DNA of 64,000 nt, taken from contig NZ_OZ075067.1 of assembly GCF_964186585.1 (NCBI RefSeq), positions 1,674,001 to 1,738,000 on the forward strand, given 5' to 3'. Both the position numbers and the translations under genes were made by a program. The DNA is from Microbacterium sp. MM2322 (GTDB taxonomy: Bacteria; Actinomycetota; Actinomycetes; Actinomycetales; Microbacteriaceae). Below are positions 1 to 64,000 of this stretch, piece by piece. The first letter of the stretch is position 1, and every line of letters begins with the position of its first letter. The notes beneath the pieces were generated by a model. It worked only from the letters and a program-made list of their open reading frames with translations. It had not been told where the DNA came from and did no database searches.

Positions 1-187
1 GCAGCTCCTCCCGGAGCTCGCGGACGAGCGTCTCCGCCGGCGTCTCTCCCGCCTCCGGTTTTCCACCAGGCTGCATGAACGAGGTCGTCCCGGACTTCCG
101 AACCAGCAACAGCCGTCCGGCGGCATCGCGAATGACTGCGGCGGAGACTCGGATGGAAGGAGCGGATGCGGCGTCGGGCAGAGTCAC
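1..187 (-). CDS. NUDIX hydrolase, 3' end outside window
   Basis: This is the first 62 residues of a NUDIX-family hydrolase; the rest lies beyond base 1. The full Nudix box is visible: G42, E48, R56-E57 and E60-E61 in the GX5EX7REUXEE spacing, preceded by GG at 41-42. The family cleaves nucleoside diphosphates linked to other groups; the substrate cannot be told. I chose the GTG at 187 because a TAGCGT -10 box ends 7 bases upstream, the leaderless arrangement seen at many genes here. It is divergent from the SDR gene, with only 39 bp between the two starts. Confidence 0.85.
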   Translation of the reverse strand, partial: MTLPDAASAPSIRVSAAVIRDAAGRLLLVRKSGTTSFMQPGGKPEAGETPAETLVRELREEL

Positions 188-194
188 GCGAGAA

Positions 195-200
195 ACGCTA
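195..200 (-). promoter_or_regulatory. -10 box (TAGCGT) of leaderless NUDIX gene
   Basis: TAGCGT on the minus strand ends 7 bases before the GTG at 187, which would make the transcript start at or next to the start codon. No convincing -35 box is seen. Confidence 0.5.
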
Positions 201-215
201 ACAGGCGCCCCGACG

Positions 216-221
216 TACAAT
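216..221 (+). promoter_or_regulatory. -10 box (TACAAT) of leaderless SDR gene
   Basis: TACAAT ends 5 bases before the GTG at 227. It sits back to back with the -10 box of the NUDIX gene inside a 39-bp divergent promoter region. Confidence 0.55.
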
Positions 222-226
222 CTCTT

Positions 227-1696
227 GTGCTCCCCGACATCTCCCCCGACGACCAGGGGATCGATCCCGCCGACCTCGCCACGACTCTCCGCGTGCTTGC
301 AGAGCTGTCGTCGCTCCCTCAGACCCACCCGGACTTCATCGAGGTCCGCCAGGCCACGGCGGCGATGTTCAAGGCGGCGAAGAAGGAACGGCGACGGGAG
401 ATCCGCGCGGCGATCGCCAACGCCGACCGCGACGTCGTCCACGCCACGGCAACCGGAGCACCCGACCGCATCGACGACGAGACGCGCGGGATTCCCATCG
501 CGACCCGCACCGCCGCTCCGATCGCAGGCGTGCTGAAGAAGGCACGGGGCTGCTACATCTGCAAGCAGCCGTACACGATCGTCGACGCGTTCTACCACCA
601 GCTCTGCCCCGAGTGCGCGGCTCTCAGCCACGCGAAACGCGACGCACGGACCGATCTTTCCGGTCGGCGGGCACTGCTCACCGGCGGACGGGCCAAGATC
701 GGGATGTACATCGCGCTCCGACTCCTCCGCGACGGCGCCCACACGACCATCACGACGCGGTTCCCGCGCGATGCCGTGCGGCGATTTCGAGCCCTCCCCG
801 ATTCCTCCCACTGGATCGATCGTCTGAAGATCGTCGGCATCGATCTGCGCGACCCCGCCCAGGTGATCGCCCTGGCGGACGACGTCGCCGACGCGGGGCA
901 CCTCGACATCATCATCAACAACGCGACGCAAACCGTTCGTCGGTCGCCGGGCGCGTACCAGCCGCTCGTCGACGCCGAGCTGGCGCCGCTTCCCGACGGC
1001 CCCCTTCCCGCACTCGTCACCTTCGGGCACACGAACGATCAGCATCCTGAAGCCCTCGAGCGCTCCGTGAGCGCGCACCCGATCCTGGCTGCTGCCGCCG
1101 ACCGCGCCGAGACCCTCACCCGCGAGGCCATGGCCGCCGGGTCCACGTCACTCGACAGGTTGGCCGCCGGTACCGCCATCGATGCCGGTGGGCTCATCCC
1201 CGACCTGGATCACTCGAACTCCTGGGTGCAGCGGGTCGAGGAAGTCGATCCGCTCGAGATGCTCGAAGTCCAGCTCGCCAATACGACGGCGCCCTTCCTC
1301 CTCATCTCCAAGCTCCGTCCCGCCCTCGCGGCGAGCCCGGCGCGACGCACGTACATCGTCAACGTCAGCGCCATGGAGGGTGTCTTCGAACGCGGCTACA
1401 AGGGGCCCGGGCATCCGCACACCAACATGGCCAAAGCAGCCGTCAACATGCTGACGCGGACGAGTGCGCGCGAGATGTTCGAGTCCGACGGCATCCTGAT
1501 GACCAGCGTCGACACCGGATGGATCACCGACGAGCGACCGCACCCGACCAAAGTCCGCCTCGCGGAGGAGGGCTTCCACGCCCCGCTCGACCTCGTCGAC
1601 GGCGCCGCTCGGGTCTACGACCCGATCGTCCGCGGAGAGTCGGGCGAAGACGTCTTCGGCGTCTTCCTCAAGGATTACGCACCGAGTCGCTGGTGA
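227..1696 (+). CDS. SDR-family protein with Cys-rich N-terminal region
   Basis: A 489-residue protein. Residues 1-100 are unrecognised. At about 107-132 there are two CxxC pairs (CYIC and CPEC, 18 bases-worth of residues apart) that look like a zinc ribbon. From about 148 comes a short-chain dehydrogenase Rossmann domain (TGGRAKIG nucleotide loop, IINNA segment). The usual YxxxK catalytic pair reads TNMAK, so the lysine is present but Tyr is replaced by Thr. About 489 residues is far longer than the 250 of a typical SDR. Related long SDRs with an HTNMAK motif are known from actinobacteria and eukaryotes, but no substrate is established to my knowledge. Start GTG is supported by a -10 box 5 bases upstream. 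Confidence 0.8.
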   Translation: MLPDISPDDQGIDPADLATTLRVLAELSSLPQTHPDFIEVRQATAAMFKAAKKERRREIRAAIANADRDVVHATATGAPDRIDDETRGIPIATRTAAPIAGVLKKARGCYICKQPYTIVDAFYHQLCPECAALSHAKRDARTDLSGRRALLTGGRAKIGMYIALRLLRDGAHTTITTRFPRDAVRRFRALPDSSHWIDRLKIVGIDLRDPAQVIALADDVADAGHLDIIINNATQTVRRSPGAYQPLVDAELAPLPDGPLPALVTFGHTNDQHPEALERSVSAHPILAAAADRAETLTREAMAAGSTSLDRLAAGTAIDAGGLIPDLDHSNSWVQRVEEVDPLEMLEVQLANTTAPFLLISKLRPALAASPARRTYIVNVSAMEGVFERGYKGPGHPHTNMAKAAVNMLTRTSAREMFESDGILMTSVDTGWITDERPHPTKVRLAEEGFHAPLDLVDGAARVYDPIVRGESGEDVFGVFLKDYAPSRW

Positions 1697-1902
1697 TCTC
1701 ACTACCAGAGCCGGGCGCGCGCGTCGTCGTCCGCTACCTGCTGCCGGACGGGCGGGCGACGGATGCACTGGGCGAGCTTCTGAGCGCCGAGCCGGATGTG
1801 ATCGTGGTCGATGGCAAACGCGGCATCGAACGCATCCCGCGGGGTGCACTCATCGCTGCGAAAGCCGTTCCGCCGCCGCCCGAGCCACGCCCCCGCAGCT
1901 GA
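1693..1902 (+). CDS. Small conserved protein (69 aa)
   Basis: The GTG start overlaps the TGA of the SDR gene (GTGA), which indicates translational coupling. The protein contains a compact beta-rich segment (GARVVVRYLLPDG, then DVIVVDGKRG) resembling the small SH3-like region that precedes GNAT domains in some actinobacterial acetyltransferases, and a proline-rich tail. There is no acetyltransferase domain. Function unknown. Confidence 0.65.
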   Translation: MISLPEPGARVVVRYLLPDGRATDALGELLSAEPDVIVVDGKRGIERIPRGALIAAKAVPPPPEPRPRS

Positions 1903-1905
1903 GCC

Positions 1906-2382
1906 TCAGTCGCCCAGCCGGTTGCGGCCGCGCATGGCGCGCTCGGCTTCGCGCTTGTCCTCGCGCTCGCGGATCGTCTGACGCTTCTCGAACTCGCGCT
2001 TGCCCTTGGCGACGGCGATCTCGACCTTCGCGCGGCCGTCGGAGAAGTACAGTTTGAGCGGGATGAGGGTGTACCCGCCGGCCGAAACCGCGTGCGAGAG
2101 CTTGATGATCTCCTCCTTGTGTAGGAGAAGCTTGCGGGTGCGCTTCGTCGCGTGGTTGGTCCAATGCCCCTGGGAGTACTCCGGAATGTGCACCGCGTCG
2201 AGCCACGCCTGCCCGCCGTCGATGAACGCGTACCCGTCGCTGAGATTCGCGCGGCCCTGCCGCAGGGACTTCACCTCGGTGCCGGTGAGCACGAGACCGG
2301 CTTCGTACGTCTTCTCGATGGCGTACTCGTGGCGCGCGCGACGGTTGGTCGCGATGACCTGTTCCCCGCGTTCCTTGGGCAT
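1906..2382 (-). CDS. smpB: SsrA-binding protein SmpB
   Basis: SmpB binds tmRNA and brings it to stalled ribosomes for trans-translation. The 158-residue product matches the family length and carries the conserved core (NRRARHEYAIEKTYEAGLVL, TGTEVKSLR, SDGYAFI) and a basic C-terminal tail (RGRNRLGD). The start ATG follows a GAGGAG ribosome site. It is the last gene of the prfB/ftsE/ftsX/smpB order usual in actinobacteria. The tmRNA gene was not found nearby. Confidence 0.97.
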   Translation of the reverse strand: MPKERGEQVIATNRRARHEYAIEKTYEAGLVLTGTEVKSLRQGRANLSDGYAFIDGGQAWLDAVHIPEYSQGHWTNHATKRTRKLLLHKEEIIKLSHAVSAGGYTLIPLKLYFSDGRAKVEIAVAKGKREFEKRQTIREREDKREAERAMRGRNRLGD

Positions 2383-2447
2383 GATGACTCCTCGACACGG
2401 CGGCGCTTCGCGCGCAGCCGGCCTGCCAGTCTAACGGAGGCGGCCGC

Positions 2448-3362
2448 CTAGGTGCGCAGCCACCTGCGGATGGCGAAGCTGGCCGACAGGGCGGCGAGCA
2501 CGAGCCCCAACCCCACGATCACCGGGATGACCAGGACCGCATCCCGGCCGTCGATCCAGGTCGTCACGAAGTCGATCTCGTTCACGAGGTACCCGCGCAC
2601 GCCGTACTCGACTCCCAGCCAGATCGTCACGCTCGCGAGCGCGGATCCGATGAGTGCCGCGAAGACGCCCTCGAGGATGAACGGGGTCTGGATGAAGCGA
2701 TTCGAGGCGCCCACGAGCCGCATGATGCCGAGCTCTTTGCGTCGGGCGTAGGCCGAGAGTCTGATCGTGGTCGCGATCAGGAGGACAGCGGCGACGAGCA
2801 TCAATCCAGCGATGGCGATGGCGAAGTATGTCGCGATCGTGAGCGCCGAGAAGAGCGGTTGTAGATACTCGAGCTGATCCTTCACCTCCTCGACTCCGTC
2901 CATACCGGTGAACGCCTCATCGATGACGTCGGTCTGCGTGGGATCGACGAGGTTGACCCAGTACGTCTCGTTGAGCTGCGCGGGGGTGATGAAGTCCTTA
3001 TAGTCCTCGCCCATGAGGTCGAGGACGTTCTGGTAAGCCTCATCGCGAGTCTCGAACCGGATGCTCCGGACGATGCCCTTCAGGGCAGGACTCTCGAGTT
3101 TCTCCTTGACCGCGGCGAGCTGCTCTTTCGTCGCTTCACCGTCGCTGCACGTGGTCTGCGTGGAACCGTCGCGGCACATGAAAACAGCGACCTGAGCGCG
3201 CTCCGCCCAGTACCCCTGCATTTTCGCGATCTGCATCTGCATGAGCATCGCGGCGCCCACGAAAGTGAGCGAGACGAAGGTGACCAGGATGACCGAGATC
3301 ACCATCGAGGCGTTGCGGCGGAGGCCGGTCAGCGCTTCACCGAGAACGAGGCGGACTCTCAT
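2448..3362 (-). CDS. ftsX: Cell division protein FtsX
   Basis: Permease-like partner of FtsE that regulates peptidoglycan hydrolases at the septum. The 304 residues show one N-terminal membrane segment (about 20-42), an extracytoplasmic domain with two cysteines (CRDGSTQTTC, a likely disulfide), and three C-terminal membrane segments (about 175-200, 225-250, 275-297). The start overlaps the ftsE stop by 4 bases. Confidence 0.95.
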   Translation of the reverse strand: MRVRLVLGEALTGLRRNASMVISVILVTFVSLTFVGAAMLMQMQIAKMQGYWAERAQVAVFMCRDGSTQTTCSDGEATKEQLAAVKEKLESPALKGIVRSIRFETRDEAYQNVLDLMGEDYKDFITPAQLNETYWVNLVDPTQTDVIDEAFTGMDGVEEVKDQLEYLQPLFSALTIATYFAIAIAGLMLVAAVLLIATTIRLSAYARRKELGIMRLVGASNRFIQTPFILEGVFAALIGSALASVTIWLGVEYGVRGYLVNEIDFVTTWIDGRDAVLVIPVIVGLGLVLAALSASFAIRRWLRT

Positions 3363-4450
3363 GCTGTCGGCCCCACTTCGTCGTCGTCGCGTCGGCCGAG
3401 GCCGAGGCGGTCTGCTGCGCCGAGACCGTCGATGTCGGCGAGATCTATGTCCGCCGGAGTGATCGGGATGCCGCGTGTGCCAGTGTCGGGCTCCGGTGAG
3501 GGCGCTGGCGCCGCCGCATCCGGCCTCTGCTCGTCTGAATGATCCGACTCCGGGCGGCGCGGCGGATCCTGCACGACCGGAACGGCGGGAAGCACGGTGT
3601 CGGCCTGCGGTGCGGGTGGCTCGATCGGCTCGGGCAACGGGTCGACCGCACCCGTATCGCCGGACGAGGCGATCTGCTTCTGGAGCTCGAGGACCGCGGT
3701 GAGCGCCGCAGTGGCGGCCGCTCCCTTGACGGTCTCCGGGGTGAGGACAGGGAGACCGGATGTGTCTCCGTAGCCGCCGTGTCGCTCGTCGCGGACGACG
3801 AGGCCGCCGCGGAGCTCGATGACGCGGCGCTGCATCTGATCGACGAACCCGGCCTCGTGGGTCGCCATCACGACCGTCGTGCCACCCGCATTGATGCGGG
3901 CGAGCAGCTGCATGATGTCGATCGACGTCCCGGGGTCGAGGTTTCCGGTCGGCTCATCGGCGAGGAGGATCTGCGGGCGGTTGACGATCGCACGGGCGAT
4001 CGCCACACGCTGCTGCTCACCACCGGAGAGCTCGTGCGGGAGGCGCTTCTCCTTGCCTGCGAGCCCGACGAGGGCCAACGCCTCGGGGACCGACTGCTGG
4101 ATGAAAGCCCTGCTCGACCCGATGACCTGCAACGAGAACGCGACGTTCTGGAAGACCGTCTTGTTCGGCAGGAGCCGGAAGTCTTGGAACACCGACCCGA
4201 TGTGGCGACGGAAGTAGGGGACTTTGCGGGTGCTGAGCCCACGCACGTCCCGGCCGAGGACGACCACCCTCCCCTCGGAGGGCGTGTCCTCTCGGAGGAT
4301 GAGTCGGAGGCACGAGGACTTCCCCGAGCCGGAGGCGCCGACGAGGAACACGAACTCCCCGCGCTGGACGTCGAATTCGACGTCGCTCAGCGCGGGTTTG
4401 TTGGTGCCGCGGTAACGCTTGGAAACCTTTTCGAACCGGATCATGGCCAC
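3359..4450 (-). CDS. ftsE: Cell division ATP-binding protein FtsE with long C-terminal tail
   Basis: ABC ATPase that works with FtsX. Walker A is GASGSGKSS, the signature is LSGGEQQR and Walker B is ILLADEPTG. The usual FtsE is about 230 residues. Here the ATPase ends near residue 230 and about 130 further residues follow, rich in P, A, D and E, with no recognised domain. The GTG at 4450 and the ATG at 4444 are both possible starts. ftsX overlaps its end. Confidence 0.94.
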   Translation of the reverse strand: MAMIRFEKVSKRYRGTNKPALSDVEFDVQRGEFVFLVGASGSGKSSCLRLILREDTPSEGRVVVLGRDVRGLSTRKVPYFRRHIGSVFQDFRLLPNKTVFQNVAFSLQVIGSSRAFIQQSVPEALALVGLAGKEKRLPHELSGGEQQRVAIARAIVNRPQILLADEPTGNLDPGTSIDIMQLLARINAGGTTVVMATHEAGFVDQMQRRVIELRGGLVVRDERHGGYGDTSGLPVLTPETVKGAAATAALTAVLELQKQIASSGDTGAVDPLPEPIEPPAPQADTVLPAVPVVQDPPRRPESDHSDEQRPDAAAPAPSPEPDTGTRGIPITPADIDLADIDGLGAADRLGLGRRDDDEVGPTA

Positions 4451-4501
4451 ACGAGCCTAAGCGCCGGGTCGGCGGCATCCGTCACCGACACTCCCGGGCA
4501 C

Positions 4502-5260
4502 TCAGCGTGCTGACAGGGTTCCCCGCACGATCGAGTCACCCGAGTGCGTCGGATCGTCGTCGATGTTCTCCTGTGAGATGTCGACGACGGTGAACCGGGA
4601 CAGATCGATGTCGTCGGGGACCTCGAAGGTGCCCGACGGACCGTCGAGGACGCCGATGCTGACGAGATCGCTCGCATCGGAGGTGAGGAGCCACACTTCG
4701 CGGTATCCGTCGTCCGGAACGGATGCGTCGAGGTCGATCACGACACGGTCGTGACCGTCCACACGCTCCAGGAGCGCCTCCCCCGCCGCACCCGCCCAGG
4801 CCGGGAGACCGTCGAGGCGCGCTTCGGAGATGATCTCGGGACGCGGCCCGATCCCGCCGGATGCCCAGACGCCCGCGACGATCGCGACCGCCGCGGCTGC
4901 GGCACCGGCAAGGGTGAAGAACACCGGGCGGCGACTCTTCCGCGAACGCCGAGACGGGACATGGGACCGCGCTGCCGATGAAGAAGGTTCGACGGATGCC
5001 GAGGGTGCGGGCGCTTCGCTCCGCGCCTCGGGTGCGGGTTCCGACAGCGAGAGCTCGGAGCGGATGGACTCCCAGACCCGTTCCGGCGGAGTGAGCAGTG
5101 CTTCTGCGCCGCCCCGAGCTCGACCGGCGATCACGGCGCGAGCGAACGAGGACACCTCCGCGGAGCACTCCGGGCAGGCGTCCAGGTGCCGCCGCTCGTC
5201 ATCCGACGGCTGCTCACCCATGGCGAGGAGAGCGGCGACCTCGGGGTCAAGATGTGACAT
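4502..5260 (-). CDS. Anti-sigma factor, RskA type
   Basis: A 252-residue membrane protein expected to hold the upstream ECF sigma factor. It has an N-terminal zinc anti-sigma motif (HLDACPEC, about residues 30-40), a low-complexity linker, one membrane segment (FFTLAGAAAAAVAIVAGVWA, about 115-135) and an RskA-like outer domain (DGYREVWLL, then GTFEVPDDIDLSRFTVVDIS). I chose ATG 5260 rather than an upstream start because GGAGG lies 7 bases before it. It overlaps the sigma gene by 14 bases, so the two are translationally coupled. Confidence 0.88.
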   Translation of the reverse strand: MSHLDPEVAALLAMGEQPSDDERRHLDACPECSAEVSSFARAVIAGRARGGAEALLTPPERVWESIRSELSLSEPAPEARSEAPAPSASVEPSSSAARSHVPSRRSRKSRRPVFFTLAGAAAAAVAIVAGVWASGGIGPRPEIISEARLDGLPAWAGAAGEALLERVDGHDRVVIDLDASVPDDGYREVWLLTSDASDLVSIGVLDGPSGTFEVPDDIDLSRFTVVDISQENIDDDPTHSGDSIVRGTLSAR

Positions 5261-5831
5261 GGTGCGCCTCCAATCGGGTTCGCAGGCGGGCAAGACTTCG
5301 GCGGATGTGACTCTTGACAGTACCGAGCGGCATATCGAGACGCTGGGAGATCTGCTCGTGGGTGAGGTCTTCGTAGAAGGCGAGGGCGAGGACTGCTCGC
5401 GCGTCGGGTTCGAGCTGGGCGACCTCGTCGGCGACGAGCATCGCGTCGGAGACGTCGTGCTCGACGGCCTCCTCCGGGACGACCGCCTTCAGCGCTTCCT
5501 CGAGTCGCGATGTTCGTGCTCGTGCTTCGTGGGCGTCGGCGATGCGGCGCCGCGCGATCGTGATCAGCCACGCACCGAGCGGCGCCCGGTCGGGCCGGAA
5601 CGACGACCGGGACGTCCAGGCCGAAACGAAGGTCCGCTGCGTGACGTCCTCGGCTTCCGCGGTGTCACCCAGCGAGCGGACGGCAAGGGTGTAGACGATC
5701 CGCGACCAGCGCTCGTACATGGCTCTCACCGCGGTCTCGTCGCCCGTTGCGAACCGCTCTGCGAGTTCCCTGTCGTCGTCGACGGCTTGCTCCTTCCCTG
5801 CAGCGAGCCGGGGCCCGATCGTCACACTCAT
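5247..5831 (-). CDS. ECF-family RNA polymerase sigma factor
   Basis: A 194-residue sigma-70 family protein of ECF size. The sigma2 region (about 25-95, AEDVTQRTFVSAW) and sigma4 helix-turn-helix (about 135-185, LTHEQISQRLDMPLGTVKSHIRRSLARLR) are clear. It resembles the SigK group, which pairs with RskA-type anti-sigma factors, and such a gene follows immediately. The start overlaps the end of the sortase gene by 4 bases. It probably controls this small operon as well as other targets (inference). Confidence 0.92.
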   Translation of the reverse strand: MSVTIGPRLAAGKEQAVDDDRELAERFATGDETAVRAMYERWSRIVYTLAVRSLGDTAEAEDVTQRTFVSAWTSRSSFRPDRAPLGAWLITIARRRIADAHEARARTSRLEEALKAVVPEEAVEHDVSDAMLVADEVAQLEPDARAVLALAFYEDLTHEQISQRLDMPLGTVKSHIRRSLARLRTRLEAHHVTS

Positions 5832-6475
5832 GATCGAGCCCGTGCAATGAGCACCACGTTATCGCTGTAGGTGCGGGTGCGCTGGTCGAAATCACCACCG
5901 CAGGTGATGACGGCGAGCATGCGGGGTCCTTCGCGTGCGAACAACTCGTCGACCGGGAGCTCGGCGCGGGGGATGTACGTCACGGACTCGGTGACGTACT
6001 CGGTCACCGCGCCCTCGGCATCCGTCACGGTCACCACGTCTCCCTCGCGTGCGTCCCGCAACCTGGCCAGCGGACCGATCCCGTACTCGCGATCGTCGAC
6101 GTGCGCGGCGATCACGGTGGTTCCCTGCGCGTCGGCGGGCGCCATGCCGAACCGGTACCAACCTGCGACGGAGGGCCGCTCGGGAATCTGCATCTCGCCG
6201 CTGTCCTTGACGCCGACGGGCTCGACCGGCATGTCCACGTCGAGAGATGCGACCGCGAGCCGGTCCGGCGCGGGAGCACGAACGACGGCCTGCGGGGTGG
6301 CCGGTGCGACCGGGACGGATGCCTGCGGTGGGGGCGCCGCAGGCGTCGGGGAGACCGTCCCGGTCGCGCCGGGGCCGGTGCCGGAGGCGGGGGGCATCCC
6401 CGCCTCCGAGACCGGCGCGCAGGCCGCGAGCATCATGACCGTCAGGATGACGGCGATCAGGTGCACGCGACGCAC
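5828..6475 (-). CDS. Class F sortase (transpeptidase)
   Basis: Sortases cleave and anchor surface proteins. The N-terminus is a lipoprotein-like or membrane signal (VILTVMMLAAC), followed by a Pro/Ala/Gly-rich linker and a C-terminal sortase domain with the key residues AAHVDD (His), AVITCGG (Cys) and RTRTYSDN (Arg). The GTG at 6475 is preferred over the earlier in-frame start because GAGGT lies 7 bases before it, right after the stop of the DUF4397 gene. The likely substrate is that upstream gene product. Confidence 0.88.
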   Translation of the reverse strand: MRRVHLIAVILTVMMLAACAPVSEAGMPPASGTGPGATGTVSPTPAAPPPQASVPVAPATPQAVVRAPAPDRLAVASLDVDMPVEPVGVKDSGEMQIPERPSVAGWYRFGMAPADAQGTTVIAAHVDDREYGIGPLARLRDAREGDVVTVTDAEGAVTEYVTESVTYIPRAELPVDELFAREGPRMLAVITCGGDFDQRTRTYSDNVVLIARARS

Positions 6476-6485
6476 GGCAGTGACC

Positions 6486-7307
6486 TCAGCGACGTGCCTT
6501 GGCGGCCCGGGTCGCGAACACGCCACCGGCGGCGAGACCGGCGATCAGGGCAGCACCGCCGGCGAAGAGCCAGCCGTTCGTGCCGTTCTCGGCGACGAGG
6601 CCGGCCGAGCCGGTGTTGACGCCACCGGGACCGGAGTGCAGGCCGTCGATCGTCTGCGTCGCGAGGGCGAGGTTGCCCGCTTCAGCGGAGCCCCAGGCGT
6701 AGACGATCGTCAGGACGCCTTCCTGTACGTCGACGTCGGCCGGTCCGATGACGGGATCGGTCGTTCCGGCCAGGGCGACGGACGCGTTCACCGTGCCGGC
6801 AGGCAGATCGAGGGACTCCTCGTTCGGGTTCTCGAGGCCGGTGATCACGGCGTCACCACCGGCGAGCACGTCGACGGCCGGAGCGGCAGCGACGTGACGG
6901 ACGGTGAGCCGTCCTTCACCGGCAGCCGTCTTCGAGGTGTCGTTGGTGAACAGGTTCGCGGCGGGCTGGCCCTCGGCGTCGAGGTGTGCCACCGCGGTGT
7001 AGCTGGTGCCGGCCTCGAGGGTGAGGTCGATGGGTCCGAGGACGGGAGCGGAGTCGTCTGCGGCGTCAGCGGCGGTCAGCGCCACCGAGTAGGTGCCGCC
7101 GGGCAGTTCCAAGGGTCCGCCGAGGTCACCAGGCTGGAAGTCGTCGATCGTCAGCTTGCCGTCGACGTAGACGTCAACCGGTGTGTCGGGGATCGCGTGC
7201 AGAACCGCGAGATCGGCGTTGTCCGCCGTAGCGGCGGAGGCCGGTGCGAATGCCGCGAATGCGACGGCGGCACCGAGCGCCACGCCTGCAGAGAGTGTCT
7301 TGCGCAT
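6486..7307 (-). CDS. Secreted DUF4397-repeat surface protein
   Basis: A 273-residue exported protein: signal peptide at 1-28, then two DUF4397-type beta repeats (AVLHAIPDTPVDVYVDGK at about 35-50 and LTVRHVAAAPAVDVLAGG at about 140). It ends in a hydrophobic span (WLFAGGAALIAGLAAGGVFA) and a basic tail KARR, the layout of a sortase sorting signal. No LPXTG is present; the nearest candidate is VNTGS about 20 residues before the span. An AAGGAG ribosome site precedes the ATG. It is the first gene of the sortase/sigma/anti-sigma block. Confidence 0.85.
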   Translation of the reverse strand: MRKTLSAGVALGAAVAFAAFAPASAATADNADLAVLHAIPDTPVDVYVDGKLTIDDFQPGDLGGPLELPGGTYSVALTAADAADDSAPVLGPIDLTLEAGTSYTAVAHLDAEGQPAANLFTNDTSKTAAGEGRLTVRHVAAAPAVDVLAGGDAVITGLENPNEESLDLPAGTVNASVALAGTTDPVIGPADVDVQEGVLTIVYAWGSAEAGNLALATQTIDGLHSGPGGVNTGSAGLVAENGTNGWLFAGGAALIAGLAAGGVFATRAAKARR

Positions 7308-7426
7308 GGAAAACTCCTTCTGATCCGGCGCGAGCTGTTCGCGCTTTCACAGAGGTATTCCCCCGGCGCACCCGATATGGATGCAGCTGGATGAGAAAAA
7401 GTCGGAAAAGGATTCCCGACGTCGAC

Positions 7427-8536
7427 TCAGTCGTCGTCCTTACGCTTACGCCAACGGATTCCGGCGGCGATGAAGCCGTCGAGGTCACCATCGAAGACGA
7501 CGGCGGGGTTACCGACCTCGTGCCCGGTACGCAGGTCTTTCACGAGTTGCTGGCCATAGAGGAAGTAGGAGCGCATCTGGTCGCCCCAGCTCGCGGTGAT
7601 CGTCCCGGCGAGTTCCTTCTTCTTCGCCGCTTCTTCTTCCTTCTGGAGCAGCATGAGCCGCGTCTGCAGGACGCGCATCGCAGCGGCGCGGTTCTGGATC
7701 TGGCTCTTCTCGTTCTGCATCGAGACGACGATGCCGGTCGGAAGGTGCGTCAGTCGCACGGCCGAGTCGGTCGTGTTGACGGACTGACCACCGGGGCCGG
7801 ACGAGCGGAACACGTCGACGCGGATGTCGCCTTCGGGGATGTCGACCTCCTGCGCCTCCTCCATGACGGGGATGACCTCGACGGCGGCGAAGCTGGTCTG
7901 CCGCTTGTCGGCAGAACCGAACGGGCTGATGCGCGCGAGACGGTGGGTGCCCGCCTCCACGGAGAGGGTGCCGTAGGCGTAGGGGGCGTCGACCTCGAAG
8001 GTCGCCGACTTGATGCCCGCGCCTTCGGCGAACGAGGTGTCCATCACCTTGACGGAGTACTTGTGGCGCTCAGCCCAGCGGAGGTACATGCGCATGAGCA
8101 TCTCGGCGAAGTCGGTGGCGTCGTCGCCGCCTGCTCCGGAGCGGATCGTGACGACGGCGCCCCGGTCGTCGTATTCGCCGTCGAGAAGCGTCTGCACCTC
8201 GAGCTGGCTGATGACCTTCTCGAGGTCGGTGATCTCCCGGCGGGCTTCTTCCGCGGATTCCTCGTCTTCCATCTCCTGCGCGAGCCCCACGAGGACCTCG
8301 ACGTCGTCGAGGCGCTGCTCGACCTCGGTGACGCGCTTCAGTTCGGTCTGCCGGTGGCTGAGGGCGCTGGTGACCTTCTGCGCCTTGTCGACGTCGTCCC
8401 AGAGATCGGGGGCACCCGCCTCCTCGGACAGACGGGCGATCTCGGCAGTGAGGGAGTCCACGTCGACGACGGACTTGATGTCGCTGAAGGTGGAACGGAG
8501 GGCGTGGATGTCCGCGGACGGATCGAATTCGAGCAT
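7427..8536 (-). CDS. prfB: Peptide chain release factor 2
   Basis: RF2 recognises UGA and UAA and releases the finished peptide. The 369-residue protein carries the stop-codon recognition segment RISPFGS and the catalytic GGQ (SSGPGGQSVN). The reading frame is continuous from the ATG, so the autoregulatory frameshift known from enterobacterial prfB is absent. In many actinobacteria prfB is directly upstream of ftsE; here four genes intervene. Confidence 0.97.
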   Translation of the reverse strand: MLEFDPSADIHALRSTFSDIKSVVDVDSLTAEIARLSEEAGAPDLWDDVDKAQKVTSALSHRQTELKRVTEVEQRLDDVEVLVGLAQEMEDEESAEEARREITDLEKVISQLEVQTLLDGEYDDRGAVVTIRSGAGGDDATDFAEMLMRMYLRWAERHKYSVKVMDTSFAEGAGIKSATFEVDAPYAYGTLSVEAGTHRLARISPFGSADKRQTSFAAVEVIPVMEEAQEVDIPEGDIRVDVFRSSGPGGQSVNTTDSAVRLTHLPTGIVVSMQNEKSQIQNRAAAMRVLQTRLMLLQKEEEAAKKKELAGTITASWGDQMRSYFLYGQQLVKDLRTGHEVGNPAVVFDGDLDGFIAAGIRWRKRKDDD

Positions 8537-8545
8537 GGCAGTCCC

Positions 8546-8555
8546 AGAGTAACGT
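8546..8555. promoter_or_regulatory. Overlapping divergent -10 boxes for prfB and the MFS gene
   Basis: On the minus strand TACTCT (8551 to 8546) ends 9 bases before the prfB ATG. On the plus strand TAACGT (8550-8555) ends 5 bases before GTG 8561. The two boxes share two bases, so polymerase can probably occupy only one at a time. Confidence 0.45.
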
Positions 8556-8560
8556 GGATG

Positions 8561-9841
8561 GTGATGACCGACCGACCCGACTCTGCAAGCGCCCGCGAGG
8601 TGCTGTGGCGATTCGGCCCCATGGTTTATGCGCCGACCGTGCTTTTCGCGATCGGCGAGGGGGCGGTGCTCCCCCTCATCCCGATCCTCGCGGGAAACCT
8701 CGGCGCGGACGTCGCGCTTTCCGCGCTCATCGCCTCGATGTTGGTTGTCGGTCAGCTCGTCGGCAATCTGCCCGCGGGATGGGCTGTCGCGCGAGCGGGC
8801 GAGCGAGTCACGATGATCGGCGCCGGTTCGCTGGCTCTCGTCGTGGCTGTGTCAGCGGCGATCCTCCCCTCGCTCCCTGTGTTCGCGGCGGCGGTCTTCC
8901 TCATCGGGTTCTGCGCCGCCGCATTCGGGCTGGCGCGCCATTCGTTCATGACCACGCGGGTCCCCGTCCTGTTCCGAGCGCGGGCGCTGTCGCTGCTGGG
9001 CGGGACGTTCCGTCTCGGGATGTTCGCGGGACCGTTCATCGCGGCCGCCCTGATCGGTCTGTTCGGCGACGAGCGGGCGACCATCTGGTTCTTCGCCGTC
9101 TGCCTCGTGGCCCTCATCGCTCTCGTGACGCTCGGCCCGGACCCGGAGAAGCAGTTCGCAGCCGAGCGATCGGTCCGAAGCCACGAGGCGGAGGACTCGG
9201 GAGAGCCGGTGACCGGATCCATCCCGGTCGCTGAACGGGTGGGCGTCTTCCGGACGATGTGGGCGCACCGGCGGGTGCTGTCGCGAGTCGGTCTGGCCGC
9301 CGCATGCCTGTCCGCGGTGCGATCGGCCCGGCAGGTCGTGCTGCCGCTCTGGGGCGTGTCCATCGGCCTCGATGCACAAACCATCGCGCTCGTCGTCGGC
9401 GTCTCGGGCGCACTCGACTTCGCCCTCTTCTATGCAAGCGGCCAGGTGATGGATCGGTTCGGCCGCCTGTGGGCCGCGCTCCCCGCAATGGTGTTGATGG
9501 GAAGCGGGTTCCTCGCCCTCTCGATCACTCACGACGGCTCGAGCGCCGAGATGTGGTTCGCCCTGTTCGCTGCCGTCCTGGGCGTCGGGAACGGTCTGTC
9601 GAGCGGCATCCTGCTGACGATCGGCGCCGATCTCGCGCCGAAGGACAACCCGGCGCCGTTCCTCGGTTCGTGGCGGACGTTGACGGATGCCGGCGGTGCG
9701 ACCACCCCGCTCATCGTGACCGGCATCACCGCGATCTCGTCGCTGTCCTTCGCCGCCGGGGCGGTCGGGATCATCGGCCTCCTGGGTGCCGTCGCCTTCG
9801 TGCGATGGCTCCCGAGGTTCGTCCCGCACGTCCGAGACTGA
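8561..9841 (+). CDS. MFS transporter
   Basis: A 426-residue integral membrane protein with about 12 hydrophobic segments in two halves separated by a charged loop (about residues 195-225). It has the MFS motif between helices 2 and 3 (PAGWAVARAGERV) and a matching one in the second half (SGQVMDRFGRLW). Substrate is unknown; the pattern fits a drug or metabolite efflux permease. The open frame extends far upstream through prfB, but the -10 box at 8550-8555 places the start at GTG 8561 or ATG 8564. Confidence 0.88.
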   Translation: MMTDRPDSASAREVLWRFGPMVYAPTVLFAIGEGAVLPLIPILAGNLGADVALSALIASMLVVGQLVGNLPAGWAVARAGERVTMIGAGSLALVVAVSAAILPSLPVFAAAVFLIGFCAAAFGLARHSFMTTRVPVLFRARALSLLGGTFRLGMFAGPFIAAALIGLFGDERATIWFFAVCLVALIALVTLGPDPEKQFAAERSVRSHEAEDSGEPVTGSIPVAERVGVFRTMWAHRRVLSRVGLAAACLSAVRSARQVVLPLWGVSIGLDAQTIALVVGVSGALDFALFYASGQVMDRFGRLWAALPAMVLMGSGFLALSITHDGSSAEMWFALFAAVLGVGNGLSSGILLTIGADLAPKDNPAPFLGSWRTLTDAGGATTPLIVTGITAISSLSFAAGAVGIIGLLGAVAFVRWLPRFVPHVRD

Positions 9842-9932
9842 GCTCGCCAAACGACGCGCGTCGGGTCTGGGGCGTTCTCCCCATTGTCCCGCGCCGCACC
9901 GCCCGCTTAGAGTCTCGCTGGAGGTGGATGAC

Positions 9933-10640
9933 GTGGGAATGATGTTGCCGAACGAGTTGATCTGGGTGATGGAGAAGCTCGGATTCGACTGGCCCGACAT
10001 CGACGAGGACGAGGTGCGCAAGGGCGCCGACCTGGTGCGAAACCTCGGCACTGATCTTGAAACTGTCATCCAAGCCGTCGACACCAAGATGAACGGCGAC
10101 GTCGCGGTCGCCATGCGCGGCCAGGCCGGCCCCGCGACCGCGAGTGCGTGGAACACCAACCGTTCCTACAACCTGCAACAGCTGATCGACATCATGCCGC
10201 CGGCAGCGACGGCCATGGACATCGGCGCTGCGGGCATCACGGCGCTGAAGATCAAGGTGATCGTCGATGTCACGTCGACCATGGTCACCCTTGTCGCGAT
10301 GCTGACTAATCCGTTGACGGCCGCAGGCGCGGGCCCCATGCTCCTCATCAAGAAGAAGCTCCTGAACGCTGCGGTCGACATCGCCGTCGAGCAGCTCATG
10401 AACCAGTTGCTGCCACTCGCCATCGAACCGATGGCCGAACAGCTGCCGGCGGTCATCGACGCGATCCTCGACGCCCCCGTCGTCGAGGCGACAGCCGGCG
10501 ACTCGGACGAGTTCTACGCGGATTTGCAGGCATTGGAGACCGCTCGGAGCGAGGTGAAGCTTCGCGGTGCAGACATCCAGAGCATCACCTCGACGTTCTT
10601 CTCCGAGTTCTCCGCCCTCGATTTCGGGGGCGATGCCTGA
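9933..10640 (+). CDS. WXG100-like protein (type VII secretion type)
   Basis: A 235-residue protein. The N-terminal 110 residues (LGFDWPDIDEDEVRKGADLV, later ATASAWNTN) resemble the WXG100-like domain found at the start of secreted toxins such as CpnT. A hydrophobic Ala-rich stretch follows (about 75-160), then a helical tail. There is no recognisable toxin domain, and no immunity or Esx gene beside it. GTG 9933 has GGAGG 8 bases upstream, and TAGAGT at 9908-9913 is a plausible -10 box. Confidence 0.6.
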   Translation: MGMMLPNELIWVMEKLGFDWPDIDEDEVRKGADLVRNLGTDLETVIQAVDTKMNGDVAVAMRGQAGPATASAWNTNRSYNLQQLIDIMPPAATAMDIGAAGITALKIKVIVDVTSTMVTLVAMLTNPLTAAGAGPMLLIKKKLLNAAVDIAVEQLMNQLLPLAIEPMAEQLPAVIDAILDAPVVEATAGDSDEFYADLQALETARSEVKLRGADIQSITSTFFSEFSALDFGGDA

Positions 10641-10658
10641 CGCCGGAGGTAGCTCGAC

Positions 10659-11066
10659 CTAGTCCAGCGCCGTGCGACTGGTCGCTGTGGCTTCGAGGGG
10701 GACGCCGTCGGGTACGAAGAGGGTCGAAATCGGTGGACGCCAGCGGGTGCTGACGACCACGCGGGCCGACACCCCGTCGGGCGTGCTCGCCGACACCAGG
10801 CTCACATCCTGCTCGGCCGAGACGATCGCCTCCGCCTGCTCTCGCACCCCTCGGTCGCTGAGCTCGGCGCGCGGCTCGCCCTCGATGACCTCGAGTGTGA
10901 AACCGTCTGCTCCCGCCAGGGCCGCGGCATCCGCTGCTGCCTGCGTACGCTTCTGCGCGAGGTACAGACTCGTCGCATCGACCGTGACGAACACAAGGAC
11001 GAGCGCGAGCACGGCATACCCGAGTGTCAGCAGGAGGACGCTGCCCTCCTCGTCGCGCCGGATCAT
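10659..11066 (-). CDS. TadG-like pilus assembly protein (pseudopilin class)
   Basis: 135 residues. It begins with the basic/acidic leader MIRRDEEGS, then one long membrane helix (VLLLTLGYAVLALVLVFVTV) and the phrase LYLAQKRTQAAADAAALAGA, which is typical of TadG/Rv3654c-like proteins. It is the last gene of the tad locus and overlaps the preceding gene by 4 bases. The ATG at 11066 is chosen over upstream starts because the conserved leader begins there. Confidence 0.85.
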   Translation of the reverse strand: MIRRDEEGSVLLLTLGYAVLALVLVFVTVDATSLYLAQKRTQAAADAAALAGADGFTLEVIEGEPRAELSDRGVREQAEAIVSAEQDVSLVSASTPDGVSARVVVSTRWRPPISTLFVPDGVPLEATATSRTALD

Positions 11067-11530
11067 TCGTCCCTCCAGTACCGCGAGACCTTCTGGACGG
11101 AGGACGATTCGACTCCCACGCGAGCCGATTCGTCGAGCCCGAGCACGGGCGGCACCAGAGGAAGCGGGACAGATGAACTCACGGTCACCCGCACGATGGC
11201 GCCGGCCGCGGGACAGACAACGGTCGTGCCCACGCACGAGACGTCCACATCCAGCGACTCTTCGTCGATGTCGTACTCTCGCGCAAGCGAGTCCAGGACC
11301 GCAGCGGCCCGCTCATCGGCGTCTTCGACGCTCTCGGCTGATGCGACAGCCCGGGCGACATGGCGTGACGCTGCTTCCACCCCCATGGTGTGGGACTGGA
11401 TGATCCCGAGAGTCACGACCAGGTACACGATCGGCACGAGCAGAATCACCCCGCCGACGATGAACTCGAGGGCGGCAGACCCACGCTCGTCATCGGCGAG
11501 TCCCTCAATCGAAGTTCTCCGCAGGAGCAT
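11063..11530 (-). CDS. TadE-like minor pilin
   Basis: 155 residues with the TadE leader ADDERGSAALEF followed by a 22-residue hydrophobic helix, and a C-terminal domain with two cysteines (SCVGTTVVCPAAG, a probable disulfide). The Glu after the hydrophobic start is typical of type IVb pseudopilins cleaved by a prepilin peptidase. It overlaps the next TadE gene by 26 bases. Confidence 0.87.
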   Translation of the reverse strand: MLLRRTSIEGLADDERGSAALEFIVGGVILLVPIVYLVVTLGIIQSHTMGVEAASRHVARAVASAESVEDADERAAAVLDSLAREYDIDEESLDVDVSCVGTTVVCPAAGAIVRVTVSSSVPLPLVPPVLGLDESARVGVESSSVQKVSRYWRDE

Positions 11531-11897
11531 GAACAGTCACCTCCCACCCGTGCGGCACGCCGAGGAGCCCGACCAACGGAAGTCGCGTCGTCACGGTCAC
11601 CGACACCGTGTCGTAACCGAGCGTTCGCGAGTCTGCAGCCGTCGCGCTTTCGACGAAGTCGCCACCTACGGCGCGTTCGACGATGTCGCGTGCCCGCACG
11701 GCTCCCGCCTCCGTGTCGACGTCGGCTAAGGCGGCGTGATAGGCGCCCTCGACCGCGGCGTCGTGCACGACGTTTCGGACGTAGACCGCGAGCGCCAGCT
11801 GCAAGACGCCGAGCGTGAGAACGGTCAGCAGCACACCGACGAGCACGAATTCGACCGGAGTCGATCCGCGCTCGTCGGAGAGCAGCCGCCGCATCAC
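11505..11897 (-). CDS. TadE-like minor pilin
   Basis: 130 residues with leader LSDERGSTPVEF and one membrane helix (VLVGVLLTVLTLGVLQLALAVYV), then a short periplasmic domain (NVVHDAAVEGAYHAALAD). This is the standard TadE layout. It lies 7 bases after the pilin gene and is coupled to the following TadE-like gene. Confidence 0.88.
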   Translation of the reverse strand: MMRRLLSDERGSTPVEFVLVGVLLTVLTLGVLQLALAVYVRNVVHDAAVEGAYHAALADVDTEAGAVRARDIVERAVGGDFVESATAADSRTLGYDTVSVTVTTRLPLVGLLGVPHGWEVTVHAPAENFD

Positions 11898-11904
11898 GGG
11901 AACC

Positions 11905-12108
11905 TCAGAAGCTGGAGACCTGGTCGATCGCCTGCTGGAACAGTTGTGAGAGTGCAGGTCCCGCGAGTGCCCAGATGACGACGACGAGTCCCGCGGTCAT
12001 CAGCGTGATGAGCACCCAGCCGGGAACGTCACCGCGCTCGTCGTCGCGCAGGTTTGCCAGGACGGCGCCCCACGCCGTTCGCAGGCGTGTGAGTGAAGGA
12101 CGGATCAT
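11905..12108 (-). CDS. Flp-type pilin-like small membrane protein
   Basis: 67 residues: short basic N-terminus, DERGDVPGW leader, one hydrophobic helix (VLITLMTAGLVVVIWALAGP) and a short tail. Size and position between tadC and the TadE genes fit the major or structural pilin of a Tad system, though the classic pilin Glu at +5 is not present. An AAGGAG site lies 6 bases before the ATG, which fixes the start. It is now separated from the tadA-tadB promoter by the 14-kb element. Confidence 0.7.
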   Translation of the reverse strand: MIRPSLTRLRTAWGAVLANLRDDERGDVPGWVLITLMTAGLVVVIWALAGPALSQLFQQAIDQVSSF

Positions 12109-12131
12109 GATGTTCTCCTTTCGGTCATGTG

Positions 12132-12218
12132 TCAGCCGACCCCGAGTCGCAGCATCACGATTCCGGGGAAGACAGCAAAGAGGACGCTCATCGGCAACAG
12201 CAGGAAGACGATCGGGAA
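12132..12218 (-). pseudogene. tadC: 3' remnant of tadC (last 28 codons)
   Basis: In the tadC frame this reads FPIVFLLLPMSVLFAVFPG and on to a TGA at 12132. It is the last membrane segment and conserved tail of TadC-family proteins. It joins in frame to the 275 codons at 26264-27088 if the intervening element is removed, giving KKEIAML followed by FPIVFLLLP. It overlaps the 3' end of the integrase gene on the same strand in another frame. Confidence 0.9.
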
Positions 12219-13813
12219 GAGCGTCCCTGCTCGGCTGGCTTCTCATCCGGCAGGAACATCGACGGGTCCAGCACCCCATGAATGGTCATCGTCTGCGGCA
12301 CGCCACGGACCACGTCCGACACCATGACGCGAACGTCGAGCAGTTCGACGACCTCACGCCGGAGCGCGAGCGGAGCGTTTTCGAGTCGGCCACGGGCACG
12401 CTCCGCCAGCGCGGCCACGTCCGTGATCCGACGGGCCTGGTCGACGCGCCGCTCCGCGACCGCGGTCATCGCCTCGAGGCGACCGCGCACGTCGGCGAGG
12501 TCGGCCTTCAGCCGCTCCATCGTCTGCAGCGCTTCGGCCGGATCGTCCGCCATCAGGTACAGGTCCCGAGCGCGACCGATGGCGCGCTCGAGGGTGTTCT
12601 CCTGCTTCCGCAGCGCGGCGATCATCGGTTCATCCCCCGCTAGGTCGGCGTCGTCGTCGAGTTCCAGCCACTGCTTCGCCAGCAGCTCGAGGCGGTCCGG
12701 ATTGGCGAGCACCGACGACAACTCGCGCCACACCGCCTCGTCCACCTCCGGCCCGCGCAGCTGGGGACAGGAGCAGCGGGGCGTCTCGGCGGACCGGTAC
12801 CGGCGCCCCGCACACTTGTAAAACGGGTGCGGACGACTCTTCGTAGTTACGCCGTCGTAGTGCTGGTCGAACTCGCACGACCCGAACAGCCGCCCCGTCA
12901 GCATCTGCCGCTGGGGCGCCGAGGGGCTGCCGCTCGACTTACGGTTCACCGCCCGCTGGAGCGCCTGCCACTCCTGCCGGGTGAACACAGGGTCGCCGAG
13001 GTCGATCTTGACGGTCTCGCCCCACTTGGCGGTCCCGTCGCGGTTCACCTTCGTGGAGTGGGCGTGCGGTCGGTGGCTCTGCCCGGTCACCGCACCCCAT
13101 TCGGTCTCCCCCGTCCACAGGGTCGCGTTGCGGACCACCTGCCTGACGGTCTGGTAGCTCCACGCTGCCGCGAGACGCGGGCGAAGCCCCGCCTCGTTGA
13201 GCCGGTCGGCCACCTCGCCAGTAGTCAGGCGCTCCTTCACGAACAGCCTGTGCATGGCGCGCAGCACCTCGCGTTCGCGCTCATCAGGCACCGGGCGCGC
13301 GTCACGCTTGGTGCCCTCCAGTCGCCAGCCGAAAGGTGGCTTCGACCCAACCCACCCACCGGCGCGGCCCTTCGCCCGTTGCCCCGCCGTGGTGCGGGCG
13401 ACGATGGTGTCCGCCTCGAACTCGGCGAAACCGGCGAGCATCGTCCGCATGGCGCGACCCGCCGGAGTGGACATATCGATCTGTTCCTTGACCACGACCA
13501 GGTCGACGCCCATGTCGGACAGACGGTCGGTCTCGCGGATCGCATCCCCGGCCTTCCGGGCGAAGCGGTCCAGCTTGGCGACCACGACCGCGTCGATCTT
13601 GCCGTCGCGAGCGTCCTGAAGCATCTGACGCCACGCCGGGCGGGTGTCGTCCTTCCCCGAAAGCCCCTCGTCGACGTACGAGTCGACCAGTTCCCAGCCC
13701 CGCATGCGGATCGCGGCCTCGCAGACCTCGCGCTGCTCGGGCAGCGAAGTGTTGTCGACCTGCATCTCGGTGCTGACGCGCGCGTAGATGGCGGCCCGCT
13801 TCTTGGAGCTCAT
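12188..13813 (-). CDS. Large serine recombinase (integrase) of the element
   Basis: A 541-residue site-specific recombinase. The resolvase domain (about 1-150) has catalytic Ser14 in YARVS and the arginine segment KLDRFAR. A recombinase DNA-binding domain follows (about 160-280), then a zinc ribbon (GSCEFDQ, FYKCAG, RCSC, about 310-350) and a coiled-coil region (about 375-460). The ATG overlaps the stop of the preceding gene (ATGA). The frame crosses the attachment site: the last 11 codons in this integrated state lie in host tadC DNA and encode an accidental-looking tail ending SSSCCCR. In the circular form the same frame continues into the right end and stops at 26179. Confidence 0.96.
   Translation of the reverse strand: MSSKKRAAIYARVSTEMQVDNTSLPEQREVCEAAIRMRGWELVDSYVDEGLSGKDDTRPAWRQMLQDARDGKIDAVVVAKLDRFARKAGDAIRETDRLSDMGVDLVVVKEQIDMSTPAGRAMRTMLAGFAEFEADTIVARTTAGQRAKGRAGGWVGSKPPFGWRLEGTKRDARPVPDEREREVLRAMHRLFVKERLTTGEVADRLNEAGLRPRLAAAWSYQTVRQVVRNATLWTGETEWGAVTGQSHRPHAHSTKVNRDGTAKWGETVKIDLGDPVFTRQEWQALQRAVNRKSSGSPSAPQRQMLTGRLFGSCEFDQHYDGVTTKSRPHPFYKCAGRRYRSAETPRCSCPQLRGPEVDEAVWRELSSVLANPDRLELLAKQWLELDDDADLAGDEPMIAALRKQENTLERAIGRARDLYLMADDPAEALQTMERLKADLADVRGRLEAMTAVAERRVDQARRITDVAALAERARGRLENAPLALRREVVELLDVRVMVSDVVRGVPQTMTIHGVLDPSMFLPDEKPAEQGRSSRSSSCCCR
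12219..12241. other. Left attachment junction of the integrated element
   Basis: The 4-base core GAGC (plus strand) is at 12219-12222. Element DNA follows, with the arm TCCCTGCTCGG at 12224-12234 and a further imperfect match to 12241. The same arm in inverted orientation is at the right end. The exact crossover dinucleotide cannot be fixed from sequence alone. Confidence 0.85.
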
Positions 13814-14082
13814 CGGAGGGCCCCGTCCTCAGCGTCGATGAACGTGGCCGCCTCCGCGACGATGCTCACGGCGACGCTCCAACCGACAAGATCGGTCAAT
13901 TTCAGCCCGTTGGTCTCGGCGACAGCCTGGACGGCTGGCCGGATCCGCCGCCAACTCTCAACCGCCTCGTCCAGAACGGACCGCCCAGGGGTGTGAGTCG
14001 CGATAGCGGCGACAACCAGTTGCGCGATGGCGCACTCCTCGACGGTGACAGCGTTCACGGCGTGCTTGATCTCAGGCAGCAT
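13810..14082 (-). CDS. Unrecognised small protein upstream of integrase (90 aa)
   Basis: A mostly helical 90-residue protein (MLPEIKHAVNAVTVEECAIA and on), with no motif I recognise. ATG 14082 is preferred because an AAGGA site precedes it by 10 bases and the upstream in-frame ATGs would overlap the previous gene more deeply. Its stop overlaps the integrase start. Gene order next to int suggests an accessory or excision-related role, but there is no sequence evidence for one. Confidence 0.65.
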   Translation of the reverse strand: MLPEIKHAVNAVTVEECAIAQLVVAAIATHTPGRSVLDEAVESWRRIRPAVQAVAETNGLKLTDLVGWSVAVSIVAEAATFIDAEDGALR

Positions 14083-14308
14083 CGGTGCCACGTCCTTCCT
14101 CGGCGTCCGTGCCGTTCCAGCACTGGTCGCATTCGTCGTAGTTGTCATCGGTGGGGCGGGCATCGTCTTCCCACACGGCGATGTCGCTGTCGCGAGCGGT
14201 TCCCCACGGCGTCGCCCGTGAGGGAGAGCGGCGTACGATCGCGAGCCCGCAGGCGGTCTGACACCTGTCGGTCTCGCAGATGAGGTGCCGGAGACCGGAG
14301 GCGTTCAT
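14072..14308 (-). CDS. Small Cys-rich protein (78 aa)
   Basis: 78 residues with cysteines at 11, 16, 20, 60 and 63 (CETDRCQTAC and CDQC), suggesting metal binding. The ATG overlaps the TGA of the upstream gene (ATGA) and the end overlaps the next gene by 11 bases, so it sits in a tightly coupled chain from the WhiB gene to the integrase. No family recognised. Confidence 0.68.
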   Translation of the reverse strand: MNASGLRHLICETDRCQTACGLAIVRRSPSRATPWGTARDSDIAVWEDDARPTDDNYDECDQCWNGTDAEEGRGTDAA

Positions 14309-14583
14309 TCCGCACCTCCCGCGAGCCGCTGCTGAACGTGAACGGCTCGCACCGCGCGTGCGGCGCGCTCCGTGAACTTGGCGCGAAGCGCCTCCGACGG
14401 CATCTCCTTTGAGGCGGAGGCGATTTGGCGGGCGCCGACGCGGCGGCCCTGTTCGGCTTCGACGACGAGCCGCTCCACGGCGCGGGAGAGGTGGCGCGAG
14501 TCGTGCCCCGGTCGGTAGTTCGCGCGGGCCGATGTGTACTCTCGACAGCCGCAGTGGCATGTACCGGGTTGAGTGGTGGTCAT
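14305..14583 (-). CDS. Small protein with CHCGC motif, internal start in the WhiB frame (92 aa)
   Basis: From ATG 14583 the product is 92 residues, starting MTTTQPGTCHCGC and continuing with YRPGHDSRH, a Cys/His pattern common in small actinophage proteins, then a basic helical tail. AGAAGGAA about 10 bases before the ATG is a good ribosome site, which argues for independent translation. There is no stop codon between it and the WhiB domain upstream, so a fused product is also possible. Confidence 0.65.
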   Translation of the reverse strand: MTTTQPGTCHCGCREYTSARANYRPGHDSRHLSRAVERLVVEAEQGRRVGARQIASASKEMPSEALRAKFTERAARAVRAVHVQQRLAGGAE

Positions 14584-15000
14584 GGCGGAAGTTCCTTCTG
14601 ATCTGGAGTTGTTGTTTCCCCCCTCCAGGAAAACAGCCGGAACTACATGCCCACAATTCCTCGCCTGGGCACGACGCGCCCGTCTGCGCGCACTGGCGAC
14701 GCGTCGTTGTTCCCGGGTTGTTCGGCGGGTCCCGGCGGACCGTGCGGCGGCGTCCGCGATCCAGCCTCCCCAAACTCCCGAGGTCTCCCCGGCCGAGACG
14801 GCGTAGGAGCGACACTGCGCGGCGAGCGGGCAGGTCCGACACAACTCCGCTGCCGCGAGCTGCTCGGCGGGCTCGTCCGACGTCCACTGGCCGGAATCGG
14901 CACCGAGACACGGGATCGCCACCCCGGCCTCAGCCGCCCCCCGCACTCGCTCCGTCAGCGCCCGGCACTCCCGCTCTGCATCGAATGGCGCCGCATGCAT
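14305..15000 (-). CDS. WhiB-like iron-sulfur regulator, in frame with a downstream domain
   Basis: The N-terminal portion has the four WhiB cysteines: one in AIPCLGAD (about residue 31), then CRTCPLAAQC in CxxCx5C spacing, followed by the GVWGGW turn and a basic tail. WhiB proteins bind a 4Fe-4S cluster and sigma factor to regulate transcription. WhiB proteins are usually 80-130 residues. Here the frame continues without a stop through the 92-residue Cys/His protein to 231 residues. ATG 15000 is chosen because it precedes the domain closely and has GAAGG 8 bases upstream; the open frame extends to 15177. A run of six G's (14618-14623) lies between the two parts. Confidence 0.75.
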   Translation of the reverse strand: MHAAPFDAERECRALTERVRGAAEAGVAIPCLGADSGQWTSDEPAEQLAAAELCRTCPLAAQCRSYAVSAGETSGVWGGWIADAAARSAGTRRTTREQRRVASARRRARRAQARNCGHVVPAVFLEGGNNNSRSEGTSAMTTTQPGTCHCGCREYTSARANYRPGHDSRHLSRAVERLVVEAEQGRRVGARQIASASKEMPSEALRAKFTERAARAVRAVHVQQRLAGGAE

Positions 15001-15422
15001 CGGCGCGGCCTTCGACGGGGGCTCCGACGACACAGGCGCCTTCTCGAGCCCCACCGGCCCCGAAGACTGCTCTGCGTTTACGGGAGGCCCGTGAGGGACG
15101 GAACCCGAAAGCGGAACGGACGTCCCGGCTGGGAACCGTAGCGAAATCGGACAGGTTGCTGGTCGAGCGATCGGCACGAGGAAGCTCCAAATGATGCATC
15201 GCGATGCCGAGGGTCGCAGCGGATCGGAAGTAACCTCGAACGCCTTTAGGACATCGCAGACTGACCGTCTGTCCCCATCGCAAATTGATAGGGAGGTCCT
15301 GGGTTTGTTGGTTGGCGCTGACCCAGTGAATTGCCGCTCTCGGATGAGAGAAAACCATGCAGCGAGGGCAACTCCGGGGAGGCGCGCGGCGCAGGAACGC
15401 CACGAGTCGCTACGCTCTGCGT
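15001..15422. other. Intergenic region between WhiB and the plus-strand membrane gene
   Basis: No gene is supported here, although open frames extend into it from both sides. It holds a perfect 12-bp palindrome GCATCGCGATGC at 15196-15207, about 190 bases upstream of the WhiB start, a plausible operator site. The short inverted repeat CAGAC/GTCTG is also present near 15260. I could not assign a promoter for the WhiB operon. Confidence 0.4.
15411..15416 (+). promoter_or_regulatory. -10 box (TACGCT) of leaderless gene at 15423
   Basis: TACGCT ends 6 bases before the in-frame GTG at 15423. The same hexamer and spacing occur at the aminotransferase gene (53512). Confidence 0.5.
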
Positions 15423-16157
15423 GTGCTCATATGGGTGGCTGAATCGGCAGTGCGGGGCTCGAACGCGAATTGTTCAGACGGTCCCACTGTCTGCGCCATC
15501 GAAAGCCTGAGCGAGGTGATCGAAAGCGGTACGTGGCCCGAATTCTGGCTGACGTTGGTGGCCACGCTCGTCGGCGCAACGGCCGCGTTCATATTCTCGT
15601 GGCTTCTAACTCGCCGCGATTGGGCTAGACGCTACCAAGACCGAGTGGACGAACACGTCGTCAAGATAAGTGAATCGATAGCCGCAATCGCCCAGTCGCT
15701 GAATGCTGAGCCCGGGAGCCACATCGTGAAGCATCACTGGTGGTCGAGACACCAGGTGATTGAAGGCTCGACGAGTCGTCTGCTGGTGCAGCCACGTTTG
15801 AGTGAGTTGCTCATGCTCACAAGCACACTGGAGCTTGTTTGCAGGGGGCACGACGCCGCAGTTGCCCAGTCGCTTCGGTCGCGCATATTGGAGTGGGGTC
15901 GCTTGCGCAGGAACGGGCGGGCGATACTCGAACACGCAGGTAGATTCCAAGTCACCGCTCTGGACACGAATCGGATACTCACCGCGTGGAGGCGAGGCGA
16001 CATCGACGCGTCCACAGCCATCCTCTGGCTCGACCGGCGCACCTCCCCGGTCGATGATGACCCAGACTTCTCCGCGCTCCGTCGAAAATGGGAGCAAGTG
16101 GCGCAACCTCAAGTTCCTCGCCGCATCCGCAAACTGCTTCGAGCGAGAACTGAGTGA
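15423..16157 (+). CDS. Unrecognised single-span membrane protein
   Basis: 244 residues from GTG 15423, chosen because of the -10 box 6 bases upstream. One membrane segment (FWLTLVATLVGATAAFIFSW, about residues 42-61) is followed by a basic, helical cytoplasmic region of about 180 residues with no known motif. Base composition looks less GC-rich than the chromosome. It stands alone on the plus strand in the element, typical of cargo rather than core genes. Confidence 0.62.
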   Translation: MLIWVAESAVRGSNANCSDGPTVCAIESLSEVIESGTWPEFWLTLVATLVGATAAFIFSWLLTRRDWARRYQDRVDEHVVKISESIAAIAQSLNAEPGSHIVKHHWWSRHQVIEGSTSRLLVQPRLSELLMLTSTLELVCRGHDAAVAQSLRSRILEWGRLRRNGRAILEHAGRFQVTALDTNRILTAWRRGDIDASTAILWLDRRTSPVDDDPDFSALRRKWEQVAQPQVPRRIRKLLRARTE

Positions 16158-16230
16158 CACACACTCTGGCTAGGACAGGGTGATAGCAATCGGTCACCGT
16201 GACTGAATGCTGCGGGGAATAGCCCGACCC

Positions 16231-16434
16231 CTATCCCTCAGCAGCGCTTCTGCGGATGGCACGCAGCTTCATCATCTGATCCTGTCCAAGCTCAGTGAGT
16301 GCCCAGTACTTGCCCTTGTCGCTCACTGTTCGCTTCTTCACGCCGCGCTCGATCACCCCGATCGCGAAGAGTTGAACGATCACGTCAGCGACGACCTCGT
16401 TTGTCAAAGTCGCAGGCTGAGACTGCTTACGAAA
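16231..16434 (-). pseudogene. Out-of-frame C-terminal segment of the DUF4062 gene
   Basis: This frame encodes about 67 residues (FRKQSQPATLTNEVVADVIV through KGKYWALTELGQD to a TAG at 16231), a winged-helix-like tail that resembles the normal C-terminus of DUF4062 proteins. It is one base out of frame with the upstream gene, whose frame ends 13 codons after the shift point near 16432-16434. One extra A in the plus-strand AAA run there would join the two. Confidence 0.7.
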
Positions 16435-17417
16435 TATTGAGGTCGGATACCATCAGTGTTCTCGCGCCAAAGTCGACGTGCGTGCGCTTCTAGCACTTTG
16501 CTGAGCTCCGGCTCGCTCGACTCGTGGAGCAGTGTCGGACCCACCAGCTGCAAAATCTTGTTCCACGATGTGGGAACCGAGATCGTCCAGTTGTACTGGT
16601 CGGCATCCCACCGCGGGTCGCCGTCAGGGTCGAGATCCTCCAACCGGAATCCGGTGACGACGAATTTGAACGAGTACAAGTCGTCACCTTGCGCCAGATC
16701 CCCCGCGATCGCAGCTCGTTTATCCTTTGCCTCAGCTTCTTGGGCAAGCTCAGCTACGCGAGCGCGAAGCTCAGCGATCTCCGTCTTCTGTTCGGGCGTC
16801 ATCGCTTGGCTGGCCCGGACCCACCCCTCCGCTGGGTAATGTTCGCGGGTCTCCATCAGGGCGAGCGCAACGTGGCCTGGTAGCTCGGCAGAAGTATTCC
16901 AATACTTCACCACCCGTGCGGCCTCGACCTTCGCACGGAACGCGTCGAGCTTCTCCCGCCGCTCAGCATCGAGCTCGATCTGCTCTCCGCTCAGCTTCCC
17001 CGGCTCTCCGTGGAGGAACGCCATGATCGGTTTGCCTATGGATTCCGCGTAATCGAACTCCATCTCCGTGTAGCTCAGTTCGGTTGTCGGATCCAGCGAA
17101 CCGTACTTACCACCGATCACGAGAACGTAGTAGTCGCACTCGTTGATGACTCGCTGGATCAGTCGCCACTTCTCGTCATTGCCAGCCGGGAACAGCTCCA
17201 TGCCCGCCGGGATGCATCCAGCGATTAGCAGGGCTTGAATAACCGACTGACGCTCCTCCCGCAAGTCAAGGTAGGTAGAACTGACGAAGACTTGCTCGCG
17301 ACGATCCCCAGGCACGAAACGAAGACTATCGATAAGCGGGATCCGGTGATGAGGAGTTTCCGCCAGGGCATTCGGGTTCTGCTCCAGACAGATCGACATC
17401 TGTTGTGCGACGCCCAT
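16404..17417 (-). CDS. DUF4062-domain protein, apparently frameshifted near its end
   Basis: 337 residues as read. The DUF4062 domain spans about 35-130: VFVSSTYLDLREER, CIPAGMELFPAG, CDYYVLVIGGKYGS, SYTEMEFDYA. A coiled coil follows at about 205-235. DUF4062 is a TIR-like, Rossmann-type domain found in bacterial conflict and defence proteins. The last 13 residues (after QYF) look random, and the expected tail is found in another frame just downstream. Start ATG 17417 or 17399; neither has a clear ribosome site. Confidence 0.8.
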   Translation of the reverse strand: MGVAQQMSICLEQNPNALAETPHHRIPLIDSLRFVPGDRREQVFVSSTYLDLREERQSVIQALLIAGCIPAGMELFPAGNDEKWRLIQRVINECDYYVLVIGGKYGSLDPTTELSYTEMEFDYAESIGKPIMAFLHGEPGKLSGEQIELDAERREKLDAFRAKVEAARVVKYWNTSAELPGHVALALMETREHYPAEGWVRASQAMTPEQKTEIAELRARVAELAQEAEAKDKRAAIAGDLAQGDDLYSFKFVVTGFRLEDLDPDGDPRWDADQYNWTISVPTSWNKILQLVGPTLLHESSEPELSKVLEAHARRLWRENTDGIRPQYFVSSLSLRL

Positions 17418-17441
17418 TCCGTCGGATGCGATCGGAGTGGG

Positions 17442-17768
17442 TCAGAGGCCGTGGTCGCGGGCCCACGCGTCGATGAATGCTCGGCGAGCCTCGTCCAAGC
17501 CAAACCGCGACCCGTCGAACTGCACCGGACCTCCGAGTCCAGCTATCCGACCGAGGTCATGGAAGATCGACTGGGCGGCCCGCGCATCGACTCGATCTTG
17601 TGGATACCCGTCTGTGATCAGCCGGTCGCGTCGTAAATCGAGTAGCTCATTGAGGCCCAGCGGGCCTGATCGAAGCCAGGCAGCGATTTCCGGTGCGCGC
17701 TTTGCATCGGCGATGTCGCTCGTGAATTGCTCTGCGTAGCTGTCGTAGGTGTTGTCGTAGCCATTCAT
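17442..17768 (-). CDS. Unrecognised protein (108 aa)
   Basis: An acidic protein starting MNGYDNTYDSYAEQF, with a C-terminal FIDAWARDHGL. ATG 17768 is chosen over 17783 because AAGGAG lies 6 bases before it. It ends 24 bases before the DUF4062 start and may be its partner. No family recognised. Confidence 0.62.
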   Translation of the reverse strand: MNGYDNTYDSYAEQFTSDIADAKRAPEIAAWLRSGPLGLNELLDLRRDRLITDGYPQDRVDARAAQSIFHDLGRIAGLGGPVQFDGSRFGLDEARRAFIDAWARDHGL

Positions 17769-17820
17769 CCTTGTCTCCTTCATGCGTCTTTGTCGGTAGA
17801 TGCCAGCAACTGTCGTGACA

Positions 17821-18138
17821 TCATCGCTCGTTGATGGTTATCGAGCATTCGGGTTTCCAGCTGGTTTCCAGGGGGGACGGTCGTCCCTGCTGCGTGTTGC
17901 GGTCGTTCCGGGCGAGGATGTACCGCGTGCCGCCCGCCGGGTAAGGGACAGCCACCACGTCACCCACGGCGATCAGAAGCTCGAGCGCCGCGTCATACAG
18001 GTGCTTCTCCCGGCTGCTCAGCCGACGACGCAACGCCGCCCGCCCCATGCCCTCCGGCCAGTCCGCGAGAAGGCGCCGAATGCGGGGCGTCATCCGTCGA
18101 ACCTGAGCGGCGTCTGCCGCCGAGATCGGGTCAGTCAT
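17821..18138 (-). CDS. Unrecognised small basic protein, winged-helix-like (105 aa)
   Basis: 105 residues (MTDPISAADAAQVRRMTPRI and on). The central part ALRRRLSSREKHLYDAALELLIAVGDVVAVPYPAGGTRYILA has the helix-helix-beta-wing pattern of small DNA-binding proteins. GAGGAG lies 6 to 8 bases before ATG 18138, which also overlaps the end of the previous small gene (ATGACTGA). Possibly a replication accessory, given its place after the prim-pol gene. Confidence 0.6.
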   Translation of the reverse strand: MTDPISAADAAQVRRMTPRIRRLLADWPEGMGRAALRRRLSSREKHLYDAALELLIAVGDVVAVPYPAGGTRYILARNDRNTQQGRPSPLETSWKPECSITINER

Positions 18139-18391
18139 CAGCGTTCTCCTCACGCGTGAAAGGTCGGCGAACCGTAGGAAGGGTGTTTGTTGGGTGGTCT
18201 CCTGCCGGTGTCCCCTCGGGGTACCCCGTGCCCCCGGGTCCATAAGGACCCCGGGGGACATTGGCGGGGCAACCGTTGGGGTACCCCGGGGGATATTGGG
18301 GGAACCGCGGAACGACGCGGTAGAGAGCCCCGGGGTACATCGGGGGCACCTGGCGCGGGGTACCTTCGGGGGACATTGCTTCAGAAGTCAT
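18131..18391 (-). CDS. Pro/Gly/Tyr-rich small ORF overlapping a DNA repeat array (86 aa)
   Basis: 86 residues rich in P, G and Y (AMSPEG, PMYPGA, YPPGYPNG, PYGPGG). Its ATG 18391 lies inside the end of the prim-pol gene and its stop overlaps the start of the next gene, the overlap style of genuine genes in this element. However, the region is mainly a DNA repeat array whose units are not in the same reading frame, so the protein could be incidental. Confidence 0.4.
   Translation of the reverse strand: MTSEAMSPEGTPRQVPPMYPGALYRVVPRFPQYPPGYPNGCPANVPRGPYGPGGTGYPEGTPAGDHPTNTLPTVRRPFTREENADD
18212..18377. repeat. Iteron-like GC-rich repeats beside the replication gene
   Basis: Four related units on the plus strand: CCCCGGGGGACATT (ending 18262), CCCCGGGGGATATT (ending 18297), CCCCGGGGTACATC (ending 18341) and CTTCGGGGGACATT (ending 18377). 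Additional GGGGTACCCC palindromic pieces lie near 18217-18226 and 18278-18287. Unit spacings are 35, 44 and 36 bases. Two of these are not multiples of three, so conservation is at the DNA level. The position just after a replication-initiator gene makes this a candidate origin (inference). Confidence 0.6.
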
Positions 18392-20426
18392 TTCTGACAC
18401 CCCCGTTCGCGATGCCGAGGGTCTGCCCCGCCGGGTAGTTCAGAACCGCCCCGAACTGGCCCCTCTCACGCCGCACGCTGCCGGTCTGCGCCATCTGGTT
18501 CAGCGCCTGGTTCACGTCGCCCTTCTGGAAACGCACTTGCAGTTCGCGTAGGCGCTTTTCGATGGCGGATGTGTTCAGGCCCGGGTCCTGTCGGATCACG
18601 CCGAGGATCGGCCCTTCGAGGGCGGTGGTCTTCTGCTCGCGCCTGGCTTGCAGTCTTGATCCGAACCCGGTGAGGGATAGTCGCTGTGTCGATGGGTCGA
18701 ATGCCAGCTGGTCTTCGTCGACGTCGACATCGCGGCCGAGCGCCGACAGGTACCGCGGGCCGTTCTCGGTGTCTTCGTCGCTCTTGCGGAGCCAGACGAT
18801 CGAATCGGGGTGGTCCTCCAGCGCTGAGGCCCCGCGAGACCTGTTGCCGTTCCACCCCGCGTGGACATTCAGGACCACGTCACGAGCGCCCACCTCAGAG
18901 CGGGCAAACACGTCCAGGTCGTTCAGGAACGCCTGCACCTGCGTGTTGTCCTGCTGACTCTCCCCGTAGAACGCACGGCTGAAAGGGTCGACGAACATGG
19001 ACTCGACGTCGTAGGCGCGAAGCCGCGCGGCCAGCTCCGCGCGGTCCTGCTCGTGACTGAGAGGGTTCCGGCGACCACGGAGGTTCACGAGGATGAGACG
19101 CTTCCGGTCCACACCCACCTTGTCGGCCCATAACCCCAGCTGGTGCCCGCTCACCTCGTAGTTGAGGATCGCGATATTGCCGTCGACGGGTACCACCGGG
19201 AACCGACCGAGGAAGTCCCGGCCGGTGAGCATCGCGTCGGCCATGTTCAGGTTGAAGGTGGTTTTGCCGGTCTTCCGCTGGGCGACGATCGAAGTGAACC
19301 CGTCCGCCAGCATCAGACCCTTGATGCGGTACTGCTCCTGTTCGGGCCGGGCGAGCACGTCCTCGAGGGTGCCGAGGTCGAACGGCGGGGCCGGGTCGAG
19401 TTCTGCCAACGCCCGACCGAACGCGGCTTTCGCATCGTGCTCGACGAGCTTCGCTTGGACCCGCTGGGCGACCGCAAAGGCGTGGTCCCCTTCCTTCGAG
19501 TGCTCCGTGTTCCAGATGGACTCGATGGTCTTGTTCGCGTCCTCGTAGTCCGGGTCAACCATCGCGATGGCTCGCCCGACCTCAACCTCGTAGAACTCGC
19601 GGTTCTCTCGGTGCAGGCGGGCGTAATGGCCGGCCACCGTCGCGAGCCAGTCGTTGGTGACGCCCTTCCCGCGCTCGGGCGGGTTCCGGAGAGCGTTGAG
19701 AACCTTCGACGACTCCCTGGGCCCACCGGGGGCGAGAAGGTCACGGGAAGGCGATGGAGACCCCGACGCGGGTGCCTGCGCCCGCCGCGACCCCGGCAGC
19801 GGTGCACCGTACTCGGCCCAGACCGCCGCGACCTCATCGTCGGTGAGCGGGTGCTCCTCAACGCCGTCGTCGGCCACGGTGTAAGGGCGGCCGGTCTCGG
19901 GGTGGGTGGATCCGGGGAGCACGACGTAGGCGTTCGGCCCTGCCTTCAGGTCCACGCCCTGGGCGAGCTTGCCCTGCGTGAGCGTCTGCCCGACGGCTCC
20001 GCCCATGAGGTAGATGAGGTGCTCGTTGCCGTTCCCGCGACCGCTGAGGTGCACGCGGGTGGTGGGTAGCGATTCGACCCTGGTGCCGTCGTGCTGATAG
20101 TCGACGTCGATGACGATGCGGCCGGTGGTCGCGCCGCCTACGTTGGCGTCCGGACGACCCGCGAACATACGCCGGATCTTCTCGGGGTCACGGGTCGCGT
20201 CCTTGACGCCGTGGCCCAGCAGACCGCACTGGCCCTCACACTGGATGGGCTTGCCGTCGGGGCCCTTCGCGTTCCGGTGGGGGTTTGGGAACAGGGGGAG
20301 TTTGTCATTCGGAGCAAGTGGGAAGACCGGCCACCCCCGCTCCGCCCAGTACAGGGCATGTGTCAAGGAAGCGTTGGGCGAATCGGTCACCATCGCTTCG
20401 AGGGCTTCCGCGGACAGCTTCACCAT
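18381..20426 (-). CDS. Bifunctional primase-polymerase / RepA-like helicase
   Basis: 681 residues from ATG 20426. The N-terminal prim-pol domain (about 20-215) shows ALYWAERGWPVFPL, NVGGATTGRIVIDVDY (metal-binding acidic pair) and HLSGRGNGNEHL. After a linker and helical domain comes a RepA/RecA-type ATPase with Walker A AQRKTGKTTFNL (about 395), Walker B-like VESMFVDPF and a sensor LNVHAGWNG. The C-terminal 80 residues are winged-helix-like. Such proteins start replication of plasmids, satellites and integrative elements. The start overlaps the stop of a small upstream gene (TGATG). Confidence 0.88.
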   Translation of the reverse strand: MVKLSAEALEAMVTDSPNASLTHALYWAERGWPVFPLAPNDKLPLFPNPHRNAKGPDGKPIQCEGQCGLLGHGVKDATRDPEKIRRMFAGRPDANVGGATTGRIVIDVDYQHDGTRVESLPTTRVHLSGRGNGNEHLIYLMGGAVGQTLTQGKLAQGVDLKAGPNAYVVLPGSTHPETGRPYTVADDGVEEHPLTDDEVAAVWAEYGAPLPGSRRAQAPASGSPSPSRDLLAPGGPRESSKVLNALRNPPERGKGVTNDWLATVAGHYARLHRENREFYEVEVGRAIAMVDPDYEDANKTIESIWNTEHSKEGDHAFAVAQRVQAKLVEHDAKAAFGRALAELDPAPPFDLGTLEDVLARPEQEQYRIKGLMLADGFTSIVAQRKTGKTTFNLNMADAMLTGRDFLGRFPVVPVDGNIAILNYEVSGHQLGLWADKVGVDRKRLILVNLRGRRNPLSHEQDRAELAARLRAYDVESMFVDPFSRAFYGESQQDNTQVQAFLNDLDVFARSEVGARDVVLNVHAGWNGNRSRGASALEDHPDSIVWLRKSDEDTENGPRYLSALGRDVDVDEDQLAFDPSTQRLSLTGFGSRLQARREQKTTALEGPILGVIRQDPGLNTSAIEKRLRELQVRFQKGDVNQALNQMAQTGSVRRERGQFGAVLNYPAGQTLGIANGGVRNDF

Positions 20427-20599
20427 CAGCGCACCACCGCCGCGAGTAGAGCCGCGACCGAATTGGAGGCGCCGGAAATCATCAACCCGAGTAGCCACGT
20501 CCGGGGGTCATTCAAGGGCCACAGGTAGTAGCGGGCGAGGAACCCGACGTGCCCAGCGAATTGCTTGCGCCGGATACGACGCTCGAGCGAGGCCGTCAC
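20426..20599 (-). CDS. Small membrane protein (57 aa)
   Basis: 57 residues: basic N-terminus (LERRIRRKQF), an aromatic segment (VGFLARYYLWPL) and a C-terminal hydrophobic helix (WLLGLMISGASNSVAALLAA). The GTG overlaps the TGA of the 40-residue gene (GTGA) and its own TGA overlaps the prim-pol ATG. This tight coupling is the main evidence that it is real. Confidence 0.65.
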   Translation of the reverse strand: MTASLERRIRRKQFAGHVGFLARYYLWPLNDPRTWLLGLMISGASNSVAALLAAVVR

Positions 20600-20718
20600 T
20601 CTGCCTGCTCCTCGGATGAGGCGACGGGCGACGGGCCGAACAACAGTGTCAGCAGTCGGCGGAAGTCCTCAGCGGGCAGTGCCCGGGATTCCAGGTGCGT
20701 GGTGGGTGAAGTGGCCAC
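20596..20718 (-). CDS. Very small protein, first gene of the replication operon (40 aa)
   Basis: 40 residues starting MATSPTTHLESRALPAEDFR and ending SSEEQAE. GTG 20718 has a perfect AGGAGG site 6 bases upstream, the strongest ribosome site in the element. It is followed without gap by two coupled genes. Function unknown; it may act mainly as a translational entry for the operon. Confidence 0.65.
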   Translation of the reverse strand: MATSPTTHLESRALPAEDFRRLLTLLFGPSPVASSEEQAE

Positions 20719-21062
20719 CGCATCCTCCTAACGGAGGGGGTGCCAAGAACGACAAAACGCACCCCGTATCCGACCCACCGCTGTGAGGCGATGGGGAGGG
20801 GATGCTTGAGGTCGATACCTCATCCTCCCGCTGATTGTCAGCGGGTCTTCCACCCTCATTGGGATACGGTGTGCGTCAGTAGGGTTAGCTCACCGGCAGG
20901 GGCATTGTGTACCACTCCCCTGCTCTCGCCCTGGGCCCCGGAGAGCTTCCAGATCGAGCGTCGCTCTTAAGTTGCGGGTCGCACTTTACAGTGCAAGGCC
21001 CCCCCTGTCAATTACTGGGGCCTCCCCCGGCGTGTCGTCGCCGCCGAGGGGAGCCGGGCGAA
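20719..21062 (-). other. 344-bp leader and promoter region of the replication operon
   Basis: No gene is supported. A strong promoter lies at its far end, so the transcript would carry a leader of about 255 bases. The leader holds a 7-bp stem with a 5-base loop (CCCGCTG/CAGCGGG, 20827-20845) and an adjacent inverted repeat GAGGTC/ACCTC around 20809-20822. These could form a structured 5' leader that affects expression; I recognise no known riboswitch. Confidence 0.5.
20983..21011 (-). promoter_or_regulatory. Sigma-70 promoter TTGACA-17-TAAAGT with palindrome over -10
   Basis: Minus strand: -35 TTGACA at 21011-21006, a 17-base spacer containing seven G's, then -10 TAAAGT at 20988-20983. The -10 box lies within GCACT/AGTGC inverted arms (20981-20994), a likely repressor site. 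It is the best consensus promoter in the window and drives the small genes and prim-pol. Confidence 0.75.
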
Positions 21063-21902
21063 TCAGCCAGGCGGGTTGAACGGCGGGAGATCCTCAACCC
21101 AGTAGCTGTTTATGGCCCCCGGAGCGTCCTGAGGGTCGCCCGAGTAGGACACATCCAGCTCGGCCTCGGCTAGGACCCCCGAGTGGGCGCGGTACCCGTG
21201 CGCACGAAGAAACAGCACGGACCCCGCCGAAGTGGGGGTGAACACCAAGAAACCGAACTGACCATCTGGGAGAGCCTTCTTGCGAGTCGGGGACCACACC
21301 CGGGCAAGAAAGTCGCTTGACCCGTGCCCGAGTTGAGTTATCAGTCCTTCACGTGCCAGGCCAACTGCAGCTTCAACGAGCCGCTCCACGAAGAACTCCT
21401 GATCCCACCCGAGGGCGATCAGGCGCAAGTCTGAATAGCCGACGAACACCTCCTTGCTCTCCCATTCGCTGATGTTGTCAAACTTCTTGCCCGCGACCTT
21501 GGCGCGCAAAGCCGTGTACAACGCGTAATGGAGCCGAAGTTGATCAGCCGACATGCGACCCACCAGGGCAGTCCATGACACGGCACTGTCGTCCGTTCCG
21601 GCCGGCGTCCTGGCGGAGGCGAGCATGCCACTCAGGTACTCAGTCACGAACTCGTCCTCGGCCCACTGCGCCTTATCGAACACCTCGGCGGCAACTCTGG
21701 GGGGAATCGCGCCCGGCTCGGAGGTATCTGCCTTCGTGTCGGCGCGCGCGGCGACCTTGCTGATGTTGCTCTTCCGGTTGGCGAGGCCGTTCTTGATCCC
21801 GTCACCGAGCAAGTCCAGCGTCGGGCCCAAGAGTCGCTTCGTGGTCTCGAGCACGATCGGGGCAGAAGCGATTCCGCCCGCGATGATCATGGGATCCGTC
21901 AT
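21063..21902 (-). CDS. Possible Abi-alpha/DUF4393-like protein
   Basis: 279 residues from ATG 21902 (a TTG at 21923 is the alternative; neither has a good ribosome site). The N-terminal part (IVLETTKRLLGPTLDLLGDG) and the segment IPPRVAAEVFDKAQWAEDEF...YLSGMLASA resemble the Abi-alpha/DUF4393 pattern, in which an Ile-Pro turn precedes a helix ending in an xLLAxA-type motif. That family includes phage-abortive proteins. The resemblance is by eye and modest. It is convergent with nothing and follows the 175-residue membrane gene by 37 bases. Confidence 0.5.
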   Translation of the reverse strand: MTDPMIIAGGIASAPIVLETTKRLLGPTLDLLGDGIKNGLANRKSNISKVAARADTKADTSEPGAIPPRVAAEVFDKAQWAEDEFVTEYLSGMLASARTPAGTDDSAVSWTALVGRMSADQLRLHYALYTALRAKVAGKKFDNISEWESKEVFVGYSDLRLIALGWDQEFFVERLVEAAVGLAREGLITQLGHGSSDFLARVWSPTRKKALPDGQFGFLVFTPTSAGSVLFLRAHGYRAHSGVLAEAELDVSYSGDPQDAPGAINSYWVEDLPPFNPPG

Positions 21903-21939
21903 GAGCCGGGACACCAACGGCAAGTTGGAGACGAATCGT

Positions 21940-22467
21940 TCACGAGTCGGAGTCTCCGTCCGTGGTCAGCACGCCAGGTGGATTCCAGGATCCCAGCGAC
22001 CACGCATCCACCGACGCGAGATCACCTCGCCACGTGGAAACGTTCATCGTGGCCCCGTTTAGGATCCGCACTTCTCGCAGATGTATGAAGCGACGGGCGC
22101 GCGTCGGCAAATCCGCCTCATCACGCCGATTACTCTCCTCGACAGTGTGATCGTGCAAGTGCGACCAGATCGGGCGCAGGTACTCCTCCACCACCGCCGA
22201 GTTGCTCGGCTGGAAGTCTGTGAGAGTCCGTTCAATCCACTCTGCGCGGCTGATCGCAATTCCGCTTACAACTGCCCCACCCACCATCAAGGTGAGCCCG
22301 AGCGCGCCACGGGCTTGATCGGCTACGTCGAAGTACCGGTCCAGCATGAAATCAAGGTAGGGGTCCCTGCTTCGGACGTCCTCCCAGGCGTATCCGTCAA
22401 CGTCGGACGCAGGGTCCCACTTCACCGCAGGTGTGCTCGCGTCAGGTTCGGTGGTCGGATCGGTCAT
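21940..22467 (-). CDS. Unrecognised membrane-associated protein (175 aa)
   Basis: An acidic N-terminus (MTDPTTEPDASTPAVKWDPA), one hydrophobic segment (GALGLTLMVGGAVVSGIAI, about 55-73), then a polar region of 100 residues with charged helices. AGGGGGAG precedes the ATG closely. Probably an operon with the following gene (21063-21902), suggesting a two-gene unit. No family recognised. Confidence 0.6.
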   Translation of the reverse strand: MTDPTTEPDASTPAVKWDPASDVDGYAWEDVRSRDPYLDFMLDRYFDVADQARGALGLTLMVGGAVVSGIAISRAEWIERTLTDFQPSNSAVVEEYLRPIWSHLHDHTVEESNRRDEADLPTRARRFIHLREVRILNGATMNVSTWRGDLASVDAWSLGSWNPPGVLTTDGDSDS

Positions 22468-22487
22468 AGCTCCCCCTTAGGTTTCTC

Positions 22488-22946
22488 ATGACGCTAGCGA
22501 ATGGCAACGACACTGGGGCACGACACACCCACGTTGCCCGAATCGAAGTAATGTTCGACAATCGTCCGGTGGGCATCAACAAGCGGTACTCGGCTCACTT
22601 CGACCGGGTGGGCGAAGAGAAGCACCTGGCGCGGCTCGCCGAGAAGGGCGGACTGCAGACCCTGAGTGCTCGCGAGATCGGCCTGGAACGACAACCACTG
22701 ACGGTCGACCCCGAGCCCAAACCGGTCCTGGCTTGGGTGCACTTCTTCACGGAGGCGGTCCGGGTGAAGGCGTGGGCGTGTCGGTGGACTCCCAAAGCCG
22801 TGGGCATACGGTTCTACGTGGATGGCAGCGCGATGACGACGTGGGTTTGGTTGGACGCAGTAGACCCGGATCCGGATACGCGCCCTAGCGAGGACGCGGT
22901 GAGAAACGGCGGGTCCGCGCGTCAGAGCGTGACTGTCCGGCCGTGA
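22488..22946 (+). CDS. Unrecognised protein (152 aa)
   Basis: Starts MTLANGNDTGARHTHVARIE; a beta-rich centre (VLAWVHFFTEAVRVKAWACRW, GIRFYVDGSAMTTWVWLDAV) suggests a compact fold. TAGGTT 4 bases before the ATG could be a -10 box; ATG 22551 is an alternative start. It lies 15 bases before the AbiJ-like gene on the same strand and may be its partner. A long minus-strand frame over this region was judged a shadow. Confidence 0.55.
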   Translation: MTLANGNDTGARHTHVARIEVMFDNRPVGINKRYSAHFDRVGEEKHLARLAEKGGLQTLSAREIGLERQPLTVDPEPKPVLAWVHFFTEAVRVKAWACRWTPKAVGIRFYVDGSAMTTWVWLDAVDPDPDTRPSEDAVRNGGSARQSVTVRP

Positions 22947-22949
22947 CAC

Positions 22950-22955
22950 TAGCCT
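22950..22955 (+). promoter_or_regulatory. -10 box (TAGCCT) of leaderless AbiJ-like gene
   Basis: TAGCCT ends 6 bases before ATG 22962, so this gene may have its own leaderless promoter in addition to read-through from the upstream gene. Confidence 0.45.
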
Positions 22956-22961
22956 GACGGC

Positions 22962-23807
22962 ATGCCTTCCTTCTCCGAGCGCCACGGATACAAGGAGGTC
23001 CGAACGCTCATCCAGCGGGAAGGCCTCGACGAGGACACCCGTCGGGAGTTGTGGAATCTTCTCGCGGTCCTGCCGGGAGAGTTCGACGGAATGTACAGGG
23101 ACGCCACTGAGAGACAGGTTACGGAAGCTGTCTGGATCTGGCACTTCAAGAAGAACCGGGACGAGAAGCCTTCCACTGCGACGACTTGGCGCCACATCAA
23201 GGCCGCAATCTATGAGGAGGAATGGAACGAAGTTTTCGATCTGCTCGAGTGCTTGCTCAAGCACTGGGAGCGGCACGAGACGTCAGAATCCGGGCCGCTG
23301 CGAAAAGCACTCTCGCGCGCGCTTAACGACCTATTCCAGGCGAACCTCGTTGGTTATCGACTCATCGGACAGGAGATCACACCGGTCGACTCGAACGCAG
23401 AAGCTGAAGCGATTACAAGCGCACTCTCCGACTCTGAGGTTGTCGCCGGTGCCCGCCACTCACTTGATCGGGCGGTCGAGCTCCTCGCCGATCGGACCAC
23501 GCCTGACTACCCGAACTCCATCAAAGAGTCCATCTCCGCAGTTGAAGCGATCGTCAAGAAGATCACCGCCGAGGGAACCCTCGGCGCCGGGCTCAAGAAG
23601 CTTGAGGCTGCTGGCCTGACCATTCACCCAGCTCTGAAGGGCGCGTGGTCTCAGATGTACGGTTGGACGTCGGACGCGGACGGCATTCGTCATGCGGGCG
23701 TCGAAGCCGCCAACGCGGACCAGGCGCTCGCGAAATACATGCTCGTCACCTGCTCCGCGTTCGTCTCCTACCTAGTGGTCGAGGGGAACAAGGTCGGGTT
23801 GCTTTAA
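22962..23807 (+). CDS. AbiJ-like abortive infection protein
   Basis: 281 residues. The N-terminal part (FSERHGYKEVRTLIQREGLD, ELWNLLAVL) matches the AbiJ_NTD4 pattern. The C-terminal part (SIKESISAVEAIVKKITAEG, TLGAGLKKLE, IHPALKGAW, YGWTSDADGIRHAG, MLVTCSAFVSYL) is the conserved helical HEPN-like core seen in these proteins, with the RHAG motif as candidate active site. AbiJ proteins belong to phage-abortive systems. Assignment is from motif recognition only. Confidence 0.82.
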   Translation: MPSFSERHGYKEVRTLIQREGLDEDTRRELWNLLAVLPGEFDGMYRDATERQVTEAVWIWHFKKNRDEKPSTATTWRHIKAAIYEEEWNEVFDLLECLLKHWERHETSESGPLRKALSRALNDLFQANLVGYRLIGQEITPVDSNAEAEAITSALSDSEVVAGARHSLDRAVELLADRTTPDYPNSIKESISAVEAIVKKITAEGTLGAGLKKLEAAGLTIHPALKGAWSQMYGWTSDADGIRHAGVEAANADQALAKYMLVTCSAFVSYLVVEGNKVGLL

Positions 23808-23826
23808 TTTCGCGCGCTCGTCGACG

Positions 23827-23952
23827 TCACTCGCGGAATGTCGAGTCTTCTCTTGGCTTGGCGGTCTTCTGCTCAGTAACTCGCCGAAGGACCTTTTCAA
23901 CGTTGGGTTTAGTAGGTTGCGGCTTGGGCGCTGGCTTCTTCTTCGACGCCAC
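23827..23952 (-). CDS. Tiny Lys/Pro-rich protein, paralogue of its neighbour (41 aa)
   Basis: 41 residues starting MASKKKPAPKPQPTKPNVEK. GTG 23952 has AGGAGG 7 bases upstream, a strong site. It shares SK, a PKP stretch and KPNV-acidic-basic-V with the gene immediately upstream, so the two are a tandem duplicate pair. Function unknown. Confidence 0.65.
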   Translation of the reverse strand: MASKKKPAPKPQPTKPNVEKVLRRVTEQKTAKPREDSTFRE

Positions 23953-23954
23953 AA

Positions 23955-24089
23955 TCAGTCCTCCTTGTTTTCCGGCTGATCGGAATGGGCGAAATGAAGC
24001 ATCACACGGTCGACGTTGGGCTTGGAACTGCTCGGCCTCGGCTTAGGGGTCGATGCGGGTTTGGGCTTCTCGGGGGGCTTGGACACCAT
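23955..24089 (-). CDS. Tiny Lys/Pro-rich protein, paralogue of its neighbour (44 aa)
   Basis: 44 residues starting MVSKPPEKPKPASTPKPRPS and containing SSKPNVDRVM. Two bases separate its TGA from the next GTG, and its 3' end supplies the next gene's ribosome site. It follows the membrane protein gene by 9 bases, so the three probably form one unit. Confidence 0.6.
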   Translation of the reverse strand: MVSKPPEKPKPASTPKPRPSSSKPNVDRVMLHFAHSDQPENKED

Positions 24090-24098
24090 GTCGGGAGT

Positions 24099-24653
24099 CT
24101 ATTCAGGGAGCGGGCTGATTATGGACGTCGGCGCGACGTCCCCCGACGAATCCGCCGCCGGGAACGCTTCAACGGACGCCACGACGACGACTGAGATCAG
24201 ACTCGCAAGAAGCAAGACGAATGCCACCCGGGTCCACCGAGCGCCGACCTTGTATTGCGCGTCGCGACTCTCGACCTCCCGCGCCTTTACTTCGAGAAGG
24301 TGATCTTCCAGCTCTTCCCCGGTGAGCTCACTGACCCGCCACGTTTCCACCATCTCGCGCCCACCTGCGACCGTCAGACTTCGGGGCCACAAGGTGATAG
24401 TCGACGCGAGAACGGTCAGGAATGTAAGCCCGAAAGGTAAGAGCCAAATCAGGCTGGAATCCGACTGCAAGACGCCGACCGAGCTCGCGCTGCCAATGAC
24501 ACCAGCCGCCACAACTACGAACGACGCTTTCGTATTCAGCAGACGGGTGCGTTCGAGGGCCGCGTCTCGCGTGTTGTCCAACTCCGCGCTGAGAAGGGAC
24601 ACCCGCATCGGCAGGTAATCCACGCTCGGGTCTGACTGCTGTCGTCTGAACAC
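24099..24653 (-). CDS. Multi-span membrane protein (184 aa)
   Basis: Three hydrophobic segments (ASFVVVAAGVIGSASSVGVL; IWLLPFGLTFLTVLASTITL; VAFVLLLASLISVVVVASV) with a charged loop between the second and third that includes RVSELTGEELEDHLLEVKAR. The layout, a helical N-terminal ERTRLLNTKAS before the first span, resembles small membrane effectors of nucleotide-signal conflict systems, but I cannot assign a family. GTG 24653 is chosen because TATCCT ends 6 bases upstream; ATG 24608 is an alternative. Confidence 0.6.
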   Translation of the reverse strand: MFRRQQSDPSVDYLPMRVSLLSAELDNTRDAALERTRLLNTKASFVVVAAGVIGSASSVGVLQSDSSLIWLLPFGLTFLTVLASTITLWPRSLTVAGGREMVETWRVSELTGEELEDHLLEVKAREVESRDAQYKVGARWTRVAFVLLLASLISVVVVASVEAFPAADSSGDVAPTSIISPLPE

Positions 24654-24659
24654 CAGCTC

Positions 24660-24665
24660 AGGATA
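24660..24665 (-). promoter_or_regulatory. -10 box (TATCCT) of leaderless membrane protein gene
   Basis: TATCCT on the minus strand ends 6 bases before the in-frame GTG at 24653. Confidence 0.45.
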
Positions 24666-24724
24666 TGAGCATCCTCGCGAATGGCTCGCGTTGACGCTCC
24701 GCGGTACCGTCCTGAACACGAGAG

Positions 24725-24757
24725 ACCCCCGGATCCCTGAGAGTGGGGTCCGGGGGT
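24725..24757. terminator. Rho-independent terminator (bidirectional)
   Basis: A 13-bp stem (ACCCCCGGATCCC with GGGGTCCGGGGGT, one G-T wobble) and a 7-base loop. TTTCTCGTTT follows on the plus strand, and a T-rich stretch follows on the minus strand. It separates the end of the helix-turn-helix gene from the membrane protein gene. Confidence 0.8.
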
Positions 24758-24785
24758 TTCTCGTTTGCGGACGAGGCGCTGAAGG

Positions 24786-25298
24786 CTATTCCTGGATCAG
24801 CCCCGGGCGCACCGGCGGCAGGACGGACCCGGTCAGGACCTCCGCGTTGACGCTGAACTTCTCAAATATCGAAAGCGCACCACGCATCGCCTCCTGCTCC
24901 GTCGTGATCGCATCCGGCTTGGTCACGTTGGAGTACGCCCGCATGGACGCATCCGCCGCCTGCATCAGCGATGCCAGCCGCCGAGGATCCTCCTCTGTCT
25001 TCGCCCGGTCAGCCGAGCGCTCGGCCGCGTCCAGAAGCTTGTCCGCGATCTGCTCGCGCCGGGTGCGCATGTACTCCGACCGGTATCCGCGGGCCTTCGC
25101 TGCCGCCTCCGGAGTGCCGGACGAACCCGCCCCGATCCGGGCGAACTCCAGACCTTCGGTTTCACGGACAACGCGCGAGACCGTCGACGGGTTCACCCCG
25201 ACCTCACGCGCCACGGCGCTCCGAGTCGCGCCGGACCGCACGAGGTCGACGATCCGCGCTTCGGTCTCCGGCGCTGTCTTGTTTGCAGGACTAGGCAT
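24786..25298 (-). CDS. Helix-turn-helix protein (terminase-small-like or regulator)
   Basis: 170 residues from ATG 25298 (GGAG 7 bases upstream). A resolvase-type helix-turn-helix is at about 14-45 (EARIVDLVRSGATRSAVARE, then VNPSTVSRVV). The remainder is a charged helical region (MRTRREQIADKLLDAAERSA, AADASMRAYSNVT) like those of small terminase subunits and phage-encoded regulators. It lies downstream of the 234-residue gene at the right end, followed by a terminator. Confidence 0.7.
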   Translation of the reverse strand: MPSPANKTAPETEARIVDLVRSGATRSAVAREVGVNPSTVSRVVRETEGLEFARIGAGSSGTPEAAAKARGYRSEYMRTRREQIADKLLDAAERSADRAKTEEDPRRLASLMQAADASMRAYSNVTKPDAITTEQEAMRGALSIFEKFSVNAEVLTGSVLPPVRPGLIQE

Positions 25299-25363
25299 CA
25301 AGCCACTCCACTCTGTTGGGGCGGGCAGGGGGGATCGCTCCCCCACCGCCCGCCGCGGTCAGT

Positions 25364-26068
25364 TCAGCGCACCCGCACCGCGTCGTGGCGCAGGTGGAGG
25401 GAGTCCAGGCGTCCGACCTGGAAGTCCAGCTCGATGTCCCGCTGGACCGACTCATCCAGGCCGAGCGCCGCGTACCCCCGCTGGTCGAGCCGCGCCAGAC
25501 GGGACAGCGCACCCAGCGACGCCGCTCCTTCCAGAGCCTCGGTGAGCACGTCGCGCCACGCCGCCACGACCGCCGCGTCGAGGGTCACGTCCCGCTCGAG
25601 CACAGCTTCGGGGACGCCCGCGTCGACCAGCTGCTGGAACACCAACTCTCGGACCTCCGCGATCACACCCGCCGGGTCGGCCGACCCGAGCGCCTCGGGC
25701 GATACCTCGATCCACTGCGCGATGGCGGCCAGCCGCAGAGGGCTGGCCTCCTTGATCAGTACTTCGAGGGAGCGACCCGCGCCCAGCAGGATCTGCACCT
25801 TGCGCGCCTCGGCCTCCTGGAGGGCCACGTCGTCCGCGTTCTTCGGCGCGAGTGCGTCGATCACACGGGCGACGCCGGTGTCGGGGTCGGCTTGCGAAGC
25901 CGCGGGGATCAGGTCCACCAGTCCCGCGCGCGCCTGCATCACGCGGTTGAACCGCTCCCGCGTGATCGCGCTGTTAGTGAAGTTCGGGTCCGTGAAGTCC
26001 ACCGCCTGCGCGAGGGACGAGCGGAAGCGTCGGAATGCCTCCACGTAGGGTGCCGTGTTGATTGCCAT
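25364..26068 (-). CDS. Unrecognised acidic helical protein at the right end (234 aa)
   Basis: Starts MAINTAPYVEAFRRFRSSLA; helical, rich in A, L, D and E (GAGRSLEVLIKEASPLRLAA; VLERDVTLDAAVVAAWRDVL). The ATG at 26068 is preferred over the TTG at 26080 because GGAG lies 6 bases before it. It is the first gene inside the right end and probably co-transcribed with the helix-turn-helix gene. No family recognised; codon use and GC look host-like. Confidence 0.65.
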   Translation of the reverse strand: MAINTAPYVEAFRRFRSSLAQAVDFTDPNFTNSAITRERFNRVMQARAGLVDLIPAASQADPDTGVARVIDALAPKNADDVALQEAEARKVQILLGAGRSLEVLIKEASPLRLAAIAQWIEVSPEALGSADPAGVIAEVRELVFQQLVDAGVPEAVLERDVTLDAAVVAAWRDVLTEALEGAASLGALSRLARLDQRGYAALGLDESVQRDIELDFQVGRLDSLHLRHDAVRVR

Positions 26069-26236
26069 TGGAATCTCCAATTCCGGATGGGCCGCGCCCC
26101 GATCGGACTCGCGTCCTGGGTGGGTTTGGCCCTGGGTGACCCGACGATCGTTCGCCGCCGGGGGTTTGTGGGGCCGCGCTAAGCGGCCACCCCGACGGGG
26201 ATGTTGAACGGGAACTTCGGGAATGCCGGAACGGCG

Positions 26237-27088
26237 TCAGATGCAACCCAACCGAGCAGGGAGGAGCATCGCGATCTCCTTCTTCCCTGCCTGCTCGATG
26301 AGTGAACGCTTGGCGTCCTCGCGCGCGTCGCCGGCCTGGGCCTGCAAGACGCCCGCAAGGGGGGCGCCGCGATCGATCGCCGCGACGAGGTGCTCGAGCG
26401 CACGGGACAACGCCGGCACATCGAGGCGCCGTCCGAGGTCGAGGAGCGCATCCGAGAGGTTCGAGCCGGTTCCGCTGTCGAGCACAGCACGTCGGATCTC
26501 GACGGTGAGCTCGCCCGTGCCGATCTCGCCCACGCGCCGGAGGGCGTCGCGGAGGCCCTCCCCCGCGGCCAGGCACAGGGACAGGAACTCGAGGAGCGTC
26601 GGCAGCTCTTCTTCGACGCGAGCCCGACGGCGCCGAGCCGCGGAGGTGAGGCGGACGTCGAGCACGGCGGCCGCGGAGAGAGCCGTCACCGGTGGGAGAA
26701 GGGCCGCGCCGGGTGTGAGTCGCCCGGCGAGGGCGAGAACAACCAGCACGATGCCGCCGAGAAGGGCGCCCACCACGACCCAGGTGAGCTGGCGTGCGCG
26801 GAATGAAGCGGCATCCTGAGTCCATCCGGCCTGACGAAGCCGATGCTCGATGCGTGCCGCCCCACCGAGCGAGGCGATGAGGCGGTCTCGGCGGGCACGC
26901 CAGTCTCCGGAGACGGATGCCAGTGGTGTGAGCCCCCGCGGATCCGCGACGTCACGAAGGTACGGGGCGATGCGGCGGGACAGCGTCGGCGCCGCGAGGC
27001 GTGGGATACGCGTGGACACGAGGACGAGTCCCGCGGCGAAAGCACCACCGAGGACGATCGCCAATGCCAGTTCGGTCAGGCCGCTCAT
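26237..27088 (-). CDS. tadC: TadC, truncated by element insertion
   Basis: Inner-membrane platform protein of the Tad/Flp pilus. The first 275 codons (27088-26264) are native: membrane segments near 3-24, 88-110 and 110-135, and the T2SSF core (EELPTLLEFLSLCLAAGEGL; GAPLAGVLQAQAGDAREDAK; KKEIAML). The last 8 residues (LPARLGCI) come from the element. The final membrane segment, present at 12132-12218, is lost. The longer open frame upstream to 28192 is a shadow of tadB. The truncated product is probably non-functional. Confidence 0.9.
   Translation of the reverse strand: MSGLTELALAIVLGGAFAAGLVLVSTRIPRLAAPTLSRRIAPYLRDVADPRGLTPLASVSGDWRARRDRLIASLGGAARIEHRLRQAGWTQDAASFRARQLTWVVVGALLGGIVLVVLALAGRLTPGAALLPPVTALSAAAVLDVRLTSAARRRRARVEEELPTLLEFLSLCLAAGEGLRDALRRVGEIGTGELTVEIRRAVLDSGTGSNLSDALLDLGRRLDVPALSRALEHLVAAIDRGAPLAGVLQAQAGDAREDAKRSLIEQAGKKEIAMLLPARLGCI
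26245..26267. other. Right attachment junction of the integrated element
   Basis: The arm CCGAGCAGGGA is at 26252-26262 with the imperfect extension to 26245, and the shared core GAGC at 26264-26267 followed by tadC DNA. It is the mirror image of the arm at 12224-12234. Joining the ends places the two arms as a perfect inverted repeat 6 bases apart, the form expected of a serine-integrase attP. Confidence 0.85.
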
Positions 27089-27945
27089 GCGAACCACCGC
27101 CGGGGTTCCGGAAGGCGTCCGATGCCGACCATCAGCCGGAAGGCCACCACCGACACCGCGGCGCCGATGAGGATGACCGCGACGCCCTCTGCGCTGCTGT
27201 AGGCCGTAGCACCCTCCGGACGGAGGGCGAGCAGCCCGAGAATCACCCACGGCGCCACCACGCCGAGGACCGCCGCCCCACGGATCCAGGACTGCCTGGC
27301 TTCGATTTCGGCCCGGAGGGCCGCCTCGGCACGCACCGACGCGGACAGGGCGCGAAGGACGCTGGTCAGCTCGGTCCCACCCACCTGGCGCGCCATCCGC
27401 AGTGCCTCGAGGATCCGGTCGGCCACGGGATCGGCGAGGCGCGCTTTGAGACGCAGCGCACTCGAGTCGAAATGCCCGGATGCAGAGACGTCCGACGAGA
27501 ACGCAGCGAAGGCAGGACGCAGTGAGGGTGGCCCCACTTCCCCGAGCGCCGAAACCGCGTCCGGGAGCGACATCCCCGAACGAACGGAGGCGACGAGAAG
27601 GTCGCAGACATCGGGCCACAGCTGGCGCCGGCTCTTCTGCAGTCGTCGCGCGCGCCCCCGGAGCCATCCCGCCGGTGCGAAGAATCCGGCGATGGCCGCG
27701 ACAGCGGCGAAAGCCGGGAGCGCAGTGATGAGCCAGATGATGGCGCCCGCGAGGGCGGCGGCCGCGAGGCTCACCGAGGCGAGGTGCCCCGTCGTCGCGT
27801 GGCTGAATCCGGCACTCTGCAACAGGCGCGCAGCGGCTCCATCGCTGCGCGTCGCCTCGATGCGCCGAGGTCGCGGTGGCCAGAGCCACGGAGCCAGGGT
27901 GAGCAGGATGCCGGCAGCCAGCGTGACACCGAGGACCGTCGTCAT
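27085..27945 (-). CDS. tadB: Tad pilus inner-membrane protein TadB
   Basis: 286 residues: membrane segment at 1-20, two adjacent spans (about 58-95), a T2SSF cytoplasmic domain (LWPDVCDLLVASVRSGMSLP; MARQVGGTELTSVLRALSAS) and two C-terminal spans. It works with TadC as the platform of the secretion machine. It overlaps both tadA and tadC by 4 bases, so the three are translationally coupled. Confidence 0.93.
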   Translation of the reverse strand: MTTVLGVTLAAGILLTLAPWLWPPRPRRIEATRSDGAAARLLQSAGFSHATTGHLASVSLAAAALAGAIIWLITALPAFAAVAAIAGFFAPAGWLRGRARRLQKSRRQLWPDVCDLLVASVRSGMSLPDAVSALGEVGPPSLRPAFAAFSSDVSASGHFDSSALRLKARLADPVADRILEALRMARQVGGTELTSVLRALSASVRAEAALRAEIEARQSWIRGAAVLGVVAPWVILGLLALRPEGATAYSSAEGVAVILIGAAVSVVAFRLMVGIGRLPEPRRWFA

Positions 27946-29105
27946 GCGACGTCACCCCCGAACACAGGACGGGTCTCGACGACGCCGTCGATGACCCGCC
28001 CGGTGGGAGCGATGATCTCGACGACGGCACGGCGACCCGCGGCATCCCGACGGCAGTGGACGACGAGACCGACCGATGCGGCGATCGCGGGGAGCAGGAA
28101 GTCTCGATCGATGTTGCGCCCGGCGAGCAGCGGAAGCGAGCCGAGCTTTCGCAGCGCGTCGGTCGCGGAGTTCGCGTGAATAGTGGCCGCACCCGGGACT
28201 CCCGTGTTGAGCGCGAGCAGGAGGTCGAGGGCTTCGGCGTCGCGGACCTCTCCTACGACGAGGCGATCAGGACGCATGCGGAGTGCCTCTTTGACGAGCC
28301 GGCGCAGCGACACCTCGCCGGTGCCCTCGAGGCTCGGCTGGCGACCCTGGAGGGCGACGAGGTCCGGCGCCTGCGCGTTCAGCTCGAACGTCTCCTCGAC
28401 CGTGACGACGCGATGGTCGGCGGGAGCCGCCGCGATGAGCGCGCCGAGGAGCGTCGTCTTCCCGGCATGCGTCGCTCCCGACACGATGACGCTCGTGCCG
28501 TCCCGCATCGCCGCCCGGAGAATCGCTGCCGCCTCGGGGCGGACCGAGCCGGCGGCCACCAGATCGTCGAGGGTGCGGAACCGCGTCAGGAACTTCCTGA
28601 TGTTCACCGCCCAGTGCCGACGGGTGATGTCCGGGATCACGACGTGAAGGCGGGATCCGTCGGGCAGCGAGGCGTCGACGAACGGCTGGCTCAGATCCAC
28701 ACGACGGCCGGTCGCGTGCAGCATCCGCTCGACGAGGTCGCGGACGGCGGTGTCGGACAGGACGATCGGCGCGCGCTCGCTCCGTCCCTCGCGTGCCACG
28801 TAGACCCTGTCGGGTGCGTTGATCCAGATCTCCTCGACATCGGGATCGTCGAGGAGCGCCTGCAGCGGACCGTACCCCGCGACCGTCGAGAGGATGTCGC
28901 GGACGGATGCCGCCTCGTCCTCGATGACGTCGACTCCCCGCGCGAGGGCGAAGTCGTTGTGGCGGCGCACCTCGGCCCGGGCGATGAACGACGCCCGTTC
29001 GGGATCACGCGCCGGGTCGACTTCCTCCGTCCGCAGACGCTCGCGCACCCGCTCGGCGACCGCAGCGAGACCGCGGGTCGACGTGGCGGGGGACGCGATG
29101 CTCAT
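27942..29105 (-). CDS. tadA: Tad pilus secretion ATPase TadA (CpaF)
   Basis: 387 residues from ATG 29105. Walker A is SGATHAGKTT, the Asp box region HRVVTVEETFEL, Walker B region RLVVGEVRDAEAL and the His box AATIHANSA, all as in CpaF/VirB11-type secretion ATPases. The ATG at 29105 is preferred over the open frame's earlier start, since the conserved region begins later and the leader is not conserved. First gene of the tad operon in the window; no tadZ or prepilin peptidase gene is visible. Confidence 0.93.
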   Translation of the reverse strand: MSIASPATSTRGLAAVAERVRERLRTEEVDPARDPERASFIARAEVRRHNDFALARGVDVIEDEAASVRDILSTVAGYGPLQALLDDPDVEEIWINAPDRVYVAREGRSERAPIVLSDTAVRDLVERMLHATGRRVDLSQPFVDASLPDGSRLHVVIPDITRRHWAVNIRKFLTRFRTLDDLVAAGSVRPEAAAILRAAMRDGTSVIVSGATHAGKTTLLGALIAAAPADHRVVTVEETFELNAQAPDLVALQGRQPSLEGTGEVSLRRLVKEALRMRPDRLVVGEVRDAEALDLLLALNTGVPGAATIHANSATDALRKLGSLPLLAGRNIDRDFLLPAIAASVGLVVHCRRDAAGRRAVVEIIAPTGRVIDGVVETRPVFGGDVA

Positions 29106-29171
29106 GGCCTGGGATCCTCGCAAGGCGAGCGAGGACGGTGCGGGAGTTATCCACACCGCGCCGACGGTGAC

Positions 29172-29780
29172 TCAGAGTTCGAGAAGCGTGAGCGCGACGT
29201 CGACGAGGCTGTCCTTCGTGAGTCGCCCCTCCTGCCCCCAGCGCGAATCGGTGAGCGCGACGTCGACGCCCGGCACGATCACGGAGCCCGTCCCGCCGCC
29301 GACGACCGCTGAATCCGCGTCCATCCACAGTCCGACGCCACCCACGGCATCGAGCCGGGGATCGGTGAAGTACATGTCCATGCCGAACTCGGCAGCCGCC
29401 TCCGGGTCGGGCACATCTCCCGAATCCTCGGTGATGTCCACCGAGAAGCTCTGGATGTCCGTCAGCGCACCGACGGCGTCCGCGGGCGTCGACCAGACGC
29501 ATCCGATCGCGTCGGGCTGGATGTAGGAGTTCTCCTTGTCGAGCGGCAGTCCGTCGATGTAGTCGCCCACGACCGCGGCGACCTGATCGCAGCTCGAGAT
29601 GTTCGGGAACCCCCGCGCTTCCGCGTTCTCGCCACCGCTCTGCGCAGCGGGCGGACCCGCCGACGCGCCACCCTCCTCCGATGCGGGCGGCGTGAGCGGT
29701 GCGGCGGCGGAGCACCCCGCCAGGAGAACGCTCAGTGCGAGGAACGGGATCACAGCCGGAAGGGATCGAGGCGTCGTCAC
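29172..29780 (-). CDS. Lipoprotein of DUF3558 type
   Basis: 202 residues with a lipobox at the end of the signal peptide (SVLLAGCSA, Cys23), a low-complexity linker and a folded domain containing two further cysteines (SSCDQVAAVVGDYIDG and GCVW). The pattern of an early Cys and a later GC-x-W resembles DUF3558 lipoproteins of actinobacteria; function unknown. GTG 29780 has a -10 box 7 bases upstream. Confidence 0.75.
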   Translation of the reverse strand: MTTPRSLPAVIPFLALSVLLAGCSAAAPLTPPASEEGGASAGPPAAQSGGENAEARGFPNISSCDQVAAVVGDYIDGLPLDKENSYIQPDAIGCVWSTPADAVGALTDIQSFSVDITEDSGDVPDPEAAAEFGMDMYFTDPRLDAVGGVGLWMDADSAVVGGGTGSVIVPGVDVALTDSRWGQEGRLTKDSLVDVALTLLEL

Positions 29781-29787
29781 GACAGAG

Positions 29788-29793
29788 AGGTTA
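29788..29793 (-). promoter_or_regulatory. -10 box (TAACCT) of leaderless lipoprotein gene
   Basis: TAACCT on the minus strand ends 7 bases before the GTG at 29780. Confidence 0.45.
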
Positions 29794-29854
29794 CCGATTT
29801 TGCGATCATCCTTCCCAGGTGTCTCCCACCGCTCGCCCTAGACTGAACCCACCA

Positions 29855-29936
29855 GCGGGAGTGGTGAAATCGGCAGACACGCAGGATTTAGGTTCCTGTG
29901 CCTTCGGGCGTGGGGGTTCAAGTCCCCCCTTCCGCA
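29855..29936 (+). tRNA. tRNA-Leu (anticodon UAG)
   Basis: 82 bases. Acceptor arms GCGGGAG and CTTCCGC, anticodon stem CAGGA/TCCTG around loop TTTAGGT (anticodon TAG), a long variable arm with a TTCG loop typical of class II tRNAs, and T arm GGGGGTTCAAGTCCCCC. The 3' CCA is not encoded. Confidence 0.95.
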
Positions 29937-30009
29937 CGAGGCACCGCCGTGCCTCACACCTTGCGCCCATTCCGTCGGCGGGTTCACCGCCGCGATCTGA
30001 AGGACCTCT

Positions 30010-30789
30010 GTGCACCCCTTCGCTCTGATCCCCTGGCTGGATCCCGAGACCATCATCAACGCCGCCGGTCCGTGGGCGCTCGTCGTGGTCTGTTTCATCA
30101 TCTTCGCCGAGACGGGACTGCTCGTCGGCTTCCTCCTCCCGGGTGACACGCTTCTGATCATGGCGGGGCTGCTGTCCAACCCCGTCACGCACGCACCCAA
30201 CGGCGTCTTCGGTGTCAACGTCTGGATCGTGGGGCTGCTCATCGGCCTTTCCGCCTTCCTCGGCGGCGAAGTGGGCTACCTGATCGGCAGAAAGGGCGGT
30301 CCCGCAGTCTTCGAACGCAAGGAATCCGGTCTCTTCAGTCGCAGCAACGTCGAGCGCACCAACGCCTTCTTCGAGCGCTACGGCGGGGTGACGGTCATCC
30401 TCGCTCGATTCGTCCCGATCGTGCGCACCTTCGCCCCGGTTGCTGCGGGCGTCGGCAAGATGGCGTGGCACAGGTACTCGCTCTACAACCTGATCGGCGC
30501 CGTCATCTGGGGCTTCGGCCTCACCGTGATCGGCTACCTCGTCAGCCTCATCCCGGGCGTCGGCGAGTTCGTCGCGTCGTACATCGACGTCATCCTGCTC
30601 GTCGCGGTAGCGGGCACCCTCGTCTTCATCGTCTGGCACTACTTCGCTGAGAAGCGCAAGGTCAAGCGTGAGATGGCAGCAGGCCCCGACGGCGTCACCG
30701 ACGCGAACGAGGCTCAGGATCTCGTGCTCGAACCCGAAGCGTTCGACGAGAACCCGGACCACCCCCGAGGGGATACTCCGCGCGTCTGA
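30010..30789 (+). CDS. DedA-family membrane protein
   Basis: 259 residues with about five membrane segments and the DedA signature: ETGLLVGFLLPGDTLLIMAG, then GGEVGYLIGRKGG and ARFVPIVRTFAPVAAGVGKM, whose Arg and Gly/Pro residues are conserved. DedA proteins act in undecaprenyl-phosphate or lipid flipping and membrane homeostasis. A charged C-terminal tail of about 45 residues follows. GTG 30010 has AAGGA upstream. Confidence 0.92.
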   Translation: MHPFALIPWLDPETIINAAGPWALVVVCFIIFAETGLLVGFLLPGDTLLIMAGLLSNPVTHAPNGVFGVNVWIVGLLIGLSAFLGGEVGYLIGRKGGPAVFERKESGLFSRSNVERTNAFFERYGGVTVILARFVPIVRTFAPVAAGVGKMAWHRYSLYNLIGAVIWGFGLTVIGYLVSLIPGVGEFVASYIDVILLVAVAGTLVFIVWHYFAEKRKVKREMAAGPDGVTDANEAQDLVLEPEAFDENPDHPRGDTPRV

Positions 30790-31692
30790 TCAGGACGCCT
30801 TCTTCTTCGCAGGTTCTTTCTTCGCAGGCTTCTTCTTCGCCGGCGCCGACTCCGTGTCGGCGTCGGCGTCGGCGTCCTTCTTCGCAGGTGAATCCGCCGC
30901 GGACCGTGCGGCACGGCTCTTCTCGACGCTGGCTCGCAGGGCCTCCATCAGGTCGATGACCTCGCCACCGGCGGCATCCGACTTCTCACCGAAGGTCTCG
31001 GCCGTATCGAATGCGTCGCCCTTCTCGAGCTTCGCATCGATGAGGGTGCGCAGTTCCTGCTGGTACTCGTCGGCGAACTCGCTCGGGTCGAAGTCGCTGG
31101 AGAAGCTGTCGACGAGGGATGCCGAGAGCTCCATCTCCTTGCTCGAGATCTTCACGGGCTCATCGAGCACGGGGAACGACGCCTCGCGCACCTCGTCGGC
31201 CCAGAGGAGCGTCTGCAGGACGAGGACGTCGCCGCGCACGCGGAGCGCCGCCAGCCGCGTCTTCTGCCGCAGCGCGAACCGGACGATCGCGGTGCGATCG
31301 GTCTGCTCCAGCGTCTGACGGAGCAGGACGTAGGCCTTCGGGCTCTTCGAGTCGGGCTCGAGGTAGTACGCCTTGTCGAGCGTCAGGAGGTCGATCTGCT
31401 CGGTCGGCACGAATTCGACGACCTCGATCTCGCGGCTGCGCTCGCTCGGCAGCGCCGCGAAGTCGTCGGAGGTGAGCACCACGGTCCGCTCACCGTCGTC
31501 GTACGCCTTGTCGATGTCGGCGTACGGCACGACCTCGCCGTCGATCTCGCAGATGCGCTGGTAGCGGATGCGACCGCCATCAGCCGCGTGCACCTGGTGC
31601 AGGGACACGTCGTGGTCCTCCGTGGCGGAGTACACCTTGACGGGCACGTTGACGAGGCCGAAGGTCAATGCGCCTTTCCAGATCGCTCTCAT
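30790..31692 (-). CDS. ku: Ku, non-homologous end-joining DNA-end-binding protein
   Basis: 300 residues. It starts MRAIWKGALTFGLVNVPVKV, the hallmark of bacterial Ku, and contains the beta-barrel core (IRYQRICEIDGEVVPYADID). The C-terminal 45 residues form a Lys/Ala-rich tail (AKKKPAKKEPAKKKAS) known in actinobacteria to help DNA binding. It is divergent from ligD, its partner, with 61 bp between the starts. Confidence 0.97.
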   Translation of the reverse strand: MRAIWKGALTFGLVNVPVKVYSATEDHDVSLHQVHAADGGRIRYQRICEIDGEVVPYADIDKAYDDGERTVVLTSDDFAALPSERSREIEVVEFVPTEQIDLLTLDKAYYLEPDSKSPKAYVLLRQTLEQTDRTAIVRFALRQKTRLAALRVRGDVLVLQTLLWADEVREASFPVLDEPVKISSKEMELSASLVDSFSSDFDPSEFADEYQQELRTLIDAKLEKGDAFDTAETFGEKSDAAGGEVIDLMEALRASVEKSRAARSAADSPAKKDADADADTESAPAKKKPAKKEPAKKKAS

Positions 31693-31741
31693 GGCACCCA
31701 GTACACACCCGTGGGAGCCGGATCCGACAGGGCTTGCGCAC

Positions 31742-31747
31742 TACTCT
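31742..31747 (+). promoter_or_regulatory. -10 box (TACTCT) of leaderless ligD
   Basis: TACTCT ends 6 bases before ATG 31754 in the short divergent ku/ligD region. Confidence 0.5.
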
Positions 31748-31753
31748 GGCCCC

Positions 31754-34105
31754 ATGCCAGCCGCACCGCAGGAGGTCCGCATCGCCGGACGTCGTCTTCG
31801 GCTGACGAACCTCGACAAGGTCATGTACCCCGAGACGGGGACGACCAAGGGCGAGGTCATCGACTATCTGACGCGCATCGCACCCGCGATGCTGCCGCAT
31901 CTCGACGGTCGCCCGGTCACCCGCATCCGCTGGCCCGACGGCACCGGCGAGGGCTCCTTCTTCGCGAAGCACCTCGAGGCGGGAGCGCCGTCGTGGGTGG
32001 CGCGGCGTCCGATCGAGCATTCCACGGGCGCGAAGGACTATCCGCTCGTCGACGGGGTCCCCACGCTCGTGTACCTCGCCCAGGTCGCATCGATCGAGCT
32101 GCACGTGCCGCAGTGGAGGTTCGATCCCGACGGTGCGCGGAGCAATCCGGACCGACTCGTCCTCGATCTCGATCCAGGCCCCGGCGCAGGTCTCGCCGAA
32201 TGCGCGGAGGTCGCCCGCTGGGCTCGCGCGATCCTGACGGATCTGGGCATGGATCCGCTGCCGGTCACGAGCGGCAGCAAGGGCATCCACCTCTATGCCC
32301 CGCTCGATGGTTCACGCACGAGCGAGGAGATCAGCGCGTTCACGAAAGAGCTCGCCCGCGCCCTCGAAGCCGACCACCCCGATCTGGTCGTCAGCCAGAT
32401 GTCGAAAGCCGCGAGGCCCGGGAAGGTCTTCCTCGACTGGAGTCAGAACAACGGCAAGAAGACGACGATCGCGCCGTACTCGCTGCGCGGGCGCGAGCGG
32501 CCGACGGTCGCCGCGCCCCGGACGTGGGCAGAACTCGCCGATCCCGATCTCCGTCACCTGCTCTTCGACGAGGTCCTCGCTCGAGTGGCCGCCGAGGGCG
32601 ACCTCTTCGCCCCCCTCGCACCCACGGATGCCGGTCCGCTGCGCTCCTACATCGCCAAACGGTCCGCAGCGAAGACGCCCGAACCGGTGCCGGACTCCCC
32701 CGCAGTCGCTGCCGCCGACGGCGCCTCCCGGTTCGTGATCCAGGAACATCACGCGCGGCGCCTGCATTACGACCTGCGCCTCGAGCGTGACGGCGTTCTC
32801 GTCAGCTGGGCGGTGCCCCGCGGCATCCCGGAATCGCCGTCGACGAACCACCTCGCGGTCATGACCGAACCGCATCCGCTGGAGTACCTCGATTTCGCCG
32901 GCGACATCCCCGCCGGCGAGTACGGCGCCGGCTCGATGTCGATCTGGGACACGGGGACGTTCGAGCTCGAGAAGTGGCGCGACGGCGAGGTGATCTTCAC
33001 CGCGACCGGACGTGACGACGGCCCGCTCGGCTCGGTGCGGCTCGCTCTCATCCGCACGAGCGGTCAGGGCGAGAAGTCGCAGTGGCTGCTGCACCGGATG
33101 AAGACGGATGCCGCGCCTCCGAAAACGCCCCCGGCGCGACCTCCGGCGCCCGCGCCCATGCTCGCGACGAACTCGACCCCTGCCCTCGCTCAGCTCGCGG
33201 CGAAACGCTGGGGTCCGTGGGCGGAGTTCAAGTGGGACGGAGTCCGCGCCCTCGGCATCTGGGACGGGAAGCAGCTGACGCTCCGCGCGCGAAGCGGCAC
33301 CGACATCACCGCGCGCTACCCCGAGCTGACCGCGGATCCGGGCCTCGGCACCGCGCCCTGCGTCATCGACGGTGAGATCGTCGCCCTCGACAAGCGGAAC
33401 CGTCCGAGCTTCCCGCTCCTGCAACATCGCATGCACTTGACGAAGCCTGCCGAGATCGAGCGGGAGGCCGCCCGCATCCCGGTGCAGTATCTGCTGTTCG
33501 ATGTGCTCGAGGTCGACGGGAAGGATGCCGCCCCGCTGCCCCTCGCCCAGCGACGTGAGCTCCTCGAGCGGATCGCCACCGACACGATCGACGCCATCGT
33601 CCTCCCACCCGTCGCGACCGACGTCGAGGATGCCCTCGCCACGGCGGAGGCGCTGGGGCTGGAAGGGCTGGTCGTAAAGGACCCGTCGTCGCCGTATCGC
33701 CGCGGTGAACGCAGCGAACAGTGGCTGAAGGTCAAGCTCACCCTGATGCAGGAGGTGGTGATCGGCGGCATCCGTCCCGGCAAGGGCGGCCGAAGCGGCT
33801 CCATCGGATCTCTGCTGATGGGGATCCCGACGGACGACGGGCTGCACTACGTCGGCCGCGTCGGCTCCGGTTTCAGCGACGCGACTCTCGCGCGGTTGGA
33901 TGCTGCACTCCGCCCGCTCCGCACCGACGAGAGCCCGTTCATCGACATCGGTCGCGTCGAGGTATCCGATGCGCTGTGGGTACGCCCGGAGGTGGTGGGG
34001 GAAGTCGAGTACGCCGAGGCGACGCCGAACGGGACCCTCCGGCACGCGCGCTGGCGTGGGCTCCGGCCCGATACTGCACCGGACGACGTCCACCCGGGCG
34101 ACTGA
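31754..34105 (+). CDS. ligD: ATP-dependent DNA ligase LigD (polymerase, phosphoesterase, ligase)
   Basis: 783 residues with all three NHEJ domains: polymerase/primase (about 1-300, VLDLDPGPGAG metal site, TSGSKGIHLY), 3'-phosphoesterase (about 325-450, FVIQEHHARRLHYDLRLERD, SWAVPRG) and ATP-dependent ligase (about 470-775) with the adenylated lysine K493 in KWDGVRAL, later EGLVVKDP and QWLKVK. It repairs double-strand breaks with Ku. The domain order matches mycobacterial LigD. The open frame extends upstream to 31568, but the -10 box fixes ATG 31754. Confidence 0.96.
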   Translation: MPAAPQEVRIAGRRLRLTNLDKVMYPETGTTKGEVIDYLTRIAPAMLPHLDGRPVTRIRWPDGTGEGSFFAKHLEAGAPSWVARRPIEHSTGAKDYPLVDGVPTLVYLAQVASIELHVPQWRFDPDGARSNPDRLVLDLDPGPGAGLAECAEVARWARAILTDLGMDPLPVTSGSKGIHLYAPLDGSRTSEEISAFTKELARALEADHPDLVVSQMSKAARPGKVFLDWSQNNGKKTTIAPYSLRGRERPTVAAPRTWAELADPDLRHLLFDEVLARVAAEGDLFAPLAPTDAGPLRSYIAKRSAAKTPEPVPDSPAVAAADGASRFVIQEHHARRLHYDLRLERDGVLVSWAVPRGIPESPSTNHLAVMTEPHPLEYLDFAGDIPAGEYGAGSMSIWDTGTFELEKWRDGEVIFTATGRDDGPLGSVRLALIRTSGQGEKSQWLLHRMKTDAAPPKTPPARPPAPAPMLATNSTPALAQLAAKRWGPWAEFKWDGVRALGIWDGKQLTLRARSGTDITARYPELTADPGLGTAPCVIDGEIVALDKRNRPSFPLLQHRMHLTKPAEIEREAARIPVQYLLFDVLEVDGKDAAPLPLAQRRELLERIATDTIDAIVLPPVATDVEDALATAEALGLEGLVVKDPSSPYRRGERSEQWLKVKLTLMQEVVIGGIRPGKGGRSGSIGSLLMGIPTDDGLHYVGRVGSGFSDATLARLDAALRPLRTDESPFIDIGRVEVSDALWVRPEVVGEVEYAEATPNGTLRHARWRGLRPDTAPDDVHPGD

Positions 34106-34111
34106 CGGCGC

Positions 34112-34474
34112 TCACCCGTTCTGAACGAGGGCGAGCTGCGTGCCGTCGGGATCGACGAGGAAAGCCACGCGTCCTCCCCAGGACTCCATCCGGGGCGGAT
34201 GCAGTCGCGGAAAGCCCGACTTCGCCTCGGGGACCCCGGCGTCGGCGATCTGACGGTAGAGCCCGTCCAGATCGTCGATGCGGACGCTGCACATGAAGGA
34301 GCTCTCCCCCGGGTCGAGATCCGGGAACGGGAAGAACTCGAGGTGGAGGTCGCCCCTTCGGAGGATCACCAGCTCGTCGGAGCGGTACGCCGCGGTGAAC
34401 CCGAAGCCGCTGTAGAACCTGACCGTCGCGTCGAGGTCACGAGACGGGAGAGTCGGCACTGCGCGGTCCATCAT
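34112..34474 (-). CDS. VOC-family protein (bleomycin-resistance-like)
   Basis: 120 residues in the betaalphabetabetabeta VOC pattern: AVPTLPSRDLDATVRFYSGF, LHLEFFPFPD, GRVAFLVDPDGTQLALVQNG. The fold includes bleomycin-binding proteins and glyoxalases. A classical resistance role is possible but unproven. It is convergent with ligD, 6 bp between the stops. Confidence 0.88.
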   Translation of the reverse strand: MMDRAVPTLPSRDLDATVRFYSGFGFTAAYRSDELVILRRGDLHLEFFPFPDLDPGESSFMCSVRIDDLDGLYRQIADAGVPEAKSGFPRLHPPRMESWGGRVAFLVDPDGTQLALVQNG

Positions 34475-34480
34475 CGCTTC

Positions 34481-34486
34481 ACGCTA
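34481..34486 (-). promoter_or_regulatory. -10 box (TAGCGT) of leaderless VOC gene
   Basis: TAGCGT on the minus strand ends 6 bases before ATG 34474. It also overlaps the 3' end side of the CDF gene (stop at 34503). Confidence 0.5.
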
Positions 34487-34502
34487 GCCGTACCCGCCCG
34501 CG

Positions 34503-35414
34503 TCATGCGTGGGCGTCGTGCTCGACATGACCTGCCGGCTCGAGCTGGAAGGTGGAATGCTCGACGTCGAAGTGGCGTGCGAGGCACGTCTGCAGCTGCG
34601 AGAGCAGCCCGCCCGCCTGGTCGTCCGCGAACAGCTCCGGCGAAACGACGACGTGGGCAGTGAAGACGGGGGCGCCACGCGTCAGCTGCCACACGTGGAC
34701 ATCGTGGACATCCACCACGCCGTCGGTCCCGAGGATGTGCGCACGGATGTCGGCGACCTTCGTTCCGGCGGGAGCCCGCTCCCCCAGAACGGCGAACACC
34801 TCGCGCAGCAGGGTGATCGCGCGAGGCACGATCAGCACGGCGATGAGCAGCGAGGCCACGGCGTCAGCCGGCATCCAGCCGGTGACCCAGATGACGACGG
34901 CGGCGACGAGGACGACCGCAGAGCCGATCAGGTCGCCCAGCACCTCGAGGTACGCCCCGCGGACGTTGATGCTCGAGCGCTGCGCGGCGCTCAGGAGGTA
35001 CATCGACACCCCGTTGGCGACGAGTCCGATAAGGGCGACGACGAGCATCGGGACGCCCTGAACCTCCGCTTCGCCGGGCGCGACGAGGCGGCCGACCGCT
35101 TCGACGCCGATCCACACGCACAGTGCGATCAGGATCACCGCATTCAGAAGCGCGCCGAGGACCTCGGCACGCTGATACCCGTAGGTCTGGCGTTCGTCGG
35201 CCGGCCGTGCCGCGACCGACGCCGCGATCAGGGCGATGACGAGCCCGGAGCTGTCGGTGAGCATGTGCCCGGCGTCCGCCAAGAGGGCGAGCGACCCGGT
35301 CAGCAGAGCGCCGATCACCTGCACCACGAGCACCGTCGCCGTGATCCCCAGCGAGACGGCGAGGAGGCGACGCGGATGACCGGAGCGGATGCCGGTGGGC
35401 GCGTGGTCGTGCAT
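34503..35414 (-). CDS. Cation diffusion facilitator (zinc-type efflux)
   Basis: 303 residues with six membrane segments and the two metal-site motifs HxxxD: LADAGHMLTDSSGL in helix 2 and LEVLGDLIGS in helix 5 (there ExxxD-like, with D conserved). A His-containing cytoplasmic domain follows (VHDVHVWQLTRG) and a His-rich end (GHVEHDAHA). The N-terminus also carries HDH. This fits a Zn/Co/Cd:proton antiporter of the CzcD group. Confidence 0.92.
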   Translation of the reverse strand: MHDHAPTGIRSGHPRRLLAVSLGITATVLVVQVIGALLTGSLALLADAGHMLTDSSGLVIALIAASVAARPADERQTYGYQRAEVLGALLNAVILIALCVWIGVEAVGRLVAPGEAEVQGVPMLVVALIGLVANGVSMYLLSAAQRSSINVRGAYLEVLGDLIGSAVVLVAAVVIWVTGWMPADAVASLLIAVLIVPRAITLLREVFAVLGERAPAGTKVADIRAHILGTDGVVDVHDVHVWQLTRGAPVFTAHVVVSPELFADDQAGGLLSQLQTCLARHFDVEHSTFQLEPAGHVEHDAHA

Positions 35415-35420
35415 GATTCG

Positions 35421-35426
35421 AGGCTA
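35421..35426 (-). promoter_or_regulatory. -10 box (TAGCCT) of leaderless CDF gene
   Basis: TAGCCT on the minus strand ends 6 bases before ATG 35414. Confidence 0.5.
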
Positions 35427-35497
35427 CGGCGAGCCGAGGGCGAGGACGGCCCGATCCGCGAACTCGGGAATGAGTCCGATTCTCAGAGTCGCCGGGC

Positions 35498-36091
35498 TCA
35501 GAGGGCAGCGAGCAACGGTCCCAGCGACTCGAACGCCCGCGCGCGGTGCGAGGTCGCGTTCTTCTCCGCCGGCGCGAGCTCCGCGGCCGTGCGTCCATCG
35601 GCGTCGTCAGGAAGGAAGACCGGGTCGTAACCGAAGCCGCCCGAGCCGGCGGGTGCCGTCGCGAGACGGCCCGGCCACACACCCTCGACGACGTGCTCGT
35701 CGCCGCCAGGGATGACGAGGGCGATCGTCGACACGAACTGGGCGGTGCGATGCGGGTCGGCGATGTCCGCGAGCTGGTCCAGGAGCAGCTCGTAGTTCGC
35801 GACCCCGTCCTTCTTGTGTCCTGCCCAGTATGCGGAGAACACACCCGGCGAGCCGCCGAGCACGTCCACGCTGATGCCCGAATCGTCGGCCATTGCGGGG
35901 AGCCCCGTGTACCGAGCCGCGGCACGGGCTTTGATCAGCGCATTCTGAGCGAACGTCACGCCGTCCTCGACGGGCTCGGGACCGTCGTAGCCGACGACCT
36001 CGAGGTCGGGCCGGGTCGCGGCCACGATCGCGCCGAACTCCTCGACCTTGTGCGCGTTGTGGGTTGCGAGGACGATGCGGCTCTTCGTCAC
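35498..36091 (-). CDS. rdgB: Non-canonical purine NTP pyrophosphatase (RdgB/HAM1)
   Basis: 197 residues hydrolysing XTP, dITP and ITP to monophosphates. Family motifs: [13 protein letters not shown] (nucleotide contact, S/T-x-N-x-x-K), [31 protein letters not shown] and the C-terminal [10 protein letters not shown]. It overlaps rph by 4 bases in a murI-rph-rdgB operon, an arrangement usual in actinobacteria. Confidence 0.96.
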
Positions 36092-36831
36092 GCGCGGTCC
36101 TCAGCGAGCGCGGCGAGCTGCGCCGCGCGAAGGTCGCTGCATCCGTTCACGCCCAGCTCGAGCAGGGCGTCGAGTTCGCGCTTGTCGAACGGCGCACCCT
36201 CGGCGGTGCCCTGCACCTCGACGAACAGACCGCGACCGGTGACGACGACGTTCATGTCGGTTTCGGCGCGAACGTCCTCGACGTAGGCAAGGTCGAGCAT
36301 GGGCTCACCGTCGATGATCCCGACGGAAACGGCGGCGACGGAGTCGTGGAGCGCCTTCGCATTCTTGCCGACGAAGCCCTTCGCCCGTCCCCACTCGATC
36401 GCGTCCGCCAGGGCGACGTACGCGCCGGTGATCGCGGCGGTGCGGGTCCCACCATCGGCCTGCAGCACATCGCAGTCGATGACGATGGTGTTCTCCCCCA
36501 GCGCCTTCATGTCGACGACGGCGCGGAGCGCCCGGCCGATGAGACGCGAGATCTCGTGCGTGCGGCCGCCGACCTTGCCCTTGATCGACTCGCGGTCGTT
36601 GCGCGAGTTCGTCGCGCGCGGCAGCATCGCGTACTCAGCGGTCACCCACCCTTTGCCCTTGCCCGTCAGCCAGCGCGGCACGCCGTTGGTGAAGGATGCC
36701 GTGCACAGCACCTTCGTGCCGCCGAACGAGATCAGGGCCGACCCTTCTGCGTGGGCGCTCCAGCCGCGTTCGATGGTCACGGGGCGCAGCTGGTCGACGG
36801 AACGGCCGTCGGCACGGGTGATCTCGGTCAT
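36088..36831 (-). CDS. rph: Ribonuclease PH
   Basis: 247 residues. Phosphorolytic 3' tRNA trimming enzyme with [18 protein letters not shown], the RNA site [13 protein letters not shown] and phosphate/metal segment [24 protein letters not shown] residues ([18 protein letters not shown]). ATG 36831 overlaps the murI stop (ATGA); the open frame's upstream extension is a shadow of murI. Confidence 0.97.
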
Positions 36832-37655
36832 GAGTTCTCCTTCGGTAGGTCGATCGCGCCGGTCTGGACGAGGCGGACGGCGCGAACGCCGCGCCCCATC
36901 AGCCGGTCGGCGAGTCGCAGGAAGTCGTCGGCGGAATCGCCGGTCGCCTCGTAGACGTGGGTGGGGGTGGTGTCGTGGCCCGCGAGCAGGTCGCGCGAGA
37001 CGAGCTGACGGTAGACGTCCTTCGCCGTCTCGGTGTCGCTCGAGACGAGCGACACGTCGGGGCCCATCACGTAGCTGATGGCCCCCTCGAGGAACGGGTA
37101 GTGCGTGCAGCCGAGGACCACCGTGTCGACCCCTGCGTGGCGCAGAGGCGCGAGGTACTCCTCCGCAACGCGAAGCACATCGGACGTGTCGGTGACACCT
37201 GCCTCGACGAAGTCGACGAAGCGCGGGCACGCCTGGGCGAAGACGCTGAGACGCTCGTTCACGCCGAGCATGTCCTGGTAGACGCCCGATCCGATCGTCC
37301 CCGCCGTTCCGATCACGCCGATACGGCCATTGCGCGTCGTCGAGATCGCGGTGCGAACGGCGGGACCGATGACCTCGACGACGGGGACGTCGTACCGCTC
37401 TCTCGCATCGCGCAGGAGCGCCGCTGACGCGGTGTTGCACGCGATCACGAGCATCTTGACGCCCTGATCGACGAGCGAGTCGAGGACCTCGAGTCCGTAG
37501 CGACGAACGTCCGCTATCGGCTTCGGACCGTACGGGGAATGGGCGGTGTCGCCGATGTAGACGATCGATTCCCGCGGCAACAGCTGAGACACCGCACGGG
37601 CCACGGTGAGCCCACCGACTCCGGAGTCGAAGATCCCGATCGGTGCATCCGTCAC
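36828..37655 (-). CDS. murI: Glutamate racemase
   Basis: 275 residues making D-glutamate for peptidoglycan. Catalytic cysteines lie in ACNTASA (about residue 74) and LGCTHYPFL (about 185); the N-terminus [17 protein letters not shown] is typical. GTG 37655 has TAGGCT at 37664-37669, 8 bases upstream. It is divergent from pncB and first in the operon with rph and rdgB. Confidence 0.97.
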
Positions 37656-37663
37656 GATCGACC

Positions 37664-37669
37664 AGCCTA
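37664..37669 (-). promoter_or_regulatory. Probable -10 box (TAGGCT) of murI
   Basis: TAGGCT on the minus strand ends 8 bases before the GTG at 37655, slightly longer than the spacing seen at other leaderless starts. Confidence 0.4.
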
Positions 37670-37699
37670 GTCTCGCTCCGGGGTCGGTTCTCGCCTGGA

Positions 37700-37705
37700 T
37701 AGAGT
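37700..37705 (+). promoter_or_regulatory. -10 box (TAGAGT) of leaderless pncB
   Basis: TAGAGT ends 6 bases before ATG 37712. Confidence 0.5.
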
Positions 37706-37711
37706 GACGGG

Positions 37712-39040
37712 ATGGGCATGTCCACGGCGCTGCTGACCGATCGTTACGAGCTCACGATGCTGGATGCCGCCTTGCGCGATGGCACCGCGAACCGCCGTTG
37801 CGTGTTCGAACTCTTCGGACGACGTCTGCCCGGTGGGCGCCGGTTCGGTGTCGTCGCCGGAACAGGACGCCTGTTGACGGAGCTCGCGGACTTCCGATTC
37901 GACGAAGCGGAACTCGCGTTCCTCCGAGACAACGCGATCGTGAGCCCCAAGACGGTGAGTTATCTCGAGAACTACCGATTCACCGGCACGATCAGCGGGT
38001 ACCGCGAGGGTGAGCTGTACTTCCCCGGTTCCCCGATCCTGACGGTCGAGGGCTCGTTCGCCGAGGCCGTCATCCTCGAGACCCTCGCCCTCAGCATCCT
38101 CAACCACGACTCTGCCGTCGCGACCGCGGCCGCCCGCATGAGCATCGCCGCCGGTGACCGTCCGCTCGCCGAGATGGGATCGCGTCGGGCCGCGGAGCGA
38201 TCCGCCGTCGCCGCTGCCCGCGCCTCGTACATCGCCGGATTCTCCGCGACCAGCAATCTCGAGGCCGGTCGCACCTGGGGCATCCCGACCATGGGCACCG
38301 CCGCGCACGCCTGGACACTCCTCCACGACTCCGAGGAGGACGCCTTCCGCAGCCAGATCGAGGCCCTCGGCACGTCGACGACCCTCCTCATCGACACCTA
38401 CGACATCCGCCAGGGCGTCGAGACGGCGATCCGCGTCGCCGGCACCGACCTGGGCGGCGTACGCCTGGATTCGGGCGACCTTCCCACCGTCGCAGCCTCC
38501 GTGCGGCAGCAGCTCGATGAGCTCGGCGCAACGAAGACGAAGATCACCGTGACGAGCGATCTCGACGAGTTCGCGATCGCGGCGCTCGCGGCATCCCCCG
38601 TCGACGCCTACGGCGTGGGGACCTCGGTCGTCACCGGGTCGGGGACGCCGACGGCGGGCATGGTCTACAAGCTCGTCGCCCGCCAAGGAGCGGACGGCGG
38701 CTGGGTCTCCGTCGCGAAGGCCTCAACTTCGAAGGCGTCCGTGGGCGGTCGTAAGGCGGCCTTCCGCCGTCGCTCCGACGGAGTCGCGACGGCGGAACTC
38801 ATCGCCATCGCCGATGGCTTCGACGAACTCGACGCCCCGTCCGCGCACCCGGATGCGCGTCCGTTGCAGGCCGTTCTCGTCCACGACGGCGAACCGGATG
38901 CCGCCTACCTCGGCGCCGACGGCGTCGCTGCTGCCCGGGCCCACCACTTGCGGGTGCGTGAGGAGCTGCCGGTGATGGCGCTCGCGCTCAGCCGTGCCGA
39001 CCCGGCGCTGGAGACGATCTACGAGGTCAGTGAGGCGTAG
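37712..39040 (+). CDS. pncB: Nicotinate phosphoribosyltransferase
   Basis: 442 residues, NAD salvage: nicotinate plus PRPP to nicotinate mononucleotide. Motifs: [38 protein letters not shown], the active-site region [20 protein letters not shown], and GVRLDSGDL with later [13 protein letters not shown]. The actinobacterial length is normal. The end overlaps the convergent DUF3039 gene by 22 bp. Confidence 0.95.
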
Positions 39041-39285
39041 ATCTCTTTGCAGGTCGGGCAGACGGGGAACTTCTCGGGGTCGCGACCGGGCGTCCACTTC
39101 TTGCCGCAGAGCGCGCGCACCGGTTTGCCGGAGAGGGCAGACTCGAGGATCTTGTCTTTCTTGACGTAGTGCGAGAACCGCTCATGGTCGCCCGGTTCGA
39201 CGGACTCCTCGCGGATGAGCTCCTCGAGCTCACGGTCGAGTGTGGCGAGGCCGCCCTGATCAGGGCTGTCGATCGGCGTGCTCAT
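39019..39285 (-). CDS. DUF3039 protein (88 aa)
   Basis: Small actinobacterial protein with two Cys sites: ALCGKKW and [11 protein letters not shown], a probable zinc-ribbon. The central HYVKKDKILESALSGKPVRA is characteristic of DUF3039. Function unknown. ATG 39285 is chosen on family length and the -10 box 7 bases upstream; the longer frame to 39519 is spurious. Confidence 0.9.
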   Translation of the reverse strand: MSTPIDSPDQGGLATLDRELEELIREESVEPGDHERFSHYVKKDKILESALSGKPVRALCGKKWTPGRDPEKFPVCPTCKEIYASLTS

Positions 39286-39292
39286 TCCCCCG

Positions 39293-39298
39293 AGTGTA
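39293..39298 (-). promoter_or_regulatory. -10 box (TACACT) of leaderless DUF3039 gene
   Basis: TACACT on the minus strand ends 7 bases before ATG 39285. Confidence 0.45.
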
Positions 39299-39325
39299 CT
39301 GCGACCAGGGGCCGCGTGGTCGGGG

Positions 39326-40854
39326 TCAATGTGTTTCGGCGAACTCCATGATGCGTCCGGTCCGCCGGTCGAACAACGCCGCCCCGATGACGACACCGAG
39401 GATGAGGACCGCGGCGCCGACGCCGATACCGGCCCAGAACGATATCCACGCCGCATCCTCGCCGCCGGTGACCGACAGCCACCCCCACCAGAGCGCGGGC
39501 GCCGACAACAGCACCGCACCGAACAGCACGACGGCCTGGGTCATCGACCCGCCCGTGCGCTGCGGCTGCTCGAAGGGGCCCTCACCGGGCTGTGAGACGG
39601 CGTAAGGCGCCGCGATCGAGGAGATCGAACTCAGCCCGAGTCCGCTGGCGAACAGCGAGACGCACACGCCCACCAGAGCGGGCAGCACCAGCCATCGGCC
39701 GTGCAGCCAGATCGATCCCGTGATCGCCAGAGCCAGCAGGGGGATTCCGATCAGCACGACAGGGACGAGCCGCCCGAGCCGGTCCGCGACTCCTCGGACG
39801 CCGGCGGAGATGTGGAGCCAGACACCGGTCGAGTCGTAGGCGAGGTCGTTGTGGACGAGCCACCCGAGGAAAAGGGCGAGAATCGGCGGCGGGATCAGGG
39901 CGACCGTCTGCAACGGCACACCCACCACGAGGAGCGGCGTCACGATCAGGACGGAGGCGATGGGGACGACGATCACATTCGCGAGGTGGCGGGGATCGGA
40001 GAACCAGTACACGATGCTGCGGGCAGCGATCGCTCCGCCGGGCACGCCGGGCATGACGGCGAACCACCCGAGGCCTCGCCGCTCCCGAATCGGGACCGAC
40101 CGCTCGGTCGAGGTCATCATGAGCTGAACGAGGCGCCACCACAGAACTGCCAACACGACGAGCGTTCCCACGGCCACCAGCAGCGAGACGACGAGGCCTC
40201 CGCCGCTGCGCACGGCGATCGAGGATGCCGCGCCCACAGGGGTGACCGCGAGCACTCGCGCCGCCTCGGTGAGCTGAGAGGGAAGGCCGCCGGACCACTC
40301 CAGGGAGAAGGCGAAGGCCGCTACGGGAATGACGACGACACCGGCGGCAGTGACCATGAGGCCGGTCAGCTGCGGCGATCTTCTGTCTCGGAGAACCAGT
40401 GCCGACATCGCCATCGCGCACCGCGCGGCGAGCACGGACGTGACGACGAGCAGAGCAGCTCCCAGGATCGCGAGCCCGAGCGGCGCGCCGTGGCCGGTCC
40501 ACGCGACGGCCAGGGTGGCGGCGATCGCGATGATCACGAGGCCCGGAAGCCCCAGGGGCGACGCTGCCGCAACCGTCCACGCGACCGCGCGGGGTTCCGC
40601 TCCTGTGACCGCGAACCGACGCGGATCGAGCGGGTCGTCCGCGCCCGTGAACAGCGGCACCAGAAAGAACCCGGCGACCAGCAGTGAGCCGCCGACGACG
40701 GTCAGCGTCGCCGCATCCGCGTCGGGCACCCGGTCGAGTCGAACCAGGGCGACGCAGACCGCGGCGACCGCGAGCGCGAGGACCGCGAACGCGGCGAGGC
40801 GTCGCACGAGGACCATGGGACGGGCATTCAGCGCGCCGACCAGGAGCGCGAGCC

Positions 40855-40879
<25 letters not shown>
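39326..40879 (-). CDS. ABC transporter permease (large membrane protein)
   Basis: 517 residues with about 12 hydrophobic segments and few polar loops. It overlaps the end of the ABC ATPase gene by 25 bp and is thus its likely permease. The long hydrophobic type without a recognisable EAA motif resembles ABC-2-like exporters of actinobacteria. Substrate unknown. Confidence 0.8.
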
Positions 40880-42348
<1,469 letters not shown>

Positions 42349-42354
42349 CTGTCA

Positions 42355-42360
42355 AACCTA
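42355..42360 (-). promoter_or_regulatory. -10 box (TAGGTT) of leaderless ABC ATPase gene
   Basis: TAGGTT on the minus strand ends 6 bases before the GTG at 42348. Confidence 0.5.
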
Positions 42361-42531
42361 CCAAGCCCAGATCCCGTCCTCCTGGGTGGTCGTAACCGAC
42401 GGGAGTTATCACGAATCGACAACGGCAGACCTGGATACGGTGTCTTGTCAGGTCCCCCGGCTAGCATTTACCTGGCACGAAGATGTGTCTTTCCGATGAA
42501 CGGACATTGACCACATCGTCAGGAGCACCAC

Positions 42532-43221
42532 GTGACCAAGATTGTCATCCTCGCAGCCGGTATGGGCTCGCGCCTTGGCCGCAGTCTGCCCAAACCGCTG
42601 ACCACGCTGAACGATGGCCGCAGCATCATGGGCCAGCAGCACGACAACATCCACGCTGCTTTCGGGCCGAGCGCCCGCATCACCACCGTTGTCGGCTACC
42701 GCGCCGAGACCATCGTCGAGGCGTTCCCCGACGTCGACTACGTCTACAACGACCGGTACGACCAGACGAACACGTCCAAGAGCCTGCTGCGCGCCCTGAA
42801 GGCGACCGGCAAATCGGGCGTGCTGTGGATGAACGGCGACGTCGTCTTCGATCCCCGCGTGCTCGGGCGTGCCCTCGCCCTCATCGAGGCCGACCAGTCC
42901 TTCGTCACGGTGAACACGTCGAAGGTGAGTGACGAAGAGGTGAAGTACACCGTCGATGGCGACGGCAACATCGCTGAACTGTCCAAGACTGTCGTCGGCG
43001 GGCTCGGCGAGGCGGTGGGCATCAACTACATCTCGCGCGCCGACAAGCCTGCGCTCATCGCTCAGCTCGGTCACGTCGACAACCAGGACTACTTCGAGCG
43101 CGGCCTCGAACTCGCGGTCGCCGAGAACGGTGTGAAACTCCGCCCGCTCGACATCTCCGACCTGTACGCCGTCGAAGTGGACTTCGCGGAAGACCTCGAC
43201 CGGGCGAACCTCTACGTCTGA
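42532..43221 (+). CDS. NTP transferase family sugar/choline-phosphate nucleotidyltransferase
   Basis: 229 residues with the nucleotidyltransferase N-terminus (IVILAAGMGSRLGRSLPKPL), the metal site region LWMNGDVVFDP and a late acidic motif VEVDFAEDL. The family makes nucleotide-activated sugars or alditols (CTP- or UTP-dependent). The nearby glycerophosphotransferases suggest a role in making a cell-wall polymer precursor, but the substrate is not determined. GTG 42532 has AGGAG 6 bases upstream. Confidence 0.88.
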   Translation: MTKIVILAAGMGSRLGRSLPKPLTTLNDGRSIMGQQHDNIHAAFGPSARITTVVGYRAETIVEAFPDVDYVYNDRYDQTNTSKSLLRALKATGKSGVLWMNGDVVFDPRVLGRALALIEADQSFVTVNTSKVSDEEVKYTVDGDGNIAELSKTVVGGLGEAVGINYISRADKPALIAQLGHVDNQDYFERGLELAVAENGVKLRPLDISDLYAVEVDFAEDLDRANLYV

Positions 43222-43237
43222 GTCGAGAGGGGATGCG

Positions 43238-44116
43238 GTGGGGCGCCCCGCGAAGTCCCCCCGGAGCGACGTTCCCCGCATCCACTCCTTGCCTGACGAC
43301 GCGGCATGGGTCGGCGGTCTTCCACCCGTGGGCTCTCCGGAACACCCCTGGCTCATCCGCACACTCGACCGTGTCCTCGCGGTGCAGCGCCCCGCGGTTC
43401 TGGCTCACCTTCGGGCGATCCGGTCGCGGCATCCTGACGCGACCCCCGCGGACATCAGCCGCATCCTCGAGCGCCGCTACCTCGCCGCCGTGACGACGGG
43501 CGGTGCCGCGGTCGGCGCGACAGCGGTGGTCCCCGGTGTCGGCACCGCGGTCACCCTCGCGCTGAGCGGCGCGGAGACGGTGGGCTTCCTCGAGGCGACG
43601 GCACTGTTCGCGCAGTCTTTGGCGGAACTGCACGGCATTCGGGTCAACGACCCCGACAGAGCCCGCGCGCTCGTGCTTACCCTGATGGTCGGCAAGGAAG
43701 GCGTCGACTTGGTCAGCCAGTTCGCCGGCCAGGTGCGCGGGGTCGGACCCGCGCGAGACGTGTACTGGGGCGAGCTCGTCACGACATCACTGCCGCGCGC
43801 GATGGTGGGCCCCCTCATCGACCGGCTGAAGGGCGCTCTCCTGCGCCGGTTCGCAGCGCAGGGCGGCGCATCGCTGATCGGCCGAGTGCTTCCCTTCGGA
43901 ATCGGGGCGGTCGTCGGTGGCAGCGGCAATCACATTCTGGGTCGACGCATCGTCGTCGGGGCTCGGCGAGCTTTCGGTCCTCCTCCGCTCGGGTTTCCCC
44001 CCGAGCTGGACGCCGCCGTGCGGGCAACCCGGCCGGTCGAGTCCTCCCGCCGACCGCGTCTGCGCGGTCGGCATCGCCGGGACTCAGGCGGACCTGAGCT
44101 CGATAGTGCCAGGTAG
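43238..44116 (+). CDS. Membrane-associated protein of EcsC-like type
   Basis: 292 residues. A central hydrophobic Gly/Ala-rich stretch (AAVTTGGAAVGATAVVPGVGTAVTLAL) and a second (GGASLIGRVLPFGIGAVVGGSGNHILG) recall EcsC/DUF697-type membrane-associated proteins; a basic, Arg-rich tail ends it. Function unknown. AGGGG precedes GTG 43238. It follows the nucleotidyltransferase by 16 bp. Confidence 0.6.
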   Translation: MGRPAKSPRSDVPRIHSLPDDAAWVGGLPPVGSPEHPWLIRTLDRVLAVQRPAVLAHLRAIRSRHPDATPADISRILERRYLAAVTTGGAAVGATAVVPGVGTAVTLALSGAETVGFLEATALFAQSLAELHGIRVNDPDRARALVLTLMVGKEGVDLVSQFAGQVRGVGPARDVYWGELVTTSLPRAMVGPLIDRLKGALLRRFAAQGGASLIGRVLPFGIGAVVGGSGNHILGRRIVVGARRAFGPPPLGFPPELDAAVRATRPVESSRRPRLRGRHRRDSGGPELDSAR

Positions 44117-44119
44117 CGT
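44114..44119 (+). promoter_or_regulatory. -10 box (TAGCGT) of leaderless gene at 44126
   Basis: TAGCGT ends 6 bases before GTG 44126; its first three bases are the stop codon of the upstream gene. Confidence 0.5.
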
Positions 44120-44125
44120 GACCAC

Positions 44126-44350
44126 GTGCTCCCCCTTCTCGTCACTCTCCTGATCCTCAACGCCGTCTTCAACGTTCTCGTGTGGCCGACCTTCTTCCGC
44201 CGCGTCTCGCGTGACGCCCGCGCGCACGACGAGCAGGGCCGCCCGACGAGGTTCCTCATCGTCCACGCGGTGTTGATCGCCATGGCGCTCGCCCTCGCCG
44301 CGGCATCCCTCATCGCCGGAATCCTCGCGGCAACCGGCGTCGGAAGCTGA
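44126..44350 (+). CDS. Small two-span membrane protein (74 aa)
   Basis: 74 residues with two hydrophobic helices (LLVTLLILNAVFNVLVWPTFF, and HAVLIAMALALAAASLIAGI) linked by a basic loop (RRVSRDARAHDEQGRPTR). The WPTFF after the first span and overall length resemble the SCO4848 family of actinobacterial membrane proteins. Function unknown. Confidence 0.7.
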   Translation: MLPLLVTLLILNAVFNVLVWPTFFRRVSRDARAHDEQGRPTRFLIVHAVLIAMALALAAASLIAGILAATGVGS

Positions 44351-44416
44351 CCCCCCGTCGTCCTGCACATGCCAGGGTCGGCGCGCAAGTGGTGGGTCCA
44401 CCGGACGAACACTGAC

Positions 44417-44422
44417 TAGCGT
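44417..44422 (+). promoter_or_regulatory. -10 box (TAGCGT) of leaderless acyltransferase gene
   Basis: TAGCGT ends 6 bases before GTG 44429. Confidence 0.5.
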
Positions 44423-44428
44423 TGTCGA

Positions 44429-45571
44429 GTGGTCACGACTCCCCCGAAGCAGCCGCCCGGCCGTATCCAAAGCCTGGACGGCCTGCGCGGAGTAGCCGCA
44501 CTCGTCGTCCTGCTGCACCACTGGCTGCTGATCGCTGAGCCGCTTCTGGAAGGAACGGTGAGCTGGGCGGTGATCTCCGAGTCACCGGTCAAACTCCTCA
44601 CCGCCGGTAACGAAGCGGTCCTCGTCTTCTTCGTCCTGTCGGGACTCGTCGTCGTCCTCCCGGTCTTCCGCGAGAACTTCTCCTGGATGGGGTTCCTCTC
44701 GGCCCGCATCGTCCGCCTCTACGGCCCGGTGATCGCCTCCCTGGCGCTGAGCGCCCTGTTGATCTTCCTCGTCCCGCGCGATCGGTCGACGATGCCGGCC
44801 GGCTCATGGATGGCGGAGACCCACGCGGAGAGCGTGTCCGTGGGATCCTTCTTCGCTCAGGCGTCGCTCGTGCCGCGACAGTACCCCCTCAACAACCCGC
44901 TCTGGTCACTGCACTGGGAGCTCCTCTACTCCATCGTGCTGCCGCTCGCGACGGCTCTCGCTCTCCTCGTCCGGCGTCACGCGCTGATCGCTGTGATCGT
45001 CTGCTGCGCGCTGAGCGTCGCGGGCCGTATTTTCGAGCAGAGCGAGCTGCTCTACTTCCCCGTCTTCATCATCGGAACGATCATGGCGGCGCGCATGCCC
45101 GACCTCCTGGCCTGGGTGGAGCGCCCGCGCGCACGCTGGTTCATGCCGCTGTTCACGCTGCTGAGCGTCGGGATGCTGATCGCCAGCTGGCTCGCACGAC
45201 CGATCGTCCCTAGTGGTACCGACCTCAGCACGGTGCTCTGGGCGTTCGCGGCGCCCGGCGCTGCGGGCATCGTGCTCGTCGCCCTCGCCTGGGGACCCGC
45301 GATCCGGCTGTTCGAAACCCGACCCATCCAATGGCTCGGAAAGATCTCCTTCAGCCTCTACCTCGTCCACGTGCCCGTGCTGGCGACACTGGCGTTCGCC
45401 TTCGGCTCCGAAGCGTGGGCACTCGTCGGGGTGCTCGGCATCCCGATCAGCCTCCTCGTGGCCTGGGGGTTCTATGAGGGAGTCGAAGCTAGAATGCACA
45501 CAGCGGCGCGACGCGTCCACCGAGCTGTTGCGGCGCGAGCGCGTCGCCGGGCCGGGGAAGTCGCGCCCTGA
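44429..45571 (+). CDS. Acyltransferase-3 family membrane protein
   Basis: 380 residues with about ten membrane segments and the acyltransferase-3 signature near the N-terminus (IQSLDGLRGVAALVVLLHHW, where the Arg and His are the catalytic pair). The family O-acylates surface sugars, peptidoglycan or polymers. Its position before the glycerophosphotransferase genes suggests modification of the polymer they make (inference). Confidence 0.9.
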   Translation: MVTTPPKQPPGRIQSLDGLRGVAALVVLLHHWLLIAEPLLEGTVSWAVISESPVKLLTAGNEAVLVFFVLSGLVVVLPVFRENFSWMGFLSARIVRLYGPVIASLALSALLIFLVPRDRSTMPAGSWMAETHAESVSVGSFFAQASLVPRQYPLNNPLWSLHWELLYSIVLPLATALALLVRRHALIAVIVCCALSVAGRIFEQSELLYFPVFIIGTIMAARMPDLLAWVERPRARWFMPLFTLLSVGMLIASWLARPIVPSGTDLSTVLWAFAAPGAAGIVLVALAWGPAIRLFETRPIQWLGKISFSLYLVHVPVLATLAFAFGSEAWALVGVLGIPISLLVAWGFYEGVEARMHTAARRVHRAVAARARRRAGEVAP

Positions 45572-45600
45572 TCTGCCGCCGACGAGAGCACAGCACATAC

Positions 45601-48123
45601 ATGCGTTCGCCCCTTCCGCCCGCCGTCACCCGAGCCGTTCGCTGGGCTCTCACCCGCGCGAAGCGCATCCCCACGTCGGAGCAGATCGCCTGGTCCCGTT
45701 CCCTCCCGCTTCGGCCTCGGACGGTGGTCTACGAATCGTTCGCGGGAAACGGTGCGCTCTGCAATCCTGACGCCATCTTCCGGGCCCTCTTGTCCGACCC
45801 CGATTTCGCCGACCTCACCCACGTCTGGGCGATCAGCGATGCGGATGCCGCAGCCGCCGTGCGTGCGGAGTTCGCGGGACATCGCAACGTGTCGGTCGTG
45901 AAACGCGGCAGCGGCGCCTACTGGCGCACCGTGTCCACCGCCGGCTACCTCATCAACAACGCCACCTTCCCGCCCGCTTTCGGCAAGCGGACCGGCCAGG
46001 TCTACCTGAACACGTGGCACGGAACGCCGCTAAAGTTGATGGGCTTCGACATGCCCGGAGGCGCCCGAGAGTCCGCGAACACCCTCCGGAACCTGCTCAA
46101 CGCGGACTATCTCCTGGCCGCGAACCCGTTCATGGCGGAGACCATGTACGAGGACGCCTACCAGCTGCGCAACGTCTACCGCGGCGCGATCATCGAAGAG
46201 GGCTACCCCCGGATCGACCGCCAGTGGATGACCGGGGCGGAGCGCGCACAGCGCATCGCCGATCTGGGTGCCCGCCTCGGAACCGATCTCACCGACAAGC
46301 GGATCGTGCTGTTCGCCCCGACGTGGCGCGGAACCTCGTTCCAGGCTCCCGACGCCGACCTCGCGCACCTCGCCGACCAAGTGGCGGGGATCCAGCGGGA
46401 AGTGGGTGAAGACGCCGTCGTCCTCCTCAAGACCCACCAGGTCGTCCACCGGGCGGCCACCCGCATCCCCGCCCTGAAGCGTCTGCTCGTTCCCAACACC
46501 ACGGCGACGAACGTCCTGCTGGGCCTTGCGGACGCATTGATCACGGACTACTCGTCGATCTTCTTCGATTACCTCGCCACGGGCCGCCCCATCGGCTTCC
46601 TGGTTCCCGACGGCGATTCGTACGCCGCTGAACGCGGTACCTACATGCCGCTCGACGAGCTTCCCGGCCCCGTGAGCACCGACCCTGCGGCGCTCGGGCA
46701 TGAGCTCGCCGGATTGATGGGGCCGAACGCCGCGCCGCATCCCCGCTATGCGGAATGGGCGGAGCGGTTCGTCCCCTACGACGACGGCCAGGCCACCTCG
46801 CGGGTCATCGACGTCGTCTTCCGCGGACGGGCGGCCGACCGGAGAGTCCGTCCGGTGCGGCGCGACGAGCGCCCGCGGCTCTTGTTCTACCTGGGCGGCA
46901 TGCGCCTCAACGGCATCACGACCGCCGCCGTCAACCTGCTCAATTCGCTCGACACCGAGCGCTACGACGTCACCGCGCTGATGGCCAATCCTCGGGGGGC
47001 CACGACGCGGCACAATCAGGCCCGCCTCAACCCCGACATCCGACAGGTCTTCCGGGTCGGCGGGATGAACGGGCTCAAAGCCCGTCAGGCCCTGCGGCGG
47101 GTGGCAGATGTGAGTACCGACCCGCTCCGCGCGCACCGGCGGCTCGGACACCGCACGCTGTGGCGAGACGAGTGGACGCGAATCTTCGGATCGGCGAAGT
47201 TCGATTGGGTGGCCGATTTCAGCGGCTACAGCCCCTTCTGGGCGCATCTGCTCCTGCACTCGCCCCGCGCGACTCGCGCGATCTGGCTCCACAACGAGAT
47301 GGCGGCGGATCGCGACCGAACCGTCAACGGGAAGCAGGCGTTCCGCCGTTCGCTCGGCCGGGTCTTCGCGATGTACCGGGCCTACGATCAGCTGGTCTCG
47401 GTCTCCCCCGCGCTCACCGAGCTCAACCGTGTCGAGCTCGCCGACTTCGCGCCCGCCGAGCGGTTCGTGACTCTCCGGAACCTTCCCGACGCCGTGTCTG
47501 CCACGCCCGACGACGACGGCGGCGAAGCGGGCGAATTCGCAGAAGACGACGCCGCACTCGATGAGAGGATCGATGCCGCCCTGGCGACGCCCGGCATCCG
47601 GCGGTTCATCACGGTGGGTCGCTTGTCGACCGAAAAGAACCACGCACGTCTCATCCGTGCCTTCGCACGGATATCCAGGACGGCACCGAACACCCAGCTC
47701 TTCATCGTCGGCGGAGGGCCTCTCCGCGGCGAGCTGGAGCGGCAGGTGCGCGATGCGGGGCTCACGGGCCGAGTGTTCCTCACCGGCTCCCTCCGGGACC
47801 CCGTCTCGGTCATGCGGCGCTGCGACTGCTTCGTGCTCTCGAGCGACTACGAAGGTCAACCGATGGTGCTGATCGAGGCGGCGCAGCTCGCCATGCCCAT
47901 CGTCTCGACGGCGTTCGCGTCGGCGCGCGGGGCTCTTCCGGGTGACGACATGCACATCGTCGAGCGAGACGACGAGGCACTCGCGGAGGGGATGACGGCC
48001 TTCCTCGACGGTCGCGTGGCGCCCGCGTCTCTCGATGTCGAGGCTTATTCCGCGGAGGTCCTCGCCCAGTTCGACGCGCTCATCCCCGATCCGACGCGTT
48101 CGACCGTCCCTGGTACGCAGTGA
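45601..48123 (+). CDS. CDP-glycerol glycerophosphotransferase fused to GT4 glycosyltransferase
   Basis: 840 residues with two enzymes. The N-terminal half (about 35-400) is a TagF-type domain: ESFAGNGALCNPDAIFRALL, NTWHGTPLKLMGFDMPGG, VLFAPTWRG, HQVVH, and the ADALITDYSSIFFDYLATGRP motif. The C-terminal half (about 415-830) is a GT-B glycosyltransferase of GT4 type: FYLGGMRLNGITTAAVNLLN, FITVGRLSTEKNHARLIRAF, and the EGQPMVLIEAAQLAMPIV donor motif. It should extend a glycerol-phosphate-type polymer and add sugars. Its end overlaps the next gene by 4 bases. Confidence 0.92.
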   Translation: MRSPLPPAVTRAVRWALTRAKRIPTSEQIAWSRSLPLRPRTVVYESFAGNGALCNPDAIFRALLSDPDFADLTHVWAISDADAAAAVRAEFAGHRNVSVVKRGSGAYWRTVSTAGYLINNATFPPAFGKRTGQVYLNTWHGTPLKLMGFDMPGGARESANTLRNLLNADYLLAANPFMAETMYEDAYQLRNVYRGAIIEEGYPRIDRQWMTGAERAQRIADLGARLGTDLTDKRIVLFAPTWRGTSFQAPDADLAHLADQVAGIQREVGEDAVVLLKTHQVVHRAATRIPALKRLLVPNTTATNVLLGLADALITDYSSIFFDYLATGRPIGFLVPDGDSYAAERGTYMPLDELPGPVSTDPAALGHELAGLMGPNAAPHPRYAEWAERFVPYDDGQATSRVIDVVFRGRAADRRVRPVRRDERPRLLFYLGGMRLNGITTAAVNLLNSLDTERYDVTALMANPRGATTRHNQARLNPDIRQVFRVGGMNGLKARQALRRVADVSTDPLRAHRRLGHRTLWRDEWTRIFGSAKFDWVADFSGYSPFWAHLLLHSPRATRAIWLHNEMAADRDRTVNGKQAFRRSLGRVFAMYRAYDQLVSVSPALTELNRVELADFAPAERFVTLRNLPDAVSATPDDDGGEAGEFAEDDAALDERIDAALATPGIRRFITVGRLSTEKNHARLIRAFARISRTAPNTQLFIVGGGPLRGELERQVRDAGLTGRVFLTGSLRDPVSVMRRCDCFVLSSDYEGQPMVLIEAAQLAMPIVSTAFASARGALPGDDMHIVERDDEALAEGMTAFLDGRVAPASLDVEAYSAEVLAQFDALIPDPTRSTVPGTQ

Positions 48124-49187
48124 CCATCGACGCGCCGGTTCCGGCGCCTGGCGCTGGAGTGACGTTCGTGATGCCGGTGCTGAACGAGCGGGACTATCTC
48201 GAACGTGCCGTGCAGACGGTACTCCAGCAGGAGGTGCACGGCCCCGCGGAGCTGGTCCTTGCTCTCGGACCCTCGACGGATGGAACGACCGAACTCGCAC
48301 GCCGGCTCGCTGACGTGGACTCCCGGATCCGCCTCGTCGACAATCCCCGGGCGGACATCCCCGTCGCCCTGAACCTCGCGATCCGCGCCGCTCGACATCC
48401 GACGATCGTGCGCGTCGACGCGCACTCCGAACTCGCCCCCGGTTACACCCGCCAGGCACTCGCGACCCTCGATCGCGTTCGCGCCGCGAATGTGGGTGGT
48501 GTCATGCGCGCCGACGGCCGAACCCCGTTCCAACGCGCTGTCGCGATCGCCTACAACTCTCCTGTGGGACTGGGCGGCGGCGCCTACCACGGCGGCGCGC
48601 CAGAGGGACCCGCGGAGTCGGCGTACCTCGGCGTGATGCGCCGGACGGTGCTCGACGAGGTCGGCATGTTCGACGAGACCATCCGCCGCGGCGAGGACTG
48701 GGAACTCAATCTCCGCATCCGCCAGGCGGGATACCGGGTCTGGTTCGATCCGCAGCTCGCCGTGACCTACTGGCCTCGGGAGAGCTGGACGCGCCTCGCG
48801 CGTCAGTTCTTCGCCACCGGCACGTGGCGGGGCGAACTGGTTCGCCGGTTCGGTCGGCAGAACTCCCTCCGCTTCTTCGCGCCGCCGTCCCTCGTCCTCG
48901 CCGTCGCGACGAGTGTCGTCCTCGGATCGCTGCAGCTCCTCGGGGTCGTCGGAGGAACCGCATCCGTGATCCTTTCGGTCATCCATCTGCCCGTCGCGCT
49001 GTACGTCGCGTGCGTCATCGGATTCGGCGTGATCGCCGGCGGATCGCTGCGCGAGCGCAGTTGGCTCGCGGCCGTCCTCCCCACCATGCACCTCGCGTGG
49101 GGCGCGGGCTTCCTCCGGGGCCTGGTCCGCGGCGCGAAAGACACCGTCGACACCTCACGCCTGGACCGCAATACCCCACTGCCCTGA
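48120..49187 (+). CDS. GT2-family glycosyltransferase
   Basis: 355 residues: GT-A domain with VTFVMPVLNERDYLERAVQT, the DAHSE metal motif (RVDAHSELAPG) and the later RRGEDWELNLRIRQAGYRVW acceptor region, followed by two or three C-terminal membrane segments (about 255-315). This resembles membrane-anchored polysaccharide glycosyltransferases. GTG 48120 overlaps the previous stop. Confidence 0.92.
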   Translation: MTIDAPVPAPGAGVTFVMPVLNERDYLERAVQTVLQQEVHGPAELVLALGPSTDGTTELARRLADVDSRIRLVDNPRADIPVALNLAIRAARHPTIVRVDAHSELAPGYTRQALATLDRVRAANVGGVMRADGRTPFQRAVAIAYNSPVGLGGGAYHGGAPEGPAESAYLGVMRRTVLDEVGMFDETIRRGEDWELNLRIRQAGYRVWFDPQLAVTYWPRESWTRLARQFFATGTWRGELVRRFGRQNSLRFFAPPSLVLAVATSVVLGSLQLLGVVGGTASVILSVIHLPVALYVACVIGFGVIAGGSLRERSWLAAVLPTMHLAWGAGFLRGLVRGAKDTVDTSRLDRNTPLP

Positions 49188-49208
49188 ATCAGGACGGATG
49201 CCGCGGCC

Positions 49209-50654
49209 TCAGTCGCGCGCGATCATCCCCTGATCGAGAAGCCGCGCGACGACCCGCTCAGCGGCGCGACCATCATCGCGCGCGTTGAAACGCGCAGCCC
49301 ACGAGTCGTATCGCGTCGCGTAGCGCGAGGGGGTCTCGGGGTCGACGAGGGCCGCGGTGAGCTCATCCTGCGATGAGGTGAGCGGCCCCGGCGCACGTTC
49401 GGCCAGATCGAAGTAGAAGCCGCGCAGCTTGCCGCGGTAGTGCGCGAGGTCGGGAACGAAGAAGTACACCGGCTTCCCCGTCCCGGTGAAGTCGAACATA
49501 ACCGACGAATAGTCGGTGATGAGGGCGTCCGCTGCCAGCAGGAGGGCGGAGACGTCGGGGTACGCCGTCACATCGATGACGCGCGAACCGGTCGTGTCCC
49601 CACCCGACAGGAGCGTCCGGGAGTGTCCCCGCACGAGCACGACGGCACCGGCATCCGCAGCCAACCGCTCGAGGTCGAGGAAGTCGACCATCTGCTCGCG
49701 GTCGTCGCGCCAGGTGGGCGCGTACAACAGCACGCGGTCGTCGGGACTCAGACCGAGACCGCTTCGGACGAGATCCCGGTCGCCGGAGACGAGGACGTCG
49801 TTCCGGGGGTACCCCTCGACCCAGACCGGTCGCCTGCCGAAGGCGTAGGCCTTCGCGAGAATACGGGCAGCGTACGGGTTCTGCGCGAGGAGGACGTCCC
49901 ACCGCCGACTCTCCCGCACTACCGCCACTGCCCGACGGGGATCGAAGCCGGGACGGTCGAGGGCGAGCCTCTTGAGCGGCGTGCCGTGCCACGTCTGAAG
50001 GATGCGCTGGCCGGGGCGGCGGACGAACCGGCGACGCAACCAGTCGTTCACGACGAGGAGGCGCGAGATGCCCCGGGCGCGCCACCACTCCGCAGTTCCC
50101 TCGACTACCGCCACGGCGCCCGCCGGCACGTCCACCGACCGGTCGACGACGCTCCAGTAGCGCGTCACTCCCGGCGCCACTCGAGCGATCTCCGCATCGA
50201 TCGCACGCGGATTGCAGCTGGCGTTGCGCCCGTAGAAGCTCTCGAAGAAGACGGCGTTCTCGATCTCGCCGGCGCCGCTCGCGTAGTCCTGCTCGAGCGC
50301 CGCCTGACCTGCCGGTGTCGCCTCAGCGTCCTGCAGCGGCGGCCCGACGACGACGTGTCCGTCGGTGATCTCGACGGCGACCGTCTCGCCGAGGGCGCGT
50401 GGCAGTCCCGCGATCTCGGCGGGGTCGAGCGCACGCCCGTCCACCTCGACGCGGTACGCACCACTCGGCACCGCGAGGGCGGGGCCGGCCCAGCGGGAGA
50501 CGCGCAGGGGAAGGTCGGCGCGCCACCCGGCATCCGTCGTCGAGAGCGACGCGACCGAATGCGCGCGACGGCCGACTATGCGAACCGACGCGGGCGGGGT
50601 CCCGGTGCCCTCGAGGACCAGCGCGTCGCCCGCTGCCAGGGTGGCGTGGATCAT
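49209..50654 (-). CDS. CDP-glycerol glycerophosphotransferase family protein
   Basis: 481 residues. An N-terminal 130-residue beta-rich domain precedes the TagF domain, which shows ESFYGRNASCNPRAIDAEI, QTWHGTPLKRLALDRPGFDP, LLYAPTWRDD, RGHSR and DALITDYSSVMFDFTGTGKP. It polymerises glycerol phosphate or a related unit from CDP-alditol. ATG 50654 overlaps the stop of the gene before it (ATGA). Confidence 0.92.
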   Translation of the reverse strand: MIHATLAAGDALVLEGTGTPPASVRIVGRRAHSVASLSTTDAGWRADLPLRVSRWAGPALAVPSGAYRVEVDGRALDPAEIAGLPRALGETVAVEITDGHVVVGPPLQDAEATPAGQAALEQDYASGAGEIENAVFFESFYGRNASCNPRAIDAEIARVAPGVTRYWSVVDRSVDVPAGAVAVVEGTAEWWRARGISRLLVVNDWLRRRFVRRPGQRILQTWHGTPLKRLALDRPGFDPRRAVAVVRESRRWDVLLAQNPYAARILAKAYAFGRRPVWVEGYPRNDVLVSGDRDLVRSGLGLSPDDRVLLYAPTWRDDREQMVDFLDLERLAADAGAVVLVRGHSRTLLSGGDTTGSRVIDVTAYPDVSALLLAADALITDYSSVMFDFTGTGKPVYFFVPDLAHYRGKLRGFYFDLAERAPGPLTSSQDELTAALVDPETPSRYATRYDSWAARFNARDDGRAAERVVARLLDQGMIARD

Positions 50655-51895
50655 GAGTTCCCCCTCCGTGAGCGCGGCGACGCGAGCTGGCGCTGGACCG
50701 CCCCGTAGACGCGCTCTGCGTTGCGTCCGTCGCGGAATGCGTGCACCCGACGACTCAGCTCCGCTGCGCGGTCGACACGGCGCATCCGTTCGCCGTCGTC
50801 TCCGAAGACGTGCCGAAGTTGACGGGTCACATCGCGCCACGATGCGGCGACATCGTCGCCGGCGACGTCACGGTACCGGCCGTAGAACCCGCGCTCCGCA
50901 GCGTACTGCTCCTCATCCGGCGCGAAGAACACGACCGGCAGCGGGATGAGAGCGGTGTCGAAGACGAGGGAGGAGTAGTCGGTGATGAGGGCGTCGAACG
51001 CGCGGAGGACCGGAGTGACATCGGCGAGCAGATCGGACCCCATGAGGCGCACCCGGCCAGCGGCGGATGGAGGCTGGTACTCCCCCGCTCCCAGCGGGTG
51101 CGACCGGATCACCAGTACGGCATCCGTCGCCTCGAGCGTCGCGTCGATGTCTGCCCACTCTGCCGCCGTCGGGACCGCCGGGTCGGGGGCGCCGTCGCGC
51201 CACGTCGGCGCGTACAGCACGAGATTCGCCCCCTGGACGGTGCCGACGAGGGACTCGACCACCGATCGAGCCTCGGATGCCGCCCCGCCAGCCGAGAGGA
51301 CGTCGACGCGCGGTTCGCCCGTCACCACGATCCGGTCGTGACCGAGGCCGAAAGCGGATTCGAGTCGGCCCCGGACGAGGTGCGAAGCGGCAGGGATCAT
51401 GCGGATGCGACGCTGCGTGCGGCGATACGCGGCGGCCAGCAGTCGGGCCAGGCCGGGGATCGGCAGTGGCGCCTGCGCGGTGACGGGCGAGTCCAGTCCG
51501 AGCCGCTTGAGTGGGATGCCGTGCCAGAGCTGCACGAGGAACGAACCCGACGTCGCGTAGCGGTTGACGTCGCCCGCACCGTGGGTGACGACGACCACCC
51601 GGGCCCTCGCGGTCGCCCAGAACCCGCGGAGTCCCTGCTTCGGCACGGACGGGATGCCGGCGCGTCGAGCGTCATCGGCATCCTTCGGTGAACCGGTCAG
51701 CCAGATGGTCCGCTCACCACCACGGGTCGCGACCTGCCAGAGCGCCCACGCCCCCTCACCGACGCCGGCAGCGGAGCCGAAGACCCAGAGGTCTCTCGAG
51801 CGCGGAATGAGCCGCGTGGCCACCAGGCCAAGGACGTGGAGCGGAAGCCTCACCACCTGTGCGCCGTTGCCCGACGAGAACGAGAACGACCCCAT
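50651..51895 (-). CDS. CDP-glycerol glycerophosphotransferase family protein
   Basis: 414 residues, shorter than its neighbour: LWVFGSAAGVGEGAWALWQV at the start, VQLWHGIPLKRLGLDSP, LVLYAPTWRDG, IRSHPLGAGEY and DALITDYSSLVFDTALIPLP are the TagF motifs. It forms a two-gene operon with the next gene. Together with the fusion protein this makes three TagF-type domains, suggesting a polymer with more than one linkage step. Confidence 0.91.
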   Translation of the reverse strand: MGSFSFSSGNGAQVVRLPLHVLGLVATRLIPRSRDLWVFGSAAGVGEGAWALWQVATRGGERTIWLTGSPKDADDARRAGIPSVPKQGLRGFWATARARVVVVTHGAGDVNRYATSGSFLVQLWHGIPLKRLGLDSPVTAQAPLPIPGLARLLAAAYRRTQRRIRMIPAASHLVRGRLESAFGLGHDRIVVTGEPRVDVLSAGGAASEARSVVESLVGTVQGANLVLYAPTWRDGAPDPAVPTAAEWADIDATLEATDAVLVIRSHPLGAGEYQPPSAAGRVRLMGSDLLADVTPVLRAFDALITDYSSLVFDTALIPLPVVFFAPDEEQYAAERGFYGRYRDVAGDDVAASWRDVTRQLRHVFGDDGERMRRVDRAAELSRRVHAFRDGRNAERVYGAVQRQLASPRSRRGNS

Positions 51896-51901
51896 CCCGC
51901 G

Positions 51902-51907
51902 AGCCTA
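51902..51907 (-). promoter_or_regulatory. -10 box (TAGGCT) of leaderless glycerophosphotransferase operon
   Basis: TAGGCT on the minus strand ends 6 bases before ATG 51895. Confidence 0.5.
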
Positions 51908-51949
51908 TCGCGGGGTGGGGTCGTGACTCGGAGCGTCTCGGCCGTGCGG

Positions 51950-53386
51950 TCAGTCGGCGAGCTCTCCCAACGTGACGTCTGCACCGAGAGTCTCGCCGTC
52001 GCGAACGTAGACGAGGCTCGCCTTCGCGCCGCCCGCGAGCGCCCGGACCTGCGCCGTGAGGTCGGTGGCGTCGCGGATGGGCACGCCGTCGAACTCTGTC
52101 ACGACGTCCCCTGCCTTCAGGCCTGCGGCGGCCGCGGCCCCACCGCGAGTCACGTCGCTGATGAGCGCACCGGCGACCGTGCTCCCCTTCGCATCGGCGG
52201 AGTTTCCCACCATCGCGCCGAGGAGACCGTGGCTGGCAGAACCGTCCTTGATCAGATCGTCGGCGACACGCTTGACCACGTTCGACGGGATCGAGAAACC
52301 GACACCGATGGATCCGGCTTCACTCGACGACGAGGAGCCGCCGCCGGCCGTCGCGATCGCGACGTTGATGCCGATGAGGTTGCCCTCGTCGTCGACGAGC
52401 GCACCACCGGAGTTGCCGGGGTTGATGGCGGCGTCCGTCTGGATGACGGCCATGGAGATCGTGCCCGCCGAGTTGGAGCCCCGCTGCTCGCCCTGACCGA
52501 AGTCGAACTGGAACGGCGACTGGCCGTTCTGCCCCGGCTCCTCCTGCTGCTCGCCCGAGTCCGGCACAGCGGACGAGGCGATCTGGATCGAACGGTTGAG
52601 CGCGCTGACGATACCCGTGGTCACCGTGTTCGACAGGCCGAGGGGGGCGCCGACCGCGACGGTCGTGTCGCCGACATTGAGCTTGCTCGAGTCGGCGAAG
52701 TCGATCGGAGTGAGCCCGCGGGCATCCGTCAGCTTGATGACGGCCAGGTCGTAGATCGGGTCCGTCCCGACGACCTTCGCGTCGTAGACGCGGCCCGCCG
52801 ACGTCGTGACACGGAGGGCGACGTTGGAACTCGCGCCGTCGAGGGTCACGACGTGGGTGTTGGTGACGATGTAGCCGTCCTCGCTGAGGACGACGCCGGA
52901 TCCGGTGCCGCCGCCGTCGGAGGAGGTCGCGCTGATGGTGACGACGCTCGGCAGAGTCTTGGCCGCGATGCCGGTCGTCTGGTTCACCTGATCGGGGTCG
53001 TTGACGGTGACCTGAGTCGTTCCGTTCGTGGCGGGGGCGTTGCCGCGCGCCTGGAACACGTCGTTCCCGATCGCCGCTCCGCCGAGACCCGATACCGCGC
53101 CGACGATGGCAGCGGCGACGAGGACGGCGACGATCTTCCCGGAGCCGACCTTGGCGTCGTGGGGTCGGGCGTCGGGGGAAGAACCGGTCGGCTGCGACGA
53201 GAATGCGGCGCCCGGCGCCTGCGGAGCCTGAGCCTGCGCGTGCCATACCTGGCCGGTGGGATGTGCACCGGGGGCCTGCGGTCCGGCGACCCCCGGGTGG
53301 CCGGACGCTCCGGAATCGGGCAGCGGCGGACGCGGCGGCGTGTTCGCGGCAGGCGTGTTCGGTTCTGGGGTGTTCGATTCGCTCAT
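51950..53386 (-). CDS. HtrA/DegP-type membrane serine protease with PDZ domain
   Basis: 478 residues. A Pro/Ala-rich cytoplasmic N-terminus, one membrane anchor (IVAVLVAAAIVGAVSGLGGA, about 84-104), a trypsin-like domain with catalytic His in VTNTHVV, Asp in YDLAVIKL and Ser in GNSGGALV, then a C-terminal PDZ domain (AAAAGLKAGDVVTEFDGVPI). It is an envelope quality-control protease. AGGAG lies upstream of the ATG. Confidence 0.95.
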   Translation of the reverse strand: MSESNTPEPNTPAANTPPRPPLPDSGASGHPGVAGPQAPGAHPTGQVWHAQAQAPQAPGAAFSSQPTGSSPDARPHDAKVGSGKIVAVLVAAAIVGAVSGLGGAAIGNDVFQARGNAPATNGTTQVTVNDPDQVNQTTGIAAKTLPSVVTISATSSDGGGTGSGVVLSEDGYIVTNTHVVTLDGASSNVALRVTTSAGRVYDAKVVGTDPIYDLAVIKLTDARGLTPIDFADSSKLNVGDTTVAVGAPLGLSNTVTTGIVSALNRSIQIASSAVPDSGEQQEEPGQNGQSPFQFDFGQGEQRGSNSAGTISMAVIQTDAAINPGNSGGALVDDEGNLIGINVAIATAGGGSSSSSEAGSIGVGFSIPSNVVKRVADDLIKDGSASHGLLGAMVGNSADAKGSTVAGALISDVTRGGAAAAAGLKAGDVVTEFDGVPIRDATDLTAQVRALAGGAKASLVYVRDGETLGADVTLGELAD

Positions 53387-53511
53387 GAGACTGCTCCTTT
53401 TCCGAGGCGTCTTCAGAGTGCTCCCGGAGTCTGTGGACCAGCTATGCCGGCCCTCCGATCACCCTATGGGAGTGGACGACGGTGCGGGCCGCTCGCGCGA
53501 CGGCGCGACGA

Positions 53512-53517
53512 TACGCT
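53512..53517 (+). promoter_or_regulatory. -10 box (TACGCT) of leaderless aminotransferase gene
   Basis: TACGCT ends 6 bases before GTG 53524. Confidence 0.5.
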
Positions 53518-53523
53518 GGGCCG

Positions 53524-54732
53524 GTGCTGCACATCTCAGGCGCCTGGCAACGCACGGCTCGCGGGGCCGGCCTCCTCTCCCCCGACGGATCCCTGGCGCC
53601 GACCATCTTCGCGGAGATCACCGCCGCCGCCGTCCGTCACGACGCCGTGAACCTCGGACAGGGGTTTCCCGACGAGGATGGGCCCAGAGAAGTGCTCGAC
53701 GCCGCGACGGACGCGATCCGCTCGGGCGTCAATCAGTACCCGCCCGGGCGAGGGATGCCGGTTCTCCGAGACGCGATCGCGGACCATCAGCACCGGTTCT
53801 ACGGCATCGACCTCGACCCCGACCGCGAGATCCTGGTGACTGCCGGGGCGACGGAGGCCCTGACCGCAGCCCTCCTCGCGCTACTCGGTGATCCGACGGA
53901 CGAGGTCGTCGTCTTCGAGCCGTATTACGACTCCTACGCCGCAGCGATCGCCCTCGCAGGCGCGCGTCTCGTTCCGGTCCCGCTCCGGTGGCCCGCGCTC
54001 GAGCCCGACCTCGACGAGCTCCGCGCCGCGGTCACCGACCGCACGCGGATCATCCTCGTGAACGACCCCCACAATCCGACCGGGACGGTCTTCAGCCGTG
54101 ACGTCCGTGACGAGATCGTGCGTCTCGCCGAGCAGCACGACGCACTCATCGTCACGGACGAGGTCTACGAGCACCTCGTGATGGACACGCCCCACACCCC
54201 GATCTCCACCGTCCCCGGCGCCGCAGACCGCACACTGACCATCTCTTCGGGTGGGAAGACCTTCCGCACTACGGGATGGAAGATCGGCTGGGTGAGCGGG
54301 CCGGCCGACCTCGTCGACGCGGTCCTCTCCGTCAAGCAGTACCTGACCTACGTCAACGGCGCCCCGTTCCAGCCGGCGATCGCCGTCGGACTGGGGCTCC
54401 CCGACATCTACTTCGAGGACCTCGCCGCGACGCAGCGCGAACGACGCGACCTCCTCGGCGCCGGCCTCGTCGCGGCCGGGTTCGATGTCTCGACACCGGC
54501 CGGCTCGTACTTCACCGTGGCCGACGTGCGATCCCTGCTCGCCCCGGACGAGGACGCCGCCGACTTCTGCCGCGCGCTCCCTGGACGCGTCGGCGTGGCC
54601 GCGATCCCCGTGACGGCGTTCGTGACGCCGGAGCACCGCGAGCAGTACGCCACGCTCGTGCGCTTCGCGGCGTGCAAGCGGACGGACGTGATCGCCGAGG
54701 CCGCCGGCCGCCTCGCCGCATCCGCTCGCTAG
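53524..54732 (+). CDS. PLP-dependent aminotransferase, class I/II
   Basis: 402 residues. NLGQGFPDEDGPREVLDAAT at the start, the PLP-phosphate region TAGATEAL, the substrate/PLP Asn-Asp segment NDPHNPTGTVF and DEVYEHLVMD, and the Schiff-base lysine in SSGGKTFRTTGWKIGW. This subgroup includes kynurenine/glutamine transaminases and the actinobacterial DapC; the exact substrate cannot be told. GTG 53524 is set by the -10 box. Confidence 0.92.
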   Translation: MLHISGAWQRTARGAGLLSPDGSLAPTIFAEITAAAVRHDAVNLGQGFPDEDGPREVLDAATDAIRSGVNQYPPGRGMPVLRDAIADHQHRFYGIDLDPDREILVTAGATEALTAALLALLGDPTDEVVVFEPYYDSYAAAIALAGARLVPVPLRWPALEPDLDELRAAVTDRTRIILVNDPHNPTGTVFSRDVRDEIVRLAEQHDALIVTDEVYEHLVMDTPHTPISTVPGAADRTLTISSGGKTFRTTGWKIGWVSGPADLVDAVLSVKQYLTYVNGAPFQPAIAVGLGLPDIYFEDLAATQRERRDLLGAGLVAAGFDVSTPAGSYFTVADVRSLLAPDEDAADFCRALPGRVGVAAIPVTAFVTPEHREQYATLVRFAACKRTDVIAEAAGRLAASAR

Positions 54733-54753
54733 GTCGTGGGCACGACGGTTCAG

Positions 54754-55563
54754 TCAGTCCCGCGCCACCACGGTGTAGCGCCGGAGCGCGAGAGCGGGGT
54801 TCACGCGCCGTACACGGTCGACGATCGCGCCGTCGACGAACGCCACGGCGACGTCGGTTGACGTCCCGATCGAGACGATCGGGACACCCTGCGGATCGAT
54901 CACGAGGGAATGCCCGACCCCGAGTGGCGGCGGGTGGTCCGCGCCGGCGACGTACAGGGTGTTCTCGATCGCACGCGCCTGGAGGAGGGTACGCCAGTGG
55001 TCCTCTTTGAGCGGCCCTCGGACCCATTCCGCCGCGACGAGGATGACGTGCGCACCGGTGTCCGCGAGTACGCGTGACACCTCGGGGAACCGCAGGTCGT
55101 AACAGGTCATGAGGGCGAAACGGATGCCGTCGCGCTCGAAGGTCTCGGGGGCCTCGAGCGCGCCCGGCTCGACCCAGTCCGACTCTCGCTGGCCGAAGGC
55201 GTCGTAGAGGTGCAGCTTGCGGTAGCGCGCGGTGACACCGCCGGCATCCACGGCCACAACCGTGTTGCGGACGCGTTCGCTGGTACCGGCACGCTCCACG
55301 AGCCCTGCCACGATGTGCACGTCGAACTCCGCTGCCAGGGCGGTGAGAGCAGTGACGAAGGGGCCGTCGAGATCTTGGGCGTGTTCGGCCAGGGAGGCGT
55401 CGAAGGGGTCGACGAAGTAGCTGGAGTACTCCGGGAACAGCACGACGCCGGCGCCACGACCGTGCGCGCGAGCGACCAGGTCCGCGATCGTCTCGAGGTT
55501 CGCGGATTCATCTGCGGACGGGGCGAACTGCGCCACCGCTACACCGATCGGAGAGCCGGTCAT
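54754..55563 (-). CDS. Carbon-nitrogen hydrolase (nitrilase superfamily)
   Basis: 269 residues with the nitrilase catalytic triad: Glu in LFPEYSS, Lys in RYRKLHLYD and Cys in MTCYDLRFPE. It resembles omega-amidases (deaminated glutamine hydrolases), which act with the kind of aminotransferase encoded convergently next door. ATG 55563 overlaps the stop of the gene before it. Confidence 0.92.
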   Translation of the reverse strand: MTGSPIGVAVAQFAPSADESANLETIADLVARAHGRGAGVVLFPEYSSYFVDPFDASLAEHAQDLDGPFVTALTALAAEFDVHIVAGLVERAGTSERVRNTVVAVDAGGVTARYRKLHLYDAFGQRESDWVEPGALEAPETFERDGIRFALMTCYDLRFPEVSRVLADTGAHVILVAAEWVRGPLKEDHWRTLLQARAIENTLYVAGADHPPPLGVGHSLVIDPQGVPIVSIGTSTDVAVAFVDGAIVDRVRRVNPALALRRYTVVARD

Positions 55564-56069
55564 GGGGTCCTTTCCGAGCGACGGCGAGTGACGAGCGGGA
55601 AGACGACCCACAGCGCCGCGATGACGAGGGCGAGACACAGGCCCGCAACCCAGGATGCCGCACCTCCCAGCACGACGTCGAACACGAACGCGACCACCCC
55701 CACGAGCAACGTGGACACCAGCGCCAGCGCCAGCATCATGCAGACGTGACCGAAGCGCACGATCTCCGGCTTGGCGCGGCGCGCGAACAGGATCCGGTGC
55801 ACCGACACGGGTGCCAACGCCACGACCGCGCTGAGGGCGGACAACGCGACAAGCGTCAGGTAGCCGGCACGCTGCGACGACGTGAGGTCGACGAACGAGG
55901 GCTGGAACGCCAGCGCGAGGAGGAAACCGGTGAGGATCTGCGTGCCCGTCTGCAGGACGCGCAGTTCCTGCAGGACCTCGCTCCAGTTGCGATCGGCACG
56001 CTCATCGCTGGTCTCGTCACGCCCGTCGAGCTGCGCATCGGAGGTGGTGTCGGTGTCACGCGTACGCAT
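55560..56069 (-). CDS. DUF6328-type membrane protein
   Basis: 169 residues: a charged N-terminus (TSDAQLDGRDETSDERADRN), then NWSEVLQELRVLQTGTQILT leading into four membrane segments. This phrase is characteristic of the DUF6328 family. Function unknown. It overlaps the nitrilase-family gene by 4 bp. ATG 56069 is chosen because the upstream extension is not conserved-looking. Confidence 0.85.
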   Translation of the reverse strand: MRTRDTDTTSDAQLDGRDETSDERADRNWSEVLQELRVLQTGTQILTGFLLALAFQPSFVDLTSSQRAGYLTLVALSALSAVVALAPVSVHRILFARRAKPEIVRFGHVCMMLALALVSTLLVGVVAFVFDVVLGGAASWVAGLCLALVIAALWVVFPLVTRRRSERTP

Positions 56070-56149
56070 GGATACATCCTGCCGATCATCCGCCGAACCG
56101 GCACCGATTCGCGTACCCCGACAACGCGTGCTAGTGTTTTCTCTTGTGC

Positions 56150-56223
56150 CGCGGGGTGGAGCAGTTCGGTAGCTCGCTGGGCTCATAACCCAGAGGTCGC
56201 AGGTTCAAATCCTGTCCCCGCAA
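56150..56223 (+). tRNA. Initiator tRNA-fMet (anticodon CAU)
   Basis: 74 bases. The acceptor stem begins CGCGGGG and ends CCCCGCA, so base 1 (C) faces an unpaired A, and the anticodon stem CTGGG/CCCAG has three consecutive G-C pairs. Both are initiator hallmarks. The anticodon loop is CTCATAA. T arm is intact (CAGGTTCAAATCCTG). CCA is not encoded. Confidence 0.95.
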
Positions 56224-56232
56224 CGAAAAGAA

Positions 56233-56264
56233 GAAGGCGTTCCCTCTCCGGAGGGGACGCCTTC
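56233..56264. terminator. Bidirectional rho-independent terminator
   Basis: Hairpin GAAGGCGTTCCC...ACGCCTTC with a stem of about 13 bp around a GC-rich loop. TTCGTTG follows on the plus strand and CTTCTTTTCG on the minus strand. It ends both the tRNA-fMet and the convergent marR transcript. Confidence 0.85.
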
Positions 56265-56277
56265 TTCGTTGTGTCGG

Positions 56278-56751
56278 TCACGTCTCGGGCACCATCGCGC
56301 GTTCCATGTCGGCGAGGAAGCGCACGATCGTGCGGAGTTCCGCATCCGTATACGTCGTCGCGGCGTCTCGCATGCGCTGGAGCCGCTCACCGAAATGGCG
56401 GCGGAAGGTCACCCGGGCTTCGTCGGTCAGCGCGACGACGCGAGCGCGGCGATCGTGCGGGTGGGGCTTGCGGGTGAGGAAGCCCGCCACAGTCAGACGG
56501 TCTAGGAGCTTCGTCGTCGACGCCGTCGAGATCGCGAGGTGCGTCGCCAGATCATGCGGCTTCACGACCTGACCCTGCTGCTCGCGGATGATGAGCATGC
56601 GAAGCGCGCCGAGGTCTGTCGTGTTCATGTCCATGTCGCCGCGCATAGCCGCGTACATTCGATCCAAGGAGTCCGAGAACGCGCGGACAGCCTCGAGAGC
56701 GCTCATCACGACGCCGTCGTGGGTGCTACTCGGATTCCAGGGCTCCGCCAC
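56278..56751 (-). CDS. MarR-family regulator beside the carotenoid operon
   Basis: 157 residues from GTG 56751 (GAGGT 8 bases upstream). The winged helix lies at about 60-120: DLATHLAISTASTTKLLDRL recognition helix region, then RKPHPHDRRARVVALTDEAR wing. It is divergent from idi-crtEBI; the 74-bp region between them holds a 19-bp palindrome that is the obvious operator for it. It probably represses the carotenoid genes and itself (inference). Confidence 0.9.
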   Translation of the reverse strand: MAEPWNPSSTHDGVVMSALEAVRAFSDSLDRMYAAMRGDMDMNTTDLGALRMLIIREQQGQVVKPHDLATHLAISTASTTKLLDRLTVAGFLTRKPHPHDRRARVVALTDEARVTFRRHFGERLQRMRDAATTYTDAELRTIVRFLADMERAMVPET

Positions 56752-56792
56752 TATTGGACACCTCTTCGGTCGATAGGTAGCATGACGATTGA

Positions 56793-56811
56793 TTGCTAGA
56801 TAATCTAGCAA
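56793..56811. promoter_or_regulatory. 19-bp palindromic operator TTGCTAGATAATCTAGCAA
   Basis: A perfect inverted repeat with 9-bp arms and one central base, lying between marR (start 56751) and idi (start 56826). It overlaps the likely -10 region (GATAAT) of the carotenoid operon, so a bound MarR dimer would block transcription. Size and symmetry fit MarR operators. Confidence 0.8.
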
Positions 56812-56825
56812 AGTACGGAGGCATT

Positions 56826-57374
56826 GTGTCAGACATCGAGTACGTCGTTCTGCTGGACGATGACGGACGCGAGATCGGCACAGCCCCGAAGTCCAGCGTC
56901 CACGGTATCGACACCGAGCTTCACCTCGCATTCTCCTGCCACGTCTATAACGACCGCGGCCAGATCCTCGTGACACGCCGCGCGCTGAGCAAGGCCGCCT
57001 GGCCGGGTGTCTGGACGAACTCGTTCTGCGGTCATCCCGCTCCGTCCGAGCCGCTGCCCGATGCCGTCCACCGCCGCGCAGGCCACGAAGTCGGACTCAC
57101 CGTCCGCGACGTCACCCTTGCACTTCCGCACTTCCGTTACCGCGCCGTCGACGCGTCGGGGATCGTCGAGAACGAGATCTGCCCCGTGTACGTCGCCTAC
57201 ACCGACGAGGAACCCCGATTGAACCCGGATGAGGTGGCGGAGGCGCGTTGGGTGGACGCAGCCGACCTCGACGCCTCGATCCGCTCGACGCCGTGGGCGT
57301 TCAGCCCGTGGCTAGTGCTGCAGGCCCAGCAGCTCGACCTCGTCGCCCCGCACGCCCGCCGGAGAGCGTCGTGA
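56826..57374 (+). CDS. idi: Isopentenyl-diphosphate delta-isomerase, type I
   Basis: 182 residues. The enzyme interconverts IPP and DMAPP. Catalytic Cys is in NSFCGHPAPSE and the Glu metal site in ENEICPVYVA; LHLAFSCHVYNDRGQILVTR is the Nudix-like start. GTG 56826 is chosen because GGAGG lies 5 bases upstream; the longer frame crosses the operator. First gene of the carotenoid operon. Confidence 0.95.
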   Translation: MSDIEYVVLLDDDGREIGTAPKSSVHGIDTELHLAFSCHVYNDRGQILVTRRALSKAAWPGVWTNSFCGHPAPSEPLPDAVHRRAGHEVGLTVRDVTLALPHFRYRAVDASGIVENEICPVYVAYTDEEPRLNPDEVAEARWVDAADLDASIRSTPWAFSPWLVLQAQQLDLVAPHARRRAS

Positions 57375-58435
57375 TCGCGCTGTCCGCGATCGCGCGTCGC
57401 GAGATCGACGACGCACTCGAGGTGGCACTCGACCGCCTCCGCATCCGCTCCGCAGCACTCGGCGAGGCATCTGCCGCGCTCGGCGAAGCCACCGCCGCGT
57501 CCGCGACAGGCGGTAAGCGTCTGCGCCCCGCCCTCGTCGTCGCGGCCTTCGAGGCCTTCGGCGGCGACATCGGCCGCTCCCCTGGCCTGTGGCGCGTGGC
57601 GGCGGCATTCGAGCTCCTTCACGCCGCCTTCGTCGTCCACGATGACCTGATCGACGGCGACGTCGAGCGTCGCGGCATCCCCAATGTCGTCGGTCGGTTC
57701 CGAGAACGCGCACTCGCACGCGGGGGCGACCAGGGCGACGCGAACCTCCTCGGCGCGGCTGCCGCCGTCCTGGCCGGCGACCTGCTCCTGTTCGAGGCCA
57801 CACGACTCATCGCGACTGCCCCCGTGACGGACGCGCAGCGCGCCGCCCTGTTCGTCCTCCTCGACGACGCCGTTCTCGTCTCTGCTGCCGGTGAGCTCGC
57901 CGATGTGGAGCAGTCGATCGGCGCGGACCTCCCGCCGACGGACTCCCTGATCCGAACGGCACGCGACAAGACCGCCTTCTACTCGTTCCAGGCGCCTCTC
58001 GCCGCAGGCGCCCTTCTGGCGGGAGCGAGCGAGGAAGAGCGCGCCGCACTCGAATCGGCGGGCTCGGCCATCGGCGTCGCCTTCCAGCTGGCCGACGACC
58101 TCATCGGCACCTTCGGCTCTCGCGCCGAGGCCGGTCGCGAGCCGGGCGCCGACCTGCGCGCATCCAAGCGGACCCCGCTCATCGCCATGGCCGCCGAGAC
58201 CGAGGCATGGCCGCGAATCGCATCGGCTCTCGCCATGGCTCCGACCGGACCGATCGCGATCGCCCATGCGCAGCGCGAGCTCGCTGCCAGCGGCGCCCGC
58301 GAACGCGCAGTCGAACTGATCACCGAGACGCTCCGCTCCGCTCGCGGCCACGCGGCTGACGCTGCGCTCCCGCGCGACGCCGTGGTCCTCCTCGCGTCGC
58401 TCGCTTCCGCCGTGGAAGAGCGCATCCCTCGATGA
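57371..58435 (+). CDS. crtE: Geranylgeranyl diphosphate synthase (polyprenyl synthetase)
   Basis: 354 residues. First Asp-rich motif HDDLIDGD and the second LADDLIGTFG, where the fifth residue is G rather than D, a form seen in actinobacterial carotenoid synthases. GKRLRPALVVAAFEAFGG is the IPP-binding region. It elongates FPP/DMAPP to C20 for phytoene. GTG 57371 overlaps the idi stop. Confidence 0.94.
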   Translation: MIALSAIARREIDDALEVALDRLRIRSAALGEASAALGEATAASATGGKRLRPALVVAAFEAFGGDIGRSPGLWRVAAAFELLHAAFVVHDDLIDGDVERRGIPNVVGRFRERALARGGDQGDANLLGAAAAVLAGDLLLFEATRLIATAPVTDAQRAALFVLLDDAVLVSAAGELADVEQSIGADLPPTDSLIRTARDKTAFYSFQAPLAAGALLAGASEEERAALESAGSAIGVAFQLADDLIGTFGSRAEAGREPGADLRASKRTPLIAMAAETEAWPRIASALAMAPTGPIAIAHAQRELAASGARERAVELITETLRSARGHAADAALPRDAVVLLASLASAVEERIPR

Positions 58436-59313
58436 GCGACACGCTGTACGACGAGACCGCGGCGGCCGCCGCGGCATCCGTCATCCGCGCCTACTCGACG
58501 TCGTTCGGCCTCGCCACGACCCTCCTCGGACCGCGTGTGCGAACGCACGTGCGGAATGTCTACGCCCTCGTACGCGTCGCCGACGAGATCGTCGACGGCG
58601 CCGCGGAAGCGGCGGGGGTCCCCATCAACGAGCAGCGAACCATCTTGGACGCACTCGAGTCCGACACCTACGCTGCGATCGCGCGAGGCTTCAGCGCGAA
58701 CCTCATCGTGCACGCGTTCGCGCGGACGGCTCGCGAATGCGGGATCGCACGCGCACACATCGAACCGTTCTTCGCCTCCATGCGGACCGATCTCGACACC
58801 GCCGAGCATGACGACGCCTCGCACGACGACTACGTGTACGGCTCGGCGGAGGTCGTCGGCCTCATGTGCCTGCAGGTCTTCGTGAACGCGGGCTCATCCT
58901 CGCCGCGCGATCCGGATCCGGCGCTCGTGTCAGGTGCCCGCCGTCTGGGGGCTGCCTTCCAAGACATCAACTTCCTTCGCGATCACGCCGACGACGCCGG
59001 ACGACTGGGGCGGGACTACCTCGGCGTCACCGGAGCCGTCGAGCGGCGCGACCAGGTCCTCTCCCGCATCGACGCAGATCTCGATGCCGCTGCCGCCACC
59101 ATCCCGCTCCTCCCCGCAGACTGCCGCGTCGCCGTCGCGACGGCCCACGGGCTCTTCGCATCACTCGCGGATCGTCTTCACCGCGCCGACGACGTCGATG
59201 CCCGGGTCCGCGTCCCGAATCCGGTGAAGGCGGCGATCGCCGTCCGCGCCGCCGTGGCCCACCGCACCCTGCTCCCCACCCGAACCCGACCCTCCCGGAG
59301 GACCCCCGCATGA
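58432..59313 (+). CDS. crtB: Phytoene synthase
   Basis: 293 residues. Condenses two GGPP to phytoene. Asp-rich motifs VRVADEIVDG and the later QDINFLRDHADDAGRLGRDY are the substrate-Mg sites of squalene/phytoene synthases. The ATG overlaps the crtE stop and its own stop overlaps the crtI start (ATGA both). Confidence 0.95.
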   Translation: MSDTLYDETAAAAAASVIRAYSTSFGLATTLLGPRVRTHVRNVYALVRVADEIVDGAAEAAGVPINEQRTILDALESDTYAAIARGFSANLIVHAFARTARECGIARAHIEPFFASMRTDLDTAEHDDASHDDYVYGSAEVVGLMCLQVFVNAGSSSPRDPDPALVSGARRLGAAFQDINFLRDHADDAGRLGRDYLGVTGAVERRDQVLSRIDADLDAAAATIPLLPADCRVAVATAHGLFASLADRLHRADDVDARVRVPNPVKAAIAVRAAVAHRTLLPTRTRPSRRTPA

Positions 59314-60863
59314 CCCGTCGCATCGCGATCATCGGGGGCGGCATCACCGGTCTCGCCACAGCCGCCCTCCTCGCCGACCGAGGCGACGAGGTGACCGTCT
59401 TCGAAGCGCTGGACGACGTCGGCGGGCGAGCCGGGAGCTGGGAGAAGGACGGCTTCCGTTTCGACACCGGCCCGAGCTGGTACCTCATGCCCGAGGTGTT
59501 CGATCACTTCTTCGAGCTGCTGGGGACCACGTCACGCGAGCAGCTCGATCTCGTGCGCCTCGACCCCGCGTACCGCGTCTACCACGAGGGCGAGGCAGAG
59601 CCGTTCGATGTCGTTTCCGGACGGGATGCCGCCGTCGCGGCATTCGAGGCCCGCGAACCCGGCGCCGGGTCGAAGCTCGCGACCTATCTCGACTCAGCCG
59701 GCGAGATCTACGACCTCGCCGTGTCGCGCTTCCTGTACGACCCCTACGTCTCGCTCAAGGGCCTCGCTCACCCCGACGTCATCCGCAAGCTCGGCACGCT
59801 CCTCCCGCTGCTGCTCCGCCCGCTCTCCACCCACGTCGAGAAGCAGTTCTCCGACCCGGTTCTGCAGCAGGTCCTCGGATACCCCGCCGTGTTCCTCGGC
59901 GGCTCGCCGTACGACGCTCCGAGCCTGTACCACCTCATGAGCCACCTCGACCTCGACGACGGCGTCCTGTACCCGCGGGGCGGGTTGGTGCAGGTCATCC
60001 GCGCGATCGCCCGGCTCGCCGAAGAACGCGGCGCCGTCATCCGCACCGGCAGCCGCGTCGAGCGGATCATCACCGTCGGCGGCACGGCCACCGGCATCCG
60101 TCTCGCCGACGGCACCCGGATCGAGGCCGACCACGTCATCTCGACGGCCGACATGCACCACACCGAGACCGTCCTGCTCGAACCGGAGCTGCGCTCTCGC
60201 ACGGATGCCTGGTGGGACAAGCGCGTGCCCTCCTTCGGCGCGCTCCTCATCCTCCTCGGCGTGGAGGGCGAGCTCCCGGAGCTCGAACACCACACCCTCC
60301 TCTTCACCAAGGACTGGAAGGCGAACTTCGACGCCATCTTCGGCGAGGACGGCGCGGGCACCCTGCCCGACCCGGCATCGCTCTACGTGTGCCGCCCCAG
60401 CGCCACCGATGACGACGTCGCCCCCGCGGGTCACGAGAACCTCTTCGTGCTCGTCCCGATGCCTGCTGACCCGGGTCTCGGTCGAGGCGGCGTGGACGGC
60501 GCCGGCGACGCGGCGATCGAAGCCGCGGCGGACGCCGTCATCGCGCAGATCGCTTCCTGGACGGGTGTCGACGACCTGGCGGATCGGGTGCGGGTGCGGC
60601 GGACCATCTCCCCCGGAGATTTCGCGGCGGACTTCGGCTCGTTCCGCGGCGGCGCCCTGGGCCTCGCGCACACCCTCGGGCAGTCCGCGATGTTCCGCCC
60701 CGGGCTCCGCTCCAAGGTCGACAACCTGCTCTACGCCGGACAGACGGTTCTCCCCGGCGTCGGTCTGCCCATGTGTCTGATCTCCGCCGAGCTCGTCGTG
60801 AAGCTCCTCGACGGCGACATCTCGACCGGACGGTTGCCCGCGCCCCTCGCGTCGGAGCGCTGA
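59310..60863 (+). CDS. crtI: Phytoene desaturase
   Basis: 517 residues. FAD-dependent enzyme converting phytoene to lycopene. N-terminal dinucleotide fold IAIIGGGITGLATAALLADR, and the C-terminal FAD motif YAGQTVLPGVGLPMCLISAE. The long open frame upstream of ATG 59310 is a shadow in crtB. Confidence 0.96.
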   Translation: MTRRIAIIGGGITGLATAALLADRGDEVTVFEALDDVGGRAGSWEKDGFRFDTGPSWYLMPEVFDHFFELLGTTSREQLDLVRLDPAYRVYHEGEAEPFDVVSGRDAAVAAFEAREPGAGSKLATYLDSAGEIYDLAVSRFLYDPYVSLKGLAHPDVIRKLGTLLPLLLRPLSTHVEKQFSDPVLQQVLGYPAVFLGGSPYDAPSLYHLMSHLDLDDGVLYPRGGLVQVIRAIARLAEERGAVIRTGSRVERIITVGGTATGIRLADGTRIEADHVISTADMHHTETVLLEPELRSRTDAWWDKRVPSFGALLILLGVEGELPELEHHTLLFTKDWKANFDAIFGEDGAGTLPDPASLYVCRPSATDDDVAPAGHENLFVLVPMPADPGLGRGGVDGAGDAAIEAAADAVIAQIASWTGVDDLADRVRVRRTISPGDFAADFGSFRGGALGLAHTLGQSAMFRPGLRSKVDNLLYAGQTVLPGVGLPMCLISAELVVKLLDGDISTGRLPAPLASER

Positions 60864-60868
60864 CGGAG

Positions 60869-61204
60869 GTGCCGGGGCTCTACCTGGGCGCCCTCATCAT
60901 CTCGGCGCTGGGCATCATCCTGATCGACGTGAGGCATCGCCTCGCCCTCGCCGTCGCGCCCGGGCGCACCCTGCTGCTGATCGCCTGCGGGACGGCGTTC
61001 CTCCTCGTCTGGGACCTCGTGGGGATCGCGTCGGGTGTCTTCGTGCGCGGCGACAGCCCGTTGCTGCTCGGCATCGATCTCGCGCCGCATCTCCCGCTCG
61101 AAGAACCCGTCTTCCTCGCGTTCCTCTGCCACCTCTGCCTTGTCGTCCACGCCATCGCGCTGCGCCTGCGCCACCGCCGGCGTCGAGGACGGGAGGCGGC
61201 ATGA
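60869..61204 (+). CDS. crtYe: C50 carotenoid epsilon-cyclase subunit, CrtYe type
   Basis: 111 residues with three membrane segments (LYLGALIISALGIILIDV; LLLIACGTAFLLVWDLVGI; LPLEEPVFLAFLCHLCLVVH). The PLEEP motif is typical of heterodimeric lycopene cyclase subunits. GTG 60869 is the best start (GGAG 11 bases upstream); a CTG overlapping the crtI stop is an alternative. It acts with the next gene product. Confidence 0.88.
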   Translation: MPGLYLGALIISALGIILIDVRHRLALAVAPGRTLLLIACGTAFLLVWDLVGIASGVFVRGDSPLLLGIDLAPHLPLEEPVFLAFLCHLCLVVHAIALRLRHRRRRGREAA

Positions 61205-61509
61205 CGTATCCGCTGATCCTCATCCCCTTCATCCTCGTCACCGTCGTCGTGACTCTCCTAGCGGCTCGACGGCCTGGCCGCCGTGAGCGCCTCGTCGCCT
61301 CGCTCTGGACCGCCGCGGTCCTCATCCTTCTGACGGCCGTGTTCGACAACGCGATGATCGCCGCCGACCTCTTCACCTACCCCGACGAGCACATCAGCGG
61401 CATCCGGATCGGCCTCGCGCCGGTCGAGGACTTCGCCTACCCGGTCTGCATCGCGTTCCTGCTGCCGTCGATCGCCGCGCTCCTGCCGGAGCGGAGGGCC
61501 GCGTCATGA
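61201..61509 (+). CDS. crtYf: C50 carotenoid cyclase subunit, CrtYf type
   Basis: 102 residues with three membrane segments and the matching motif LAPVEDFAYP near the third. The two small subunits together cyclise the elongated C50 carotenoid. Overlaps both neighbours by 4 bp. Whether the product rings are epsilon (decaprenoxanthin) or gamma (sarcinaxanthin) cannot be read from sequence by eye. Confidence 0.9.
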   Translation: MTYPLILIPFILVTVVVTLLAARRPGRRERLVASLWTAAVLILLTAVFDNAMIAADLFTYPDEHISGIRIGLAPVEDFAYPVCIAFLLPSIAALLPERRAAS

Positions 61510-62381
61510 TGCCGTTGCGATTCGCCCGCCAACTCTTCGTGTCGTCGCGGCCGGTGAGTTGGATCAACACGGCCTACCCGTTCGCGGCGGCCTACCTGCT
61601 GAGCACCCGCGAGATCGACCTGACGCTCATCGTCGGGACGATCTTCTTCCTCATCCCCTACAACGTCGCGATGTACGGGATCAACGACGTCTTCGACTAC
61701 GAGTCGGATCTCCGGAACCCCCGGAAGGGCGGCGCACACGGCGCGATCCTCGACAAGAGGATGCACGCACCGACCCTGTGGGCCTCCGGCGTGCTGTGCG
61801 CGCCGTTCGTGGTCTTCCTCGTGATCGTCGGCCCGCCGGCGTCGTGGTTCGTCCTCGCCCTGAGCCTCCTCGCCGTCGTCTTCTACAGCGCGCCGCCGCT
61901 GAGGTTCAAAGAGCGCCCCTTCGCCGACTCGGTCACGAGCAGCATCCACTTCTTCTCCCCCGCGGTGTACGCGCTCGTGCTGACCGGCGCGACGTGGACG
62001 CCGCAGCTCGTTCTGATCATCCTGGCGTTCGCGCTCTGGGGCGTCGCCTCGCACGCCTTCGGCGCGGTGCAGGACGTCGTCGCGGACCGCGAGGCGGGGA
62101 TCTCGTCCATCGCGACAGCGCGCGGAGCCGCATGGACCGTCCGCTTCTCGCTCGTCGCCTACGCGGCATCCGGGGTGGCAACGCTCGCCACGACGTGGCC
62201 GGGACCGCTTGCGGCGATCGTCGTCCTGCCCTACCTCGCGACGGTCTGGCCCTACCGCTCGGTCAGCGACGCGGATGCCGCCACCGCCACCCGCGGCTGG
62301 GACCGTTTCCTGTGGCTCAACCAGTTCGCAGGGTTCGTCGTCACGCTGCTCTTGATCTGGTGGGGGCTGTTCCTGTCGTGA
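61506..62381 (+). CDS. crtEb: Lycopene elongase (UbiA prenyltransferase)
   Basis: 291 residues with seven to eight membrane segments. The first Asp-rich motif is YGINDVFDYESD and the second is GAVQDVVADREAGI, as in lycopene elongase/hydratases that add two C5 units to lycopene to give C50 flavuxanthin. It ends the carotenoid operon, and the 3' coding end contributes to a terminator hairpin. Confidence 0.94.
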   Translation: MMPLRFARQLFVSSRPVSWINTAYPFAAAYLLSTREIDLTLIVGTIFFLIPYNVAMYGINDVFDYESDLRNPRKGGAHGAILDKRMHAPTLWASGVLCAPFVVFLVIVGPPASWFVLALSLLAVVFYSAPPLRFKERPFADSVTSSIHFFSPAVYALVLTGATWTPQLVLIILAFALWGVASHAFGAVQDVVADREAGISSIATARGAAWTVRFSLVAYAASGVATLATTWPGPLAAIVVLPYLATVWPYRSVSDADAATATRGWDRFLWLNQFAGFVVTLLLIWWGLFLS

Positions 62382-62399
62382 ACGGCCCCCACCAGATCA
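62353..62399. terminator. Long perfect hairpin between crtEb and UPF0182 gene
   Basis: 15-bp perfect stem, TGATCTGGTGGGGGC (62353-62367) with GCCCCCACCAGATCA (62385-62399), and a 17-base loop containing the crtEb stop. No long T run follows, so it may also act as an mRNA stabiliser. It serves both convergent genes. Confidence 0.75.
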
Positions 62400-62407
62400 G
62401 GTGAAGA

Positions 62408-64000
62408 TCATTCGCCGTCGAGCTGGATGAGACGGTCGATGATGTTGGTGAGCTTCTCGTCCTGCTCGCCGTAGGTGGCCCAGTCGCCCTTCTGCATGGC
62501 AGCGTCGCGCGCCATCATGACCTGACGGGCTTCGGCGAGCAGTCGAGCGGTCTCGTCTCCGGTCCCGGGCGTGCCCGGCGTCCCGCCGCCCGCACCCTCG
62601 GTCGCCCCGGGAGTGGGTGTCGCGGAGGGACCCGGGGTGGGGTTGGTTCCCTCATCGCCCGTTGTGGCGCCCGAGTCGCCGTCGAAGAGGACGTCGAGCG
62701 CCTCTTGCAGAGTGTCCTCGAAGGCCACCTCCTTGCCGAACGCGACCAGGATCTTGCGCAGCTGCGGGAGCTGCGTTCCGCTCGATGCCTGGACGAAGAC
62801 CGGCTGCACATAGAGCAGTCCGCCGCCCACCGGCAGGGTGAGGAGGTTGCCATTGAGGACGTCAGATTGGCCCTGTTGCAGCAGGTTGATCTCGCGGGCG
62901 ACCGTGTTGTTCGAGCGGAAGTCGTTCTGCACCTGGCCTGGCCCTGGCACGGACACGTCTGCACCGATCTCCAGCATCCGGAGCTTGCCGTAGTCCGCCG
63001 CCTTCTTGCCGCCTTCCGCACCGGCGTTGGAGTCGACGGCGAGATAGCCGAGGAGCACGTTCCGCTCGGCGTCGCCTTCGGCGGCGGGGATGAACGAGGT
63101 GAACATCGAGAACGCGGGCGACTCCTGCCCCGGCATCTGCATCGTCAGGTAGTACGGCGGCTGCAGGTTCTTGTTCGTCACCGGATCCTGCGGGGTGCGC
63201 CAAGCGTTGTCGCGGCGGATGAAGGACTGTGCGTCGTCGACGTGATAGGTCCCCAGCATCGCTCGCTGCACCTTGAAGAGGTCGGTCGGGTACCGGACAT
63301 GGCTCATCAGATCGCCGGACATCTTGCTGATCGGCTCGAGCGTGGACGGATAGATGTTCTGCCAGGCCTTCAGCATCGGATCCTGGTCGTCCCACGCATA
63401 CAGCTTGACCGAGCCGTCGTAGGCGTCGACGGTCGCCTTGACCGAGTTTCGGATGTAGTTGATGTCGTCGAGCGCCACGCGGGGCTGGGTATTCGTGGTG
63501 TCCGAGATCGCGTCGCGAAGGCTCACGATCGACGAGTACGGGTAGTTGTTGCTCAGCGTGTAGCCGTCGATGATCCACACGACGCGACCGTCCACGACGC
63601 TCGGGTAAGGATCGCTGTCGAGCTCGAGGTAGGGAGCCACCTTCTGCACACGATCACGGGGGTTCCGGTCGTAGAGGATCTGAGACTTGTCGTTGATGCC
63701 ATCCGAGAAGAGGATGTCCGTCGACTGGAACTTGAGGGCGTAGAGCAGCCGGTTGAACGGGTCACCGATATTGGGCCCACCGTTGCCCGTGAACGTCGTC
63801 CGGGTCTGGTCGGCCCCGTCCTCGCCGCGAGGGTAATCGAGCTCCACCGGGTCGCTGTTCTCGGGGGCACCCACGATGGAGTACGGCGGGGAGGACTCGC
63901 CGAAGTAGATCCTCGGCTCGTACTTCTCGTTACTCGTGAGGTCTCCCGACGTCGGGATGCCGCGCTCCAGGAAGACGGGGTTGCCGTCATCCGTGCGCTC
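62408..64000 (-). CDS. UPF0182-family membrane protein, 5' end outside window
   Basis: The visible 530 residues are the soluble C-terminal part of a UPF0182 protein (family usually about 900-1000 residues with seven N-terminal spans). Recognisable phrases: GESSPPYSIVG, GNGGPNIGDPFNRLLYALKF, VDGRVVWIIDGYT, PGQESPAFSMFTSFIP, PVGGGLLYVQPVFVQ. A Pro/Thr/Gly-rich linker leads to a helical end. Function unknown. Confidence 0.93.
   Translation of the reverse strand, partial: ERTDDGNPVFLERGIPTSGDLTSNEKYEPRIYFGESSPPYSIVGAPENSDPVELDYPRGEDGADQTRTTFTGNGGPNIGDPFNRLLYALKFQSTDILFSDGINDKSQILYDRNPRDRVQKVAPYLELDSDPYPSVVDGRVVWIIDGYTLSNNYPYSSIVSLRDAISDTTNTQPRVALDDINYIRNSVKATVDAYDGSVKLYAWDDQDPMLKAWQNIYPSTLEPISKMSGDLMSHVRYPTDLFKVQRAMLGTYHVDDAQSFIRRDNAWRTPQDPVTNKNLQPPYYLTMQMPGQESPAFSMFTSFIPAAEGDAERNVLLGYLAVDSNAGAEGGKKAADYGKLRMLEIGADVSVPGPGQVQNDFRSNNTVAREINLLQQGQSDVLNGNLLTLPVGGGLLYVQPVFVQASSGTQLPQLRKILVAFGKEVAFEDTLQEALDVLFDGDSGATTGDEGTNPTPGPSATPTPGATEGAGGGTPGTPGTGDETARLLAEARQVMMARDAAMQKGDWATYGEQDEKLTNIIDRLIQLDGE

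Follow-up and report, generated by a model that had tools for sequence, protein, structure and literature searches.

Mx8 carries a tyrosine-type integrase. As described in the cited portion of a review, its attP lies within int, and integration gives the gene a new 3' end by which the specificity of the enzyme is changed without being inactivated (PMC6070905). In BPs, attP is located inside the repressor gene, and integration cuts off a C-terminal extension bearing an ssrA-like tag, which stabilises the product (PMC4557955, PMC9262239). Such a tag ("--LAA, or similar") is present on both the repressor and the integrase of BPs and targets both for degradation (PMC9262239, PMC4557955). BPs and its relatives use attB sites in tRNA genes (PMC9262239), and repressor tags of Bifidobacterium prophages have been rebuilt in silico (PMC6109161). 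The suicidal integrases of archaea (SSV1, pTN3, pT26-2) carry the recombination site within the integrase gene, and integration disrupts that gene; these are tyrosine recombinases, described there as split in two parts that are taken as inactive (PMC8371274). For the Streptomyces phage SV1, the section concerned reports that attP was sought in non-coding DNA downstream of the integrase gene (PMC4068962).

The locus described here was found in a 64,000-nucleotide stretch of a Microbacterium-genus genome, hereafter the window. As in Mx8, attP lies inside the integrase reading frame, an arrangement seen in 13 of 14 elements whose two ends are both known; unlike Mx8, the enzyme is a large serine integrase and not of the tyrosine class, and a short related tail is lost across the lineage. 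Whereas in BPs the repressor is cut and Int is left uncut, here the integrase itself is cut, and this takes place in protein-coding host genes. In contrast to the archaeal suicidal integrases, the window integrase loses a terminal peptide only, and its recognised domains remain unsplit. It shares with SV1 and other large serine integrases the serine class and an inverted-repeat attP near the gene, but attP was sought outside the integrase gene there and lies inside it here. An attP within an integrase gene, with a state-dependent protein end, is thus known already from Mx8; judged from sequence, the addition would be a serine-class lineage with a removable conserved tail.

Recomputation from the sequence gave a 14,045-bp mobile element inserted in tadC, with the following features.

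12219..26267, no strand: integrated element bounded by two copies of the 4-bp core, from junction recomputation and the empty site in G702
12219..12222, minus strand: att core at the integrase end, GCTC on the coding strand (GAGC on the plus strand)
26264..26267, minus strand: att core at the far end, GCTC on the coding strand (GAGC on the plus strand)
12224..12238, minus strand: left inverted arm of attP, CCAGCCGAGCAGGGA
26248..26262, minus strand: right inverted arm of attP, TCCCTGCTCGGTTGG
26264..27088, minus strand: 5' part of the interrupted host tadC, whose rebuilt protein matches PF00482 (T2SSF)
12132..12218, minus strand: 3' part of the interrupted host tadC
12215..13813, minus strand: integrase frame common to both forms, 533 residues, a large serine recombinase
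12188..12214, minus strand: host-encoded end of the integrated form, RSSSCCCR and stop, tadC DNA in another frame
26179..26259, minus strand: predicted element-encoded end of the circular form, LLGWVASDAVPAFPKFPFNIPVGVAA and stop

When the host flanks were joined, an uninterrupted tadC frame was obtained, whose protein ends KKEIAMLFPIVFLLLPMSVLFAVFPGIVMLRLGVG and matches T2SSF at 4.4e-14. The last 149 residues of this rebuilt TadC were matched in 23 of the 28 relatives searched. One of these genomes, G702, represents the empty site: its tadC carries no insert, is 97% identical in protein across the whole 149-residue query, and is 83% identical in DNA to the rebuilt window gene over 696 bp with the junction ungapped. 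The rebuilt attP consists of two 15-nt inverted arms (CCAGCCGAGCAGGGA and TCCCTGCTCGGTTGG) with one mismatch, placed around the 6-nt centre CGCTCC; inverted arms that flank a short core common to attB are also the arrangement of large serine recombinases. Ten of the element's frames were compared with Pfam and PHROGs. The integrase and three others (a Prim-Pol/AAA protein, a DUF4062 protein and an HTH protein) gave clear matches; at E 0.001 no structural phage family was hit by any of the ten. From these ten frames the element looks like an integrative element or a phage satellite.

The integrase frame runs on the minus strand from 13813 to 12188 and crosses the att core into tadC DNA. Its Pfam domains are PF00239 (1.8e-40), PF07508 (1.7e-9) and PF13408 (1.8e-5; 25.4 bits, just above the cut-off of 25.3), and it matches PHROG 95, integrase, at 2.7e-99. 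A Resolvase catalytic domain, a Recombinase domain and a zinc ribbon in one long protein place it among the large serine recombinases. In the integrated state the enzyme has 541 residues, 533 shared and 8 (RSSSCCCR) encoded by the host. In the circle, where the junction is open on both sides, the same frame would continue into the 26-residue tail LLGWVASDAVPAFPKFPFNIPVGVAA and stop at 26179, giving a predicted 559 residues. Hence 533 of the 559 residues, including all Pfam domains found, remain in one frame after integration, and two enzyme forms that differ in the C-terminus alone are predicted. The initial annotation had given these two lengths, the 26-residue tail and the stop, all of which were reproduced exactly, and its statement that the enzyme differs between the circular and the integrated state agrees with the two frames. 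The 11 codons that it placed in host DNA are roughly correct when the stop and the core-adjacent codons are counted in; the residues that differ at the host end number 8.

An AlphaFold2 model was built from 8 sequences and is modest in quality (mean pLDDT 71.8, pTM 0.49). Its last secondary structure lies near residue 510, and residues 524-541 have pLDDT below 50, so in this model the att core falls in an extension without predicted structure and the change of tail would be structurally tolerable.

Homologues were screened with the integrase at E <= 1e-50, with the window's own genome included in every count. They were present in 4 of 398 genomes of the family, 11 of 366 of the genus and 2 of 396 of the order, a distinct total of 15; a phylum-wide profile search at 1e-100 returned 1 of 396, that one being the window's own genome. 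In 14 of the 15 the integrase frame enters the host gene that the element interrupts. A far end could be located for 13 of these (not for G721, which was left out), and in every one of the 13 the frame stays open across the rebuilt attP and ends in a related tail. The initial annotation had named homologues ending before the core as a refutation; this check gave 13 that cross it, the window's included, among the 14 for which both ends are available. The single exception, G208, has its integrase stop about 500 bp before the att core; this element of about 9.3 kb lies between the halves of a DUF4244-like gene in the opposite orientation. It should be pointed out that the 13 elements are kin, and their agreement does not amount to 13 independent events.

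Six relatives are 67-77% identical to the window integrase and sit at the same place in tadC, their far ends being on the same contig in five and on another contig in G716; together with the window they make up the tadC clade. Six distant elements are 39-47% identical, and five of them have another host gene and core. G058, G521, G646 and G697 are inserted in a DUF4244 gene with core AT (the rebuilt G521 gene matches PF14029 at 6.6e-22), G236 is inserted in a HIRAN gene (PF08797, 1.6e-9) with core AT, and G1066 is inserted in a tadC of another family.

Most of the insertion sites belong to Tad pilus locus genes (14 of 15 elements: 8 in tadC and 6 in a DUF4244-like gene adjoining TadE), with G236 in its HIRAN gene as the element outside, and these genes should be broken by integration and restored by excision. 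The inferred AT core of the four DUF4244 elements (L030-L037) is self-complementary and should give no polarity. G058, G521, G646 and G697 nevertheless share one orientation relative to the host gene, while G208, in the same kind of gene, has the opposite one.

The native tails rebuilt across attP are as follows.

tadC clade: LLGWVASDAVPAFPKFPFNIPVGVAA (window); LLGRLASSAQPTLPKFPFEVALPRAA (G431); LLGGLASSPLQTLPRFPFEVTLREAA (G482); LLGGLAPSAPTLPKFPFEVSLREAA (G539); RLGRLASDAPAALPRFPFTLPVEVAA (G533); LLGGLPFSASPIPLRFPFEVNLGEAA (G696); LLGRLASSPVATLPKFPFEVALPRAA (G716, far end on another contig)
DUF4244 group, tail ends: ...FPAFEFQLDAPYAA (G058); ...LLPPFEWRIEAA (G521); ...LPPFRFSTNAERKAA (G646); ...LPAFAFEVHEAREADPLAA (G697)
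HIRAN-gene element, tail end: ...SLPPFAWQIEADRRAA (G236)
Element in tadC of another family, tail end: ...FPPMKFRILPAPGVRTVRVGISPAQTPPSTG (G1066)

The tadC-clade tails are 25-26 residues long, all seven contain FPF and end in -AA, and the position of the stop is constant within one codon in 7/7. The six distant elements carry an in-frame related tail of 21-38 codons. To assess selection, pN/pS was calculated for tail codons 9-26, outside the att arm, of the seven tadC-clade tails. The value was 0.564, against 0.94 and 1.52 in the shifted frames and 0.79-1.26 in antisense, and 1 of 1000 nucleotide-column shuffles (n=7 elements) was as low. A 6-element version gave the same 0.564, with 3 of 500 shuffles as low. 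The closing Ala codons vary synonymously. The tail outside the att arm is therefore under purifying selection, though less constrained than the integrase body (0.56 vs 0.30). The claim that the element-encoded tail is protein-like was borne out, and the tail is conserved, related tails being present in 12 further elements.

The rebuilt tail could in principle be produced by a wrong junction, or by conservation of attP at the DNA level. The crossover is indeed placed indirectly, and the core is short, with 4 bp (GCTC) in the window element and 2 bp (AT) in those inserted in DUF4244 and HIRAN genes. Yet the frame is the same wherever in the core the crossover falls, tadC is intact once the flanks are rejoined, and an empty site exists (G702), while the conserved codons reach about 80 nt from the core and the G208 motif lies about 500 bp from its att core. 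We consider such an artefact extremely improbable. Two further candidates were rejected: chance read-through by the related tail in 13 elements, and conservation from attP DNA alone by the selection outside the arm together with the varying distance from the core.

The host-encoded ends behave differently from the native tails, ranging from 4 to 160 residues and being alike only in elements that share a host gene. In the tadC clade they have 8 residues in the window, 4-6 in five relatives, in which this frame meets a TGA of tadC, and about 55 in G716. They have 17, 160, 12 and 146 residues in the DUF4244 group, 23 in G236 and 100 in G1066. Because these ends vary in length and by host gene, what integration has in common across the elements is that the native tail is lost. 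The initial annotation had called the C-terminus rewritten; the end does change, but the word is too strong for this spread and for what the elements have in common. A function of the host-encoded tail itself was rejected on the same 4-160-residue spread and its differences between host genes.

At three loci (L014, L017, L041), the integrated integrase frame reaches another host protein. In G521 (160 residues) and G697 (146 residues) it continues without a frame change into the TadE-like protein encoded next, the match in G521 scoring 22.8 bits against a Pfam cut-off of 22.9. In G1066 it runs into the next small host protein.

One could argue that attP has simply moved, for compactness, into a 3' end that the gene can spare, with a tail that does little and whose loss is neutral. 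The disorder of the last residues in the AlphaFold2 model, the host ends of 4 to 160 residues and the weaker constraint on the tail than on the integrase body would all fit this explanation. Against it, there is purifying selection outside the att arm, the stop is kept within one codon in 7/7 tadC-clade elements, and both the motif and -AA persist across elements with other cores and host genes. On this balance we regard neutral loss as improbable.

What is retained in the tails consists of an internal motif and the last two residues. The strict motif [L/F]P-x-F-x-[F/W] is present in 11/13 rebuilt tails; it is absent from G696, where P is shifted, and from G1066. The ending -AA closes 12/13 rebuilt tails, the exception being again G1066, whose tail crosses attP but ends STG. 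In comparison, the 127 gene-like ORFs taken from the window and 20 fetched stretches include 4 that end in -AA. Viral contigs provided 12 distant serine integrases, these being the distinct closed frames of at least 350 residues out of 60 loci (the rest were shorter, duplicate or open); two of the 12 end in -AA, without the motif. The residue before -AA is hydrophobic in 4 of the 12 tails (VAA twice, including the window, LAA and YAA) and charged in 8 (four EAA, three RAA and one KAA); the charged endings may be weaker degradation signals. The tmRNA tag of the host is ANKKQSDFALAA, which ends ALAA.

These observations are best read as the removal of a C-terminal peptide that is similar to an ssrA-type degron, has a regulatory effect on the enzyme, or both. 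That this peptide acts on the enzyme, with an ssrA-like degradation tag as its most likely role, seems by analogy about evenly poised between right and wrong, the step of degradation being inferred. A pure degron is disfavoured because a charged residue precedes -AA in 8/12 tails and because the native end of G208 (...SLPPFAWTIGG) has the motif without -AA. As G208 keeps the motif with attP some 500 bp past the stop, outside the gene, the motif has some function independent of both the switch and -AA, and a second role, perhaps in activity, is pointed to.

Along these lines, the tail might instead be an activity element, in which P-x-F-x-[F/W] docks on the integrase or on the directionality factor and sets which att pairs are able to synapse, so that its loss would alter direction or specificity. 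The strict motif in 12/14 native ends, G208 counted, where it is not removed, speaks for this, as do its looser relatives in G696 and G1066 and the occurrence of a slightly longer form of the motif in 0/12 of the distinct, more distant serine integrases from viral contigs. The Mx8 integrase, changed in specificity and not inactivated according to the part of the review cited above (PMC6070905), offers a parallel. On the other hand, -AA in 12/13 tails would be left unexplained, and G208 is integrated yet keeps its motif, so loss of the motif is not needed for persistence in the integrated state. We therefore find this alternative rather unlikely.

Returning to the degradation tag, the two state-dependent frames, their recurrence in 13 elements, the conserved tail and the variable host-encoded ends are established from the sequences. 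The element belongs to a lineage of large serine integrases that carry attP within the 3' end of their own gene. The circle would make an integrase with its native peptide, composed of a flexible linker, a P-x-F-x-[F/W]-type stretch and mostly -AA. Integration would shift the codons of the peptide to the other end of the element, the enzyme of the integrated copy being ended by the host gene, and excision would restore them. The tag may keep the integrase scarce while the element is circular and also limit re-integration after excision; its removal on integration may leave a stable integrase, ready for excision once the directionality factor appears. In its full form, a self-editing recombinase whose own recombination strips its degradation tag, so that the state of the DNA sets the half-life of the enzyme with no regulator, this proposal is tentative and in our judgment somewhat more probably wrong than right. 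The common -AA ending suggests a short-lived circular form and a stable integrated form, which differs from an enzyme more active when circular; nothing shows that the tail favours integration, as the initial annotation had supposed.

The directionality of serine integrases depends on the att sites and a directionality factor. A C-terminus changed by integration would add a second, built-in layer of control, which is testable with the two natural proteins. If the self-editing proposal is true, a short-lived integrase in the circle would limit re-integration, while a stable chromosomal one would await the directionality factor. A lineage in which integration changes the C-terminus would extend the Mx8 and BPs precedents to serine integrases, and the statement in the cited part of PMC8371274 that self-disrupting recombinases are archaeal only would have to be qualified. 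Annotators and tool builders should also be warned that integrase genes taken from integrated copies may miss their native end. A serine integrase of this kind was not found in the literature searched, with thin coverage of subscription journals, and for the words searched a serine recombinase survey (PMC10083194) had nothing on a tail switch with attP in the gene. No circular copy was seen among the phage, plasmid and viral-contig searches: the best 40 of 1257 phage records were at most 30.4% identical, the matches listed from the plasmid search (5000 records) were all below 60%, four single queries of viral contigs gave no relative, and viral contigs searched with an alignment gave 60 loci at most 40% identical.

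Just past the stop codon of the tail, a further feature was found by folding, with no shuffle control.

26139..26162, minus strand: GC-rich hairpin

Such a hairpin lies 3' of the tail stop in 6/6 tadC-clade elements folded singly, likewise with no shuffle control. In an alignment of 7 of the 13 elements, picked as alignable, 2 of 9 consensus pairs showed compensatory changes and two consensus pairs were broken in one or two sequences. The hairpin has no U run; it may act as a terminator for integrase transcription in the circular element, and after integration it lies immediately 3' of the truncated tadC.

Other serine recombinases were also seen near these sites. Beyond the integrase end of the G533 element (L020), immediately outside the element, the opposite strand carries another serine recombinase stretch, 26% identical over residues 57-334. 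At L127 (G496:C2:956464-956838 and downstream), tadC is broken at the window's site, the TadC match ending at residue 125 of 149, and an apparently different serine recombinase gene follows directly. The tadC site may thus be a hotspot for more than one type of integrase.
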